Source: Tubulanus polymorphus
Taxonomy: Eukaryota > Nemertea > Palaeonemertea > Tubulaniformes > Tubulanidae
Reading direction: 5' to 3'
DNA length: 64,000 bases
NCBI RefSeq assembly: GCF_964204645.1
Contig: NC_134030.1
Span: forward strand, 2,147,855-2,211,854
Part shown: positions 1 to 64,000 of the stretch, in pieces
How the letters are laid out: every line of letters starts with the position of its first letter
Numbering within the stretch: the first letter of the stretch is position 1
The notes under the pieces: model-generated
Database searches by the model: none
What the model was told of the DNA's origin: nothing
The model's input: the letters and a program-made list of their open reading frames with translations, nothing else
Translations under genes and position numbers: made by a program

Positions 1-325
1 AACTACTTTTTACAAATTTACAATATTTACAAGAAAGTTAAAAAAAGAGAGAGAAATAAAAACTACTATTTACAAATTTACAATATTTACAAGAAAGTTA
101 AAAAGAGAGAGAGAGAAATAAAAACTACTATTTACAAATTTACAAGAAAGTTAAAAAAAAGAAATAAAAACAAATATTTACAAATTTACAATATTTACAA
201 GAAAGTTAAAAAAAGAGAGAGAGAAATAAAAACTACTATTTACAAATGTACAATATTTACAAGAAAGGTTAAAAACTGTTAAAAAGAGGCAGTTTAACGT
301 CGTACCACAGGACAAATGTTAAAAA
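1..325. repeat. ~60-bp tandem repeat, AT-rich with GA tracts
   Basis: Four to five imperfect copies of a ~60-bp unit: AACTACTATTTACAAATTTA, then CAATATTTACAAGAAAGTTA, then a short run of AGAGAG and AAATAAA. Copies vary in the length of the GA run and in loss of internal pieces. The same motif recurs inside each large unit downstream. No reading frame is supported. Confidence 0.85.
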
Positions 326-762
326 GTTTTTAAGAAAATATTCCGGAATGTAATATGCAGTAAAAATTAAAATCATAAAAATATATATACACTAATAAAA
401 AGATAAAATCGAATAACTATTTACAAATTTACAATATTTACAAGAAATAAAAACTAATATTTACAAATTTACAATAGAGGAATAAAAACTAATATTTACA
501 AATTTACAATATTTACAAGAGAGAAAGAAAAGAGAGAGAGAAAGAAAAGAGAGAGAGAGAAAGAGGGAAACGGAGGGAAATAAAAACTACTATTTACAAA
601 TTTACAATATTTACAAGAGAGAGAGAGGGACAGAAAGAGAGAGAGAAAGAGAGAGAGAAGAGAGATGAGGGAGAGAGAGAGGAGAGAGGAGGGAGAGAGA
701 GGAGGGAGAGGAGAGAGAGGGGAGAGAGGAGGGAGAGAGAGGAGGAAGGAGAAAGGAAAGGG

Positions 763-1065
763 GTGAGAGGAAGAGAAGAGAGAGAGGAGAGAGTTAGTGG
801 GTTAGAGAGAGAGGAAGAGAGAGTTAGTGGGTTAGAGAAAGAGGAAGAGAGAGTTAGTGGGTTAGAGAAAGAGGGAAAGGATAGAGAAAGGGAAAGGATA
901 GAGGGGGAAAGGATAGAGACAGAGAGGGAAAGGATAGAGAGACAGAGAAAAAGAATAGAGACAGAGAGAGAAAGGACAGAGACAGGGAGGGAAAGCATAG
1001 AGACAGAGAGGGAAAGGATAGAGACAGAGAGGGAAAGGATAGAGACAGGTAGAAAGAAGGGGTGA
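763..1065. repeat. 21-bp purine minisatellite, GGGAAAGGATAGAGACAGAGA type
   Basis: Degenerate tandem repeats of about 21 bp preceded by GAGAGAGTTAGTGGGTTAGAG repeats; equivalents lie at about 3600-3900, 5800-6100 and 7880-8190. Because the unit is a multiple of three and almost all purine, several frames on both strands are open for 80-160 codons (Ser/Leu-rich on minus, Arg/Glu-rich on plus). That openness is compositional. A purine strand of this length can form triplex DNA. Confidence 0.85.
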
Positions 1066-2223
1066 TAAAAACGATAAAACATATGGGTAAAAACAATAAA
1101 ACAAATGATAAAACATATGGGTAAAATGATAAAAAATGATAAAAACTGTTAAAAAGAGGCAGTTTAACGTCGTACCACAGGACAAACAGATAAAAATCGC
1201 TGATAAAATCTATTGATAAAACGTATTGTTTAAAAGAGACAGTTTAGAAAAGAAAGAGAAATAAAAACTACTATTTACAAATTTACAATATTTACAAGAA
1301 AGTTGAAAAGAGAGAGAGAGAAATAAAAACTACTATTTACAAATGTGCAATATTTACAAGAAAATTAAAAAAAGAGAAATAAAAACCACTATTTACAAAT
1401 TTACAAAATTTACAAGAAAGTTAAAAGAGAAATAAATACTGCTATTTACAAATTTACAATATTTACAAAAGAGAGAGAGGGGGAGAGAAAAGAAAGAGAG
1501 AGTGGGTAAAATTATAAAAAATGATAAAAACTGTTAAAAAGAGGCAGTTTAACGTCATACCACAGGACAAACAGATAAAAATCACTAATAAAATGTATTG
1601 ATAAAACGTATTGTTAAAAAGAGGCAGTTTAACGTCATACCACAGGACAACTTGTAAACACACTAGCAATACTACTCATGTTTGTAGGTAAAGTATTTTA
1701 GACAATTATATAACTTTTTCAACCTCTGCAATATCAATTCTACAAGTTATCTTTAAAATTGTTTATATGAAATAAACCAACTAAACAGAATGTAGCATTG
1801 AATTTATATTAATGTTATCAGGAGCTGAAAATCCTAATCCACTGTTTCAGTACATGTATCAATGTTTCAGTACATGTATCAATGTTTCAGTACATGTATC
1901 AAACTTTCAATGTTTAATAAAGTTTCACTACTATCAATTAATTCAGCAGTCTACAAAAGATTTGCGTCTTATTATTTCGTGATGAGAGAGAGGAGAGAGA
2001 GTGGAGTCATGTAGGAAATGTAGCGATAAACCTTTCTAAGTGTTTTTACAAATGCAAATCAGTCTATTCTAGACTATGGACGTTTATTGCTGGAGGAGAC
2101 AAACCGTATTCCAATTGAATCCATTTTTAGCTTTAAGACGTTTATAATACCAGCATTCATCATCATCAACCCAAAGCTGAATTACTTCAAACCAATAAGA
2201 AGAGATATACTGCAACCATCGAC

Positions 2224-2650
2224 CTGTGAGGGGAAATTATGCTCAATCATTGAGATGATTGCTCAGAGCTGCAACCAATGAAGTGAAATCCAATCAATGA
2301 GGGAAAAGTATACTGCAACTGATTAGGGGAAGTGAACTTCAAACCTGTGAGGGGAAATTATGCTCAATCATTGAGATGATTGAGCATAGCTTCAACCGAT
2401 GAAGTGAAATCCAATCAATGAGGGAAAAGTATACTGCAACTGATTAGGGGAAGTGAACTGCAAACCTGTGAGGGGAAATTATGCTCAATCATTGAGATGA
2501 TTGAGCATAGCTTCAACCAATGAAGTGAAATCCAATCAATGAGAGAAAAGTATACTGCAACTGATTAGGGGAAGTGAACTGCAAACCTGTGAGGGGAAAT
2601 TATGCTCAATCATTGAGATGATTGAGCATAGCTTCAACCGATGATGGTAA
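2224..2650. repeat. 121-bp tandem repeat with a perfect 11-bp hairpin, four copies
   Basis: Copies start with GTGAGGGGAAATTATGC at about 2226, 2347, 2468 and 2589, giving a 121-bp period. Copies 2-4 contain TGCTCAATCAT, TGAG, ATGATTGAGCA (2361-2386 in copy 2), an exact 11-bp stem with a 4-nt loop. The first copy has a broken right stem (ATGATTGCTCAG). Unit 2 has one copy and unit 3 a truncated one. Confidence 0.9.
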
Positions 2651-3129
2651 ATAATACTTCGAACCAGTGAGGGGTAATTATACCGCAATCCACGAGGGAT
2701 CGTGCAAACCAGTGGTAGTTATAGACACTTGCAATCTAGCAGATTAGAGATCAAATCACTCCAATCCTTATTTCTTGACGTAAAATTAAATGCTCTTCTG
2801 TCTTTGATAAATTGTATTTGAAATAAAACACTACAATTTTCTTAACTAGAATCTTCTTTCAAATGTTAAACAAAAAGGAGGAAGGACTAAATGTAATGGT
2901 ATCAATGCTACAAATGTATGTAAAAAGTGAAAAGTAATAGTTTGAAACCAAGCGTGAATGCATTCATTCTGTTGTATTGAATAAAGTGAGATTTGATGAC
3001 AATTACGAACATATATTAAAATTGGCTCTAAAATAGTTTCAATTAAAAAATAGATATCTATTAGTTTGAAAATTTAAAACGTTTTCAAGAAAAGCAACTC
3101 TTAAAAATGTACAAATAATTGTTTAAAAA

Positions 3130-3432
3130 GTTTTTAAGAAAATATTCCGGAATGTAATATGTAGTAAAAATTAAAATCATAAAAATATATATACACTAAT
3201 AAAAAGATAAAAACGAATAACTATTTACAAATTTACAATATTTACAAGAGAGAAATAAAAACTGCTATTAACAAATTTACAATATTTATAAGAGAGGAAT
3301 AAAAACTAATATATTTACAAATTTACAATATTTACAAGAGAGAAAGAAAAGAGAGAGAGAAAGAAAAGAGAGAGAGAGAGGGGGAAACGGAGGGAAATAA
3401 AAACTACTATTTACAAATTTACAATATTTACA

Positions 3433-3467
<35 letters not shown>

Positions 3468-5321
3468 GAGAAGGAAGAGAGATGAGGGAGAGAGAGAGGA
3501 GAGAGAAGGGAGAGAGAGGAGGGAGAGGAGAGAGAGAGGGGAGAGAGGAGGGAGAGAGAGGAGGGAGGAGAAAGGAGAGGGGTGAGAGGAAGAGAAGAGA
3601 GAGAGGAGAGAGTTAGTGGGTTAGAGAGAGAGGAAGAGAGAGTTAGTGGGTTAGAAAAAGAGAGAGAGTTAGTGGGTTAGAGAAAGAGGAAGAGAGAGTT
3701 AGTGGGTTAGAGAAAGAGGGAAAGGATAGAGAGAGGGAAAGGATAGAGGGGGAAAGGATAGAGACAGAGAGGGAAAGGATAGAGAGACAGAGAAAAAGAA
3801 TAGAGACAGAGAGAGAAAGGACAGAGACAGGGAGGGAAAGCATAGAGACAGAGAGGGAAAGAATAGAGACAGAGAGGGAAAGGATAGAGACAGGTAGAAA
3901 GAAGGGGTGATAAAAACGATAAAACATATGGGTAAAAACAATAAAACAAATGATAAAACATATGGGTAAAATGATAAAAAATGATAAAAACTGTTAAAAA
4001 GAGGCAGTTTAACGTCGTACCACAGGACAAACAGATAAAAATCACTAATAAAATGTATGGATAAAACGTATTGTTAAAAAGAGGCAGTTTAACGTCATAC
4101 CACAGGACAAATAGATAAAAATCACTAATAAAATGTATAAATAAAACGTATTGTTAAAAAGAGGCAGTTTAACGTCATACCATAGGACAACTTGTAAACT
4201 GAGGTACACTAGCAATACTACTCACGTTTGTAGGTAAAGTATTTTAGACAATTATATAACTTTTTCAACCTCTGCAATATCAATTCTACAAGTCATCTTT
4301 AAAATTGTTTATTTGAAATAAACCAACAAAACAGAATGTAGCATTGAATTTATATTAATGTTATCAGGAGCTGAAAATCCTAATCCACTGTTTCAGTACA
4401 TGTATCAATGTTTCAGTACATGTATCAATGTTTCAGTACATGTATCAAACTTTCAATGTTTAATAAAGTTTCACTACTATCAATTAATTCAGCAGTCTAC
4501 AAAAGATTTGCGTCTTACTTATTTCGTGATGAGAGAGAGGAGAGAGAGTGGAGTCATGTAGAAAATGTAGCGATACACCTTTCAAAGTGTTTTTACAAAT
4601 GCAAATCAGTCTATTCTAGACTATGGACGTTTATTGCTGGAGGAGACAAACCGTATTCCAATTGAATCCATTTTTAGCTTTAAGACGTTTATAATACCAG
4701 CATTCATCATCATCAACCCAAAGCTGAATTACTTCAAACCAATAAGAAGAGATATACTGCAACCAACGACCTGTGAGGGGAAATTATGCTCAATCATTGA
4801 GATGATTGAGCATAGCTTCAACCGATGATGGTAAATAATATTTCGAACCAGTGAGGGGTAATTATACCGCAATCCACGAGGGATCGTGCAAACCAGTGGT
4901 AGTTATAGACACTTGCAATCTAGCAGATTAGAGATCAAAGGAAGCAACGTCACTCCAATCCTTATTTCTTGACGTAAAATTAAATGCTCTTTTGTCTTTG
5001 ATAAATTGTATTTGAAATAAAACACTACAATTTTCTTAACTAGAATCTTCTTTCAAATGTTAAACAAAAAGGAGGAAGGACTAATGTAATGGTATCAATG
5101 CTACTAATGTATTCAAAAAGTGAAAAGTAATAGTTTGAAACCAAGCGTGAATGCATTCATTCTGTTGAATTGAATAAAGTGAGATTTGATGACAATTACG
5201 AACATATATTAAAATTGGCTCTAAAATAGTTTCAATTAAAAAATAGATATCTATTAGTTTGAAAATTTAAAACGTTTTCAAGAAAAGAAACTCTTAAAAA
5301 TGTACAAATAATTGTTTAAAA
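3130..5321. repeat. Large tandem unit 2 (2.19 kb)
   Basis: Same order of parts as unit 1 and nearly identical outside the repeats. It carries three ~80-bp GAGGCAGTTTAACGTC motifs (about 3992, 4073, 4153) but only one copy of the 121-bp hairpin repeat (near 4774). It keeps an 8-10 bp stretch (GGAAGCAACG near 4940) that unit 1 lacks. The 4358-4665 stretch is open in two frames, but the corresponding frames differ between units, which argues against selection for a protein. Confidence 0.9.
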
Positions 5322-5627
5322 AGTTTTTAAGAAAATATTCCGGAATGTAATATGTAGTAAAAATTAAAATCATAAAAATATATATACACTAATAAAAAGA
5401 TAAAAACGAATAACTATTTACAAATTTACAATATTTACAAGAGAGAAATAAAAACTACTATTAACAAATTTACAATATTTACAAGAGAGGAATAAAAACT
5501 AATATATTTACAAATTTACAATATTTACAAGAGAGAAAGAAAAGAGAGAGAGAAAGAAAAGAGAGAGAGAGAGAGGGGGAAACGGAGGGAAATAAAAACT
5601 ACTATTTACAAATTTACAATATTTACA

Positions 5628-5662
<35 letters not shown>

Positions 5663-7339
5663 GAGAAGGAAGAGAGATGAGGGAGAGAGGGAGAGGAGAG
5701 AGGAGGGAGAGAGAGAGAGGAGGGAGAGGAGAGAGAGAGGGGAGAGAGGAGGGAGAGAGAGGAGGGAGGAGAAAGGAGAGGGGTGAGAGGAAGAGAAGAG
5801 AGAGAGGAGAGAGTTAGTGGGTTAGAGAGAGAGGAAGAGAGAGTTAGTGGGTTAGAAAAAGAGAGAGAGTTAGTGGGTTAGAGAAAGAGGAAGAGAGAGT
5901 TAGTGGGTTAGAGAAAGAGGGAAAGGATAGAGAGAGGGAAAGGATAGAGGGGGAAAGAATAGAGACAGAGAGGGAAAGGATAGAGAGACAGAGAAAAAGA
6001 ATAGAGACAGAGAGAGAAAGGACAGAGACAGGGAGGGAAAGCATAGAGACAGAGAGGGAAAGGATAGAGACAGAGAGGGAAAGGATAGAGACAGGTAGAA
6101 AGAAGGGGTGATAAAAACGATAAAACATATGGGTAAAAACAATAAAACAAATGATAAAACATATGGGTAAAATGATAAAAAATGATAAAAACTGTTAAAA
6201 AGAGGCAGTTTAACGTCGTACCACAGGACAAACAGATAAAAATCACTAATAAAATGTGTGGATAAAACGTATTGTTAAAAAGAGGCAGTTTAACGTCGTA
6301 CCACAGGACAAACAGATAAAAATCACTGATAAAATGTATGGATAAAACGTATTGTTGAAAAGAGGCAGTTTAATGTCATACCACAGGACAACTTGTAAAC
6401 AGAGGTACACTAGCAATACTACTCATGTTTGTAGGTAAAGTATTTTAGACAATTATATAACTTTTTCAACCTCTGCAATATCAATTCTACAAGTTATCTT
6501 TAAAATTGTTTATATGAAATAAACCAACTAAACAGAATGTAGCATTGAATTTATATTAATGTTACCAGGAGCTGAAAATCCTAATCCACTGTTTCAGTAC
6601 ATGTATCAATGTTTCAGTACATGTATCAAACTTTCAATGTTTAATAAAGTTTCACTACTATCAATTAATTCAGCAGTCTACAAAAGATTTGCGTCTTACT
6701 TATTTCGTGATGAGAGAGAGGAGAGAGAGTGGAGTCATGTAGGAAATGTAGCGATACACCTTTCAAAGTGTTTTTACAAATGCAAATCAGTCTATTCTAG
6801 ATTATGGAAGTTTATTGCTGGAGGAGACAAACCGTATTCCAATTGAATCCATTTTTAGCTTTAAGACGTTTATAATACCAGCATTCATTATCATCAACCC
6901 GAAGCTGAATTACTTCAAACCAATTAGAAGAGATATACTGCAACCAACGACCTGTGAGGGGAAATTATGCTCAATCCTTATTTCTTGACGTAAAATTAAA
7001 TGCTCTTTTGTCTTTGATAAATTGTATTTGAAATAAAACACTACAATTTTCTTAACTAGAATCTTCTTTCAAATGTTAAATAAAAAGGAGGAAGGACTAA
7101 ATGTAATGGTATCAATGCTACAAATGTATGTAAAAAGTGAAAAGTAATAGTTTGAAGCCAAGCGTGAATGCATTCATTCTGTTGTATTGAATAAAGTGAG
7201 ATTTGATGACAATTACGAACATATATTAAAATTGGCTCTAAAATAGTTTCAATTAAAAAATAAATATCTATTAGTTTGAAAATTTAAAACGTTTTCAAGA
7301 AAAGAAACTCTTAAAAATGTACAAATAATTGTTTAAAAA
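5322..7339. repeat. Large tandem unit 3 (2.02 kb)
   Basis: Same architecture. The 121-bp hairpin repeat is cut after GCTCAATC at about 6975 and joined straight to CTTATTTCTTGACG, a sequence lying about 160 bp further on in unit 2 (near 4957). The junction shares CAATC with both parents, as expected for a microhomology-mediated deletion. A 95-codon frame (6559-6846) spans the CAGTACATGTATCAATG repeats; I do not regard it as a gene. Confidence 0.9.
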
Positions 7340-7585
7340 GTTTTTAAGAAAATATTCTGGGATGTAATATATAATAAAAATTAAAATCATAAAAATATAT
7401 ATACACTAATAAAAAGATAAAAACGATAAAAAGATAAAAAGAGAATAACTATTTACAAATCTACAATATTTACAAGAGAGAAATAAAAACTACTATTAAC
7501 ATATTTACAATATTTACAAGAGAGGAATAAAAACTACTATTTACAAATTTACAATATTTACAAGAGAGAAAGAAAAGAGAGAAAG

Positions 7586-7681
<96 letters not shown>

Positions 7682-7733
7682 AAACGGAGGGAAATAAAAA
7701 CTACTATTTACAAATTTACAATATTTACAAGAA

Positions 7734-7767
<34 letters not shown>

Positions 7768-8448
7768 AGATGAGGGAGAGAGAGAGGAGAGAGGAGGGAG
7801 AGAGAGGAGGGAGAGGAGAGAGGAGGGAGAGAGGAGGGAGAGAGAGGAGGGAGGAGAAAGGAAAGGGGTGAGAGGAAGAGAAGAGAGAGAGGAGAGAGTT
7901 AGTGGGTTAGAGAGAGAGGAAGAGAGAGTTAGTGGGTTAGAAAAAGAGAGAGAGTTAGTGGGTTAGAGAAAGAGGAAGAGAGAGTTAGTGGGTTAGAGAA
8001 AGAGGGAAAGGATAGAGAGAGGGAAAGGATAGAGGGGGAAAGGATAGAGACAGAGAGGGAAAGGATAGAGAGACAGAGAAAAAGAATAGAGACAGAGAGA
8101 GAAAGGACAGAGACAGGGAGGGAAAGCATAGAGACAGAGAGGGAAAGGATAGAGACAGAGAGGGAAAGGATAGAGACAGGTAGAAAGAAGGGGTGATAAA
8201 AACGATAAAACATATGGGTAAAAACAATAAAACAAATGATAAAACATATGGGTAAAATGATAAAAAATGATAAAAACTGTTAAAAAGAGGCAGTTTAACG
8301 TCGTACCACAGGACAAACAGATAAAAATCACTAATAAAATGTATGGATAAAACGTATTGTTAAAAAGAGGCAGTTTAACGTCATACCACAGGACAACTTG
8401 TAAACAGAGGTACACTAGCAATACTACTCATGTTTGTAGGTAAAGTAT
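7340..8448. repeat. Large tandem unit 4, truncated
   Basis: The fourth copy begins with the variant anchor AAGAAAATATTCTGGGATG and runs to GTTTGTAGGTAAAGTATT. It then breaks off into unrelated sequence at about 8449, exactly where the other units continue with TTAGACAATTATATAAC. This is the right-hand edge of the array. Confidence 0.85.
7588..7675. repeat. (GA)n microsatellite, about 44 dinucleotides
   Basis: Uninterrupted AG dinucleotides across about 88 bases, in the position where units 1-3 have only short interrupted GA runs. It is the longest pure simple repeat in the window and looks like a recent expansion in unit 4. Confidence 0.95.
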
Positions 8449-8755
8449 TGTCAATCATTATCGGAACCAAAGTGATTTCAGAATGGAATAACTGGGTCAG
8501 GCCAATCACTCACTCGCTGATCATCAATTACTGGTACTACACAACCAAAGAAAGAGTGTTTACCACGTGGTATTTTAGGCCAGGTCTTACCTCCCAATGA
8601 TAGTGCCACCTATATTCTATTTAGCTTTTTGTGCGTTGATTTGTACATTGATACATCCTCAATCCGCTAACACAAACCCAGGTCGTAAACCCTTCATTGG
8701 TCTCTTAACTACCAATATCAAGAAAACCGGGCGTAATTAAAACTGCTGTTAGCGC
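8449..8755. other. Non-repetitive spacer, nothing recognised
   Basis: Single-copy sequence between the purine array and the 62-bp satellite. I see no extended reading frame, RNA gene or element termini here. Confidence 0.5.
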
Positions 8756-10182
8756 TTAAATATTTTCAATGAACTGAGAGTAATTTCATGAATGATGAAT
8801 TTACCCTCAGTGCATTCATTGTTTTAATGATGATCCTGCAAGTAATTTCAACAATGATGAATTTACCCCCCTGAGTTCATTCATTGTTTTTATGATGATC
8901 CTGAGAGTAATTTCAACAATGATGAATTTATTCTCAGTTCATTCATTGTTTTAATGATGATCCTGAGAGTAATTTCAACAATGATGAATTTACCCTCAGT
9001 TCATTCATTGTTTTAATGATGATCCTGAGAGTAATTTCAACACTGATGAATTCATTCTCAGTTCATTCATTGTTTTAATGATGATCCTGAGAGTAATTTC
9101 AACAATGATGAATTTACCCTCAGTTCATTCATTGTTTTAATGATGATCCTGAGAGTAATTTCAACAATGATGAATTCATTCTCAGTTCATTCATCGTTTT
9201 AATGATGATCCTGAGAGTAATTTCAACAATGATGAATTTACCCTCAGTTCATTCATTGTTTTAATGATGATCCTGAGAGTAATTTCAACAATGATGAATT
9301 CATTCTCAGTTCATTCATTGTTTTAATGATGATCCTGAGAGTAATTTCAACAATGATGAATTTATTCTCAGTTCATTCATTGTTTTAATGATGATCCTGA
9401 GAGTAATTTCAACAATGATGAATTTACCCTCAGTTCATTCATTGTTTTAATGATGATCCTGAGAGTAATTTCAACAATGATGAATTCATTCTCAGTTCAT
9501 TCATTGTTTTAATGATGATCCTGAGAGTAATTTCAACAATGATGAATTTACCCTCAGTTCATTCATTGTTTTAATGATGATCCTGAGAGTAATTTCAACA
9601 ATGATGAATTCATTCTCAGTTCATTCATTGTTTTAATGATGATCCTGAGAGTAATTTCAACAATGACGAATTTATTCTCAGTTCATTCATTGTTTTAATG
9701 ATGATCCTGAGAGTAATTTCAACAATGATGAATTTACCCTCAGTTCATTCATTGTTTTAATGATGATCCTGAGAGTAATTTCAACAATGATGAATTTATT
9801 CTCAGTTCATTCATTGTTTTAATGATGATCCTGAGAGCAATTTCAACAATGATGAATTTATTCTCAGTTCATTCATTGTTTTAATGATGATCCTGAGAGT
9901 AATTTCAACAATGATGAATTCATTCTCAGTTCATTCATTGTTTTAATGATGATCCTGAGAGTAATTTCAACAATGATGAATTCATTCTCAGTTCATTCAT
10001 TGTTTTAATGATGATCCTGAGAGTAATTTCAACAATGATGAATTCATTCTCGGTTCATTCATTGTTTTAATGATGATCCTGAGAGTAATTTCAACAATGA
10101 TGAATTCATTCTCAGTTCATTCATTGTTTTAATGATGATCCTGAGAGTAATTTCAACAATGATGAATTCACCCTCAGTCCAT
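8756..10182. repeat. 62-bp satellite, about 23 monomers with higher-order structure
   Basis: Head-to-tail monomers of 62 bp, for example TTCATTCATTGTTTTAATGA, then TGATCCTGAGAGTAATTTCA, then ACAATGATGAATTTACCCTC and AG. The diagnostic site after GATGAAT has three states: TTACCC (A), TCATTC (B, making an EcoRI GAATTC) and TTATTC (C). In order the monomers read A A' C A B A B A B C A B A B C A C C B B B B and a B/A hybrid, so an ABABC pentamer (310 bp) occurs twice in succession (about 9110-9728). Each monomer also has an imperfect dyad between TTCATTCATTGTT and AACAATGATGAA. Confidence 0.95.
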
Positions 10183-10739
10183 CACATTCTAAAATGTTAC
10201 TATTTTATTCAGTGAAAATCTCTGAACTGCATAAATAGAAGATCTTAAACGGGATTATTGATTAATGTACCCGAGTGTAACTTATAACATAAATTGACCC
10301 TCAGTTTTTCAGAGGTTTATACTTTACTTAAGTTAACAGCATTAGTTTCAACTCAATCAACTTGACCTAAACGAACTTAAATCAAACTCAACTCGACTTT
10401 AATCAACTGGAACGAATTAGATTTGAAACATAGAAACGTGAAAAAAAACTTATAAGTAAAAAGGTAGAAAATAAAATATAAGAAAAAGTTCTCAATCACA
10501 TTTCATATTTACTAAGCCTATATCGACTTGAGTTAATGCTCTTTATGCGTGCATTATATACATCATGGGCCTTTTATATAACCTCTATTTATATCCGTTT
10601 TGTGGACCACGTAATTGAGTCAAAGAGTATTCAGATCAAACCTGGGCCTTCAGTTATTCCATCCATGAATCACTTGGGTTCGCATATACTGATAGCCAAA
10701 TATAAGATATTTCATCTAATCAATGTTTTAGTTAGTATT
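10183..10739. other. AT-rich stretch without a recognisable gene
   Basis: The flank of the 62-bp satellite. An 83-codon open frame (10536-10787) runs into the following AT repeats and has no recognisable domain; I do not call it. Confidence 0.4.
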
Positions 10740-11300
10740 AAAATACAGATAAAAATTGTTCTAAAAGAATATATACAAATAAAATAGTTTTAAAAATATA
10801 TATATATAAATAAAATATTTTTAAAATATATATAAATAAAATAGTTTTTAAAATATATATAAATAAAATAGTTTTTAAAATATATACAAATAAAATAGTT
10901 TTTAAAATATATACAAATACAACAGTTTAAAAGATAATTAAAGATAAAATATATACAAATGAAATAGTTTTAAAATTCAGATATTAAGATAGTTTCTAGA
11001 TATAATAGTTATTTTAAAATTAAGACAAAATACTTTCTTTAATAGTTTTAAATTCAGATAAATTAGTTTTTAGATATTATAGTTACAAATCCACAAAAAG
11101 GCTTATATAATAATCAATCCTTGAATAGATTAAAGGATAATTTAAGATAAAATACATACAAATGAAATAGTTTTAAAATTCAGATAAGATAGTTTTTAGA
11201 TATAATAGTTATTTTTAAATTAACATAAAATACTTTCTTTAATAGTTTAAAATTCAGATAAATTAGTTTTTAGATATTATAGTTACTTTAAAATGGAGAT
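10740..11300. repeat. AT-rich tandem and duplicated repeats
   Basis: First, 30-35 bp repeats of the type ATATATAAATAAAATAGTTT (about 10740-10925). Then a ~100-bp segment present twice about 200 bp apart, starting near 10985 and 11188 (AGTTTTTAGATATAATAGTT, later ACTTTCTTTAATAGTTT). No coding evidence. Confidence 0.8.
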
Positions 11301-11734
11301 AATTTAATATAGTCTAGAACATTCTTAAAAAAGTTTTCAGAATTACTAGTTTAGAAGTAATAATGAAATAGTTTTGGAATTTCAGCACTGAAGGACTCAA
11401 AAATGGCCAAATTAACTAACTGTTCAACATGTGCAGTATGACTGGATCTCAGTCAGTGGAAATCTATCAATGATGCTGGTTTGAGTTTGGATTTTGTGAC
11501 CTCTTTACAACAATAATTGCAAAGTAGCTGAGAAACTACAAGTAGCTACATTTCATGTAATAATTAGTAGATGATATCACATATCTTAATACAACTGATG
11601 TCCTTTTTGGGGACCAAGGCTTCTCCTGAGGAATTAATCCTACCATATGAATGATCGAGATATTGAAAACAACTTCTTTGTCAATTTCTTCTCAATTGGT
11701 ATGAACTTAAAACAATTTTCCTTTTTTACACAAT
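11301..11734. other. Unassigned AT-rich sequence
   Basis: No open frame, repeat unit or RNA-like structure that I can support. It separates the AT repeats from the 23-bp minisatellite. Confidence 0.35.
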
Positions 11735-12105
11735 CTCCTCTATAATATATCTCCATTAACTCCTGTCTCATATCTCCATAAACTCCTCTATCATATCTAC
11801 ATAAACTCCTCTCTCATATCTACATAAACTCCTCTATCATATCTACATAAACTCCTCTATCATATCTACATAAACTCCTCTCTCATATCTCCATAAACTC
11901 CTCTCTCATATCTCCATAAACTCCTCTCTCATATCTACATAAACTCCTCTCTCATATCTCCATAAACTCCTCTATCATATCTACATAAACTCCTCTATCA
12001 TATCTACATAAACTCCTCTCTCATATCTACATAAACTCCTCTCTCATATCTCCATAAACTCCTCTCTCATATCTCCATAAACTCCTCTCTCATATCTCTC
12101 ATGCC
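11735..12105. repeat. 23-bp minisatellite CATATCTACATAAACTCCTC + TCT/TAT
   Basis: About 15-16 copies of a 23-bp unit that varies at two sites: CTC versus CTA before CATAT, and TCCATAA versus TCTACATAA. The first copies are more diverged (ATATATCTCCATTAACTCC). One strand is strongly pyrimidine-biased. Confidence 0.95.
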
Positions 12106-12960
12106 TTATTGATTTCAACAAGAGATGCAGAACTAATTTAACAAGAATTTTGAACCCAAACCTTGATTCTGGTGATCGTTAGAATCAGTAGAGATTAATA
12201 TAAATCAATAAAACTTCACTCAACTGTGATAACAACTAATTTTCCAATCCGATATCTTTATTTGATACTTTCTTTATCAGAGATTCTTAATCATTGCAAT
12301 TTTGCAGATTTTTTGCATTATTCTATTCTATCCTATGTTCAATTATGAACTGATAAATTCATGCATTGAAGACTGATCGAGTGAACTTTCACACCTTAGA
12401 AATTTAATGAAATTGATTACCGTAGTCTTTGCTGTGGTTTCCTATCATGCGCAATTATTTATCTGGACGATATATGTATTTCTATTCCTTATGAGTAAAT
12501 ATTTTAAATTCCTCCGATCACATTTGAAGGACTTCTTTCCGTTGTTGAGCATTAGATATTGACATTCCAATCATTTCAAGTTTTCCTGGGATATCAATTA
12601 TTTAATCTTTAACTCTATGAAATCAAGTAAATAACAATTCCATGGTTTTACACTTGAAGTAAGAACATCATAGCATTTGGGGGGGGGAGAGGGCAACATG
12701 GAACATCGAACAATCCATTTCAATGTAGTTTCCTAAAGAATCGCTGTTCCATCTCCATGTTCCAAGTTTGATAAGGAATCACATTTTGTGAATCATAGCC
12801 GTTCTTTTCGATTTGAAAAAAAATCCACTTTTTTTCAAAAATCCACTTTTTATTGTAGAGATTGATTTCCTGCATATCCCAAAAGACATTTGCAAAGGCT
12901 GACCATGGCATTAGAATAGATGACTGTCACAATTAGATGGTATGGATGGTTACTGCTGCA
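12106..12960. other. Intergenic sequence, nothing recognised
   Basis: Contains an A-rich/T-rich hairpin-like piece (12813-12850, AAAAAAAATCCAC and TTTTTTTCAAAAATCCACTTTTT) and a G run at 12680-12689. No convincing exon. Confidence 0.35.
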
Positions 12961-13220
12961 AACAAGTAGTAATGCAAGGATGGTAAATGCTTCAGCATCA
13001 TGAGAAGCACAATGAACCTTAGTTAATAAGGTATTGTAAAAGAAGTAATGCAAGGGTGTTATATGCTTCATTGTGAGAAGCAAAATGAACCTTAGTGAAT
13101 AAGGTGTTGTGAAAGATGTATCGCAAGACTCGAATTTCAAAACGCAAAAAGGCAAAAGAAGTAATGCGAGGATTGTAAATGCTTTAGCATCGTGAGAAGC
13201 AAAATGAACCTCAGCTTCCA
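12961..13220. repeat. Three degenerate copies of a ~75-105 bp repeat
   Basis: AAGTAATGCAAGGATGGTAA followed by ATGCTTCAGCATCATGAGAAGC and AAATGAACCTTAGT recurs at about 12966, 13041 and 13158. A 123-codon minus-strand frame over this region (12850-13221) simply repeats the same peptide (HFASHDAKAFTILALLL-like) and has no recognised domain, so I treat it as repeat-derived. Confidence 0.7.
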
Positions 13221-13345
13221 TCAGCCTTTTTTCTTCACATAAACATTTTGATAGAGAAGGAACCTTCCAAAACCATACGCCTGGATTTTCTGTCTCTTGG
13301 AAGACATTCTTCGGATCGTTAATTTAAGCATTATTTGCCTCAAAT

Positions 13346-13590
13346 TCAACGCACAATATGAACCGTATCACCATTGACAACAGATGAGGCCGTATTAAAT
13401 TGCGCGCCGAATACCGAACTAAATGATCGATTGTTGAAAGTTGTCAATGCTCCGCATGCACAGGAGAAGCACATTTCACCAACTGACGGAGGAGCAAACT
13501 CAAAAGGAGTTTCAATAATGTAAGGAAGAGTTTGTAACAGACCTTTCATATAGATTGTCCAATACCGGAAGGGCTCTGCTGCGAGTCAAG
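13346..13590 (-). CDS. Possible terminal exon, unknown protein (minus strand)
   Basis: The minus-strand frame has a candidate acceptor (GACTCGCAG, about 13583) and reads PFRYWTIYMKGLLQTLP, then IIETPFEFAPPSVGEMC, then a Ser/Thr/Asn-rich end NTASSVVNGDTVHIVR-stop. Homologous pieces lie at about 14800-14910 and 16150-16265. Comparing the three copies in this frame, most differences are silent (ATT/ATA Ile, GAA/GAG Glu, CGG/CGT Arg, CCG/CCA Pro). The overlapping plus frame gains a stop in copies 1 and 3. In copies 2 and 3 the sequence after APPS becomes a splice-donor-like CAG-GTGAAC. I do not recognise the family; the exon call is inferred from codon behaviour only. Confidence 0.35.
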
Positions 13591-14399
13591 TGGCTTCAGA
13601 CTGATCTCTTAGTCTTTTGTGATGTTTTCTAATAATTGTAAATCTGAAATGAAAAAAAAATCATTAAGTATCATGTATATTAAACATTAATGACATGACA
13701 CGTCCACGTATAACTTACTTTCTATTGATTAGACACAGCTTTGAATATGAATAATATGATGAATATTTCACAATTTGGAACATTTTGACCGGATTTTGAA
13801 ACCCGGAAATGAATTTACTTCCTCAAATTATTTCTCATCCACCAGAGCCTCTTACTCACTATCCAATTCAATTCAATCCAAACTTTATTCACCATTTGAT
13901 TTGTTTGCAAATTCAATAAATTCTTGAGTGCTGACAAAAATTGCAACATTCATCAAAATGAAAAATTTATACTCGAACAATTGAGAAATCTAATTCTAAT
14001 GATATTAGATGTTTGAGGTGAATAACTGATTATATTCAAAATAATTGAGATTGAGACAATTTTGAGTTTTTGGAAATCCAATCATGTGGAGATTTGAGAT
14101 AGAATAATTTGAGATGTTTGTCAAAAATAATTGAGAATTTGAGATATCTAATATGAAATTATTGAGATTGATAAAGTAGAGTTTGATACTTACTCAAATC
14201 AACAAAATGCGCCGAAGGAAGCAGGTTCCAATTTCAGGACCTTGGCTTGCACCAGCACCATCAAACCAGTAAGAAGACTTTTTTCTGACGCTGTGGTTGA
14301 TGAATTAGTTGTAGATGTCGTATCTGTGGTTAATTGTTACAGTTGTTGTTGACTGCTGTTGACTTGTCTGCTTTTGACAACTGCTGCTGCTGCTGCTGC

Positions 14400-14430
<31 letters not shown>

Positions 14431-14774
14431 ACTGGAATGTAGAAAGAGATTTCATTAAAAATCAAGAGAATTGAAATAATTATGTCATTTAAATACATTT
14501 AATTATCAATTAATCATTATCTTATTCAAAAGAAGCCACCAGAATTAAATGGGTCACAATTTCAAAATCAATTGGTGGCGCTTCGAATGAAAGATTTCTA
14601 TGGGTTCGAGTGATGGTTGAATAGACTGAGCTGTCTATGTATTACACCTAGGCATGTCAGCTTGCCGCTTTAGCGCGAATATTTCTACACCAGAAAACTT
14701 AAGCAATAATTCAAAATTGCATATACTCTCTTAATTACCACTATCTACATTGAAAATCAATATAGGCCTATATG
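13484..14774. repeat. Tandem ~1.3 kb segment, copy 1
   Basis: First of three direct copies recognisable by GGAAGAGTTTGTAACAGACC (13523), TGACATGACACGTCCACGTA (13692), ATTTCTCATCCACCAGAGCC (13829), AAAATGCGCCGAAGGAAGCAGG, a CTG run, and AAGCCACCAGAATTAAATGGG. It has the longest CTG run (14380-14430, about 17 triplets with one CGG). On the minus strand the piece near 13865 reads AATAAAGTTTGGATTGAATTGAATT, resembling a retrotransposon 3' tail. Confidence 0.9.
14199..14431 (-). pseudogene. Frame-shifted copy 1 of a Ser/Thr-rich terminal exon
   Basis: Minus strand. A pyrimidine tract and acceptor (TTTCTACATTCCAG) precede an (AGC)n run that would encode about 16 Ser with one Arg, then SCQKQTSQQQSTTT. 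A 4-bp difference from copy 3 (ACTGTAACAATTAACC instead of ACAGCACCAACC) then shifts the frame and leads to a stop after about 12 codons. Either this copy is broken or it ends differently from copy 3. The strand and frame assignment is tentative. Confidence 0.3.
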
Positions 14775-16127
14775 TTATGGAAATTACGAAGCAGGGTTCA
14801 CCACCTGATGGAGGAGCAAACTCAAAAGGAGTCTCAATTATGTAAGGAAGAGTTTGTAACAGACCTTTCATATAGATTGTCCAATACCGGAAGGGCTCTG
14901 CTGCGAGTCAAGTGGCTTCAGACTGATCTCTTAGTCTTTTGTGATGTTTTCTAATAATTGTAAATCTGGAATGAAAAAAAAACATTAAGTATCATATATA
15001 TTAAACATTAATGACATGACACGTCCACGTATAACTAACTTTCTATTGATTAGACACAGCGCCTTTGAATATGAATAACAATGTATATTTCAATGAATAT
15101 TTCACAATTGGGAACGATTTTGACCGGATTTTGAAACCCGGAAATGACTTTACTTCCTCAAATTATTTCTCATCCACCAGAGCCTCTTACTTGCTATCCA
15201 ATTCAATTCAATCCAAACTTTTTTCACCATTTGATTTGTTTGCAAATTCGATGAATTCTAGAGTGCTGACAAAATTTGCAGCATTCATCAAAATGAAAAA
15301 ATTTTTACTCGAACAATTGAGAAATCTTATTCTAGTTATATTAGAGGTTTGAGGTGAATAACTGATGATATTCAAAATAATTGAGATTGAGACAATTTTG
15401 AGTTTTTTGGAAATCCAATAATGTGGAGATATGAGATTTGAGATGTTTGTCAAAAATAATTAAGAATTTGAGATATCTAATATGAAATGATTGAGATTGA
15501 TAAAGAAGAGTTTGATACTTACTCAAATCAACAAAATGCGCCGAAGGAAGCAGGCTCCAATTTCAGGACCTTGGCTTGCACCAGCAACATCAAACCAGTA
15601 AGAAGACTTTTTTTCTGACGCTGTGGTTGATGTATTAGTTGTAGATGTCGTATCTGTGGTTAATTGTTACAGTTGTTGTTGACTGCTGTTGACTTGTCTG
15701 CTTTTGACAACTGCTGCTGCTGCTGCTGCTACTACTGAAATGTAGAAAGAGATTTCATAAAAAATCTCGAGAATTGAAATGATAAATCATAAGAAATAAT
15801 GTCGTCGAAATTTATGTAACCCAGTGAAAAATACATTTAATTATCAATTAATCATCACTATCTAAATATTAGATATTCGAAAGAAGCCACCAGAATTAAA
15901 TGGGTCGCAATTTCAAAATCAATTGGCGGCGCTTCGAATGAAAGATTTCTATGGGTTCGAGTCATGGTTGAATAGACTGAGCTGTCTATGTATTACACCT
16001 AGGCATGTCAGCTTGCCGCTTTAGCGCGAATATTGCTACACCAGAAAACTTAAGCAATAACTAAAAATTGCATATACTTTCTTAATTACCACTATCTACA
16101 TTGAAAATCAATATAGGCCTATGTGTT
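14775..16127. repeat. Tandem ~1.35 kb segment, copy 2
   Basis: Second direct copy, bounded by TTATGGAAATTACGAAGCAG at both ends. The CTG run is about seven triplets plus ACTACT (15712-15734). Plus-strand frames of 60-95 codons here (14772-14954, 15065-15352) are not conserved as frames in the other copies. Confidence 0.9.
15528..15734 (-). pseudogene. Frame-shifted copy 2 of the Ser/Thr-rich terminal exon
   Basis: Same layout as copy 1: acceptor TTTCTACATTTCAG, about eight Ser codons, then SCQKQTSQQQSTTT. It has the same 4-bp shift as copy 1 plus one extra A in the A-run before GTCTTC. The downstream hydrophobic stretch (LLTGLMLLVQAKV) is intact but in another frame from the Ser run. Confidence 0.3.
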
Positions 16128-17470
16128 ATGGAAATTACGAAGCAGGGTTCACCACCTGACAGAGGAGCAAACTCAAGAGGAGTTTCAATAATGTAAGGAA
16201 GAGTTTGTAACAGACCTTTCATATAGATTGTCCAATAACGGAAGGGCTCTGCTGCGAGTCAAGTGGCTTCAGAATCGAATGATCACTTTTGTGATGTTTT
16301 CTAATAATTGTAAATCTGGAATGAAAAAAAAACATTAAGTATCATGTATATTAAACATTAATGACATGACACGTCCACGTATAACTTACTTTCTATTGAT
16401 TAGACACAGCGCCTTTGAATATGAATAATATGATGAATATTTCACAATTTGGAACGATTTTGACCGGATTTTGAAACTCGGAAATGACTTTACTTCCTCA
16501 AGTTATTTCTCATCCACCAGAGCCTCTTACTTGCTATCCAGTTCAATTCAATACAAACTTTATTCACCATTTGATTTGTTTGCAAATTCAATGAATTCTA
16601 GAGTGCTGACAAAATTTGCAGCATTCATCAAAATGAAAAATTTTTACTCGAACAATTGAGAAATCTTATTCTAATGATATTAGAGGTTTGAGGTGAATAA
16701 CTGATGATATTCAAAATAATTGGGATTGAGACAATTTTGAGTTTTTGAAAATCCAATAATGTGGAGATATGGGATAGAATAATTTGAGATGTTTGTCAAA
16801 AATAATTGAGAATTTGAGATATCTAATATGAAATGATTGAGATTGATAAAGTAGAGTTTGATACTTACTCAAATCAACAAAATGCGCTGAAGGAAGCAGG
16901 CTCCAATTTCAGGACCTTGGCTTGCACCAGCACCAGCACCATCAAACCAGTAAGAAGACTTTTTTCTGACGCTGTGGTTGATGAATTAGTTGTAGATGTC
17001 GTATCTGTGGTTGGTGCTGTTGTTGTTGACTGCTGTTGACTTGTCGGATTTTGACAACTGCTGCTGCAACTACTGAAATGTAGAAAGAGATTTCATAAAA
17101 AATCTCAAGAATTGAAATGATAAATCATCAGAAATAATGTCGTCGAAATTTATGTAACCCAGTGAAAAATACATTTAATTATCAATTAATCATCACTATC
17201 TAAATATTAGATATTCGAAAGAAGCCACCAGAATTAAATGGGTCGCAATTTCAAAATCAATTGTCGGCGCTTCGAATGAAAGATTTCTATGGGTTCGAGT
17301 CATGGTTGAATAGACTGAGCTGTCTATGTATTACACCTAGGCATGTCAGCTAGCCGCTTTAGCGCGAATATTGCTACACCAGAAAACTTAAGCAATAACT
17401 AAAAATTGCATATACTTTCTTAATTACCACTATCTACATTGAAAATCAATAGATATGTTATGGAAATAAC
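16128..17470. repeat. Tandem ~1.34 kb segment, copy 3
   Basis: Third direct copy. It ends where TATGTTATGGAAATAACGAT departs from the sister sequence at about 17470. Its CTG run has contracted to about three triplets. It carries the only intact version of the Ser/Thr-rich terminal exon and lies next to a promoter-like region. Confidence 0.9.
16874..17072 (-). CDS. Candidate terminal exon: Ser/Thr-rich linker plus short hydrophobic segment
   Basis: The minus strand has a strong acceptor (ATCTCTTTCTACATTTCAG, about 17073-17091). One base then completes a codon and the frame stays open to TGA at 16874-16876. It reads SCSSSCQNPTSQQQ, then a Thr/Ser-rich stretch (TTTAPTTDTTSTTNSSTTAS), then EKSLLTGLMVLVLVQAKVLK and LEPASFSAFC-stop. 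Thr/Ser-rich linkers of this kind are typical O-glycosylated stalks; the 12-residue hydrophobic run could be a weak membrane or GPI segment. The reverse strand over the same bases is also open (68 codons) and carries a donor-like GTAAGAAG, so the strand is not certain. Upstream exons of this gene are not resolved. Confidence 0.35.
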
Positions 17471-17633
17471 GATTTCTTCAAAAAATCAAAAAGTAACACG
17501 GAAAGTGCTTATAATTAGTAAGATAACCAAATTTACACACATTTCACACCTATTTATGATTTGTACTTGCGGACGTTTGAAATTAAAACTTGCGCAAACA
17601 GTAAAACGAATATTTTAGGTGAAATTTTCTTAC

Positions 17634-17835
17634 CTGTAAAATGGCCGGACTTCGAAACGGGGTCAGGCGTGAGCTTTCATACTGACATCGTGACGTCACT
17701 GATCCTGACCAATGAAATTTACTAATATTCCCGCCGACCATTTTCTGATTGGATTCGAACCCGATCAACGCCACCAAAAATATCATTTCGATCGAATACA
17801 CGCAAATTCAATCGATGTTCGCCATGACATTTCCT
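17634..17835 (-). promoter_or_regulatory. Promoter or first exon with CRE and CCAAT sites, minus strand
   Basis: The minus strand shows a clear donor, CCATTTTACAG-GTAAGAA, with exon end at 17634. Upstream lie TGACGTCA (17691-17698, a palindromic CRE), CCAAT on plus at about 17709 and ATTGG at about 17746. The exon is open and could start MIFLVALIGFESNQ, which looks like a short signal-peptide core, running to FRSPAILQ at the donor. It may be a coding first exon or a 5' leader with its promoter. It lies directly upstream, on the minus strand, of the triplicated segments. Confidence 0.4.
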
Positions 17836-17959
17836 CGGATTACACACAGTTGTCTGTCTGTCTGTTCACGCATTTAAAAACTGTTTAAGAAATATATTCT
17901 GAAAATCGCAAACGCATGCCAAATCACATACGAGACAAACTGACAATCCGATCTGTTTA

Positions 17960-18065
17960 ACCACAGATCTATGGTCAAGTGGTTAACGTGCTCGTCTGGT
18001 CAGCGACTGGTCGTAAGTTCGAGTCCCGTTGACACGAGCTTACACAGGTTGACCCGCATTCTTTT
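17960..18065 (+). mobile_element. tRNA-derived SINE-like element (A and B boxes)
   Basis: An RNA polymerase III type promoter is visible: A box TGGTCAAGTGG at 17972-17982 and B box GTTCGAGTCCC at about 17017+1000 (18017-18027), 35 bp apart as in tRNA genes. The surrounding bases (GGTTAACGTGCTCGTCTGGTCAGCGACTGGTCGTAAG) look tRNA-like but I cannot fold a complete cloverleaf. I therefore call a tRNA-derived SINE head rather than a functional tRNA. Confidence 0.55.
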
Positions 18066-18225
18066 TTCGTCGGACTGCAGTCAGGCCCTGGGTCTGTTTT
18101 TTAATGTTTTAGATTGTAACGCTGGTTGGCTTCAGGAACGACAAGCAAGTGTAATTCAGAGCTGTCTGATTTGCACTTTAACGGAACTGTATTCATTATT
18201 AATTCCAACAGTGACACTTAATTTC

Positions 18226-18488
18226 AGATTATCCAACATTTCATTTTGGTAATGAACACCAGTCCAGAACACTGACGTCAAACACCGGCATTCTGGACAC
18301 TGACCTTCAACACTTATACCGATGGCTTCTGTCGTTCTTACAAATGAAGGAATTGCGGATTTATTTTTCCCAGCAACGAAAATCAGGGAATTTGAGCATT
18401 TCTTGATAAGTCCACGGTATTGTGTCATTCTTACCAGTGACAAGTATCTCGAGGAACCCTTTGATAGGAGACAGCCCCCCACTGAGGG
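18226..18488 (+). pseudogene. Exon-like fragment between splice-type signals
   Basis: Acceptor-like CACTTAATTTCAG ends at 18227 and a donor-like GAGGGTATGTTT lies near 18484. From the acceptor one frame is open for about 57 codons (YPTFHFGNEHQSRTL, then TGILDTDLQHLYRWLLSF) to a stop near 18400. A second frame reads MASVVLTNEGIADLFFPATK and FEHFLISPRYCVILTSDKYLEEPFDRR up to the donor. The minus strand is open for 108 codons. Joining the two plus frames needs a frameshift near 18330-18400. I read it as a decayed exon or a pseudogene of unknown family. Confidence 0.25.
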
Positions 18489-18960
18489 TATGTTTTAATT
18501 CAATCTGGAAATCAATGGTCAAGGGTTAGGGTAAACCATGGAATTCAAGATTCCCTGATCTGTGAGAACTCTGCACCCAGTTCCACAGTCTCAGGTTAGG
18601 CTTAACCCTTGAATAAAAGTTTCTCTGGAACTGTGTTCTAATTGTTGCTTAAGTCTTGTATCACTGTCAATAAGAGTGTAATAATTATTTTATTGTTCAG
18701 TTATTTTTTAGTTACAGTGTGTGAAACTGGGACCAAAGATTCTTATCATGTTATAGCGTTTTATTGGTAGTATTTACTCGTATATTCCAAAGATCTCTTG
18801 TTTTCTTACCAAATTAATTCTACATTTCGTTGATTTTATGAAGAAAAGGTTGGTGCCGGTTTTGTTTGTGATCCAGTCGTCGAAGTAATTAAAGATTTTT
18901 AGTATTATCTTAAAGTTAGAAAAGAGAGATCCTCCATTTCAGCATCAGGACGAATCAGCG
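18489..18960. other. Unassigned intergenic sequence
   Basis: Contains CCCAGTTCCACAGTCTCAGG (about 18577), a motif that also forms the ends of the small element at 49469-49567. Otherwise I see nothing. Confidence 0.35.
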
Positions 18961-18997
18961 TCAGTAATTATCGGGTTCGAACTTGGCGCGATCTAAC

Positions 18998-19172
18998 AGC
19001 TAGACTGGTTACCGGTCATTCCAAATGAACATCTGACAGCAGATATTCTAGGGGTTGCTCCAGGAAAAATACAGGGCTGAGGTTAAGTACACACTTGGAT
19101 AGAAGCAGGAGCGGCTGGAGAGCTCCGCTGACACGCAACCAACCCTGGTAATAGACTGGTTACCGGTCTCTG
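18998..19172. repeat. Pair of TAGACTGGTTACCGGTC motifs, dispersed repeat ends
   Basis: The 17-mer occurs at about 19001 and 19153 in the same orientation. Variants with GGTTGCC appear at about 45961, 49062, 52600 and 54967. It looks like the end of a dispersed element; full boundaries are not determined. Confidence 0.4.
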
Positions 19173-19366
19173 GGACAGGCACCAGTCTATCCTGTCAAGC
19201 GATAATATATACTTAAGGCCATATGCACGATTCGTTTTGAATTTGATTATGTTATTCAAACAAGCAATGAAATCCGATTGAATAGAAAAATAAATTTGAA
19301 TTTGGAATAATATTTAATCCTAATCGGCCAACAGCTGCACATGTGAGTTACTTCCGGTGTGGAGCG

Positions 19367-19577
19367 ATGACCCGCCATATTGAAATTGGTAAGTCGTGGA
19401 ATTTGTTTAGAGCTTTTTACCTTTAATTCTTTTCTAACAGCTCAATACGTACCCGGAGATGACAGTAGGATAAACGCTGTATCTAAAACCTACCCAAAAC
19501 CCGGCGTAAAGCAATTATCAAACTCGAATTTTCGACGTATCGTGTCACGTCACATGTGCGTCGTCACGGTCTGGTGA
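19367..19577 (+). CDS. Possible small two-exon gene, unknown protein
   Basis: Upstream ACTTCCGGTG (19350) is an ETS-type promoter motif. Exon 1 coding is 19367-19388 (MTRHIEI plus one base), followed by GTAAGTCG. A 52-bp intron ends in TTCTTTTCTAACAG. Exon 2 starts at 19441, and the split codon gives Ala, keeping the frame: AQYVPGDDSRINAVSKTYPK, then PGVKQLSNSNFRRIVSRHMC, then VVTVW and TGA at 19575. A donor-like CTG-GTGAGC sits at 19573/19574, so the gene may splice onward instead of stopping. AATAAA follows at 19771-19776. The agreement of start, splice phase and promoter motif is suggestive. The family is not recognised and the intron is at the short end. Confidence 0.4.
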
Positions 19578-19655
19578 GCCGCACCACTCCACTTCATCAT
19601 GATCCACCCAGTCCGTCCAACCCACTCCACCATCAAACAACTGACCTATTATGGG

Positions 19656-20161
19656 CTACTGTCTGTCACACCTACTCTCCGTGCGACGTTTTGGTCCGTA
19701 ATTTCGTTAATAATCGGTTTATCTACCTTTATTATGCATCAATTTGTTCAGTGAGGAATTTGCATTCAGAAATAAACAACAATTTTCACTTAAGTTGTTT
19801 TTGTTTTCATTTATGAGCGATAGTTTACTCAGCATACGCTCGCGTAATGCTGAAAAATCCGCTCCGCGGACGCTCGGAAACGTTACAGTGACGTCATCAC
19901 CTGCTCATTAGCATATCAAAATACAGTAGGTGGCGCCACGTGACGGGCCATAAAAGCCGTTTTTCAGCATTACGCGAGCGTACGCTAGGTAAACTATCGC
20001 TGATAGAAGAAAACAAAAACAAATTTATGCCAGTTCATGATTTATTTCTGAATGCAAATTCCTTACTGAACAAATTGATGCATAATGTTTACAGATCAAC
20101 CGATTATTAACGAAATTACGAACCAAAACGTCGCACGAAGAGCATGTATGACAGACAGTAG
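19656..20161. mobile_element. 506-bp palindromic (foldback) element
   Basis: Arms of about 200 bp: 19656-19855 is the reverse complement, with scattered mismatches, of 19954-20161. The outer ends are CTACTGTCTGTCA and TGACAGACAGTAG. The inner parts are TTTACTCAGCATACGCTCGC and its partner GCGAGCGTACGCTAGGTAAA. The centre (19856-19953) holds TGACGTCA (19891) and a GC-rich core. A CDVLVRNFVNNR-type frame appears on plus in the left arm and on minus in the right arm only because the arms are inverted copies. No clean target duplication was found. Confidence 0.85.
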
Positions 20162-20236
20162 TACATATGTGGTAGAAAAACGTCAAAGTTATCTTACAAT
20201 ATTTATTCCAACTAGTAAAATCAATCTGGGTAAAAG

Positions 20237-21381
20237 CACAGGGGCTCGTTACGATAGCTGGGGGTCCAAAATCAAAGATTTGACCCAGTATCCTAGGTAC
20301 CACCTATAAAAAAAGAAAAGGGAGCTAACATTTTGACATACAAGAATTGACCTTCTCATTTCAACCCCTCATAACTTCGTAACCGATCGACCGATTTACA
20401 CGAAATTAGATTCGTTTCATTCCCAAGAGGTGACTTTTTCGTTTGAGACCTTCCCCGATGAAATCGGACCGGAGATGCACGAGAAATCACGACTCAAATC
20501 CGAAAAAACGGGTCAAAATATCCAAAGCCGGAATTACTAGGACGGCTTGAAGTGCTCAATTTCGATGATTTGACGCCGTTCCCGGACGTTAATCTTCACA
20601 TATCATACATCGCTGGAAAGCTTATGAACTGACCTTATTGACAGACGCGTTTATTTGATAATCCGTTCCGATACCCGCGACTGGCGAGCTGATAATCCAG
20701 ATTGATGCGATAAATACGATTTCCAAGTGTATTCCGGCCGCCATTAACTGCGTGACGTCATGAGAAATCCTAGCATGCAACGCTAGATAATTGACATATT
20801 CAGTCGACCAATCACGTATCGCGAATTTATCAGTCCTCAGAGCCCGTGACGTCACACCCTCAATGGCGGTTCAGTGACGCTTAAAGTGCGTATTTATCGG
20901 TTCGGTGCGTATTATCACCTCGCTTGTCGCCGGTTTCGGAACGGATTATCAAATAAACGCATTTTTCAATAAGGTCAGTTCATAAGCTTTCCAGCGATGT
21001 ATGATATGTGAAGATTAACGTCCGGGAACCGCGTCAACTCATCGTTTTTCGTCGGGAATCGACTACTCCGAGACGTCCTAGTAATTCCGGCTTTGGCTAT
21101 TTTGACTCGTTTTTTCGGATTTGAGTCGTGATTTCTCGGGTGTCTCTTATCCGATTTTGTCGCGGAAGGTCTCAAACGAAAAAGTAACCTCTTAGGAATG
21201 AAACGAAACCAATTTCGAGCGAATCGGTCGATGGGTTACGAAGTTATGAGCGATTGAAATGAGAAGGTCAATTCTAGTATGTCAAAATGTTAGCTCCCTT
21301 TTCTTTTTTTATTGGTGGTACCTAGGATACTGGGTCAAATCTTTGACTTTGGACCCCCAGCTATCGTAACGAGCCCCTGTG
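20237..21381. mobile_element. 1.15-kb long-inverted-repeat transposon with 8-bp target duplication
   Basis: Ends are CACAGGGGCTCGTTACGATA and the inverted TATCGTAACGAGCCCCTGTG. The arms (20237-20669 and 20938-21381) pair over about 430 bp, and even the 268-bp centre is largely palindromic (GCCGCCATTAACTGCGTGACGTCA against TGACGTCACACCCTCAATGGCGG). The element is flanked on both sides by GGTAAAAG (20229-20236 and 21382-21389). An 8-bp duplication with CA...TG ends is known for hAT and P superfamilies; the very long arms resemble foldback types. No transposase frame is present, so it is non-autonomous. Two CRE motifs lie in the centre. Confidence 0.85.
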
Positions 21382-21600
21382 GGTAAAAGTGCAGATCTGC
21401 ACCCCTCCGCGTAAACGGTTCAATCCATTACATTAAATATCAATGTTTCAGACTCAAAATTCAGCAATTCAGTACATTGCCATTGGTTAATTTTAAGATA
21501 TTTTCACTAAAAAGATTTTAGCCTGGATTCTGTCTTCAGCAGATTGCGTCAATCACGAGAGGTGCGGATCTGCACCATGGTAAAAGTGCACTTTTACCTC
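21382..21600. mobile_element. Short inverted-repeat segment abutting the foldback element
   Basis: GTGCAGATCTGCAC (21389-21402, a perfect palindrome) and AGGTGCGGATCTGCACC (about 21560-21576) form inverted ends around about 190 bp. GGTAAAAG stands before it (21382) and after it (21579). The following GTAAAAGTGCACTTTTAC (21580-21597) is an 18-bp perfect palindrome. I infer a second small element inserted at the same 8-bp target; this is less certain than its neighbour. Confidence 0.45.
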
Positions 21601-22329
21601 CATCTGTACTGCTGCAGCGAAATGATGACCAGATGAATCTCGAAAATAAACCAACGACTAAACTACCTGGCTTCGACATCATCAGCGCCACCTGCTGTTC
21701 AGTTGATAACATGTTGGATGAAAAAATCTGAACATCTAATGCAATAAATCTGCTCGGGCGACATTGAAGAGAATGCAAACACATCCACTGAAGTAACATG
21801 CAGAGATATATTGTATTAATGAATTTTACTGTAGAATTATGATCCTGATCATGATCCCTTAATACTCTTTTAATTTCAGGAACCCCACTTTACTTACAGA
21901 AGCCATCATAATCATCCTGAAATGGTCCCTCAACGTCAACTAATTGGAATTTTAGTCATAAATCCCGGTAAAGAAAGAACATTGGCCCTTCCTTCATTCT
22001 CGTAATCTGATACCTGTTCATTCGAAATTAATCATCTTTTTGAAAAGGTTCGTCTCATGGATTCGATTATGTAACTGTTGTCTGTAATGTGTGAAGACCG
22101 TATGATGGCGCATTGAAATCAAATATTCTCTATTTCAGGCATAATTCCTATTTCTGTGGCATGAAGAGGCATACCCTAGGAGCAGCTCAGGAGCAGCATG
22201 TTGCGAGCAATTCAGGAGTACCTGCAGCTCCCATGTGGTTAAGAACAGTACTACAGGACTAATATAAGAGCCATGAGGGAATCATCAAAGTTAGGATTAA
22301 TGTAGTATCAAGTCAGGAGGATGTGGAGC
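21601..22329. other. Unassigned sequence
   Basis: An 87-codon minus-strand frame (21536-21799) has no recognisable domain and overlaps the palindrome; I do not call it. Nothing else is supported. Confidence 0.35.
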
Positions 22330-22560
22330 ATCAGGAGTAGTGCAGGAGCAAAATCATAGGAGCAGAAAGAGCAGCATCTTAGGAGTAGTTCAGGAGCAGC
22401 ATCATAGGAGCAGCAAGAGCAGCATCGTAGGAGTAGTTCAGGAGCAGCATCATAGGAGCAGCAAGAGCAGCATCGTAGGAGTAGTTCAGGAGCAGCATCA
22501 TAGGAGCAGCAAGAGCAGCATCATAGTAGTTCAGGAGCATCACAGGAGCAGCAGAATAAA
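22330..22560. repeat. 48-bp minisatellite (AGTTCAGGAGCAGCATCATA type)
   Basis: Copies start with AGTTCAGG at about 22387, 22435 and 22483, with partial copies either side. The 48-bp unit is itself built of GGAGCAGCA-like 9-15 bp pieces. Open frames on both strands (repeating VQEQHHRSSKSSI or its complement) follow from the multiple-of-three period and are not evidence for a gene. Confidence 0.9.
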
Positions 22561-22837
22561 TCACAGAAAAGATAAGTAATATTAGAATATTATAGAAATA
22601 GGAATTTGTCTATAGCTGATAGACACAGTGGGATACTGAGTTATAACCTGTTCAGTTCTAGTGTCTTTCAATTTGGTTTGACAAGTTGTCGTCTGGTCTA
22701 TTGCTCTGTCAGTTTTGTTAGTACATATTGGATATAGGTCTTGAAATAACTTATTATATATGTACCACCAAAACTGACCGAGCTAAGCCACTCAACATCG
22801 TCTCAAGCAAAGTTGAAACGGAAGACGGTTGAATTAA

Positions 22838-23585
22838 GGAAAAGGTTGTTGAAATGAATTGAATTCGGCTCCATGCGTCTCCATCATATATGAAGCTAGC
22901 TCAAGAGTTATGGACCGTTTAGGTTCAGCTCACTTCACATCAGCTCTAGATCAGTTCCGGACACTAACCAGTGAATCAACCTTATTATAGAAACTGAAAT
23001 AATGATAACAGATTCTATATGTATAGATAATGAACCACATCTGAAACCATATTATCGGAAAAATAGAAAGTTGAAAAATGTTTTTTAATTCAGTCTGATT
23101 TGCGTCAGATTATAACTGTAGAAGTTTCACTCATTGTTTCAGTCTAATAGAGTTATAACTGATGTACATGTAACACTGACTGTGTAACACTGCAGTCATT
23201 CGTTCATTTATTCCTCCTCAGTTGGAAGAATGTTTGTTCTCTCATCATCATTAGCGATAAGAATCAATCCCATCCGTCTAACGACAACATCGTAACATTT
23301 CTACTCATCTGATCATAGAGGGAATGAGTAGTATGAGGTTTTGGTATGGAATGGGGCAGGGTATGGTGTAGTTGACAGTTAGGGTAGGATAGGGTAATGT
23401 GATACGGTAAGGTCGGTTTGATGATGCAGGGTTATTTGATGCAGTTGGATTCGATGATCAGTTTAATATAGAACTGGTTGGGGGTAAGTGATGTTTATGG
23501 TAGTGTACGGTGTGTATGTTCGGAGGGTGTATGATAACGGATTGAAAGGTTACTGGTAGAGGGCGGTGCAGTATCATCCTCACTT
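22838..23585. repeat. Left arm of a ~740-bp inverted repeat
   Basis: Runs from AAAGGTTGTTGAAATGAATTG (about 22843) to AGAGGGCGGTGCAG (about 23565). It is the diverged reverse complement of 30775-31515. Matching landmarks: GAATTCGGCTCCATGCGTCTCC, CTAGATCAGTTCCG, GTTGGAAGAATGTTTGTTCTCT, CCCATCCGTCTAACGACAAC and GGTTACTGGTAGAGGGCGG. Confidence 0.85.
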
Positions 23586-24029
23586 ACCAGGGCTTGAGTT
23601 GTTTCCTACTGATGTTCTTGTCGATACAAATGCTGACCGCAACTTCCTTCATCGGACTATTGGCATTCGAGGAATCATCCAGCCAATGAAAACAGAGGAA
23701 TCATCCAGCCAATGAAAACAAAGGAATCATCCAGCCAATAAAGTTGTGTTTCACAAAGTCAATAGCGTCTTTGTTATGCAAATACGACATGAAGCTGTAT
23801 AGCCAAGTGGATAAGTTCAATAAGTCTCGTTGCTAGCTTTCAATCATTGTACAGGACCTGGAAAGCAAAAAACCCTTGGACTGCCAATCGCACCAGTTGA
23901 GCCAATCTCATAAAACTCTGCAAAAACAGTTGAGATCAGAAAAATAAGATCAAAGAAAAGTCCAAGTTAGGGTCAAGGTTTACTCTATATTTGATTCATC
24001 TGAAAATGTTTCTAGTTATGGAACTGGCC
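23586..24029. other. Sequence inside the inverted-repeat loop, no gene
   Basis: Three direct copies of a 27-29 bp unit GGAATCATCCAGCCAATGAAAACA lie at 23670-23745. Nothing else is recognised. Confidence 0.5.
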
Positions 24030-24975
24030 TAGCGACCTGTGTCCCTGCCCAATCTGGTGGTGACCTGTCGGCCCATATGGGTGACCTTGCGGTGACCTGC
24101 CTCCCTGAGCCTGATATGGTGGTGACCTGTCTGCCCATGTGGGTGACCTGCCTCCCCGCCCGACGGAGTGGCAACCTGTCGGCCCGTGTGGGTGGCCTTT
24201 TGGTGACCTGTCTGCATGTGCGGGCGACCTGGTGTTGACCTATCTGCTTAACCAGGCGATCATCTGTCTAGCCGCCTTGGTTACATTGTCTACCCACGTG
24301 GGTTATCCGGCGATGACGTCACTGTCCATAGAGGCTACCCGGCAGTGATCTGTCTGCCCACCCAGGCAGTCAGATCACTGGTGTTGATCACTGCTGTTGA
24401 CCTGGCGTCGACCTTTCTGCCTATGGACTTGACCTGGTGGTAATCTGTCTGCCCATGGGGCTAACCCAACAGTGACCTGTCTGCCTGTGGGCTTGACCTG
24501 GTGGTAATCTGTCTGCCCATGGGGCTGACCCAACAGTGACCTGTCTGCCTATGGGCTTGCACTGGTGCTGATGTTTGCCCATGGGCTAACCCAACAGTGA
24601 CCTGTCTGCCTGTGGGCTTGACCTGGTAGTGACCTGTCTGCCCACGGGGCTGACCAGCGGTGATGTGTTGACCTATGTGGACGACCCAATGGTGACCTGT
24701 CTGCATGGAGTTGACCCGGCACTGATCTGTCAGTGACCTCCTGTCTGCCCATGTGGGTGACCTGCCCGTGATGTATCTACCTGCCCGACCATCTCGGCGG
24801 TGACCTGGGTGTGTGGGCTACCCAGAGGTGATCTGTCTGCCCGCTGAGGTGACCGTCAGTGATCTCTCCTCCGCTGTGGATGTCCTCGGCAGTGACCTGT
24901 CTGCCTACCTGAGCTCCCTGCGGTGACCTGTCCATCGGACCTGGTGGTGACCTCTGCCCGACCCTGTCGGTCATA
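24030..24975. repeat. GC-rich degenerate minisatellite (GTGACCTGTCTGCCCAT type)
   Basis: About 30 degenerate copies of a 24-36 bp unit built around GGTGACCTGTCTGCCCATG and TGGGCTTGACC. It is markedly richer in GC than the rest of the window. Minus-strand frames repeating QADRSLLG/GRQVT peptides are repeat artefacts. Confidence 0.85.
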
Positions 24976-25379
24976 GACGTATGAAGGACGTTGGAGCAGC
25001 GTTTGTGTTCACTTGAACGTCAGTAGAAGGCAACCAGACCCTGGTAAGTGTGGATGTATATGTGTTGATGGTATAGTTTGTGTAAGGTAGGGGGCGGTGA
25101 TGAGGTTAAGGATAGGGTCAGTATGGTTGGAATATGAAGGGGTAAGTTTAGGTGATGTCGGGAATAGATGTTTAGTGTTGTAGGGGTTGACATGAATTCG
25201 TTAGAATTTATCCATGTTTTCACTAAGTGGCAGATTTGATAAAAAATATTTTTTGGTTTTGCCTAAAGATTTTTTTGAAATCTGTGATGTAGTATCATAT
25301 GGTTATTTTTAAGTTAAGACATCTATGTCAAACTTCTGGTTCGAACTAAATCCAGGCCCAGCTGCACTGTCATGACATA

Positions 25380-25815
25380 CGTCTTAAGTTCCTAGATCGG
25401 CTATAGAACCAAAATGAGTTTAGATTGGTCTTAACTTGTTAAATAGGCTATAGAACTAAAATGAGTTTAGACTGGTCTTAAGTTGTTAGGTTAGTTATAG
25501 AACCAAAATGAGCTCAGACTAGTCTTAAGTTGTTAGGTTAGTTATAGAACCAAAATGAGCTCAGACTGGTCTTAAGTTATTAGGTTAGTTATAGAATCAA
25601 AATGAGTTTAGATTGGTCTTAACTTGTTAAATAGGCTATAGAACTAAAATGAGCTTAGACTGGTCTTAAGTTGTTAGGTTAGTTATAGAACCAAAATGAG
25701 CTCAGACTAGTCTTAAGTTGTTAGATAGGCTTTAGAACCAAATGAGCTTAGACAGGTCTTAAGGCATTAGATTAGTTATAGAACCAAAATGAACTTAGAC
25801 TGGTGTTAAAAAATG
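25380..25815. repeat. 47-bp tandem repeat (GACTGGTCTTAAGTTGTTAG type)
   Basis: Nine to ten copies with a 47-bp spacing (ACTGGT/ACTAGT at 25471, 25518, 25565). Unit: CTTAAGTTGTTAGGTTAGTT then ATAGAACCAAAATGAGCTCA and GACTGGT. The GACTGGTCTTAAG core also resembles the GATCTGGTCTTAAGACGTCAG motif dispersed at 46-54 kb. Confidence 0.9.
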
Positions 25816-28180
25816 CAATTTAGTGAAAACATGGATGGTTGGGTTGTGAGATGGTAAATCATGTGTCAGTCAGTCAGAGGAAAATGTCACTTCATGTATT
25901 CACAATATCCGTTTCTAAGTCAGACACTCACTTGCCAGTGTGTAGTGTAGTGTTGGAGTATTTTCATGCTCCTAATAATGAGAAATGTATTAAAATCACT
26001 ACATATGCAATTCGTTCAGTCAAAGACTTCAGGTAGAGGAGACAGAGAGTCATGTTGACCATGGAATTCTGTGAGCTATGATTAGTTTAAGGTGTGGGTA
26101 AGTTGACCCTGGTACAGGATGTGGGTCTCTCGGAGAAGCAGAGACAGGTTGACATGAGTAGGCCTTCTCTTGCAACATCAGTTGTAGCCAATGAGTTGCA
26201 CATGATCCACTTCCTTCGCTAGCTATCGTCTCTCAGTTGCAAGTGAGTTAAGCTGCTCTTGTGACTGTTGGAAGACTATAGTAAGGTGCTGACAATGCAG
26301 TCAATCCAACCAGTTGCAACCGATCGCATAGCTTGGCAATTGTGATGTAAGCTCTCACAAGTCGACTGCCTTTAAAGTCATAGTTGATATAAGCGTATTC
26401 AATTTTTGTCATTAGGCTCGAATGTTTGACTGACACACGGTTTACTATTGGAAGTTTACTGTTGGAAGGGTTTTGTGTAGTGTAGTTTGGTAGCTACACG
26501 TTGTGATGTCAGTCACATGTCCACACATAAACACACAAACAGATTCTGGAAGATTTCTTGTTGTAGAGATGGAAAAATGTGTAGCGTTTTTGTTTTAAAT
26601 ATTTCTGGAATAATTGTAGTTCGGCTTTAGTCATCAGTCAACAGTTCAAAATCAAATGTGTGCCTTTTTGATAATTATTTGGACGCGGCCATTTTGAACC
26701 CGGCTGTAATGAAGTATCGTATGGAGAAAAGCATTTTTCTCGAAATTTCCGCTAAATATATTTTTCAAAGCAGCGAGCGCCGCAGGCTTAGAATACTTAC
26801 CCTTATAATACCTGTAACTCTGATGCTACTTCATTTCACATGATTTTCAACTATCTACTTTTTGAACTGAAAGAATATCGCTGAAATGCAGTCGATGGTT
26901 AGAGGGGTGTGGAGATACAGTGAATGTTTTGAACAATGATGAGGGATGCTCTCGGCGTTTCACTAATCAGAAGACTTTATGTGCTTTATTTTGAAAAAGT
27001 ACAGCTCACGCGACAGAGATTGTTTCTAATGATACTGATGCATCACCCCCTCCCCAACAACTTGAAGAGAAATCTCTAGAAAGAAATCTTCCTTTTTACT
27101 TATTTGTCTGTGTATTTGTGTGTGAATATGTCTGCGTGTGATGACACGGATGGTGATAGGATAGAACAGGAGTGATGTTGGGGTAGGGTAATGTGGTAAT
27201 GTTCGGGCTGGTGAAACGATCTTCATCCTGGAAGGAGAACTGAATTTTGAAACCTCACGATTTCGCAATGAAATGTATTTATCTTTCAATTTCACGGCTT
27301 CTGGAAAGAGAATCTAAACGAAATATAAAATTGAGTTATATTTCTGACGAACTGCTTCATTCGATTTCATAATCACGATTATTCTGGTTTGTGTTAAAAC
27401 GCCTCCAGGTGGCGCACTGATCAAACGATTGATCGGTTCACTTGCAGATCGACCCGATTATTTCTCACATCCAGATTCAAATCTTTGTCGTCGGGACTTT
27501 TTGAAAATCGATCTGAATGCAAGACTCGATTAGTGACGTAACAAGTGTGAACAATTCCGCACCGGTCCGGTCTGGTACGGTCCTGTGGGTTCATACACAG
27601 GGTCTATAGGATGCTGTAGGTCACTACAATTAGTGATGCGTGTCGGTTATTTGGTTATCGTCACGTGTAACAATTTCAACTGTTGTTACCCTTTGATAAA
27701 CTATGAGATATTTGGATATCTAAGGATTTCACAATTTGGCAAACTTGTGAAATCCTCCGGAGCCCGAAACTTTTGGCTTTTCAATAGATTCTGACTTTTG
27801 AATGGATAATATCTGAACTATTGCGGAAAAGATGAGAAAATTGAGACAAATTACGGACACATTTCTGATATAAATAGCTGTAAAGATTCACCTATATAAA
27901 GTTCACGAGTAGTTGGAGTTGGAGTGGGAATTGGAGCTGGAATGACACAAGTATTTTATTCAGTACAAGCGCGTGTAGAATAGCCCATCATATTGAGTGA
28001 TGGGTATTTTTGAAATTGGTTTCACTCAAAATACATGTATACTGAAAATACTCACTTGTATTTGTATGAAATACCGACAGAAAATACTCAAATCTGTATT
28101 TTCTTACCTCTAGTTCAATTTAGTGTTTTGTTCTGCATTCATTATGAACAAATTACTGACGTAATTATCTTTGAATGTTT
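25816..28180. other. Intergenic sequence, no supported gene
   Basis: Scattered open frames of 60-90 codons (25839-26036, 26658-26843, 27026-27295 minus, 27585-27794) have no recognisable domains or consistent splice context. GTAGGGTAATGTGG-like purine-rich text at 27170-27210 resembles parts of the inverted-repeat arm near 23390. Confidence 0.4.
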
Positions 28181-28460
28181 ATGGTGCATCGGGGTCCGAT
28201 CTAAGGAATGAAAGCCACCTGCCTGAGGGGCAGGCATATCTGAAATTTTGCTTGCCCCCTCCAAAAGCTACTTGCCCTACGCAGGCAGTCCGATTGGTGG
28301 CACTATCATCCGTTGTATGGAGTGGGAAAGAAGTTTTCTGACATTAAATTTCAATAGCCCGGCCGACAAGTGATAATGATAACATACTCGCCCTCATACT
28401 CGCCCTGATGAGAATATACTTGTCCCGGGCAATCGGACTAGTGCTTAGATCCTATGCATT
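28181..28460. other. Possible degraded inverted-repeat element
   Basis: GGGTCCGATCTAAGGAATGA (about 28191) and TGCTTAGATCCTATGCATTC (about 28442) face each other, and AGGCAGTCCGATTGG / GGCAATCGGACTAG lie inside. The symmetry is weak. No coding sequence is seen. Confidence 0.25.
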
Positions 28461-29159
28461 CAATACAAGCCTGTATGAGGTCCGTCCTTTCGAAGACACA
28501 CGGGTCATTTTCGAAAAAATACTCAAAATTCTATTGCGTCTTTATTTTCTGAGTCGTTGACACAAGTTATAAGGCAAATGATGTTATCTTAAAAGACGTG
28601 CTTTCAGCATGTCCTAGAAGGATAGAACTCGAACAGCGTGACTTCAACTTGGATGTAAATACTTGGGTTTATATCCTTGTTTCAGACCCAGCCTTACCTT
28701 CCCGACCTCCTTCCCGCGCTAGCTATTCTAAAATCTCTATATGAGATACATCGAGAACGATGCTATTGAAGATTGAATTCATCGATTCATTTTGGAATTG
28801 AAACTTGTTTCATGGAACAAATGGTGCTGCAAACAAACAATATCATCGAACAATGATTTATTCTGATTTACTACAGTGGACTTCGCTCAAGTGTTTTTGG
28901 GACCGTAAAAATGTGTCCGACTTGAGAGTGATATCTGAGTTGGATGTTATTATGTATTTCACCTCACAAAAAAATATCACAAAAATATCTGAGTTGATCG
29001 GATCAGAGTTGATCGAATCTGACTACAGAGTCTACTATAAAGTGAATCGCCCTGCCCTACTACTGGTTTTAAAAGCAATTATTGAGATAGATTCAAACCC
29101 AGTTCAATTACTATATTTCCTATATATACACTTACTGCCGGGTGGTACTGGTACATAGG
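28461..29159. other. Unassigned, transposon-like noncoding sequence
   Basis: A 117-codon frame (28805-29158) covers CTACAGTGGACTTCGCTC and GTGTCCGACTTGAGAGTGA, text of the kind found at ends of pogo/Tigger-type MITEs (compare 44121-44270). I see no protein domain and no start context, so I do not call a gene. Confidence 0.35.
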
Positions 29160-29545
29160 CATTTGAGAGAGAGGAGAGAGAGAGGGAGAGAGAGAGAGAG
29201 CCATAAAGAACCTGAAGAGTGGGGGGTTTAGTCCAGTGGTCTATTCCTACCTCGACTCAAAAAAAAAGAAAAAAGATATAAAGAGCGGGGTCCGAGAGCA
29301 ATTCGAAGGTTCAGTCCCCTGTCCGCCTAGCGGGTAGGCAGTGGTCTATTCCTACCTCGACTCAAAAAAAAGGTGAGCTTAAAGCCACCAAGCACGAAAG
29401 TGGGGTCCGAAGGGTAGTCCTCTGCTGGCTTAGAGGGCAGGCATTGGTCTATTCTTACCTCACGTGCTTAAAAATGTTCACAAAAAATGGCTATTAAGAG
29501 AGAGAAAGAGATAGTGTGAGAGAGAGTGAGAGAGAGGAGGTGCTA
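29160..29545. repeat. SINE-like duplicated block flanked by GA repeats
   Basis: GGTCTATTCCTACCTCGACTCAAAAAAAA occurs at about 29238 and 29341, with a third variant (GGTCTATTCTTACC) at 29446. GGTTCAGTCCCCTG (29308) resembles a tRNA B box, and the A-runs resemble SINE tails. GA-rich runs stand at 29166-29200 and 29500-29540. Confidence 0.45.
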
Positions 29546-30489
29546 AGTCTCATGTACCGCTGGGCTTTACTTGATACATATATAAGAAGTAATTTACGGT
29601 TTAAACCTTGAATTTACTAACAATTTTTGTGGGTTCAGAGTCTATTTCTCAACAGTTTGCTGTTAACAAGCTGGTAGTAGGGTAAAAACTACCGGTATTC
29701 AGAGATTTGTGAATCAGAAGTTTTGCCGTCATTTGCTTCATGAATCATTCACTTGTTAAAATGAATCATGTGACACACATGTAAAATACTGTTACTGATT
29801 TATCATTGTTTTGATGGTGTCTTAATGTTCAATATCTTGCAGGTATCATCTCCTTGCATTTCGCATAGAATTGAGGAGTAGTTTGAGCGAATGGGAGGCA
29901 TGGAGAGATTTGGCTCAAGATATCTCACTCGTTCGTTTAGGTTTAGTTTGAGATCATCTAATCAGCTTAAGTGTATACATCCTCGACTACTTTTCAACTA
30001 GTAGTTCATCGTAGGTTTTAGACGTCACATCCATAGCTCCTTCCACTACTCGTGAATTTACAATTCATTCCTATCCGATGATGCTATTTATGATGGAATG
30101 TGTTAAAGTAGATGTCTATGTGTTTTCATCTTTTGGTAAATCGTGAAAAAATCTGGCTAATTTGAATCGAAAGCCATTGATTATTATCTTGCGCGGTAAT
30201 GATGGAAAAATTCAAAATACAGTGATCTGGGGGCCCTCCCCTAGAAACATTTTGAAAATTCAATCGCCGGAGATGCGTTTTGGGACCATTTCACGGTCTC
30301 ATTCACAGAAGCATGAGAAGTCGTGAGTCAACCACCTAGTACAGAGAACGACGAGCTGCTACGCGGTTCAGCGTGCTTTTGAAAAGAAATTTTGTTAAGC
30401 AAAAAAGTGGGGCAGCTTCACCCCTTTTCCGACGGCCCTGGTTTTGAAGGGATAGAAGGCATTGAGATGTCTAAAGGGATTGCCTGGAG
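29546..30489. other. Unassigned; possible MITE near 30225-30445
   Basis: A piece from GTGATCTGGGGGCCCTCCCC (30221) to CCCCTTTTCCGACGGCCCTG (30440) has the look of a short nonautonomous element, with partly complementary GGGGGCCCTCCCC / GGCCCTG ends, but no target duplication is clear. No gene is seen. Confidence 0.3.
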
Positions 30490-30774
30490 GTGGCTGAGAG
30501 ATGGATGCCATTTCCACCATACCTATCACTCATCACATCCTGTAGTGTCCTAGCCTCACCCCCTACATCACATCGTGTACCTCCCGAACTACACTACCAA
30601 CCTTCTTCAGACGCCACCCATCCCGACCATTTCTACCGAATTCACCCTAGCCTCAACAACACCAAACATCCTTCCCCCACATCACCCAAACTTACACTTT
30701 CATATTTCTCTGACCATGCCTTACCCTATCCTTAACACTGTACACCAGCCCTTACCCTACACAAACCATACAAT
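30490..30774. repeat. Pyrimidine-rich degenerate repeat
   Basis: C/T/A-rich sequence (ACCCTACACAAACC, CTACACTACCAACC and similar) that is open in two frames (30490-30735, 30575-30889). It resembles the complement of 25050-25150 and 23350-23420, so I treat it as repeat-derived. Confidence 0.5.
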
Positions 30775-31515
30775 CATCACACCTGCACCGCCCTCTACCA
30801 GCAACCTTTCTCTGTTATCATACACCTCCCTAACTATACATTGTACACTACCACATACACCCACCCGAAACAGTTCTATATTAAACTGATCTTCTAATCC
30901 AGCCATATCAAACAACCCTCCATCATCTTACCTGACCTTACCTTACCACAATGTCCTATCCTCCCCTAACGTGTCAACTCCCATACCCTGTCTCATTCCA
31001 TACCCAAGCGCCATAACACTCATTCCCTCTATGATTAGATGAGTAGAAATGTTACGATGTTGTTGTTAGACGGATGGGATTGATTCTTATCGCTAATGAA
31101 CATGAGAGAACAAACATTCTTCAAACTGAGGAGGAATAAATGAACGAATGACTGCAGTTTTACACAGTCAATGTTACATGTACATTAGTTATATCTCAAT
31201 TAGACTGAAACAATGAGTGAAACTTCTACAGTTATAATCTGACACAAATCAGACTGAATTAGAAAATGTTTCACAACTTTCTATTTTTCAGACACTTTGG
31301 TTTCAGATGTGCTTCATTATCTATTCAAATAGAATCTGATATCATTTCATTTCATTTGCTCTGATTAGGTTGATTCACTTGGTTACTGTACGGAACTGAT
31401 CTAGAGCTGATGTGAAGTGAGCTGAACCCAAACGGTCCATAACTCTGAGCTAGCTTCATATACGATGGAGACGCATGGAGCCGAATTCAATTCATTTCAA
31501 CAACCTTTTCTTTCA
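30775..31515. repeat. Right arm of the ~740-bp inverted repeat
   Basis: Diverged reverse complement of 22838-23585, ending with CATTTCAACAACCTTTTCTTTC. The exon-like array begins about 100 bp beyond it. Confidence 0.85.
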
Positions 31516-31609
31516 TATTGATTGAAAGTCCACTGCTCGAGCAAGATACAAACATAGGTGTGCACATTTTGTATGAAGTGAATTTATAAATTTGAAAGTC
31601 TTATTTCTT

Positions 31610-34600
31610 AGTTTGAGAGAAGGATGTCCCCTTGAACATATTTCAACTCCACACGACAAGTGGTATGTATGAAGGTATAATTTCTTGCTTTAGAATCTGA
31701 TAAAAACAATATCATTGAATCTGTTGTTTTCATTTCAGTGTCAAATGTATGAACTAGTAGCTGATTTGAATGGAACTCTACTGTCTGACACTCGTGGTTT
31801 GTATTGAGACTTTTCAGATATTCATATAAAAATAAACAACTTATTTCATCATTAACAATTTTATAATTTTTTTCCTACAGTTTAAAGAATCTGTGAAAGG
31901 CGATGATCTGCTAATTACACTCATGGTTGTGTTGGCTACTGATGAGTGGTATGTATCGTATCTGGAACCAATTTTACTTTGATTTCAACAACTAATTTCT
32001 TATGATTTTCTCCATTTCATTTTCCATTAGAAGGAACTGTGTTATTATGATTTGTCTGAGTGTCCGTTAATGTTAGTTGAACTGTAACTCAGAGAACTGA
32101 ACCATGGATGTGACAACTCCACACAGATGTCATGTATGTATCTGGACAATTTTCATTATCAATGTCTTTCTGTTTTAGTTTTCCTGCAGAAGAATCTGAT
32201 AAATATAATGTTATGGACTTTGTGTTTTTCTTTTTAGTGTCCATCATCATTAGTTTAACTGTAGCCGATAACTTAAAACCTAAACCGAGGATGTAATATT
32301 GCCACAGATATCATGTATGTATCACGACAACTTATGTTATCAACGTCTTTCTGTTTTATTCTTTTTCTGTTCTGCAGAAGAATCATGAATATCATTGAAT
32401 CTGTTATTTTCATTTCAGTGTTCGTCATAATAAGCTGAACACATAAATAATAAACGTACAAACTCCACTGGTAGAGTCACCTACAGACACATGGTATGTG
32501 TATAGAGACAAATTCAATGAATCTGAAATACTTTGTTTCTTAGTTATAAATGTTTTTCCATATTGTTTTAATCTGTTAGGAGATGAACTGAACAAATCAA
32601 CAGTTCAAATCCTCCATCAATAAGTGGTATGTATGAAGACAGAATTTCAACAACTTATTTCATAATTTCCTGCAATAGAATCTGATAAATCTGAATCTGT
32701 TGTTTTCATTTCAGTGTCAATCATTGTTCGTTGAACTGTAAAGAATGAATGAACCAACATCTTATTTGAACTGAACTTTAGAGTCCATGGTTGAGTCAGC
32801 TATAGACATACAGTATGTGGTATGTGGGTATGGAGGCAATTTCAATTTAATTGAAACACTTGTTTCATTATAATTATTTATGATTATTATGATTATCCAT
32901 TTTGTTTTAATCTGTTTAGGAGAAACCTGAACCAAGGATGTTATATTGCCACAGATATCATGTATGTATCACAACAACTTTTGTTATCAACGTCTTTCTG
33001 TTTTATTCTGTTTCTGTTCTGCAGAAGAATCTGAGATGAATATAATGTTATGGACTGAATGTGTTTTTCATTTCAGTTTCCATCAATGTTAGTTGAACTG
33101 TAACTCAGAGAAGTGAACCGTGGATGTTATAACTCCACAGATGTCATGTATGCATCTGGACAATTTTCATTATCAATGAATATCTGTATTTTTCGAAATC
33201 TATGAAATAGATGTCATTGAATCTGTTATCTTCATTTCAGTGTCCTAAGTTGAACAGTAAAGGATAGAACCAATAGCTGAATTGAACTGAACTCCTCCGG
33301 CAATGTTTGAGTCAGCTTCAGATATGAGTGGTATGTGTGTATGGAGACGAATTCAATTTGTGAGAATCTGTGAGATATAAATGTTACAATGTAGAATTTG
33401 TTATTTTCATTTCAGTGTCCATCAATATTAAGCTGAACTGATTCAGAATGAACTTATAGATAATGAACTGAATTGCTGGAGTCAGCTACTACTGGTCTGT
33501 GGTATGTGGTTGGAGTCAGAAACTCATCAATTACTTCATGATTTCTAGTAATATAATCTCAGAGCTGCCAACAGTTACTGATTTCCTGTATTTGTTGTTT
33601 CTACCAGTATTTGATAACAAGAAATACTGATTTGATTTGTTTGATGTGCACATAAATGTGAAAGATGTGACTGATGATCTACCATTGATTGCTGATGAAT
33701 TGAACGTTTTCTTTCACATTTCATTGAAATGTTACTGAAAAAAGCTCAATTTGTTACTGAAAGCACCTCAGAGGTTGGCAGCCCTGTAATCTGATAAATA
33801 AATGTAATAAACAGATTGTTCTCATTTCAGTGTCCGATCAATGTTAGTTACACTATAAGGAATAGACCCAGTAGCTGAATTGAACTGAACTGATCCACAG
33901 TGAATGTTTGAGTCACCTTCAGATATTAGTGGTATGTCTGTATGCAGACAAAATTCTATTTTAACAACTGATTTTGTGTTTTAAATCTTTGAAATAAGTA
34001 GGCCTATAATATCATTGAATCTGTTATTTTCATTTCAGTGTTTGTCATTATAAGCTGAACTGGTAAATGATAAATGTACAAACTCCACTGGTTGAGTCAC
34101 CTACAGACACATGGTATGTGTATAGAGACAAATTCAAAGAATCTGAAATACTTTGTTTCTTAGTTATAAATGATTTTCCATTTTGTTTTAATCTGTTTAG
34201 GAGAAACCTGAACCAAGGATGTTATATTGCCACAGATATCATGTATGTATCACGACAACTTTTTTTATCAACGTCTTTCTGTTTTATTCTATTTCTGTTC
34301 TGCAGAAGAATCTGAGATGAATATAATGTTATGGACTGAATGTGTTTTTCATTTCAGTTTCCATCAATGTTAGTTGAACTGTAACTCAGAGAAGTGAACC
34401 GTGGATGTTATAACTCCACAGATGTCATGTATGCATCAGGACATTTTTCATTATCAATGAATATATGTTTTGTTTTTTCGAAATCTATGAAATAAATGTG
34501 ATTGAATCTGTTATTTTCATTTCAGTGTCCTAAGTTGAACTGTAAAGGATAGAACCAATGGCTGAATTGAACTGAACTCCTCAGTCAATGTTTGAGTCGG

Positions 34601-37600
34601 CTTCAGATATGAGTGGTATGTGTGTATGGAGACGAATTCAATTTGTGAGAATCTGTGAGATATAAATGTTACAATGTAGAATTTGTTATTCTCATTTCAG
34701 TGTCCATCAATATTAAGCTGAACTGATTCAGAATGAACTTATAGATAATGAACTGAATTGCTGGAGTCAGCTACTGGTGTGTGGTATGTGTATATGCAGA
34801 CAAAATTCTATTTTAACAACTGATTTTGTGTTATAAATCTTTAAAATAAGTAGGCCTATAATATCATTGAATCTGTTATTTTCATTTCAGTGTTTGTCAT
34901 TATAAGCTGAACTGGTAAATAATAAACGTACAAACTCCACTGGTTGAGTCACCTACAGACACATGGTATGTGTATAGAGACAAATTCAATGAATCTGAAA
35001 TACTTTGTTTCTTAGTTATAAATGATTTTCCATTTTGTTTTAATCTGTTAGGAGATGAACTGAACAAATCACCAGTTCAAATCCTGTATCAATAAGTGGT
35101 ATGTATGAAGACAGATTTTTAACAACTTACATCATAATTTCCTGCAATAGAATCTGATAAATCTGAATCTGTTGTTTTCATTTCAGTGTCAATCATTGTT
35201 CGTTGAACTGTAAAGAATGAATGAACCAACATCTTATTTGAACTGAACTCTACAGTCCATGGTTGAATCAGCTATAGACATACAGTACGTGGTATGTGGG
35301 TATGGAGGCAATTTCAAGTGATTTCAAACACTTGTTTCATTATAATTATTGTAAATGATTATAAATTTTATTATCCATTTTGTTTTAATCTGTTTAGGAG
35401 AAACCTGAACCAAGGATGTAATATTGCCACAGATATCATGTATGTATGACGACAACTTTTGTTATCAACGTCTTTCTGTTTTATTCTGTTTCTGTTCTGC
35501 AGAAGAATCTGAGATGAATATAATGTTATGGACTGAATTCGTTTTTCATTTTAGTTTCCATCAATGTTAGTTGAACTGTAACTGAGAGAAGTGAACCGTG
35601 GATGTTATAACTCCACACAGAAGTCATGTATGTATCAGGACAACTTTCATTATCAATGAATATCTGTTTAAATTTTTCGAAATCTATGAAATAAATGTCA
35701 TTGAATCTGTTATTTTCATTTCAGTGTCCTAAGTTGAACTGTAAAGGATAGAACCAATAGCTGAATTGAACTGAACTCCTCCAGCAATGTTTGAGTCAGC
35801 TACAGATATGAGTGGTATGTGTGTATGGAGACGAATTCAATTTGTGAGAATCTGTGAGATATAAATGTTACAATGTAGAACTTGTTATTCTCATTTCAGT
35901 GTCCATCAATATTAAGCTGAACTGATGCAGAATGAACTTATAGATAATGAACTGAATTGCTGGAGTCAGCTACTGGTATGTGGTATGTGTGTATGCAGAC
36001 AAAATTCTATTATTTTAACAACTGATTTTGTGTTTTAAATCTTTAAAATAAGTAGGCCTATAATATCATTGAATCTGTTATTTTCATTTCAGTGTTCGTC
36101 ATAATAAACTGAACTGGTAAATAATAAACGTACAAATTCCACTGGTTGAGTCACCTACAGACACATGGTATGTGTATAGAGACAAATTCAATGAATCTGA
36201 AATACTTTGTTTCTTAGTTATAAATGATTTTCCATTTTGTTTTAATCTGTTAGGAGATGAACTGAACAAATCAACAGTTCAAATCCTGTATCAATAAGTG
36301 GTATGTATGAAAACAGAATTTCAACAACTTATTTCATAATTTCCTGCAATGGAATCTGATAAATCTGAATCTGTTGTTTTCATTTCAGTGTCAATCATTG
36401 TTCGTTGAACTGTAAAGAATGAATGAACCAACATCTTATTTGAACCGAGTTCCACAGTCCGTGGTCGCTTCAGCTACTGACATACAGTACGTGGTGTGTG
36501 TATGGAGGCAATTTCAATTGATTTCAAACACTTGTTTCATTATAATTATTGTAAATGATCATGATTTTTATTATCCATTTTGTTTTAATCTGTTTAGGAG
36601 AAACCTGAACCAAGGATGTAATATTGCCACAGATATCATGTATGTATCACGACAACTTTTGTTATCAACGTCTTTCTGTTTTATTCTTTTTCTGTTCTGC
36701 AGAAGAATCTTGAGATGAATATAATGTTATGGACTGAATGTGTTTTTCATTTTAGTTTCCATCGATGTTAGTTGAACTGTAACTGAGAGAAGTGAACCGT
36801 GGATGTTATAACTCCACAGATGTCATGTATGTATCAGGACAACTTATATTATCAATGAATATCTGTTAAAATTTTCTAAATCTATGGAATAGATGTCATT
36901 GAATCTGTTATTTTCATTCCAGTGTCCAAAGTTGAACTGTAAAGGATAGAACCAATAGCTGAATTGAACTGAACTCCTCCAGCAATGTTTGAGTCAGCTA
37001 CAGATATGAGTGGTATGTGTGTATGGAGACGAATTCAATTTGTGAGAATCTGTGAGATATGAATGTTACAATGTAGAACTTGTTATTCTCATTTCAGTGT
37101 CCATCAATATTAAGCTGAACTGATTCAGAATGAACTTATAGATAATGAATTGAATTGCTGGAGTCAGCTACTGGTGTGTGGTATGTGTGTATGCAGACGA
37201 AATTCTATTATTTTAACAACTGATTTTGTGTTTTAAATCTTTAAAATAAGTAGGCCTATAATATCATTGAATCTGTTATTTTCATTTCAGTGTTCGTCAT
37301 AATAAACTGAACTGGTAAATAATAAACGTACAAATTCCACTGGTTGAGTCACCTACAGACACATGGTATGTGTATAGAGACAAATTCAATGAATCTGAAA
37401 TACTTTGTTTCTTAGTTATAAATGATTTTCCAAATTGTATATTAATCTGTTAGGAGATGAACTGAACAAATCAACAGTTCAAATCCTGTAGCAATAAGTG
37501 GTATGTATGAAGACAGAATTTCAACAACTTATTTCATAGTTTCCTGCAATAGAATCTGATAAATCTGAATCTGTTATTTTCATTTCAGTGTTTGCCATAA

Positions 37601-40600
37601 TAAACTGAACTGGTAAATAATTAACGTACAAACTCCACTGGTTGAGTCACCTACAGACACATGGTATGTGTATAGAGATTAATTCAATGAATCTGAAATA
37701 CTTTGTTTCTTAGTTATAAATGATTTTCCATTTTTTTTAAATCTGCTAGGAGAGGAACTGAACAAATCAACAGTTCGAATTCTGTATCAATAAGTGGTAT
37801 GTATGAAAATAGAATTTCAACAACTTATTTCATAATTTCCTGCAATAGAATCTGATAAATAACTGCCATTGAATCCGTTGTTTTCATTTCAGTGTCAATC
37901 ATTGTTCGTTGAACTGTAAAGAATGAATGAACCAACATCTTATTTGAACTGAACTCTACAGTCCATGGTTGAATCAGCTATAGACATACAGTACGTGGTA
38001 TGTGTGTATGGAGGCAATTTCAATTTATTTGAAACACTTGTTTCATTATAATTATTGTTAATGATTATTATGATTATCCATTTTGTTTTAATCTGTTTAG
38101 GAGAAACCTGAACCAAGGATGTTATATTGCCACAGATATCATGTATGTATCTCGACAACTTTTGTTATCAACGTCTTTCTGTTTTATTCTGTTTCTGTTC
38201 TGCAGAAGAATCTGAGATGAATATAATGTTATGGACTGAATTCGTTTTTCATTTTAGTTTCCATCAATGTTAGTTGAACTGTAACTCAGAGAAGTGAACC
38301 ATGGATGTTATAACTCCACACAGAAGTCATGTATGTATCAGGACAACTTTCATTATCAATGAATATGTTTTATTTTTCGAAATCTATGAAATAGATGTCA
38401 TTGAATCTGTTATCTTCATTTCAGTGTCCTAAGTTGAACAGTAAAGGATAGAACCGATAGCTGAATTGAACTCAACTCCTCCGGCAATGTTTGAGTCAGC
38501 TACAGATATAAGTGGTATGTGTGTATGGAGACAAATTCAATTTGTGAGAATCTGTGAGATATAAATGTTACAATGTAGAATTTGTTATTCTCATTTCAGT
38601 GTCCTTCAATATTAAGCTGAACTGATTCAGAATGAACTTAAAGATAATGAACTGAATTGCTGGAGTCAGCTACTGGTGTGTGGTATGTGTGTATGCAGAC
38701 AAAATTCTATTTTAACTACTGATTTTGTGTTTTATAAATCTTTAAAATAAGTAGGCCTAAAATATCATTGAATCTGTCATTTTCATTTCAGTGTTTGTCA
38801 TTATAAGCTGAACTGGTAAATAATAAACGTACAAACTCCACTGGTTGAGTCACCTACAGACACATGGTATGTGTATAGAGACAAATTCAATGAATCTGAA
38901 ATACTTAGTTTCTTAGTTATAAATGATTTTCAATTTTGTTTTAATCTGTTAGGAGATGAACTGAACAAATCAACAGTTCAAATCCTGTATCAATAAGTGG
39001 TATGTATGAAGACAGAATTTCAACAACTTATTTCATAATTTCCTGCGATAGAATCAGTTAAATCTGAATCTGCTGTTTTCATTTCAGTGTCAATCATTGT
39101 TCGTTGAACTATAAAGAATGAATGAACCAGCATCTTATTTGAACTGAACTCTACAGTCCATGGTTGAGTCAGCTATAGACATACAGTACGTGGTATGTGG
39201 GTATGGAGGCAATTTCAATTGATTTCAAACACTTGTTTCATTATAATTATTGTTAATGATTATTATGATTATCCATTTTGTTTTAATCTGTTTAGGAGAA
39301 ACCTGAACCAAGGATGTTATATTGCCACAGATGTCATGTATGTATCACAACAACTTTTGTAATCAACGTCTTTCTGTTTTATTCTGTTTCTGTTCTGCAG
39401 AAGAATCTGAGATGAATATAATGTTATGGACTGAATGTGTTTTTCATTTCAGTTTCCATCAATGTTAGTTGAACTGTAACTGAGAGAAGTGAACCATGGA
39501 TGTTATAACTCCACACAGAAGTCATGTATGTATCAGGACAACTTTCATTATCAATGAATATATGTTTTGTTTTTTTGAAATCTATGGAATAGATGTGATT
39601 GAATCTGTTATTTTCATTTCAGTATCCGAAGTTGAATTGAAAAGGATAGAACCAATGGCTGAATTGAACTGAACTCCTCCGTCAATGTTTGAGTCAGCTA
39701 CCGATATGAGTGGTATGTGTGTATGGAGACGAATTCAATTTGTGAGAATCTGTGAGAAATGAATTTTATAATGTAGAACTTGTTTTTCTCATTTCAGTGT
39801 CCATCAATATTAAGCTGAACTGATTCAGAATGAACTTAAAGATAATGAACTGAATTGCTGGAGTCAGCTACTGGTGTGTGGTATGTGTGTATGCAGACAA
39901 AATTCTATTTTAACTACTGATTTTGTGTTTTGTAAATCTTTGAAATAAGTAGGCCTAGAATATCATTGAATCTGTTATTTTCATTTCAGTGTTTGTCATA
40001 ATAAGCTGAACTGGCAAATAATAAACGTACAAATTCCACTGGTTGAGTCACCTACAGACACATGGTATGTGTATAGAGACAAATTCAATGAATCTGAAAT
40101 ACTTTGTTTCTTAGTTATAAATGTTTTTCCATATTGTTTTAATCTGTTAGGAGATGAACTGAACAAATCAACAGTTCAAATCCTCCATCAATAAGTGGTA
40201 TGTATGAAGCCAGAATTTTAACAACTTATTTCATAATTTGCTGCAATAGAATCTGATGAATAATTGCCATTAAATCTGTTGTTTTCATTTCAGTGTCAAT
40301 CATTGTTCGTTGAACTGTAAAGAATGAATGAACCAACATCTTATTTGAACTGAACTCTACAGTCCATGGTTGACTCAGCTATAGACATACAGTACGTGGT
40401 ATGTGGGTATGGAGGCAATTTCAATTTATTTGAAGCACTTGTTTCATTATAATTATTGTTAATGATTATTATGATTATCCATTTTGTTTTAATCTGTTTA
40501 GGAGAAACCTGAACCAAGGATGTTATATTGCCACAGATATCATGTATGTATCTCGACAACTTTTGTTATCAACGTCTTTCTGTTTATTCTGTTTCTGCAG

Positions 40601-43330
40601 AAGAATCTGAGATGAATATAATGTTATGGACCGAATGTATTTTTCATTTTAGTTTCCATCGATGTTAGTTGAACTGTAACTCAGAGAAGTGAACCATGGA
40701 TGTTATAACTCCACAGATGTCATGTATGTGTCTGGACAACTTTCATTATCAATGAATATCTGTTTAAATTTTTCGAAATCTATGAAATAGATGTCATTGA
40801 ATCTGTTATCTTCATTTCAGTGTCCTAAGTTGAACTGTAAAGGATAGAACCGATAGCTGAATTGAACTGAACTCCTCCGACCATGTTTGAGTCAGCTACA
40901 GATATGAGTGGTATGTGCGTATGCAGACGAATTCAATTTGTGAGAATTTGTGAGATATAAATGTTACAATGTAGAATTTGTTATTCTCATTTCAGTGTCC
41001 ATCAATATTAACCTGAACTGATTCAGAATGAACTTATAGATAATGAACTGAATTGCTGGAGTCAGCTACTGGTGAGTGGTATGTGTATATGCAGACAAAA
41101 TTCTATTTTAACAACTGATTTTGTGTTTTATAAATCTTTAAAATAAGTAGGCCTATAATATCATTTAATCTGTTATTTTCATTTCAGTGTTTGTCATAAT
41201 AAACTGAACTGGTAAATAATAAACGTACAAACTCCACTGGTTGAGTCACCTACAGACACATGGTATGTGTATAGAGACAAATTCAATGAATCTGAAATAC
41301 TTTGTTTCTTAGTTATAAATGATTTTCCATTTTGTTTTACTCTGTTAGGAGATGAACTGAACAAATCAACAGTTCAAATCCTGTATCAATAAGTGGTATG
41401 TATGAAAACAGAATTTCAACAACTTATTTCATAATTTCCTGCAATAGAATCTGATAAATCTGAATCTGTTGTTTTCATTTCAGTGTCAATCATTGTTCGT
41501 TGAACTGTAAAGAATGAATGAACCAACATCTTATTTGAACTGAACTCTACAGTCCATGGTTGAGTCAGCTATAGACATACAGTACGTGGTATGTGGGTAC
41601 GGAGGCAATTTCAATTGATTTCAAACACTTGTTTCATTATAATTATTGTTAATGATTATTATGATTATCCATTTTGTTTTAATCTGTTTAGGAGAAACCT
41701 GAACCAAGGATGTTATATTGCCACAGATATCATGTATGTATCACGACAACTTTTTTTATCAACGTCTTTCTGTTTTATTCTATTTCTGTTCTGCAGAAGA
41801 ATCTGAGATGAATATAATGTTATGGACTGAATGTGTTTTTATTTCAGTTTCCATCAATGTTAGTTGAACTGTAACTGAGAGAAGTGAACCGGGGATGTTA
41901 TAACTCCACACAGAAGTCATGTATGCATCTGGACAACTTTCATTATCAATGAATATCTGTTTAAATTTTTCGAAATCTATGAAATAGGTTTCATTGAATC
42001 TGTTATTTTCATTTCAGTGTCCAAAGTTGAACTGTTTAGGATAGAACCAATAGCTGAATTGAACTGGACTCCTCCAGCAATGTTTGAGTCAGCTTCAGAT
42101 GTGAGTGGTATGTGTGTATGGAGACGAATTCAATTTCTACAAGTGATTTTGTGATTTAATTTCTGAAGAGGAATCTTACAAAGATAAATGTCATAGAGTC
42201 TGTTGTTTTCATTTCAGCGTCCATCATTATCATTAGTTCAACTATAAGGAGTAGAACCATGATGACTCCTCCAGCAATGTTTGAGTCAGCCTCAGATATG
42301 AGTGGTATGTGTGTATGGAGACAAATTCAATTTGTGAGAATCTGTGAGATATAAATGATACAATGTAGAATTTGTTATTCTCATTTCAGTGTCCATCAAT
42401 ATTAAGCTGAACTGATGCAGAATGAACTTATAGATAATGAATTGAATTGCTGGAGTCAGCTACTGGTGTGTGGTATGTGTATATGCAGACAAAATTCTAT
42501 TTTAACAACTGATTTTGTGTTTTAAATCTTTAAAATAAGTAGGCCTAAAATATCACTGAATCTGTTATTTTCATTTCAGTTTTTGTCATTATAAGCTGAA
42601 CTGGTAAATAATAAACGTACAAATTCCACTGGTTGAGTCACCTACAGACACATGGTATGTGTATAGAGACAAATTCAATGAATCTGAAAAACTTTGTTTC
42701 TTAGTTATAAATGATTTTCCATTTTGTTTTAATCTGTTAGGAGATGAACTGAACAAATCAACAGTTCAAATCCTGTATCAATAAGTGGTATGTATGAAAA
42801 CAGAATTTCAACAACTTATTTCATAGTTTCCTGCAATAGAATCTGATAAATCTGAATCAGTTGTTTTCATTTCAGCGTCAATCATTGTATGTTGAACTGT
42901 AAAGAATGAATAGCTGAATTGCCGAATCGAACTCCTCAGTTAGTGGTTGAGTCGCCTTCAGATATTAGTGGTATGTGTTTTAGTGGCTGAAAAAATTCAA
43001 TTTTGTATTTTAATTTCTGAAGAGGAATCATACAAAGATAAATGTTGTAGAATCTGTTGTTTTCATTTCAGTGTCCGTCAATATTAGTTGAACTATAAGG
43101 ATGATAGCTGAATTGAACTGAACTCCTTAGTCAATGTTTGAGTCACCTTCAGCAGATATGAGTGGTATGTGTTTATGGAGACGAATTCAATTACTGATTT
43201 TGTGATTTATTTTCTGTAGAGATTAATGTTATTGAATCTGTTGTTTTCATTTCAGTGTCATTGATTATTAGTTGAACTGTAAGGAGTGAAACCAAAAGCT
43301 GATTTTAAGTGAGCTCCACGGTCGATGTTT
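31610..43330 (+). repeat. Tandem array of exon-like modules with splice signals
   Basis: About 12 kb of modules of 45-110 bp, each preceded by an acceptor (TTTTCATTTCAG, CTGTTTAG, TTCTGCAG) and followed by a donor (G-GTATGTGTG or ATG-TATGTATC), separated by intron-like stretches of about 60-110 bp. Seven module types recur in a fixed order as a ~1.2 kb higher-order unit. The TGTCAATCATTGTTCGTTG module starts near 32719, 35187, 36391, 37895, 39088, 40294 and 41486. Just before the donor most types share one frame: MFESATDMSG, MVESAIDIQYV, TPLVESPTDTW, CYIATDIM, STDVM. Each is preceded by an in-frame stop, so a continuous protein is not encoded. It may be a decayed exon array, a multi-exon noncoding RNA, or a satellite that captured splice sites. 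Confidence 0.75.
33560..33786. mobile_element. hAT-like nonautonomous element inside the array
   Basis: Ends CAGAGCTGCCAAC and GTTGGCAGCCCTG are inverted (CAGRGCTGCCAAC). The flanks repeat TAATCT directly (33554-33559 and 33787-33792). Other array units read through this place (AATAGAATCTGATAAAT) without the 227 bp, giving an empty-site comparison. CAGRG termini are characteristic of hAT elements; only 6 bp of the expected 8-bp duplication is exact. Confidence 0.75.
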
Positions 43331-43385
43331 GAGTTGTACCGGTATGTATTGCGAGCAGATAAAACAGCTTACATTTATAATTACA

Positions 43386-44105
43386 GTGAACCCCCGATAT
43401 ACCGCCCTCCCATTTACCGCCATCCCCGCGCCTGCCGCCAGGTTTTCTCAATGTACATCTCTATCTCGCATCGACTATTGCAACAGTTTGTTAATTGGAT
43501 TATCTGCAGACTTAACGCATAAACTTCAAGTTCTCCAGAATTCAGCTGCACGTTTGGTATCTAGGTCACACAAATTCGACCATATCACTCCAGTTCTTCA
43601 GGACCTACACTGGCTACCTGTTTCTGCAAGAATCCAGTATAAAGTCGCTCTGTTAACGTTCAAGGCATTGAATAACCTGGCTCCAGTATACTTATCCGGA
43701 TTATTACAAGTCTCTGTACCTGTCAGACTTCTATGTTCTGCCAATCAGGAGGACTGGTTGTTCCTATTTTCCGCTTGTCTTTATATGGTGGCAGAACATT
43801 CTCCACATATGCTCCCAGATTGTGGAATAACCTTCTTGCGGACATACCTGACCCCATGTCTTTGTCTTGTGAATCATTCAAGCGAACACTCAAAACCGTT
43901 CTTTTCCCTGCCAGTTACTTATAGTTTCTAGAGGGGCTCATTTGAACTTATATTCTTAAGGAGCCTTGCGCTATATAAATGACAATTTATTATTATTATT
44001 ATTATTATACAAATACATAGGAAAACACCCCCGATATACCGCCATACTCTGATCTATACCGCCAAAATCGTGTGCTCTGATGTGGGCGGTATATCGGGGG
44101 TTGAC
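43386..44105. mobile_element. MITE with CCCCCGATATACCGCC termini, split by a LINE
   Basis: The left terminus GTGAACCCCCGATATACCGCC (43386) and right terminus GGCGGTATATCGGGGGTTGAC (44085-44105) are inverted. An uninterrupted relative of about 158 bp lies at 54150-54307, which shows that the material at about 43468-44007 is a later insertion. The termini resemble pogo/Tigger-type (Tc/mariner) nonautonomous elements; the superfamily is inferred. Confidence 0.8.
43468..44007 (+). mobile_element. 3' fragment of an L2/CR1-type LINE with (TTA)n tail
   Basis: Translation shows the conserved C-terminal end of CR1/L2 reverse transcriptases: RIDYCNSLLIGL, KLQVLQNSAARLVSR, HKFDHITPVLQDLHWLPV, and ALLTFKALNNLAPVYLSGLL. 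After about 43735 the frame shifts by one and continues YGGRTFSTYAPRLWNNLL, then SFKRTLKTVLFPASYL-stop (43924), so the copy is broken. The 3' end GCGCTATATAAATGACAATT with (TTA)n is typical of L2-like tails. No reverse-transcriptase catalytic core is present because the copy is 5'-truncated. Confidence 0.9.
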
Positions 44106-44120
44106 TACATGATTCTGTTA

Positions 44121-44270
44121 TAGTAACTTCACATTACTCGGACATGGCACCGAGTCAGACTTTGGACTAATTCTGACAAAAAAAAATTTTTTTTCTGACT
44201 CCCTTATGCATTTTCCTATTGTTATCCTAAACAATTTTGCTGGTTTGTCCGAGTAAGGCGAGGTCTACTG
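44121..44270. mobile_element. Second pogo/Tigger-like MITE
   Basis: TAGTAACTTCACATTACTCGGAC on the left pairs imperfectly with GTCCGAGTAAGGCGAGGTCT...ACTG on the right, flanked by TA on both sides. The interior contains an A8/T8 run. A right half of the same element recurs at about 51195-51231. Confidence 0.6.
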
Positions 44271-44289
44271 TATTTTACCACAAAACAAT

Positions 44290-44720
44290 ATCTTATAAAT
44301 ATCAGTGAATCTGTTATTTTCATTTCAGTGTTCGTCATAATAAGCTGAACTCGTAAATAATAAACGTACAAACTCCACTGGTTGAGTCACCTACAGACAC
44401 ATGGTATGTGTATAGAGATTAATTCAATGAATCTGAGAATACTTTGTTTCTTAGTTATAAATGATTTTCCATTTTGTTTTAATCTGTTAGGAGATGAACT
44501 GAACAAATCAACAGTTCAAATCCTGTATCAATAAGTGGTATGTATGAAGACAGAATTTCAACAACTTATTTCATAATTTCCTGCAATAGAATCTGATAAA
44601 TAATTGCCATTAAATCTGTTGTTTTCATTTCAGTGTCAATCATTGTTCGTTGAACTGTAAAGAATGAATGAACCAACATCTTATTTGAACTGAACTCTAC
44701 AGTCCAAGGTTGAGTCAGCT
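44290..44720 (+). repeat. Continuation of the exon-like module array
   Basis: Modules TGTTCGTCATAATAAGC, GAGATGAACTGAAC and TGTCAATCATTGTTCG follow in the same order as in the main array after the MITE/LINE interruption. This shows that the insertions split a continuous array. They lead directly into the first 3.2-kb segmental copy. Confidence 0.8.
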
Positions 44721-45379
44721 ATAGACATACAGTACGTGGTGTGTGGGTATGGAGGCAATTTCAATAAATTTGAAACACTTATTTCATTACTATTATCAAT
44801 GATTTTCCATTTTGTTATAATCTGTTTAGGGGATGACAAATTGCCAGAGATGACCATGGATCAGTCGACATGTATGTATCAGGACAATTTTTGTTGTGTA
44901 GAGTAATCTAGAGAGGGATAAATCTTTAAGAATCTGTCATTTCTAATTTCAGTGTCCATCATCATGAGTTAATACGAATATCTGATTTGAACTGAACTAG
45001 GCAGTCATTCAACAGTCGAGATGCCTGTCACATATATAAGTTACGTATTTACTGCCAGCAGACAATTAAAACAACTTGCATCATTAATGATTAACTGTGA
45101 ATGAACTTGGGAACAGTCGTGCTCCTTAATACTATCAGTTACAGCCATATTTTGATATAATATCTGTCTAAACCTCTATCTCAATCCTTAACTTAATAAA
45201 TACTAATTCTTCCTTCTAACCTTCTACTAATTGTATGAGTCAAGAGATGGTTGTCATTGATAGAATTAGGTCCGCTATACTGACTAATTGTCATAATTTA
45301 TAATACCACTGCATACTATTGACTCTCCGTTTCAGTTTAATTGATTCAATAAGTCACCAACTTGTTATTTTCATTTCAG

Positions 45380-46479
45380 TGTCAATCATTATTAGTTGAT
45401 CTGCAAAGACTCAAACTGAATTCACTGCTGCTACAGATACACAATCAATCAATACAGTTCAATCAACTTTGAGACACTTATTTCTTTTAAATCGGCTAAG
45501 TGGTATGTATTAACACATAGGGGCGGATGTAACAAAATTGAAAAACTGGTTAAAATTGATATGTCATTCTACGTATTTTCAGCTACAAGTACCAGTTCCC
45601 CATTATTTCTACCAAATTCTGACCACAATCAATTCTTGAAAGACTCCTGGACAATGAAGAAGAAAGATTCATACAAACATAAGGTACTAGTAATTTTATT
45701 AATGAATGATTTTACTTATTATAAGTACAAGATTATTGACATAATTTCTTTAGTTATAGTATAAGTTAAAGTAAAGCTTATACTTTCATAGATTAATAGG
45801 TATGTTTATTGAACATTTTAATCAGTAAATTGGTGCTAATATTAGATGACAATAGTAGTTGATGAATTCATTATTGAAAGTACTTAGATCTTTTAGAATC
45901 GTATTCATTAAAGGTGCCGCCGCACACCAGATGGCACCACGTTATGGTCATTTTTACTACTAGACTGGTTGCCTGATGTGATAAATACAATACAATGAAC
46001 TTTATTCACATGTAATAACTGATACTAACCGCGATCATTTGTACCCATGTGGCACCCGTGTGAACAGTTTATCCGGGCCAAATTTGGCCCGACCAAAAAC
46101 GTCTGACCAAGCCGAGCCACGGGACAAATGATTGCGGTTGAAATGCAACTTGTTCCTGAAACTGCTCACGCTTTCAGTTTGTTGAGCGTTGTTTTAGTAG
46201 TCAAGGTTAGCGTGTGAGCCAGTCGGGCCAATTGGCTCGGGTCAGATCTGTGCTTGGTCTCTGGGCCAAACGTATACGTGTGATCGCAGCCAATATCTAT
46301 ACAAGCGCAGCCAAAACCTGCAGGCTGCATGATTCTGCGTAGTAGCTTGTCGAATTCTTCGCAACTGGCAACCAGATCTATATAGACCTATCGGAATCAT
46401 CGCTTGCCGCGTTAGCAGAGCTGTCTCGTGTAGTTAATAAGTGTTTATGTATTAATTGTAGGAATGCCTGGTGATGTAG
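45380..46479 (+). CDS. 3' end of an unknown multi-exon gene, copy A
   Basis: Exons 45380-45502, 45583-45683 and 46462-46479 with standard signals (TTTTCATTTCAG, AGTG-GTATGT, TATTTTCAG, AAG-GTACTA, TTAATTGTAG). In one frame they join without breaks from an in-frame stop near 45400: SAKTQTEFTAATDTQSINTV, then QSTLRHLFLLNRLS, then ATSTSSPLFLPNSDHNQFLK, DSWTMKKKDSYKHK and ECLVM-stop. The AATDTQ part matches the ESATD-like motif of the upstream modules. The first exon alone is also open in another frame for CQSLLVDLQRLKLN. I do not recognise the family. The 5' exons would have to come from the module array, but no continuous frame links them. Confidence 0.45.
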
Positions 46480-46537
46480 AGCTTGAAGTTCATAGAAGCT
46501 GAAAACAGAGAAACCGGCTCTGAATCTATTGTGTATA

Positions 46538-46543
46538 AATAAA
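46538..46543 (+). terminator. Polyadenylation signal AATAAA, copy A
   Basis: AATAAA about 60 bp after the ECLVM stop, followed by ATTCTTGTGTTGTGTTGTTTATT, a GT-rich element of the kind that lies downstream of cleavage sites. Conserved in copies B and C. Confidence 0.65.
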
Positions 46544-47119
46544 TATATTTATTCTTGTGTTGTGTTGTTTATTCAGTGGGATCTGTGGTGATTCAACCAC
46601 TTGATCCTGCAAGTGTTTTTGCCATCCAAACCCCGAATCCATGCGCGTTGTTTTGACCGACGAAAGTTTTAAAGTGATACACAAATCTTAAGGAAATCTA
46701 AAGACTAGTACCGGTAATAAGATTTATTGATCACTTTCTAAACTTCAGACAAGTCTTTAATTGATGTTAGATTGGTTAGATAAAGAAAAGACTGGACTTA
46801 GGCCCAGTTGCACAGTCGTTACTTGATCTGGACTTAAGACGTCAGACTGCTTGTCTTGATTCCATTCAGTCGTGACTGTGCACCTTGGCCAAGGTCTTTT
46901 AACTCTATCAAATATCAGTTGCAGCTGCCTCTTGACGAATGATCTAACCTTTTATCTTATCTATCCTAACATGATCCTTAACTGCTTAATTCTCTATCAC
47001 CAATTTCACAAGTCAAAAGGTAGTTGTCATTGATAAAATAGATGTAGTCACTGCGAAACAATTGTAATTAATTTGAAACTTGATGCATTGATGCTCACTC
47101 TTAAGAGTGTTCACTTTCA

Positions 47120-47907
47120 GATCCACAGAGACTAAAAGTGATCTATAGTGTTTAAATCTAATTACCAAAGTTCAGACAAGTCTTTAAATATTGCTAATTT
47201 GTGAAATAGAGAATAGACTGGACTTAATCTGGTGTTAAGACGTCAGACTGCTAGTCTTGAATCCATTGAGTCATGACTGCACCTTGGCCAAGGTCTTTTG
47301 ACTTCATTAAATATCAGTTGCAGCTACCTCTTGACGTAATCTAACCTTTTATCTCATCTATCCTAACATAATCCTTAACTGCTTGATTATCCACCAATTT
47401 CACAAGTCAAAAGGTAGTTGTCATTGATTAAATAGATGTAGTCACTGCGAAACAATTGTAATTAATTTGAAACTTGATGCATTGATGCTCACTCTTAAGA
47501 GTGTTCACTTTCAGATCCACAGAGACTAAAAGTGATCTATAGTGTTTAAATCTAATTACCAAAGTTCAGACAAGTCTTTAAATATTGCTAATTTGTGAAA
47601 TAGAGAATAGACTGGACTTAATCTGGTGTTAAGACGTCAGACTGCTAGTCTTGAATCCATTGAGTCATGACTGCACCTTGGCCAAGGTCTTTTGACTTCA
47701 TTAAATATCAGTTGCAGCTACCTCTTGACGTAATCTAACCTTTTATCTCATCTATCCTAACATAATCCTTAACTGCTTGATTATCCACCAATTTCACAAG
47801 TCAAAAGGTAGTTGTCATTGATAAAATAGATGTAGTCACTGCGAAACAATTGTAATTAATTTGAAACTTGATGCAATGATGTTCACTCTTAGAGTGTTTA
47901 CTGTACG
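47120..47907. repeat. 394-bp near-identical tandem duplication
   Basis: GATCCACAGAGACTAAAAGTG begins at 47120 and 47514; I see almost no differences between the two units. Each holds the GTTAAGACGTCAGACTGCTAG motif and TTGACGTAATCTAACC. Near-identity implies a recent duplication compared with the more diverged 3-kb copies around it. Confidence 0.9.
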
Positions 47908-48561
47908 TGGTATGTGTGTATGGAGGCAATTTCAATTAATTTGAAACACTTTATTTCATTACTATTATCAATGATTTTCCATTTTGTTATAATCTGTTTA
48001 GGAGATGACAAATTGCCAGAGATGACCATGGATCAGTCGACATGTACCGGTATGTATCAGGACAATTTTTTGTTGTGTAGAGAAATCTAGAGGGATAAAT
48101 CTTTAAGAATCTGTCATTTCTAATTTCAGTGTCCATCATCATGAGTTAATACGAATATCTGATTTGAACTGAACTCGGCAGTCATTCAACAGTCGAGATG
48201 CCTGTCACATATATAAGTTATGTATTTACCGCCAGCAGACAATTAAAACAACTTGCATCATTAATGATTTACTGTTTGTGGATGAACTTGAGAACAGTCG
48301 CTGCTCCTTAATACTATCAGTTACAGCCATATTTTGATATAATATCTGTCTAAACCTCTATCTCAATCCTTAACTTAATAAATACTAATTCTTCCTTCTA
48401 ACCTTCTACTAATTGTATGAGTCAAGAGATGGTTGTCATTGATAGAATTAGGTCCGCTATACTGACTAATTGTCATAATTTATAATACCACTGCATACTC
48501 TTGACTCTCCATTTCAGTTTAATTGATTCAATAAGTCACCAACTTGTTATTTACATTTCAG

Positions 48562-49676
48562 TGTCAATCATTATTAGTTGACCTGCAAAGACTCAAACTG
48601 AATTCACTGCTGCTACAGATACACCATCAATCAATACAGTTCAATCAATTTTGAGACACTTCTTCTAAATCTTTCTTTTAAATCGGCTAAGTGGTATGTA
48701 TTAACACATAGGGGCGGATGTAACAAAATTGAGAAACTGGTTAAAATTGATATGTCATTCTACGTATTTTCAGCTACAACTACCAGGTCCCCATTATTTC
48801 TACCAAATTCTGACCACAATCAATTCTTGAAAAACTCCTGGACAATGAAGAAGAAAGATTCATACAAACATAAGGTACTAGTAATTTTATTAATGAATGA
48901 TTTTACTTATTTATTGAACATTTTAATCAGTAAATTGGTGCTAATATTAGATGACAATAGTAGTTGATAAATTCATTATTGAAAGTGCTTAGATCTTTGA
49001 ATCGTATTCATTAAAGGTGCCGCCGCACACCAGATGGCACCACTTTACGGTCATTTTACTACTAGACTGGTTGCCTGTGTAATAAATACAATACAATGAA
49101 CTTTATTCACATGTAATAACCGATTCTAACCGCAATCATTTGAACCCATGTGGCACCCGTGTGAACAGTTTATCCGGGCCAAATTTGGCCCGACCAAAAA
49201 CGTCAGACCAGGCCGAGCCACAGGACAAATATTGCGTTTGAATTGCAACTTGTTCCTGAAACTACTCATGCTTTCAGTTTGAGCGTTGTTTTAAGTATCG
49301 GTTAGCGTGTGAGCCAGTCGGGCCAATTGGCTCGGGTCAGATCTGTGCTTGGTCTCTGGGCCAAACGTGTGATCGCAGCCAATATCTATACAAGCGCAGC
49401 CAAAGCCTGAAGGCTGCATGATTCTGGCATAGCTTGTTGAATTCTTGATTCGCAACTGGCAACCGGAACCCAGTTCCACAGTTGTGATTTGACTCAGAGT
49501 TAACTCATTGAAAATTAACTAATTTTAACTCAAGAGTTAACTCTAACTCATGACTGTGGAACTGGACCCGGATCTATATAGACCTATCGGAATCATCGCT
49601 TGCCACAGTTAGCAGTGCTGTCTCGTGTAATTGATAAGTGTTTATGTATTAATTGCAGGAATGCCTGGTGATGTAG
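48562..49676 (+). pseudogene. 3' end of the unknown gene, copy B (frame disrupted)
   Basis: Exons 48562-48693, 48774-48874 and 49659-49676 have intact splice sites. In the frame used by copy A the first exon reads TAATDTPSINTVQSILRHFF and then hits TAA, because of a short insertion (TTCTAAATC) at about 48663. The second exon is intact and close to copy A (ATTTRSPLFLPNSDHNQFLK, NSWTMKKKDSYKHK), and the last again gives ECLVM-stop. AATAAA is at 49735-49740. It is probably non-functional unless another frame is used. Confidence 0.45.
49465..49570. mobile_element. ~100-bp MITE with CCAGTTCCACAGT termini
   Basis: CCCAGTTCCACAGTTGTGA (about 49469) and TCATGACTGTGGAACTGGA (about 49548) are inverted ends. 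The same place in copies A (about 46375) and C (about 53010) reads GGCAACCAGATC...TATATAGACC without the insert, giving two empty sites. The interior is rich in GAGTTAACT palindromes. The motif CCCAGTTCCACAGT also occurs at 18577. Confidence 0.8.
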
Positions 49677-50027
49677 AGCTTGAAGTTCACAGAAGCTGAA
49701 AACAGAGAAACCGGCTCTGAATCTATTGTGTATAAATAAATATATTTATTCTTGTGTTGTGTTGTTTATTCAGTGGGATCTGTGGTGATTCAACCACTTG
49801 ATCCTGCAAGTGTTTTTGCCATCCAAACCCCGAATCCATGCGCGTCGTTTTGACCGACGAAAGTTTTAAAGTGATACACAAATCTTAAGGAAATCTAAAG
49901 ACTAGTACCGGTAATAAGATTTATTGATCACTTTCTAAACTTCAGACAAGTCTTTAATTGATGTTAGATTGGTTAGATAAAGAAAAGACTGGACTTAGGC
50001 CCAGTTGCACAGTCGTTACTTGATCTG

Positions 50028-50359
50028 AGGCCTTTTTATGAACCAGCAAAATCGAAATAGATTAGCTATTTAGATTATATAGCCGATTAGTGTCAATTAG
50101 CATAACCGGGTATGTTGGTTGATAAAAACGCCAGGTAGAAATTATTCAATTATGGCCCAGTCAGCAGCGACTTCTACCGAGAACACCATATCGGTTGGAT
50201 TAGATAATCGGCATACTTGCTCGCCGAGCGAGTATGCCGAGTATGCTAATCGATTATGATAACCAATGTTCATAAAAATGACGGATTATGACATAATCCA
50301 TGCTCATAAAAACGTTTTGCATACTCGAATATACTAATCGAGTGTTCGTAAAAAGGCCT
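50028..50359. mobile_element. 332-bp MITE with AGGCCTTTTTATGAAC termini and 3-bp duplication
   Basis: The left end AGGCCTTTTTATGAAC and right end GTTCGTAAAAAGGCCT match at 15 of 16 positions. CTG stands on both sides (50025-50027, 50360-50362). The empty site TTGATCTGGTCTTAAGACG occurs in related blocks (50865, 53455, 53977). A 3-bp duplication is expected for PIF/Harbinger or CACTA superfamilies; the usual Harbinger TWA target is not seen, so the family stays open. Subterminal inverted pairs (CGATTAG, GAGTATGC) occur inside. Confidence 0.85.
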
Positions 50360-51283
50360 CTGGTCTTAAGACGTCAGACTGCTAGTCTTGAATCCATTGA
50401 GTCATGACTGCACCTTGGCTAAGGTCTTTTAACTTCATTAAATATCAGTTGCAGCTACCTCTTGACGTAATCTAACCTTTTATCTCATCTATCCTAACAT
50501 AATCCTTAACTGCTTGATTATCTACCAATTTCACTAATTCAAAAGGTAGTTGTCATTGATAAAATAGATCATATAGTCACTGCGAAACAATTGTAATTAA
50601 TTTGAATTTTGATGCATTGATGTTCACTCTTAGTGTTTACTATCATCATCATCATCAGCAACCGTCTGGGTCGGTTGCTCTAAGGTTGCGCTTTATCCAG
50701 CGGATGAATACCTTAGAAGAACGGACTTAATTGTCTCTATGTCAGACCCACAGCGACTGGTAATAAGATTTATTGATCACTTTCTAAACTAAAGACAAGT
50801 CTTTAATTGATGTAAGATTGGTTATAGAGAATAGATCGGACTTAGGCCCATTTGCACAGTCGTTACTTGATCTGGTCTTAAGACGTCAGACTGCTTGTCT
50901 TGAATCCATTCAGTCATGACTGTGTTTAATTCTATTATTAGCTGTAGCTACCACTTGACGAATGATCTAACCTTTTATATCATCTATCCTAACATGATAA
51001 ATACTAATCATTCACTGCTTAATTTTCCACCAATTTCACTGAAGTCAAAAGGTATTTGTCATTGATAAAATAGATATAGTCACTGCGAAACAATCGTAAT
51101 TAATTTGAAACTTGATGCATTGATGTTCACTCTTAGGTAGTTTACTTTCATCTAAGATTTATTGTTATATACCGCCATACTCTGTACCTATGCGGGCTGG
51201 TTTGTCCGAGTAAGGCGAGGTCTACTGTATTTTACCACAAAACAATATCTTATAAATATCAGTGAATCTGTTATTTTCATTTC

Positions 51284-54150
51284 AGTGTCAATCATTGTTC
51301 GTTGAGCTGCAAAATGAATGAACCAACATCTTAATTGAACTGAGTTCCACAGTCCATGGTCGCTTCAGCTACTGACATACAGTGCGTGGTATGTGTGTAT
51401 GGAGGCAATTTCAATAAATTTGAAACACTTATTTCATTACTATTATCAATGATTTTCCATTTTGTTATAATCTGTTTAGGTGACGACAAATTGCCAGAGA
51501 TGACCATGGATCAGTCGACATGTATGTATCGGGACAATTTTTTGCTGTGTAGAGTAATCTAGAGGGATAAATCTTTAAGAATCTGTCATTTCTAATTTCA
51601 GTGTCCATCATCATGAGTTAATACGAATATCTGATTTGAACTGAACTCGGCAGTCATTCAACATGTGGAGCCTGTCACACATATAAGTTATGTATTTACT
51701 GCCAGCAGGCAATTAAAACAACTTGCATCATTAATGATTTACTGTTTGTGGATGAACTTGAGAACAGTCGCTGCTCCTTAATACTATCAGTTACAGCCAT
51801 ATTTTGATATAATATCTGTCTAAACCTCTTTCTCTCCTTAACTTAATAAATACTAATTCTTCCTTCTAACCTTCTACTAATTGTATGAGTCAAGAGATGG
51901 TTGTCATTGATAGAATTAGGTCCGCTATACTGACTAATTGTCATAATTTAAAATACCACTGCATACTCTTGACTCTCCATTTCAGTTTAATTGATTCAAT
52001 AAGTCACCAACTTGTTATTTTCATTTCAGTGTCAATCATTATTAGTTGATCTGCAAAGACTCAAACTGAATTCACTGCTGTCAGAAGGCTTCAGATACAA
52101 AATCAATCAATACAGTTCAATCAACTTTGAGACACTTATTTCTTTTAAATCGGCTAAGTGGTATGTATTAACACATAGGGGCGGATGTAACAAAATTGAA
52201 AAACTGGTTAAAATTGATATGTCATTCTACGTATTTTCAGCTACAAGTACCAGGTCCCCATTATTTCTACCAAATTCTGACCGCAATCAATTCTTGAAAG
52301 ACTCCTGGACAATGAAGAAGAAAGATTCATGCAAACATGATAAGGTACTAGTAATTTTATTAATGAATGATTTTACTTATTATAAGTACAAGATTATTGA
52401 CATAATTTCTTTAGTTATACTTTCATAGATTAATAGGTATGTTTATTGAACATTTTAATCAGTAAATTGGTGCTAATATTAGATGACAATAGTAGTTGAT
52501 AAATTCATTATTGAAAGTGCTTAGATCTTAGAATCGTATTCATTAAAGGTGCCGCCGCGCACCAGATGGCACCACTTTATGGTCATTTTTACTACTAGAC
52601 TGGTTGCCTGGTGTAATAAATACAATACAATGAACTTTATTCACAGGTAATAACTGATACTAACCGCGATCATTTGTACCCATGTGGCACCCGTGTGAAC
52701 AGTTTATCCGGGCCAAATTTGGCCCGACCAAAAACGTCAGACCAAGCCGAGCCACGGGACAAATGATTGCGTTTGAATTGCAACGTGAACTCCTGAAACT
52801 GCTCACGCTTTCAGTTAGAGCGTTGTTTTAGTATCAAGGTTAGCGTGTGAGCCAGTCGGGCCAATTAGCTCGGGTCAGATCTGTGCTTGGTCTCTGGGCC
52901 AAACGTATACGTGTGATCGCAGCCAATATCTATACAAGCGCAGCCAAAGCCTGAAGGCTGCATGATTCTGCGTAGCTTGTCGAATTCTTCATTCGCAACT
53001 GGCAACCAGATATATATAGACCTATCGGAATCATCGCTTGCCACGTTAGCAGTGCTGTCTCGTGTAATTAATAAGTGTTTATGTATTTATTGTAGGAATG
53101 CCTGGTGATGTAGAGCTTGAGTTCACAGAAGCTGAAAACAGAGAAACCGGCTCGGAATCTATTGTGTATAAATAAATATATTTATTCTTGTGTTGTGTTG
53201 TTTATTCAGTGGGATCTGTGGTGATTCAACCACTTGATCCTGCAAGTGTTTTTTGCCCATCCAAACCCCGAATCCATATGCGTCATTTTGACTGACTTAA
53301 GTTTCAAAGTGATACACAAATCTTAAGGAAATCTAAAGACTAGTACCGGTAATAAGATTTATTGATCACTTTTTAACTAAAGACAAATCTTTAATTGATG
53401 TTAGATTGGTTAGAGAGAATTGATCGGACTTGGGTCCAGTTGCACAGTCGTTACTTGATCTGGTCTTAAGACTAGCAGTCTTGAATCCATTCAGTCATGA
53501 CTGTGCACCTTGGCCAAGGTCTTTTAACTCTATTAAATATCAGTTGCAGCTACCTCTTGACGAAATCTAACCTTATCTTATCTATCCTAACATGATAAAT
53601 ACTAACCATACACTGCTTAATTCTCTATTACCAATTTCACAAGTCAAATGGTAGTTGTCATTGATAAAATAGATATAGTCACTGCGAAACAATTGTAATT
53701 AATTTGAAACTTGATGCATTGATGTTCACTCCTTAATAATAGTGTTTACTTGCATCATCAGCAACTTGATATTCGTCTGGTTCGGTTGCGCTTTAACCAG
53801 CGGATACAATACCGTAGTTAAAACACGCCTAATTGTCTCTATGTCAGATCCTCAGAGACTAAAAGTGATCTACAGTGTTTAAATCTTATTGCCATAGTTC
53901 AGACAAGTCTTTAAATATTGCTAATTTGTGAAATAGAGAATAGACTAGACTTAGGCCCAGTTGCACAGTCGTTACTTGATCTGGTCTTAAGACGTCAGAC
54001 TGCTCGTCTTGGATCCATTCAGTCATGACTGTGCACCTTGGCCAAGGTCTTTTAACTCTATCAAATATCAGTTGCAGCTACCTCTTGACGAATGATCTAA
54101 CCTTTTATCTTTTGTCAAAAGGTAGTTGTATGTCAATGATAAAATAGATA
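51284..54150 (+). repeat. Segmental duplication copy C
   Basis: Third copy with the same landmarks: module exon 51286, GACGACAAATTGCCAGAG (51481), TGTCCATCATCATGAG (51602), paired exons 52030-52344, terminal exon 53096, AATAAA 53171. It ends where a MITE is inserted at 54150. The intron 52345-53095 and the block 53180-54150 show no further gene. Confidence 0.9.
52030..53113 (+). CDS. 3' end of the unknown gene, copy C (different frame)
   Basis: Exons 52030-52160, 52241-52344 and 53096-53113. Here the first exon is open from the acceptor throughout: CQSLLVDLQRLKLNSLLSEG, then FRYKINQYSSINFETLISFK, then SAKW, thanks to an 8-bp difference from A and B (CTGTCAGAAGGCTTCAG). With the normal second acceptor this frame would stop after about 13 codons. 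With the alternative acceptor GTACCAG (about 52253) it joins WSPLFLPNSDRNQFLKDSWT, MKKKDSCKHDK and ECLVM-stop. So A and C each keep an open reading path but in different frames. Family unknown. Confidence 0.4.
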
Positions 54151-54307
54151 GTCAACCCCCGATATACCACCCTCCCACCACCACCACCCCATGACTGCCG
54201 CCAGGTTTGCTCAGTGTACATCTCAATACAGATATATATATATATCAAAACACCCCCTAATACCGCCATACTCTGTACCTATGTGGGCGGTATATCGGGG
54301 GTTGACT
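54150..54307. mobile_element. Intact MITE, CCCCCGATATACC termini
   Basis: AGTCAACCCCCGATATACC (54150-54168) and GGTATATCGGGGGTTGACT (54289-54307) are perfect 19-bp inverted termini. The interior matches the element at 43386-44105 but without the LINE, and carries a (TA)n run. Confidence 0.85.
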
Positions 54308-54689
54308 GAATCATTGCGAATACAATTACATGATGTAATTTGAGACTTGACGCAATGCGATACTTTATACCACTCTTAAGAGTATGTACTTTCATCAGCA
54401 ATTTGATATCATGTGTCTGGGTCAGTTGATCAAAGGTTGCTTTAAGATAAGTATCAATGTAAAACTACCGGTATTAATTGTCACTAGTATGTCAAATCCA
54501 CTAGTTAATTCTAACTACCTTTAAGCAACTGATCCGTGGTTAAAGATAATTTTCGCACCATTTGACCCTACCTCGTGACCTGTTTGTGGTGTAGGCCTAC
54601 ATACTCGTATAGGCCACAATACCATAAGGGTTTATGCGATCTAGAGTTGGATGATGCGGGCTGCGAATCGAGATGCACTGAAACATACC

Positions 54690-54800
54690 TCACTGTACAT
54701 CAAAGTTAGAACTGATATTCTTTTACCAATAAATACATTTATTATCGTGTTGCCTTGTTTATTGCGGTATGGGCGGTGATGCAACCATCATCTTCCACAC
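54690..54800 (+). pseudogene. Diverged fourth copy of the terminal exon / poly(A) region
   Basis: ACCAATAAATACATTTATTA, then TCGTGTTGCCTTGTTTATTGCGG and GGTGATGCAACCATC align with ATAAATAAATATATTTATTC, TTGTGTTGTGTTGTTTATTCAG and GGTGATTCAACCACTTG of copies A-C. AATAAA is at 54728-54733. No paired exons are recognised upstream, so this is a remnant of an older copy. Confidence 0.55.
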
Positions 54801-55046
54801 AATATTTCAACAAAACCCGTCTAAACTTACGATTGTCGTGTTCAAACTCGGTAAATCGCATTTGGACGAGTTTTCTCCCTAAAACCTCTATTGCCATAAT
54901 TTGCTCCATCCCTGGCTCCAAACTGTGTTAGTTATGGCAGTAGAGGGTTTAGGTTGACAGTTTCATAGACTGGTTGCCGGTCTCCTTTATTCAAAATTTC
55001 AATGATTCACGGCGACCAGTTCTATGTTCCGTTAATTTACGTCGTT

Positions 55047-55315
55047 TCAATAAAATGTGTTGGATTGGGCAAAAGGCTGCTCTGGCAGTTGGGTTCTCAA
55101 TAAAAGTATTGGATTGCACAAACAGCGTCTCTGGCAGTCGGGTGTTCAATAACGTGTGTTGGATTGCACTAAAAGCGTCTCTGGCAGTCGGGTGTTCAAT
55201 AAAATGTGTTGTATTAGAGAAAACGCGTCTCTGGCAGTCGGTTTTCAATAAAATATGTTAGATTGGATAAAAAGCGGCTCTGGCGGTCGAGTTTTCAATA
55301 AATTATGTTGAATTG
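55047..55315. repeat. 50-bp minisatellite upstream of the WD40 gene
   Basis: Five to six copies of a ~50-bp unit: CAATAAAATGTGTTGGATTG, then a variable spacer, then GCGTCTCTGGCAGTCGGGTGTT. It ends about 325 bp before the proposed start codon. Open frames across it on both strands are repeat artefacts. Confidence 0.9.
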
Positions 55316-55639
55316 TACGTACCAGGATTGTAATGTATTACGTGTGACATGTTCCGTTTTGAATTGTCGTTGCCTGGAGGAGTTTAGTAAATAAATTTCA
55401 ATTGCTGCTTTTTTTTTGTTTTTCGGGTTGGTGCTGCTGTGAATGCTGTGATACGGTGCATTAATAGTACAGCTGTTTTGCCGATGCTGCGTTTAATAGT
55501 ATCAATCAGTGATAATCTAATTCGTTGGATAGGCCTACGTCAAAAGCTGCAGGTCGGGTGCTCGCGCTGGGAGGAGCGAGGAGGCTGGGTGATACACTGT
55601 TGTTACTGGTGGTGCGTTGTGTAAGCTGCTGCTGTAATA
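55316..55639 (+). promoter_or_regulatory. Probable promoter and 5' leader of the WD40 gene
   Basis: Locally GC-rich compared with the surroundings, with GGGTGCTCGCGCTGGGAGGAGCGAG at about 55556-55580 and no clear TATA box at a sensible distance. The leader ends GCTGCTGTAATAATGGCGATGG, where in-frame TAA codons precede the first ATG. The transcription start is not determined. Confidence 0.4.
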
Positions 55640-58600
55640 ATGGCGATGGAGAAGCAGTACGTGTTGAGGGAAACTCACACACGAACTATCACCGCCCTCG
55701 GTTACAACCCGAGCAGACGTGAAATATTAATGGGTTGTGAAGGTTTGTTACATTGTTGCATCCTCCTCAAGAAAGCTGGGACTGGTATAGAAAATCTCGG
55801 ATTCAGCGCCAGGAGATCCTAGTTTATGGCCTAATTAGTCTCTCTGTGAGAATGTTTGCACAGCTGGTCCCTGGTCTGTAATTATACAGACTTAATTAAT
55901 CCATATCAACTATGAAGTGTAACCTGGTAACCCGTATGTCAGATATCAAAATTGCCTGACTTAAAATAATGTGGCTAATTAAGACGAGGTGCTTGTTAAA
56001 AACTTTTCAAAAAAACACTGTTTATTATTGTTTTTATCACTAATAGATGGCGTGATAAAGATCTGGGAATCTGAAGGTGGAAAACTCGTACAAGCGGTTC
56101 ACGAACACCGAGGTTGGATTACTGACTTCTTATTTTGGTAAGTTCTGCCTGTATCTCACTATTAGCAGCATTCTGACTGCTAACTGGTTGAGCAGGTTCA
56201 TCCCAGATGGATTTCTTCGGTCTAAAATGATTCGGATTAACCCATTAGATGCCGTAACTTCATATATATGTTCCAGAATAACAAACGCTTAATTCGCCAA
56301 TTGAATTTGCATGTAAAGATTAAGTAGAAATGCAGTATGAAAACTACTGAAAATGATGCATTACAAACATTGATTATTTTGAAGATACAGGCTTTCTATT
56401 GCTGTATAGATTTGGTAAACCATTGGTCAAAAGTTAGTCCTTCAAACTATAGGTGACGCTGCGGTTTATTGGGTTAAACAGCTTTTATAACCTTAACGTA
56501 GTATTTAGACCTGAACAGATCTCATTCATGTTATTCAAATGGTGTAGGTTGAATATTTTGTAGGAACGAATCTAAACTCATGTTATCAGCCGCTAATGAT
56601 GGTATTATAATAGCCTGGGCTCCTGGTGGAGGCATCTATGATAAGATATACGTAAGTTTGATTAGAGATGCTTAGATTAGTCCAATCTGATCCTCCCTAC
56701 CTCAGTACCAGAGCCATTTCATTCAAGTGTTGAATGTTACAGAAGACTTGTGCGTTTGCCAGTCATCTCTTCGAGGTACCACGGGATGGGTTCGGATCTC
56801 GATGAATTGGAGTAAGAAAATGGGTAATATATTGTCAGGCGGTTAGCGATAATCTGAGGCAATTGACTCAGCGGTGAACGGTAGTCTATGGTTGCATAGC
56901 GCGATACAATATGATAATCTAAATGAACTAATTGATGTGACAGTCAGTTGTATGATTGATATCAAATCTTTGGCTGAATATCAATTAGAATATGTAACAA
57001 GTGAATTAATAACTAAATCATATCACTAACTCTGACATAAATTAGTTCATTTACACGATCATTTTGTATAGAATACGTAAAAAGTATAAGCAAATAAATT
57101 TTGATATATTGACAGGTCGGATGTCCAGTTTATTGTATGACTATAAATCCACGAAGGCATCAACTGATTTGTGGAGTTAACGGAAGCGTCAGAGTTTTCG
57201 ATCTCGATGAAAGTAAGAGAACTTTTAATCGTCGTCCCACGTCCTCCTCTTGATCAGTTTATTCATTTTTCTTATGAAATTATCGTTTTTTTGTAGATAA
57301 AGAATGCGGTCACATTATAAATCTGCAAACTCAGTATATTGCGAAAGAGCACACTGACATAGTTAAATGTGTCGTGTGTCATGAGGGAAGAGTTTACACT
57401 GGCGGGTGAGTAAATACATCACTTGAAACCGAGGGCGCTGATGAGGTTGAGATTTAGGAGCCGGGTTCTGTTTTGATTATTGTACCCATTGAAAACGTGA
57501 AGTACCCAATGTGGCGATTAAAGTTTAATTGTTCAAGTTTAAATGAACTAAAATCTTTAGTTTTATGAAAAACTAAAGATTTGAGTTCATTTAAACTTAA
57601 ACAATTAAACTTAAATTGCCACATTGGGTACTTCACGTTTTCAATGGGAACAATAATCAAAACTGAACCCGGCAGGGTTAGTTATATGAAAAAATGAACC
57701 AGTCTAACCCTTCCTGTACTTAATAATGATAATCATGATGATATTTTTCAGTTATGATCAGAAACTGATAATCTACGACTCATCATACACAGGAAACCGA
57801 ACTATTCGACCTCTTTACGTTAACGTTCAAGCTCACGACGCCGGAATCTCCTGTTTAGTTTTAGCGAAAGACAACGAAAATAACAACTGGTGAAAATATC
57901 ATCCGAAAATATTCAACTTCAAACGCGTCGTGTTTAAACTATAAAATAGTGAATGTTTGTTTGTATGATTCAGGATTGTGACGGGATCGTTCGATAAATC
58001 CGTTAAAATCTGGTCGCAGGACGGAAAATTGGTACATCGTTTAGAGGGTTTCCTAGCAACAGTTTCAGGGGTGTGTTACGTGCCTCGTAATAAAACGATC
58101 TGGGCCGTCGGAGGAACTTCATACGCTTTACTGTTCGATCCGAAATCCGGTGATAATGTAAGTATTTGGATTTGTGTAATCTGTATTTCTATTTCATACA
58201 GGTTTCCTGTTAACTGTATTACTATTTCATACAGGTTTCCTGTTAACTGTATTACTATTTCATACAGGTTTCCCGTTAACTGTATTACTATTTCATACAG
58301 GTTTCTTGTTAACTGTATTACTATTTCATACAGGTTTCCCGTTAACTGTATTACTATTTTATACAGGTTTCCCGTTAACTGTATTACTATTTCATACAGG
58401 TTTCCCGTTAACTGTATTGCTATTTCATACAGGTTTCCCGTTAACTGTATTACTATTTCATACAGGTTTCAGATTTCATCGGAACTTTTCAAACTCAAGA
58501 AGAGGAAAAATACCATTTGCAATGTCTCAAGTTTTTCCCGGAACTGAATCAAGTTGTCGGTACGTTTAACTCATGATGTTCTCAGTAGTTGAGAAAGTCG

Positions 58601-61600
58601 ATGGTTGTTTTGTGTATTTGATAATGTATTGTTTATTTTTTGAAGCGTCCACCAGTCGGCGCCACTTGATCGTGTGGAAATACCAGTCGTCCGGGTGTAT
58701 AACAGCTCTGAAATGTCGGGCTCCGATTGAGAGTTTGTGCTATAGTAAGTTTTCAGTAAAACGCCATCGTTGGATGAAATTCTACAGTTCTTGGTTAGAT
58801 TTCAGTGTTAATATTTGTTTTTGTTTATTTATAGCTCATAAAGTGCCATTATTAATATTCAGTGGAGATCACGATGGAGCTATCATTAAATGGGAACGAA
58901 TGCAATCCAATCATTTCATGTATAGGTTAGTAACCATGAATCGCACCAGGTGGAGTGATTGCAGTTTAGGTCTTGATATTCTAAAAAATCCTACGATCCA
59001 CCTTGCAAAATTCATTAAAAAATTAGGCTTAGATGTATATAGATCCCTCCAATAATTAGTATGTTGTAAATAGTGTATGTATATATTGTTAATATTGTAT
59101 ACTTTGTATAAGTCTCCCTCCATGTACCATAGAAATGGTTGGAGTGTAAATAAAATCCTAATCCTAATCCTAATCCTAATCCTAGTTTTTGTCACCAACC
59201 CTTAGTAACGTAAAAGTATGGAGGTGATCCTAAACTGCAGTCATTACCCATTGTAGTTTTAATTATCCAAATGTGCTGATGAAGTCCTTGAAAAATGAAA
59301 AAGTTGCCTTAAGGAACGACAGTAAAAATCGTCTAACTTTGACAAACTGGGACCGGCATAAGAAGCCAAGTTGGTCTGTAGTAAGCCAAGTGTAGGAAAA
59401 TTTGTAAGGAGGTCACAAAAATGATTTCGTTTTTTTCTGAGTTGGTCAAAAGGTGGCCATATCCGAGTAAAGTGAGGTTTCTTAATTTAACCGTAACTTG
59501 AACTTTTTGATTTCAGTAAAGAAACGATGGTCCTCAATGACACGAAAATGTTCAAAACTCGAAATAATCTGAACTCAGATAAACACGGCGTTGAACACCA
59601 TCAGAAATCAAACATTACCAGTCATTATGCTTTCAATAAACCGATCATCCCTCCTGTAAGTTTTCAAACTTTCATTTCTATTCAACTGAATGCGATGAGA
59701 ATATCGAAGTTCAATTTGTAATTTTCAAAATTTTTACGAGTAATTTTATTTTTTGTGTCTAGCCATCGGCTCATGGTCTGAAGGTTTGTATTTGAATCAT
59801 TCGCAGCTCACTCACTCAGCATCAGACACTGCAGTGATGTGTTCAATTTAACACAGTAAATATCACTGTACTAATATATCATATTTATTGAGTTAGTGTC
59901 AATTATAACAATCATGAACTTAAGGAATACTCACTAAACTTAAAAGACTGAATAGTGAAAACATAACATTTATCTTTAAGTAGATTTTAACAAGATATTG
60001 GGAAAAGTGTTTCAATGAATTGAGCAGTCATTCACTATAGAAGTGTTGCACGTGATGTCATAGTTTGTTTGCTAGTTAGTGCTGGAGACAGGACTCGCGT
60101 AGTCACCTGGAAAAAAGTACATATGGCTGCAAGACCTCTGTATAGTAAAGTCTTCCTGTGAACATAGCTTTAGTTATAGTCTCTCTCTCTCTCTCTGTCT
60201 CTGTCCGTATCATAGTTAAATGAGCTGTTTTTATACGTGTATAAAATAGATGTTTGAGAATCCAGTTTACCGGAAATTGAAAGAAACGATGAAAAAAGCG
60301 CGAGTAAGTTTCGACGAAAATGAATTCAGTTCCGCCGTTGTTCCCCTGCGGTCACACTACAGAATATCAGCTCACGTAGTGGAACTGAATGCTTTAGACC
60401 CGTTAGAACCCAGTCCCACATGCGTTTGTGTGCAACCATTTTTAGTTTTTCCCTTATTCGTGATAACTGTAGCTAATAAATAGCTCTTGCTTTTAATTAG
60501 CCATTTTAGGAATAAAATAGTATTAGATTTTTGTTTGCAGTGGTAGATATTTTTGATCAGTCTCAATTTGCTGCTTGTGTGCTTATTTATTTCAGTATAA
60601 TTAAACCTTGCGCTTTAGAATGAATGTTTTAGTAGAACTGGTAAATCTAATTAAGGATCATTCAAAATGATGATTGGTTTTGAGTGGGGGTCATTCATTG
60701 ATTATGTACGCATAAAATTTGAATTTTTCAACCCCCCCTCCCCCTCTGTACGCAAAATCGGCCATTTTTCATATACATTAAGCATTACAGTACGCAATTG
60801 CACTTACCACTCCCCTTCCCTAATGCGTATGTAATAAATCAATGATCCCGTGCTTGTCTTAGAACCTAGCTCATTATTGGCCTGGAGCTGGTCATCTGAC
60901 AAACCCTGGGATTCTGGGGTCAGTTGCTCAAAGTTGGTTAGAGTTATTCGGTGGACAACGCTGTAATTTCAATTGTCCCTATGGTATTCATCCACCAGGT
61001 TTGAGCAACTGGCCCCTGATTGGTCCATGGCTGGTCACCTGATACACATACAAACAACCAACACCTCCCACTTAGGGTTTGACCACGTGGCTAGCTTACA
61101 AATGTGTAAGGCTTGTTATTGGTCAATAAGTGAATTATTTCAGTGAATTATGAAGCTGTCAGTTGTTCAGGTTTATCAGTTGTAATAATACGTATATTTC
61201 TTTAAGGTTTCTACTCACAATCATCCAAACACGACCATATTGAAGATTTTATTTGTCGAAGATTTGGACTACATTTTAGCAGCGTCGGAGGACAGTAATA
61301 TATGTGAGTTGTACTTCTTATTCCCGTCACTTTTTACGCATTCATTATTCGTCTCTTTCTCTGTAACTCGCTGTCTGGTTTTAGATGTTTGGGGTTTCGA
61401 TGAATCGGCGGTGAAAGTATTAAAGAACATGCGACCTGTAGATGCTGATTATCTCATACAGAAATATTCAATACTGTTGGATCCGGATTCGGAACTTTTG
61501 CCAAACAATCACAAAGCTGTCAACGTATGTTTCAAATCCAAAAATTGTCAGAACTTATTTAATTCACTCATTGACCAGTGACCACTCTCATTGTGGTCGA

Positions 61601-62891
61601 AATACCCAAAAATGCATACAGATCATGCTACCACCGATCTGACTCCTAGCAGCTAGCAGACTTCCTTTTGGGTCTAAAATTGCCGAAAAAGTCCTTCTTA
61701 GTACTTCTTTTGGTCCTGGCCTTACCACTGGAAACCCTGTCCGCCAACTGCTTCGATACAACCATCCAATTATCTAGTGCGTTTTTCCCTGGATTCAGTT
61801 CCGAAGTTCTCATATAAGATTTGACTCTACAGTAAAAACATTTGAAATTAAACTAATTTTAATTCTTAAGTCAAATCTAATGGAAAACTGTGAAATCAGT
61901 CCCACAGTTGTTACAATATTTGACTGTTTGAATAAAGTATTTCATAATGAACTAATTCTAACTCTATACAATCAAACTTAGCTTAAATCTATAGAACTGA
62001 CGTGCCTTGTCTGTTTCTGCATCATTGACCCTAGTAATTTCTGATTACAAAATTTGCTGCCCTGAACTGAAACGTTCCCTCACAACTAGCGCAACCCAAG
62101 GTCTTGTTCGATCGCATATTTCGTGTTGTTTATTTGCAGGAAGAAGATTCAGTAACGAATCGAGTCGCCGGATTTATTTGTAAATATGTTTTATCCGAAC
62201 ACATGAGTTGTGTTACGTGTATGGAAGTGATCGGTAAAGCTTGCGGATATAACACTACATACGTGGTACGTTACTCTTATATATATATACACACATTGAA
62301 AGTAACTACAGTTTATTTCTCATGATTCTGAACTCACGAGACTGAGTTTCATCCTCAGTTGTGAACTAAGGCAGGTTTTGATTGGTCTCTACCGATTTTG
62401 GAATTCTCTTTTGGCGCGTTAATTCCTTGACCAAAATACACTCTACCTAATCCGGAATAGTATAATGTGTAAACCTGATAGAAGTGGCCGCTAGGGAGTT
62501 TGTAATCTGTAAACCTGATAGAAGCGGCCGGTAGAAAGTTTGTAATCTGTAAACCTGATAGAAGCGGCCGGTAGAGAGTTTGTAATCTGTAAACCTGATA
62601 GAAGCGGCCGGTAGGGAGTTTGTAGTTGGGAATAAGTTCAATGAAAAGTTGCGTAAGATTTGCCTAAGAGTCAAACTGAACCATAAACCGTCGAACTGGG
62701 TCTGGTTTTTAAACGTGCTGGTATTGCTTTGTTTTTCAGTTAACCGCCGGATGGGACCGAAGAATTTGTATCTGGGATTTGAAGAAGGGTAAACTGCACG
62801 ATACGTTCAGGAATTCATCTCAAACTAGTTTGGAACATGTAGAACTAGCGTGTGACGGTGTTATTATATCTATGGCTTACAGTCCTTCCAG
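55640..62891 (+). CDS. WD40-repeat protein, 5' 17 exons (gene continues beyond the window)
   Basis: Exons: 55640-55742, 56047-56137, 56564-56651, 57116-57212, 57297-57405, 57752-57889, 57974-58157, 58466-58559, 58646-58744, 58835-58925, 59517-59655, 59763-59783, 60250-60303, 61207-61303, 61385-61524, 62140-62265, 62740-62891. All junctions are GT-AG and every phase agrees, giving 607 codons. Start: MAMEKQYVLRETHTRTITAL. WD-type strand ends are visible: DGVIKIWE (~35), DGIIIAWA (~78), GSVRVFD (~118), QKLIIYD (~166), DKSVKIW (~217), RRHLIVWK (~307), DGAIIKWE (~347), DSNIYVWG (~467), WDRRICIWD (~563). The first seven or so would form one beta-propeller; residues ~365-436 are a charged linker (KETMVLNDTKMFKTRNN, YRKLKETMKKAR); a second propeller begins after ~437. 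WD40 propellers are protein-binding scaffolds; partner and pathway cannot be read here. The window ends at ACATTTTAG, a likely next acceptor. Exons 12 (21 nt) and 13 (donor at CGA-GTAAGT) are the least certain. Confidence 0.9.
57460..57673. mobile_element. 214-bp foldback MITE in WD40 intron 5
   Basis: GCCGGGTTCTGTTTTGATTA (57460) pairs with TAATCAAAACTGAACCCGGC (to 57673), and the arms continue almost without break to the centre near 57567 (ACTAAAATCTTTAGTTTT / AAAACTAAAGATTTGAGTT). The whole element is one long hairpin of about 100 bp per arm with few mismatches. It sits in the intron before exon 57752. Confidence 0.85.
58202..58465 (+). repeat. Eight exact-length 33-bp repeats, each ending in a splice acceptor
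   Basis: Units GTTTCCYGTTAACTGTATTA + CTATTTCATACAG are exactly 33 bp and run eight times, ending on the base before exon 8 (58466). Each copy contains the branch/pyrimidine-like CTATTTCATACAG and is followed by GTTTC, the first bases of the exon. Exon 8 therefore has eight decoy acceptors upstream (58201 onward). In the exon's frame each decoy gives Val-Ser-Cys/Arg-stop. Confidence 0.9.
58940..59184 (+). mobile_element. Probable 5'-truncated retroposon 3' end with (CCTAAT)n tail
   Basis: In WD40 intron 10. A frame LDILKNPTIHLAKFIKKLGL ends in stop (59055), followed by a ~100-bp trailer, AATAAAATCC and about five CCTAAT units (59155-59184). Coding end, short trailer, AATAAA and a terminal simple repeat are the pattern of non-LTR retrotransposon 3' ends. 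The family is not recognised. Confidence 0.5.
59200..59500. other. Intronic sequence, possible MITE remnants
   Basis: GACAAACTGGGACCGGCATA and TGGTCAAAAGGTGGCCATATCCGAGTAAAGTGAGGTTTCTT resemble pogo-type MITE ends (compare GTCCGAGTAAGGCGAGGTCT at 44248) but no matched pair is evident. Confidence 0.3.
60182..60206. repeat. Short (CT)n microsatellite
   Basis: CTCTCTCTCTCTCTCTGTCTCTG in the intron before exon 60250, on the polypyrimidine side of the acceptor but 45 bp away from it. Confidence 0.85.
60916..61016. mobile_element. ~100-bp MITE with GGGGYCAGTTGCTCAAA termini
   Basis: GGGGTCAGTTGCTCAAA (60916-60932) and TTTGAGCAACTGGCCCC (61000-61016) are inverted with one mismatch. Internally GGTGGACAACGC / TATTCATCCACC also pair. 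It is intronic. Related CAGTTGATCAAAGGTTGC and GGTTGCTCTAAGGTTGC text occurs at 54421 and 50677. Confidence 0.75.
62465..62626. repeat. 40-bp minisatellite in WD40 intron 16
   Basis: Four copies of GTTTGTAATCTGTAAACCTG + ATAGAAGCGGCCGGTAGAGA, with phase points at about 62498, 62538 and 62578. The unit contains an EagI-type CGGCCG site. Open minus-strand frame is a repeat artefact. Confidence 0.9.
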
Positions 62892-64000
62892 GTATTCATT
62901 CATTCATTCATGCAATCTTTGTTTTGTGCAACAATTCTCGGTAATCATGGTTTCGTCCAAGCGATTGCCTACATGTATAAACTGAAAAATCCTCAATTAC
63001 AAGATTCTAACAAATAACAAAATTCCATTTTCGATTCTAAAAAGACAGTGACTAGTCTATGGAAACGCGATATAACACCACAATCATTATCATGAAGGGA
63101 CCCCTGGGACCCCACTAGTGGCCTTTAACATGACTGCTTTATCTGATAGATAAAATGAGTGAAATTTTTCCTTCAGCTAGTACGTAGTTTTTTCAACAAC
63201 ATTTCAACTAAATTATAATATCCTACTCATCAGGTGAACATATTCATCTGAATGATGTGACATTTCAATCTAAGCCAATCAGTTGTCAGGTGCTCGCTTG
63301 TGAAAGTTATCAATGCAATGATGGATTTTACTGAGATCAGTTGTCTTGCTGAGATCAGTTGTCAGTTTACATGCGTCATGTGATAACATGCACGCTCTGT
63401 ATTGTAGTGAGTAGCACTTGTAGTGTGTAGCTATTGTTCCTGACACACAGGTTCCATGCAAGATCAGTTGGTATTCACGCTGTTCTAGGGGTAACCCGTA
63501 GGATCAGCTGGTATTCACACTGTTCTAGGGGTAACCAGTAAGATCAGCTGGTATTCACACTGTTCTAGGGGTAACTAGTAAGATCAGCTGGTATTCACAC
63601 TGTTCTAGGGGTAACCCGTAAGATCAGCTGGTATTCACACTGTTCTAGGGGTAACCAGTAAGATCAGCTGGTATTCACACTGTTCTAGGGGTAACCAGTA
63701 AGATCAGCTGGTATTCACACTGTTCTAGGGGTAACCAGTAAGAGCTAGTATTCACACAAGATGTTTATTTTAATTCTTTCTGGTTTGGTATAAACTGGTA
63801 TACCACCAAACATTGACACGGCGATGGCAACGGAGGATCTCATCTTAAGATCTAAGATAAAGAATTGTATGAATCAAGCTTTGTAAGATCAACTGTTATT
63901 CACACTGTTCTAGGGGTAACTAGGGTTCGAACCAATAATGAATGTGGTGAATTAGACGCGTCATCATCGTTTCTGTATAAAATTTTGATCTACATTTTAG
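62892..64000 (+). other. WD40 intron 17 with a 40-bp minisatellite
   Basis: Begins with donor AG-GTATTC and reaches the window end at GATCTACATTTTAG, a probable acceptor. It contains seven direct 40-bp copies at 63461-63740 (AGATCAGCTGGTATTCACAC + TGTTCTAGGGGTAACCAGTA) and an eighth isolated one at about 63890. No further exon was recognised. Confidence 0.75.

Follow-up and report, generated by a model that had tools for sequence, protein, structure and literature searches.

The 64,000-nt stretch of Tubulanus polymorphus DNA analyzed here (the window) carries on its plus strand an array of short exon-like modules, which is probably a multiplied exon cassette in one member of a dispersed Pol II-type family and, as judged from sequence, is likely to give a spliced and polyadenylated non-coding RNA. 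The modules were chosen by a splice-motif pattern, and HMMs were then trained on those modules. From 73 acceptor-like and 74 donor-like pattern picks, 70 modules with both an acceptor and a donor were obtained at 31612–45502; the extent of 31610–44720 given in the original prediction was essentially right, the true end lying slightly farther. The median acceptor-to-acceptor spacing is 170 bp, in agreement with the predicted repeat, and the median spacer length is 97 nt. Module bodies measure 42–123 nt (median 75), against the predicted 45–110 bp. Beyond the array, the four acceptor 12-mers searched for have exact matches at two plus-strand places, 51274 and 52018, both in flanking 3′ units, and at one minus-strand place, 13655.

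The seven module types recur, as had been noticed, in one set order (T6-T7-T1-T2-T3-T4-T5) that repeats about every 1.2 kb, and this higher-order repeat occupies 32419–42579 on the plus strand. Seven complete copies start at 32419, 34891, 36093, 37589, 38792, 39990, and 41188, and partial copies lie at 34039, 37291, 42580, and 44329; the "at least eight" units claimed earlier are reached if partial copies are counted. The copy at 41188 has one additional T4-like module. Pairs of higher-order units differ by 2.5–6% in exons and 4–11% in introns. Being a tandem array with higher-order units, the array has what defines a satellite. An insertion at approximately 43395–44110 (limits by eye), with CCCCCGATATACCGCC inverted ends, breaks the array; the ORF in the insertion, which presumably resembles a LINE fragment, is without a Pfam match.

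The splice signals had been described as being as constant as the module bodies, and they proved somewhat more constant. In six or seven aligned units, none of the 49 core sites (AG, GT, and the last three exon bases) was variable, compared with 56–63 of 492 other exon sites and 71–74 of about 440 intron sites (p = 0.001–0.002 against the neighbors), a count less exposed to motif-picking bias than the AG/GT retention counts. These retention counts, which omit the near-duplicate loci C3b, C6_1601, C6_1697, C6_1762, and C6_629r as well as matches shorter than 40 columns, and which are biased to intact sites because the modules were motif-picked and the HMMs trained on them, gave 61/61 splice AG kept in the array modules against 367/407 other AG (p = 0.005), and 62/62 splice GT against 570/609 other GT (p = 0.04). 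Among the diverged modules, with an exon identity by group of 0.75–0.90, the splice AG was kept in 75 of 78 and other AG in 279 of 455 (p = 1.4e-11), whereas the strict GT column showed no excess retention (48/61 against 483/660, p = 0.45). Outside the higher-order array, 56 of 61 modules have a donor-like site no more than 12 nt from the expected end, the rate at random positions being 0.12–0.24 at five of the loci. A more permissive acceptor test discriminates weakly: 73/74 have an AG no more than 6 nt away, but at random positions the rate is already 0.48–0.60. As the pattern that would speak against it, the original prediction had named splice sites that diverge at the same rate as the remainder of the monomer; instead, the alignments indicate that acceptors are preferentially retained in diverged copies, and donors exceed background there only when small alignment shifts are permitted.

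The array is not a free-standing satellite but sits inside a gene-like unit repeated in the genome. The unit opens with an exon-1-like block (CTTCCGG ... CCGCCATATTGAAATTG) at 19348–19388 on the plus strand, and its GTAAGT donor is at 19389. Nineteen matches are related to this block including itself: the best other one reaches 90% at C2:20.78M, 12 have 69–71% over most of the query, four have 83–85% over query positions 11–89 alone, and a shorter one has 71%. Two inverted arms follow, the left one at 22833–23571 (minus strand) being a reverse copy of the right one at 30783–31516 (plus strand), with 88% over 744 aligned columns; the arms have counterparts at simple members. Between them, 5′ of the modules, lies a conserved block (29300–30220, plus strand), which among the best 40 of 165 candidates scored is found at 18 places at 90–100%, the window included, and at other places at 74–89% in one or more pieces. 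A terminal exon-like segment on the plus strand (46462–46543) carries AATAAA at 46538 with a GT-rich tract downstream. This 3′ part is present in triplicate (44591–47119, 47899–50027, and 51247–53754), the two additional plus-strand copies (47899–53754) having AATAAA at 49735 and 53171. Several other minisatellites are present within the unit.

The same parts recur together elsewhere. Among the matches listed, the exon-1-like block is found at 20 places (22 rows, once a further piece of the C2:21.82M place and a 47-base match at C6:22713094, situated 5.8 kb 5′ of a place already counted, are removed), and within 32–36 kb downstream on the same strand the polyA-like block follows at 19 of them, the right arm at 19, and the conserved block at 18. 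The exon-1-like block is absent, among the matches listed, at 16 C3/C6 copies having the polyA-like end, those looked at carrying modules, and this weighs against the main reading. What the family units have in common is the exon-1-like block with GTAAGT, two inverted arms flanking a conserved block, AG/GT-flanked modules, and a polyA-like end. The simple members have 3 modules in each unit, intermediate ones 5–22, and the array member about 80: L033 has 3, L032 6 in two tandem units, C2_4735 5, L034 6, the C6 copies 8–10, the C3 copies 11–12, C2:20.79M 22, and the window array 82 by HMM, while L035 (C8) has none. Conserved-block and polyA-like matches listed place the repeated unit at at least 41 places on eight contigs. 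With contigs treated as chromosomes, clusters taken from the matches listed, and cut-offs picked after the places were known, 13 of 21 clusters fall in the terminal 2.5 Mb, which make up 0.229 of the genome (p = 1.5e-4), and 8 of 21 in the terminal 1 Mb, 0.092 of the genome (p = 3.4e-4). Because the array is flanked by a conserved exon-1/GTAAGT block and a conserved polyA-like end, two features that co-recur elsewhere, a giant multi-microexon non-coding RNA seems to fit best of the three readings first offered. Another of them, a satellite expanded from one exon-intron pair, caught the route but is incomplete, the expansion having taken place inside a gene-like unit with surviving simple members.

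In composition, the exons and introns of the array differ as in real genes (GC 0.38 and 0.27, T 0.28 and 0.43), and the shift has the matching direction at seven other loci. Exon bodies within the array are marginally less variable than introns (p = 0.02–0.05), while five C6 copies (exon 5/398, intron 18/1231) and four C3 copies (5/763 and 9/1188) show exons no less variable; constraint on exon sequence is unsupported, since the effect is marginal in the array and nil among these copies. Stronger values obtained for exon constraint (p = 1e-7 and 9e-5) were rejected as inflated by gap columns and by a T5-T6 intron differing by insertion. In one unit, the 515 nt of exon contain the motif TGAAC 16 times, whereas shuffled sequence gives 0.6 on average and never more than 4; the 6199 nt of intron in the array do not contain it. 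Simple members show a small excess of 1–2 per locus, and introns elsewhere have 3 in 2429 nt (C2) and 1 in 672 nt (C6). The TGAAC excess is in part shared descent.

Guest RNAs were not detected in the regions searched. Rfam gave nothing at gathering score in the 64-kb window, and at a lax threshold over 28500–36100 only six sub-gathering matches (E 1.4–4.6). No C box (RTGATGA) occurs in introns shorter than 300 nt, a tRNA search of four related loci gave nothing above threshold, and no pre-miRNA-like folding was seen in the 7 exons and 7 introns of one unit (z −2.1 to 1.7).

Several known systems share part of this layout. The host transcript of the C19MC miRNAs has non-coding exons and introns in tandem repeats, as the array does, but the one unit tested here lacks pre-miRNA-like folding. 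Alpha satellite likewise orders monomer types within a larger period; unlike it, the array has splice-flanked monomers inside a predicted promoter-to-polyA unit, and its family retains simple members at other loci. Dscam is a coding alternative-exon array, and open frames do not run through the exons here. On its sequence features, the nearest known kind appears to be the tandem non-coding IPW/SNHG14 exons minus the guest snoRNAs. Human SNHG14 in the PWS region has IPW-A and IPW-G exon arrays, with 148 exons stated, and its introns host SNORD116/115 (PMC4742849, PMC9858946). Repeated exons with acceptor and donor and without a protein are found in the array too, within one long, predicted transcription unit; as compared with SNHG14 so described, the array has introns of about 97 nt, builds a seven-type higher-order unit, and lacks an Rfam match at gathering score, a C box, or a hairpin in the parts tested. 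DDX11L, as its abstract presents it, is a transcript family from a rearranged part of DDX11 at many chromosome ends, and the present family is also multicopy and end-biased, but that abstract does not mention exon amplification (PMC2705379). Among the literature matches listed, mostly judged by title and abstract opening, the layout is undescribed.

A coding gene with alternative terminal exons, as also proposed originally, is highly improbable. The short tails do exist. Of the 70 modules, 55 are stopped in all three frames, and for these the claim that each module has stops holds in full; the other 15 have at least one open frame, and six of the nine 42-nt modules have two. Across joined modules the open run never exceeds 82 codons, while mononucleotide shuffles average 86, which bears out the claim that no protein runs through. 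Neither the region 5′ of the modules nor a comparison of three aligned simple members yielded a convincing coding frame, frames open across the three showed no marked third-position excess, and ten window ORFs gave nothing above the Pfam cut-off (the lone weak match being DUF374 at E 0.097). A candidate coding exon at 45582–45687 (33-aa frame) has three genome matches, all in the 3′ copies of the window, and was discarded as a repeat. More serious, though still unlikely, is that the array is an inert intronic satellite, a once-spliced gene's cassette passively copied by unequal exchange, whose splice motifs persist through youth at a locus now unspliced. The young, tandem, higher-order structure, the exon bodies without clear constraint, the background level of the strict donor column in diverged copies, and the neighboring minisatellites all agree with this; but core splice sites do not vary though their neighbors do, youth fails to explain the retention of AG in the diverged modules, and promoter-like and polyA-like ends are still present.

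The number of places and contigs, together with the roughly 790-bp inverted arms of simple members, might also suggest a mobile element with the modules as internal repeats, which we regard as improbable: the outer ends show no inverted similarity at C5, one locus (best E 0.26), the outer limits vary between subgroups as in segmental duplication, and the ten window ORFs, having no Pfam domain above cut-off, offer no transposase frame. Non-autonomous elements would likewise have none. The arms might instead fold, within the primary transcript, into long dsRNA feeding small-RNA silencing, with the exon array as a by-product, which is compatible with the main reading and to which we give little credence. 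At 16 of 20 places among the matches listed, a left arm separates the exon-1-like block from the modules; direct alignment shows this arrangement also in the window and at C2:20.79M, and at simple members the arm takes in the exon-2 acceptor and donor. Against this, the arms would lie mostly inside intron 1, and arm number has no link to module number.

Under the preferred reading of a multiplied exon cassette, the unit would be transcribed, and whole exon-intron cassettes would be gained by unequal exchange or slippage. Every added cassette would bring its own acceptor and donor, so that the pre-RNA would still be spliceable, and growth would be tolerated with no reading frame to disrupt. The mature RNA is predicted to string together many short UGAAC-rich exons, the array contributing about 5.2 kb, and perhaps to serve as a repeated protein-binding platform. 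More tentatively, and with real doubt, we suggest a lineage-specific non-coding gene family that evolves by ready-spliced exon gain, the copy number of UGAAC-rich exons being the evolving trait, in which members with 3 to about 80 modules have a like promoter and primary-transcript hairpin. If this is true, frame-free exon multiplication would lead to repeat-scaffold RNAs by a path unlike microsatellite or transposon expansion. Members with 3, 5–6, 8–12, 22, and about 80 modules coexist, so that the stepwise growth of a probably non-coding gene may be read from them. These stepwise members would allow many-exon growth to be tested for selection, and they also bear on the question of drift or function behind the number of exons in non-coding RNAs.

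The array of exon-like modules on the forward strand is a genuine, ordered structure. Between 31612 and 45502, 70 modules were picked by motif pattern, each having an acceptor rich in pyrimidines (often TTTTCATTTCAG) on its 5' side and a GTATGT-like donor on its 3' side. The modules recur every 170 bp and are separated by spacers of 97 nt (both medians). The seven module types follow the order T6-T7-T1-T2-T3-T4-T5, which repeats roughly every 1.2 kb, and this higher-order unit has seven complete occurrences and several partial ones. When the window was searched with the four exact acceptor 12-mers, they were found outside the array at two places on the forward strand, both in further copies of the 3' part (47899-53754), and at one place on the reverse strand. 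The array is interrupted at ~43395-44110 by an insertion with inverted ends CCCCCGATATACCGCC, whose ORF resembles a LINE fragment and is without a Pfam match. Elsewhere in the window, several satellites occupy 1-12100, including repeated GA-rich units, a 62-bp repeat (22.7 copies, 8774-10182) and a 23-bp repeat (11747-12097). A direct duplication relates 13466-14789 to 16139-17472 (88-91% identity).

The array is one part of a dispersed unit, composed of an exon-1-like block with GTAAGT, inverted arms, a conserved block, modules and a polyA-like end. The genome surveyed comprises 267.8 Mb, the first 12 contigs being 11.5-32.1 Mb and the thirteenth 0.24 Mb long. Searching it with a 311-base piece of the array turned up 74 matches; they lie at this locus and on contigs 2, 3 and 6. 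Among the best 40 of 165 candidates scored, the conserved block upstream of the array (29300-30220) occurs at 18 places at 90-100% identity; further places match it at 74-89%, as a single piece or as several. The polyA-like end (AATAAA and a GT-rich tract) has at least 37 matches. The shared sequence of three simple copies, which carry few modules (C5, C7 and C10), starts, leftward, at the exon-1-like block, CTTCCGG...CCGCCAT[AG]TTGAAATTTG, followed by GTAAGT; a related block lies in the window at 19348-19388. Among the matches listed, 19 of 20 such blocks have a polyA-like block less than 36 kb downstream on the same strand, and within 32 kb the right arm is present at 19 of 20, the conserved block at 18 and the left arm at 16; left arms in the window and in its sister copy C2:20.79M were found in addition by direct alignment. 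Fourteen of the 19 places have 2.9-9.2 kb between block and polyA-like end, and the other five have 17-27 kb, measured to the first end. The window unit, as read from its sequence, would span 19.35 kb to ~46.56 kb, or extend to one of the later ends, at about 49.76 and 53.2 kb. A 394-bp tandem repeat (2.7 copies, 46821-47902) lies 3' of the first polyA-like end, and a downstream gene with WD40-like exons follows at 55600-63000 (+), two of its six ORFs giving weak Pfam matches to THOC3/WDR3/WD40, all below cut-offs. The twentieth place, C8:11888377 (L049, C8:11888101-11888700, - strand), has the block and GTAAGT, and no module unit was found downstream; a shared stretch follows its lone block, which may be a parent or an orphan promoter.

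The copies lean to chromosome ends, with 13 of 21 clusters less than 2.5 Mb from an end among the matches listed, a spread over many chromosome ends like that outlined for DDX11L (PMC2705379). Among the best 40 of 165 candidates, C3 holds nine copies, mostly 44-76 kb apart (one pair at 31 kb, one gap of ~506 kb), and C6 holds seven besides the window, at least 65 kb apart. All sixteen have the polyA-like end. The exon-1-like block was not found for them among the matches listed from the genome search, including the stretches of the module-bearing copies L009, L010 and L014-L016 (C3) and L020-L024 (C6); thus these copies may start elsewhere, may have a start that has diverged beyond recognition, or may be inactive.

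Profile HMMs of the seven types were used to count modules per locus. The simple loci have 3 (L033), 5 (C2_4735) and 6 (L034; L032, in two tandem units), and L035 gave none. The C6 copies have 8-10 (five loci), the C3 copies 11-12 (two loci), C2:20.79M has 22 and the window 82, which exceeds 70 because 3' copies and diverged flanking modules are counted in. Therefore, the array stands at the upper extreme of a range and is no separate kind of sequence. In most simple members, the stretch from the exon-1-like block to the modules contains inverted arms of ~790 bp, and the exon-2 acceptor and donor fall within them; in the window they lie inside the unit at 22833-23571 (-) and 30783-31516 (+). 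The primary transcript would be partly double-stranded, and the arms are a possible source of hairpin RNA.

Several comparisons bear on splicing. In array modules, AG is intact at 61/61 splice positions vs 367/407 others (p=0.005) and GT at 62/62 vs 570/609 (p=0.04). In the diverged modules (n=83), AG is intact at 75/78 vs 279/455 (p=1.4e-11), and the strict GT column gives no excess (48/61 vs 483/660 other GTs, p=0.45). These counts lean to intact sites because the modules were motif-picked and the HMMs trained on them. With a 12 nt shift allowed, a donor-like site is present in 56/61 modules outside the higher-order array (random positions 0.12-0.24); an acceptor lies within 6 nt in 73/74, a test with little force because random positions already reach 0.48-0.60. 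The whole-unit alignment is less exposed to the picking bias, and in it the core AG/GT and last three exon bases vary at 0/49 sites (p=0.001-0.002). Variable sites there amount to 0.11-0.12 in exon bodies vs 0.16-0.17 in introns (p=0.02-0.05), with no difference among five C6 copies or among four C3 copies. Taken together, the splice-site and exon/intron results give moderate support to maintained splicing, as predicted from sequence, and leave constraint on exon sequence below demonstration.

The longest frame through the spliced modules is 82 codons (shuffle mean 86), no excess over chance. Indels between simple members are mostly non-multiples of three (multiples, 8/26 and 6/20). Among the 12 longest shared open frames per strand in three aligned members no marked third-position excess was seen, the strongest leaning being ~6/12 changes. 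No Pfam domain passed its cut-off in any of ten ORFs from the window. The unit is therefore probably non-coding. TGAAC occurs 16 times in the exons of one unit vs 0.6 in shuffles, and 0 times in 6199 intron nt of the array. This enrichment may serve as a lead on function and not as proof, because the motif is found just 1-2 times per locus in the simple members, introns elsewhere contain a few, and the copies share descent.

The nearest known kind is the IPW-A array, outlined as a non-coding exon array hosting SNORD116 (PMC4742849), for which 148 exons are given in PMC9858946. The likeness is architectural, the window array being known from sequence alone. IPW-A hosts guest snoRNAs, whereas a search of the window array for them found none, and therefore it is not classed as a member. 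A literature search, mostly by title and abstract opening, found no description of this layout. The array is best read as a runaway multiplication of exon cassettes in one member of a predicted spliced, probably non-coding family biased to chromosome ends.
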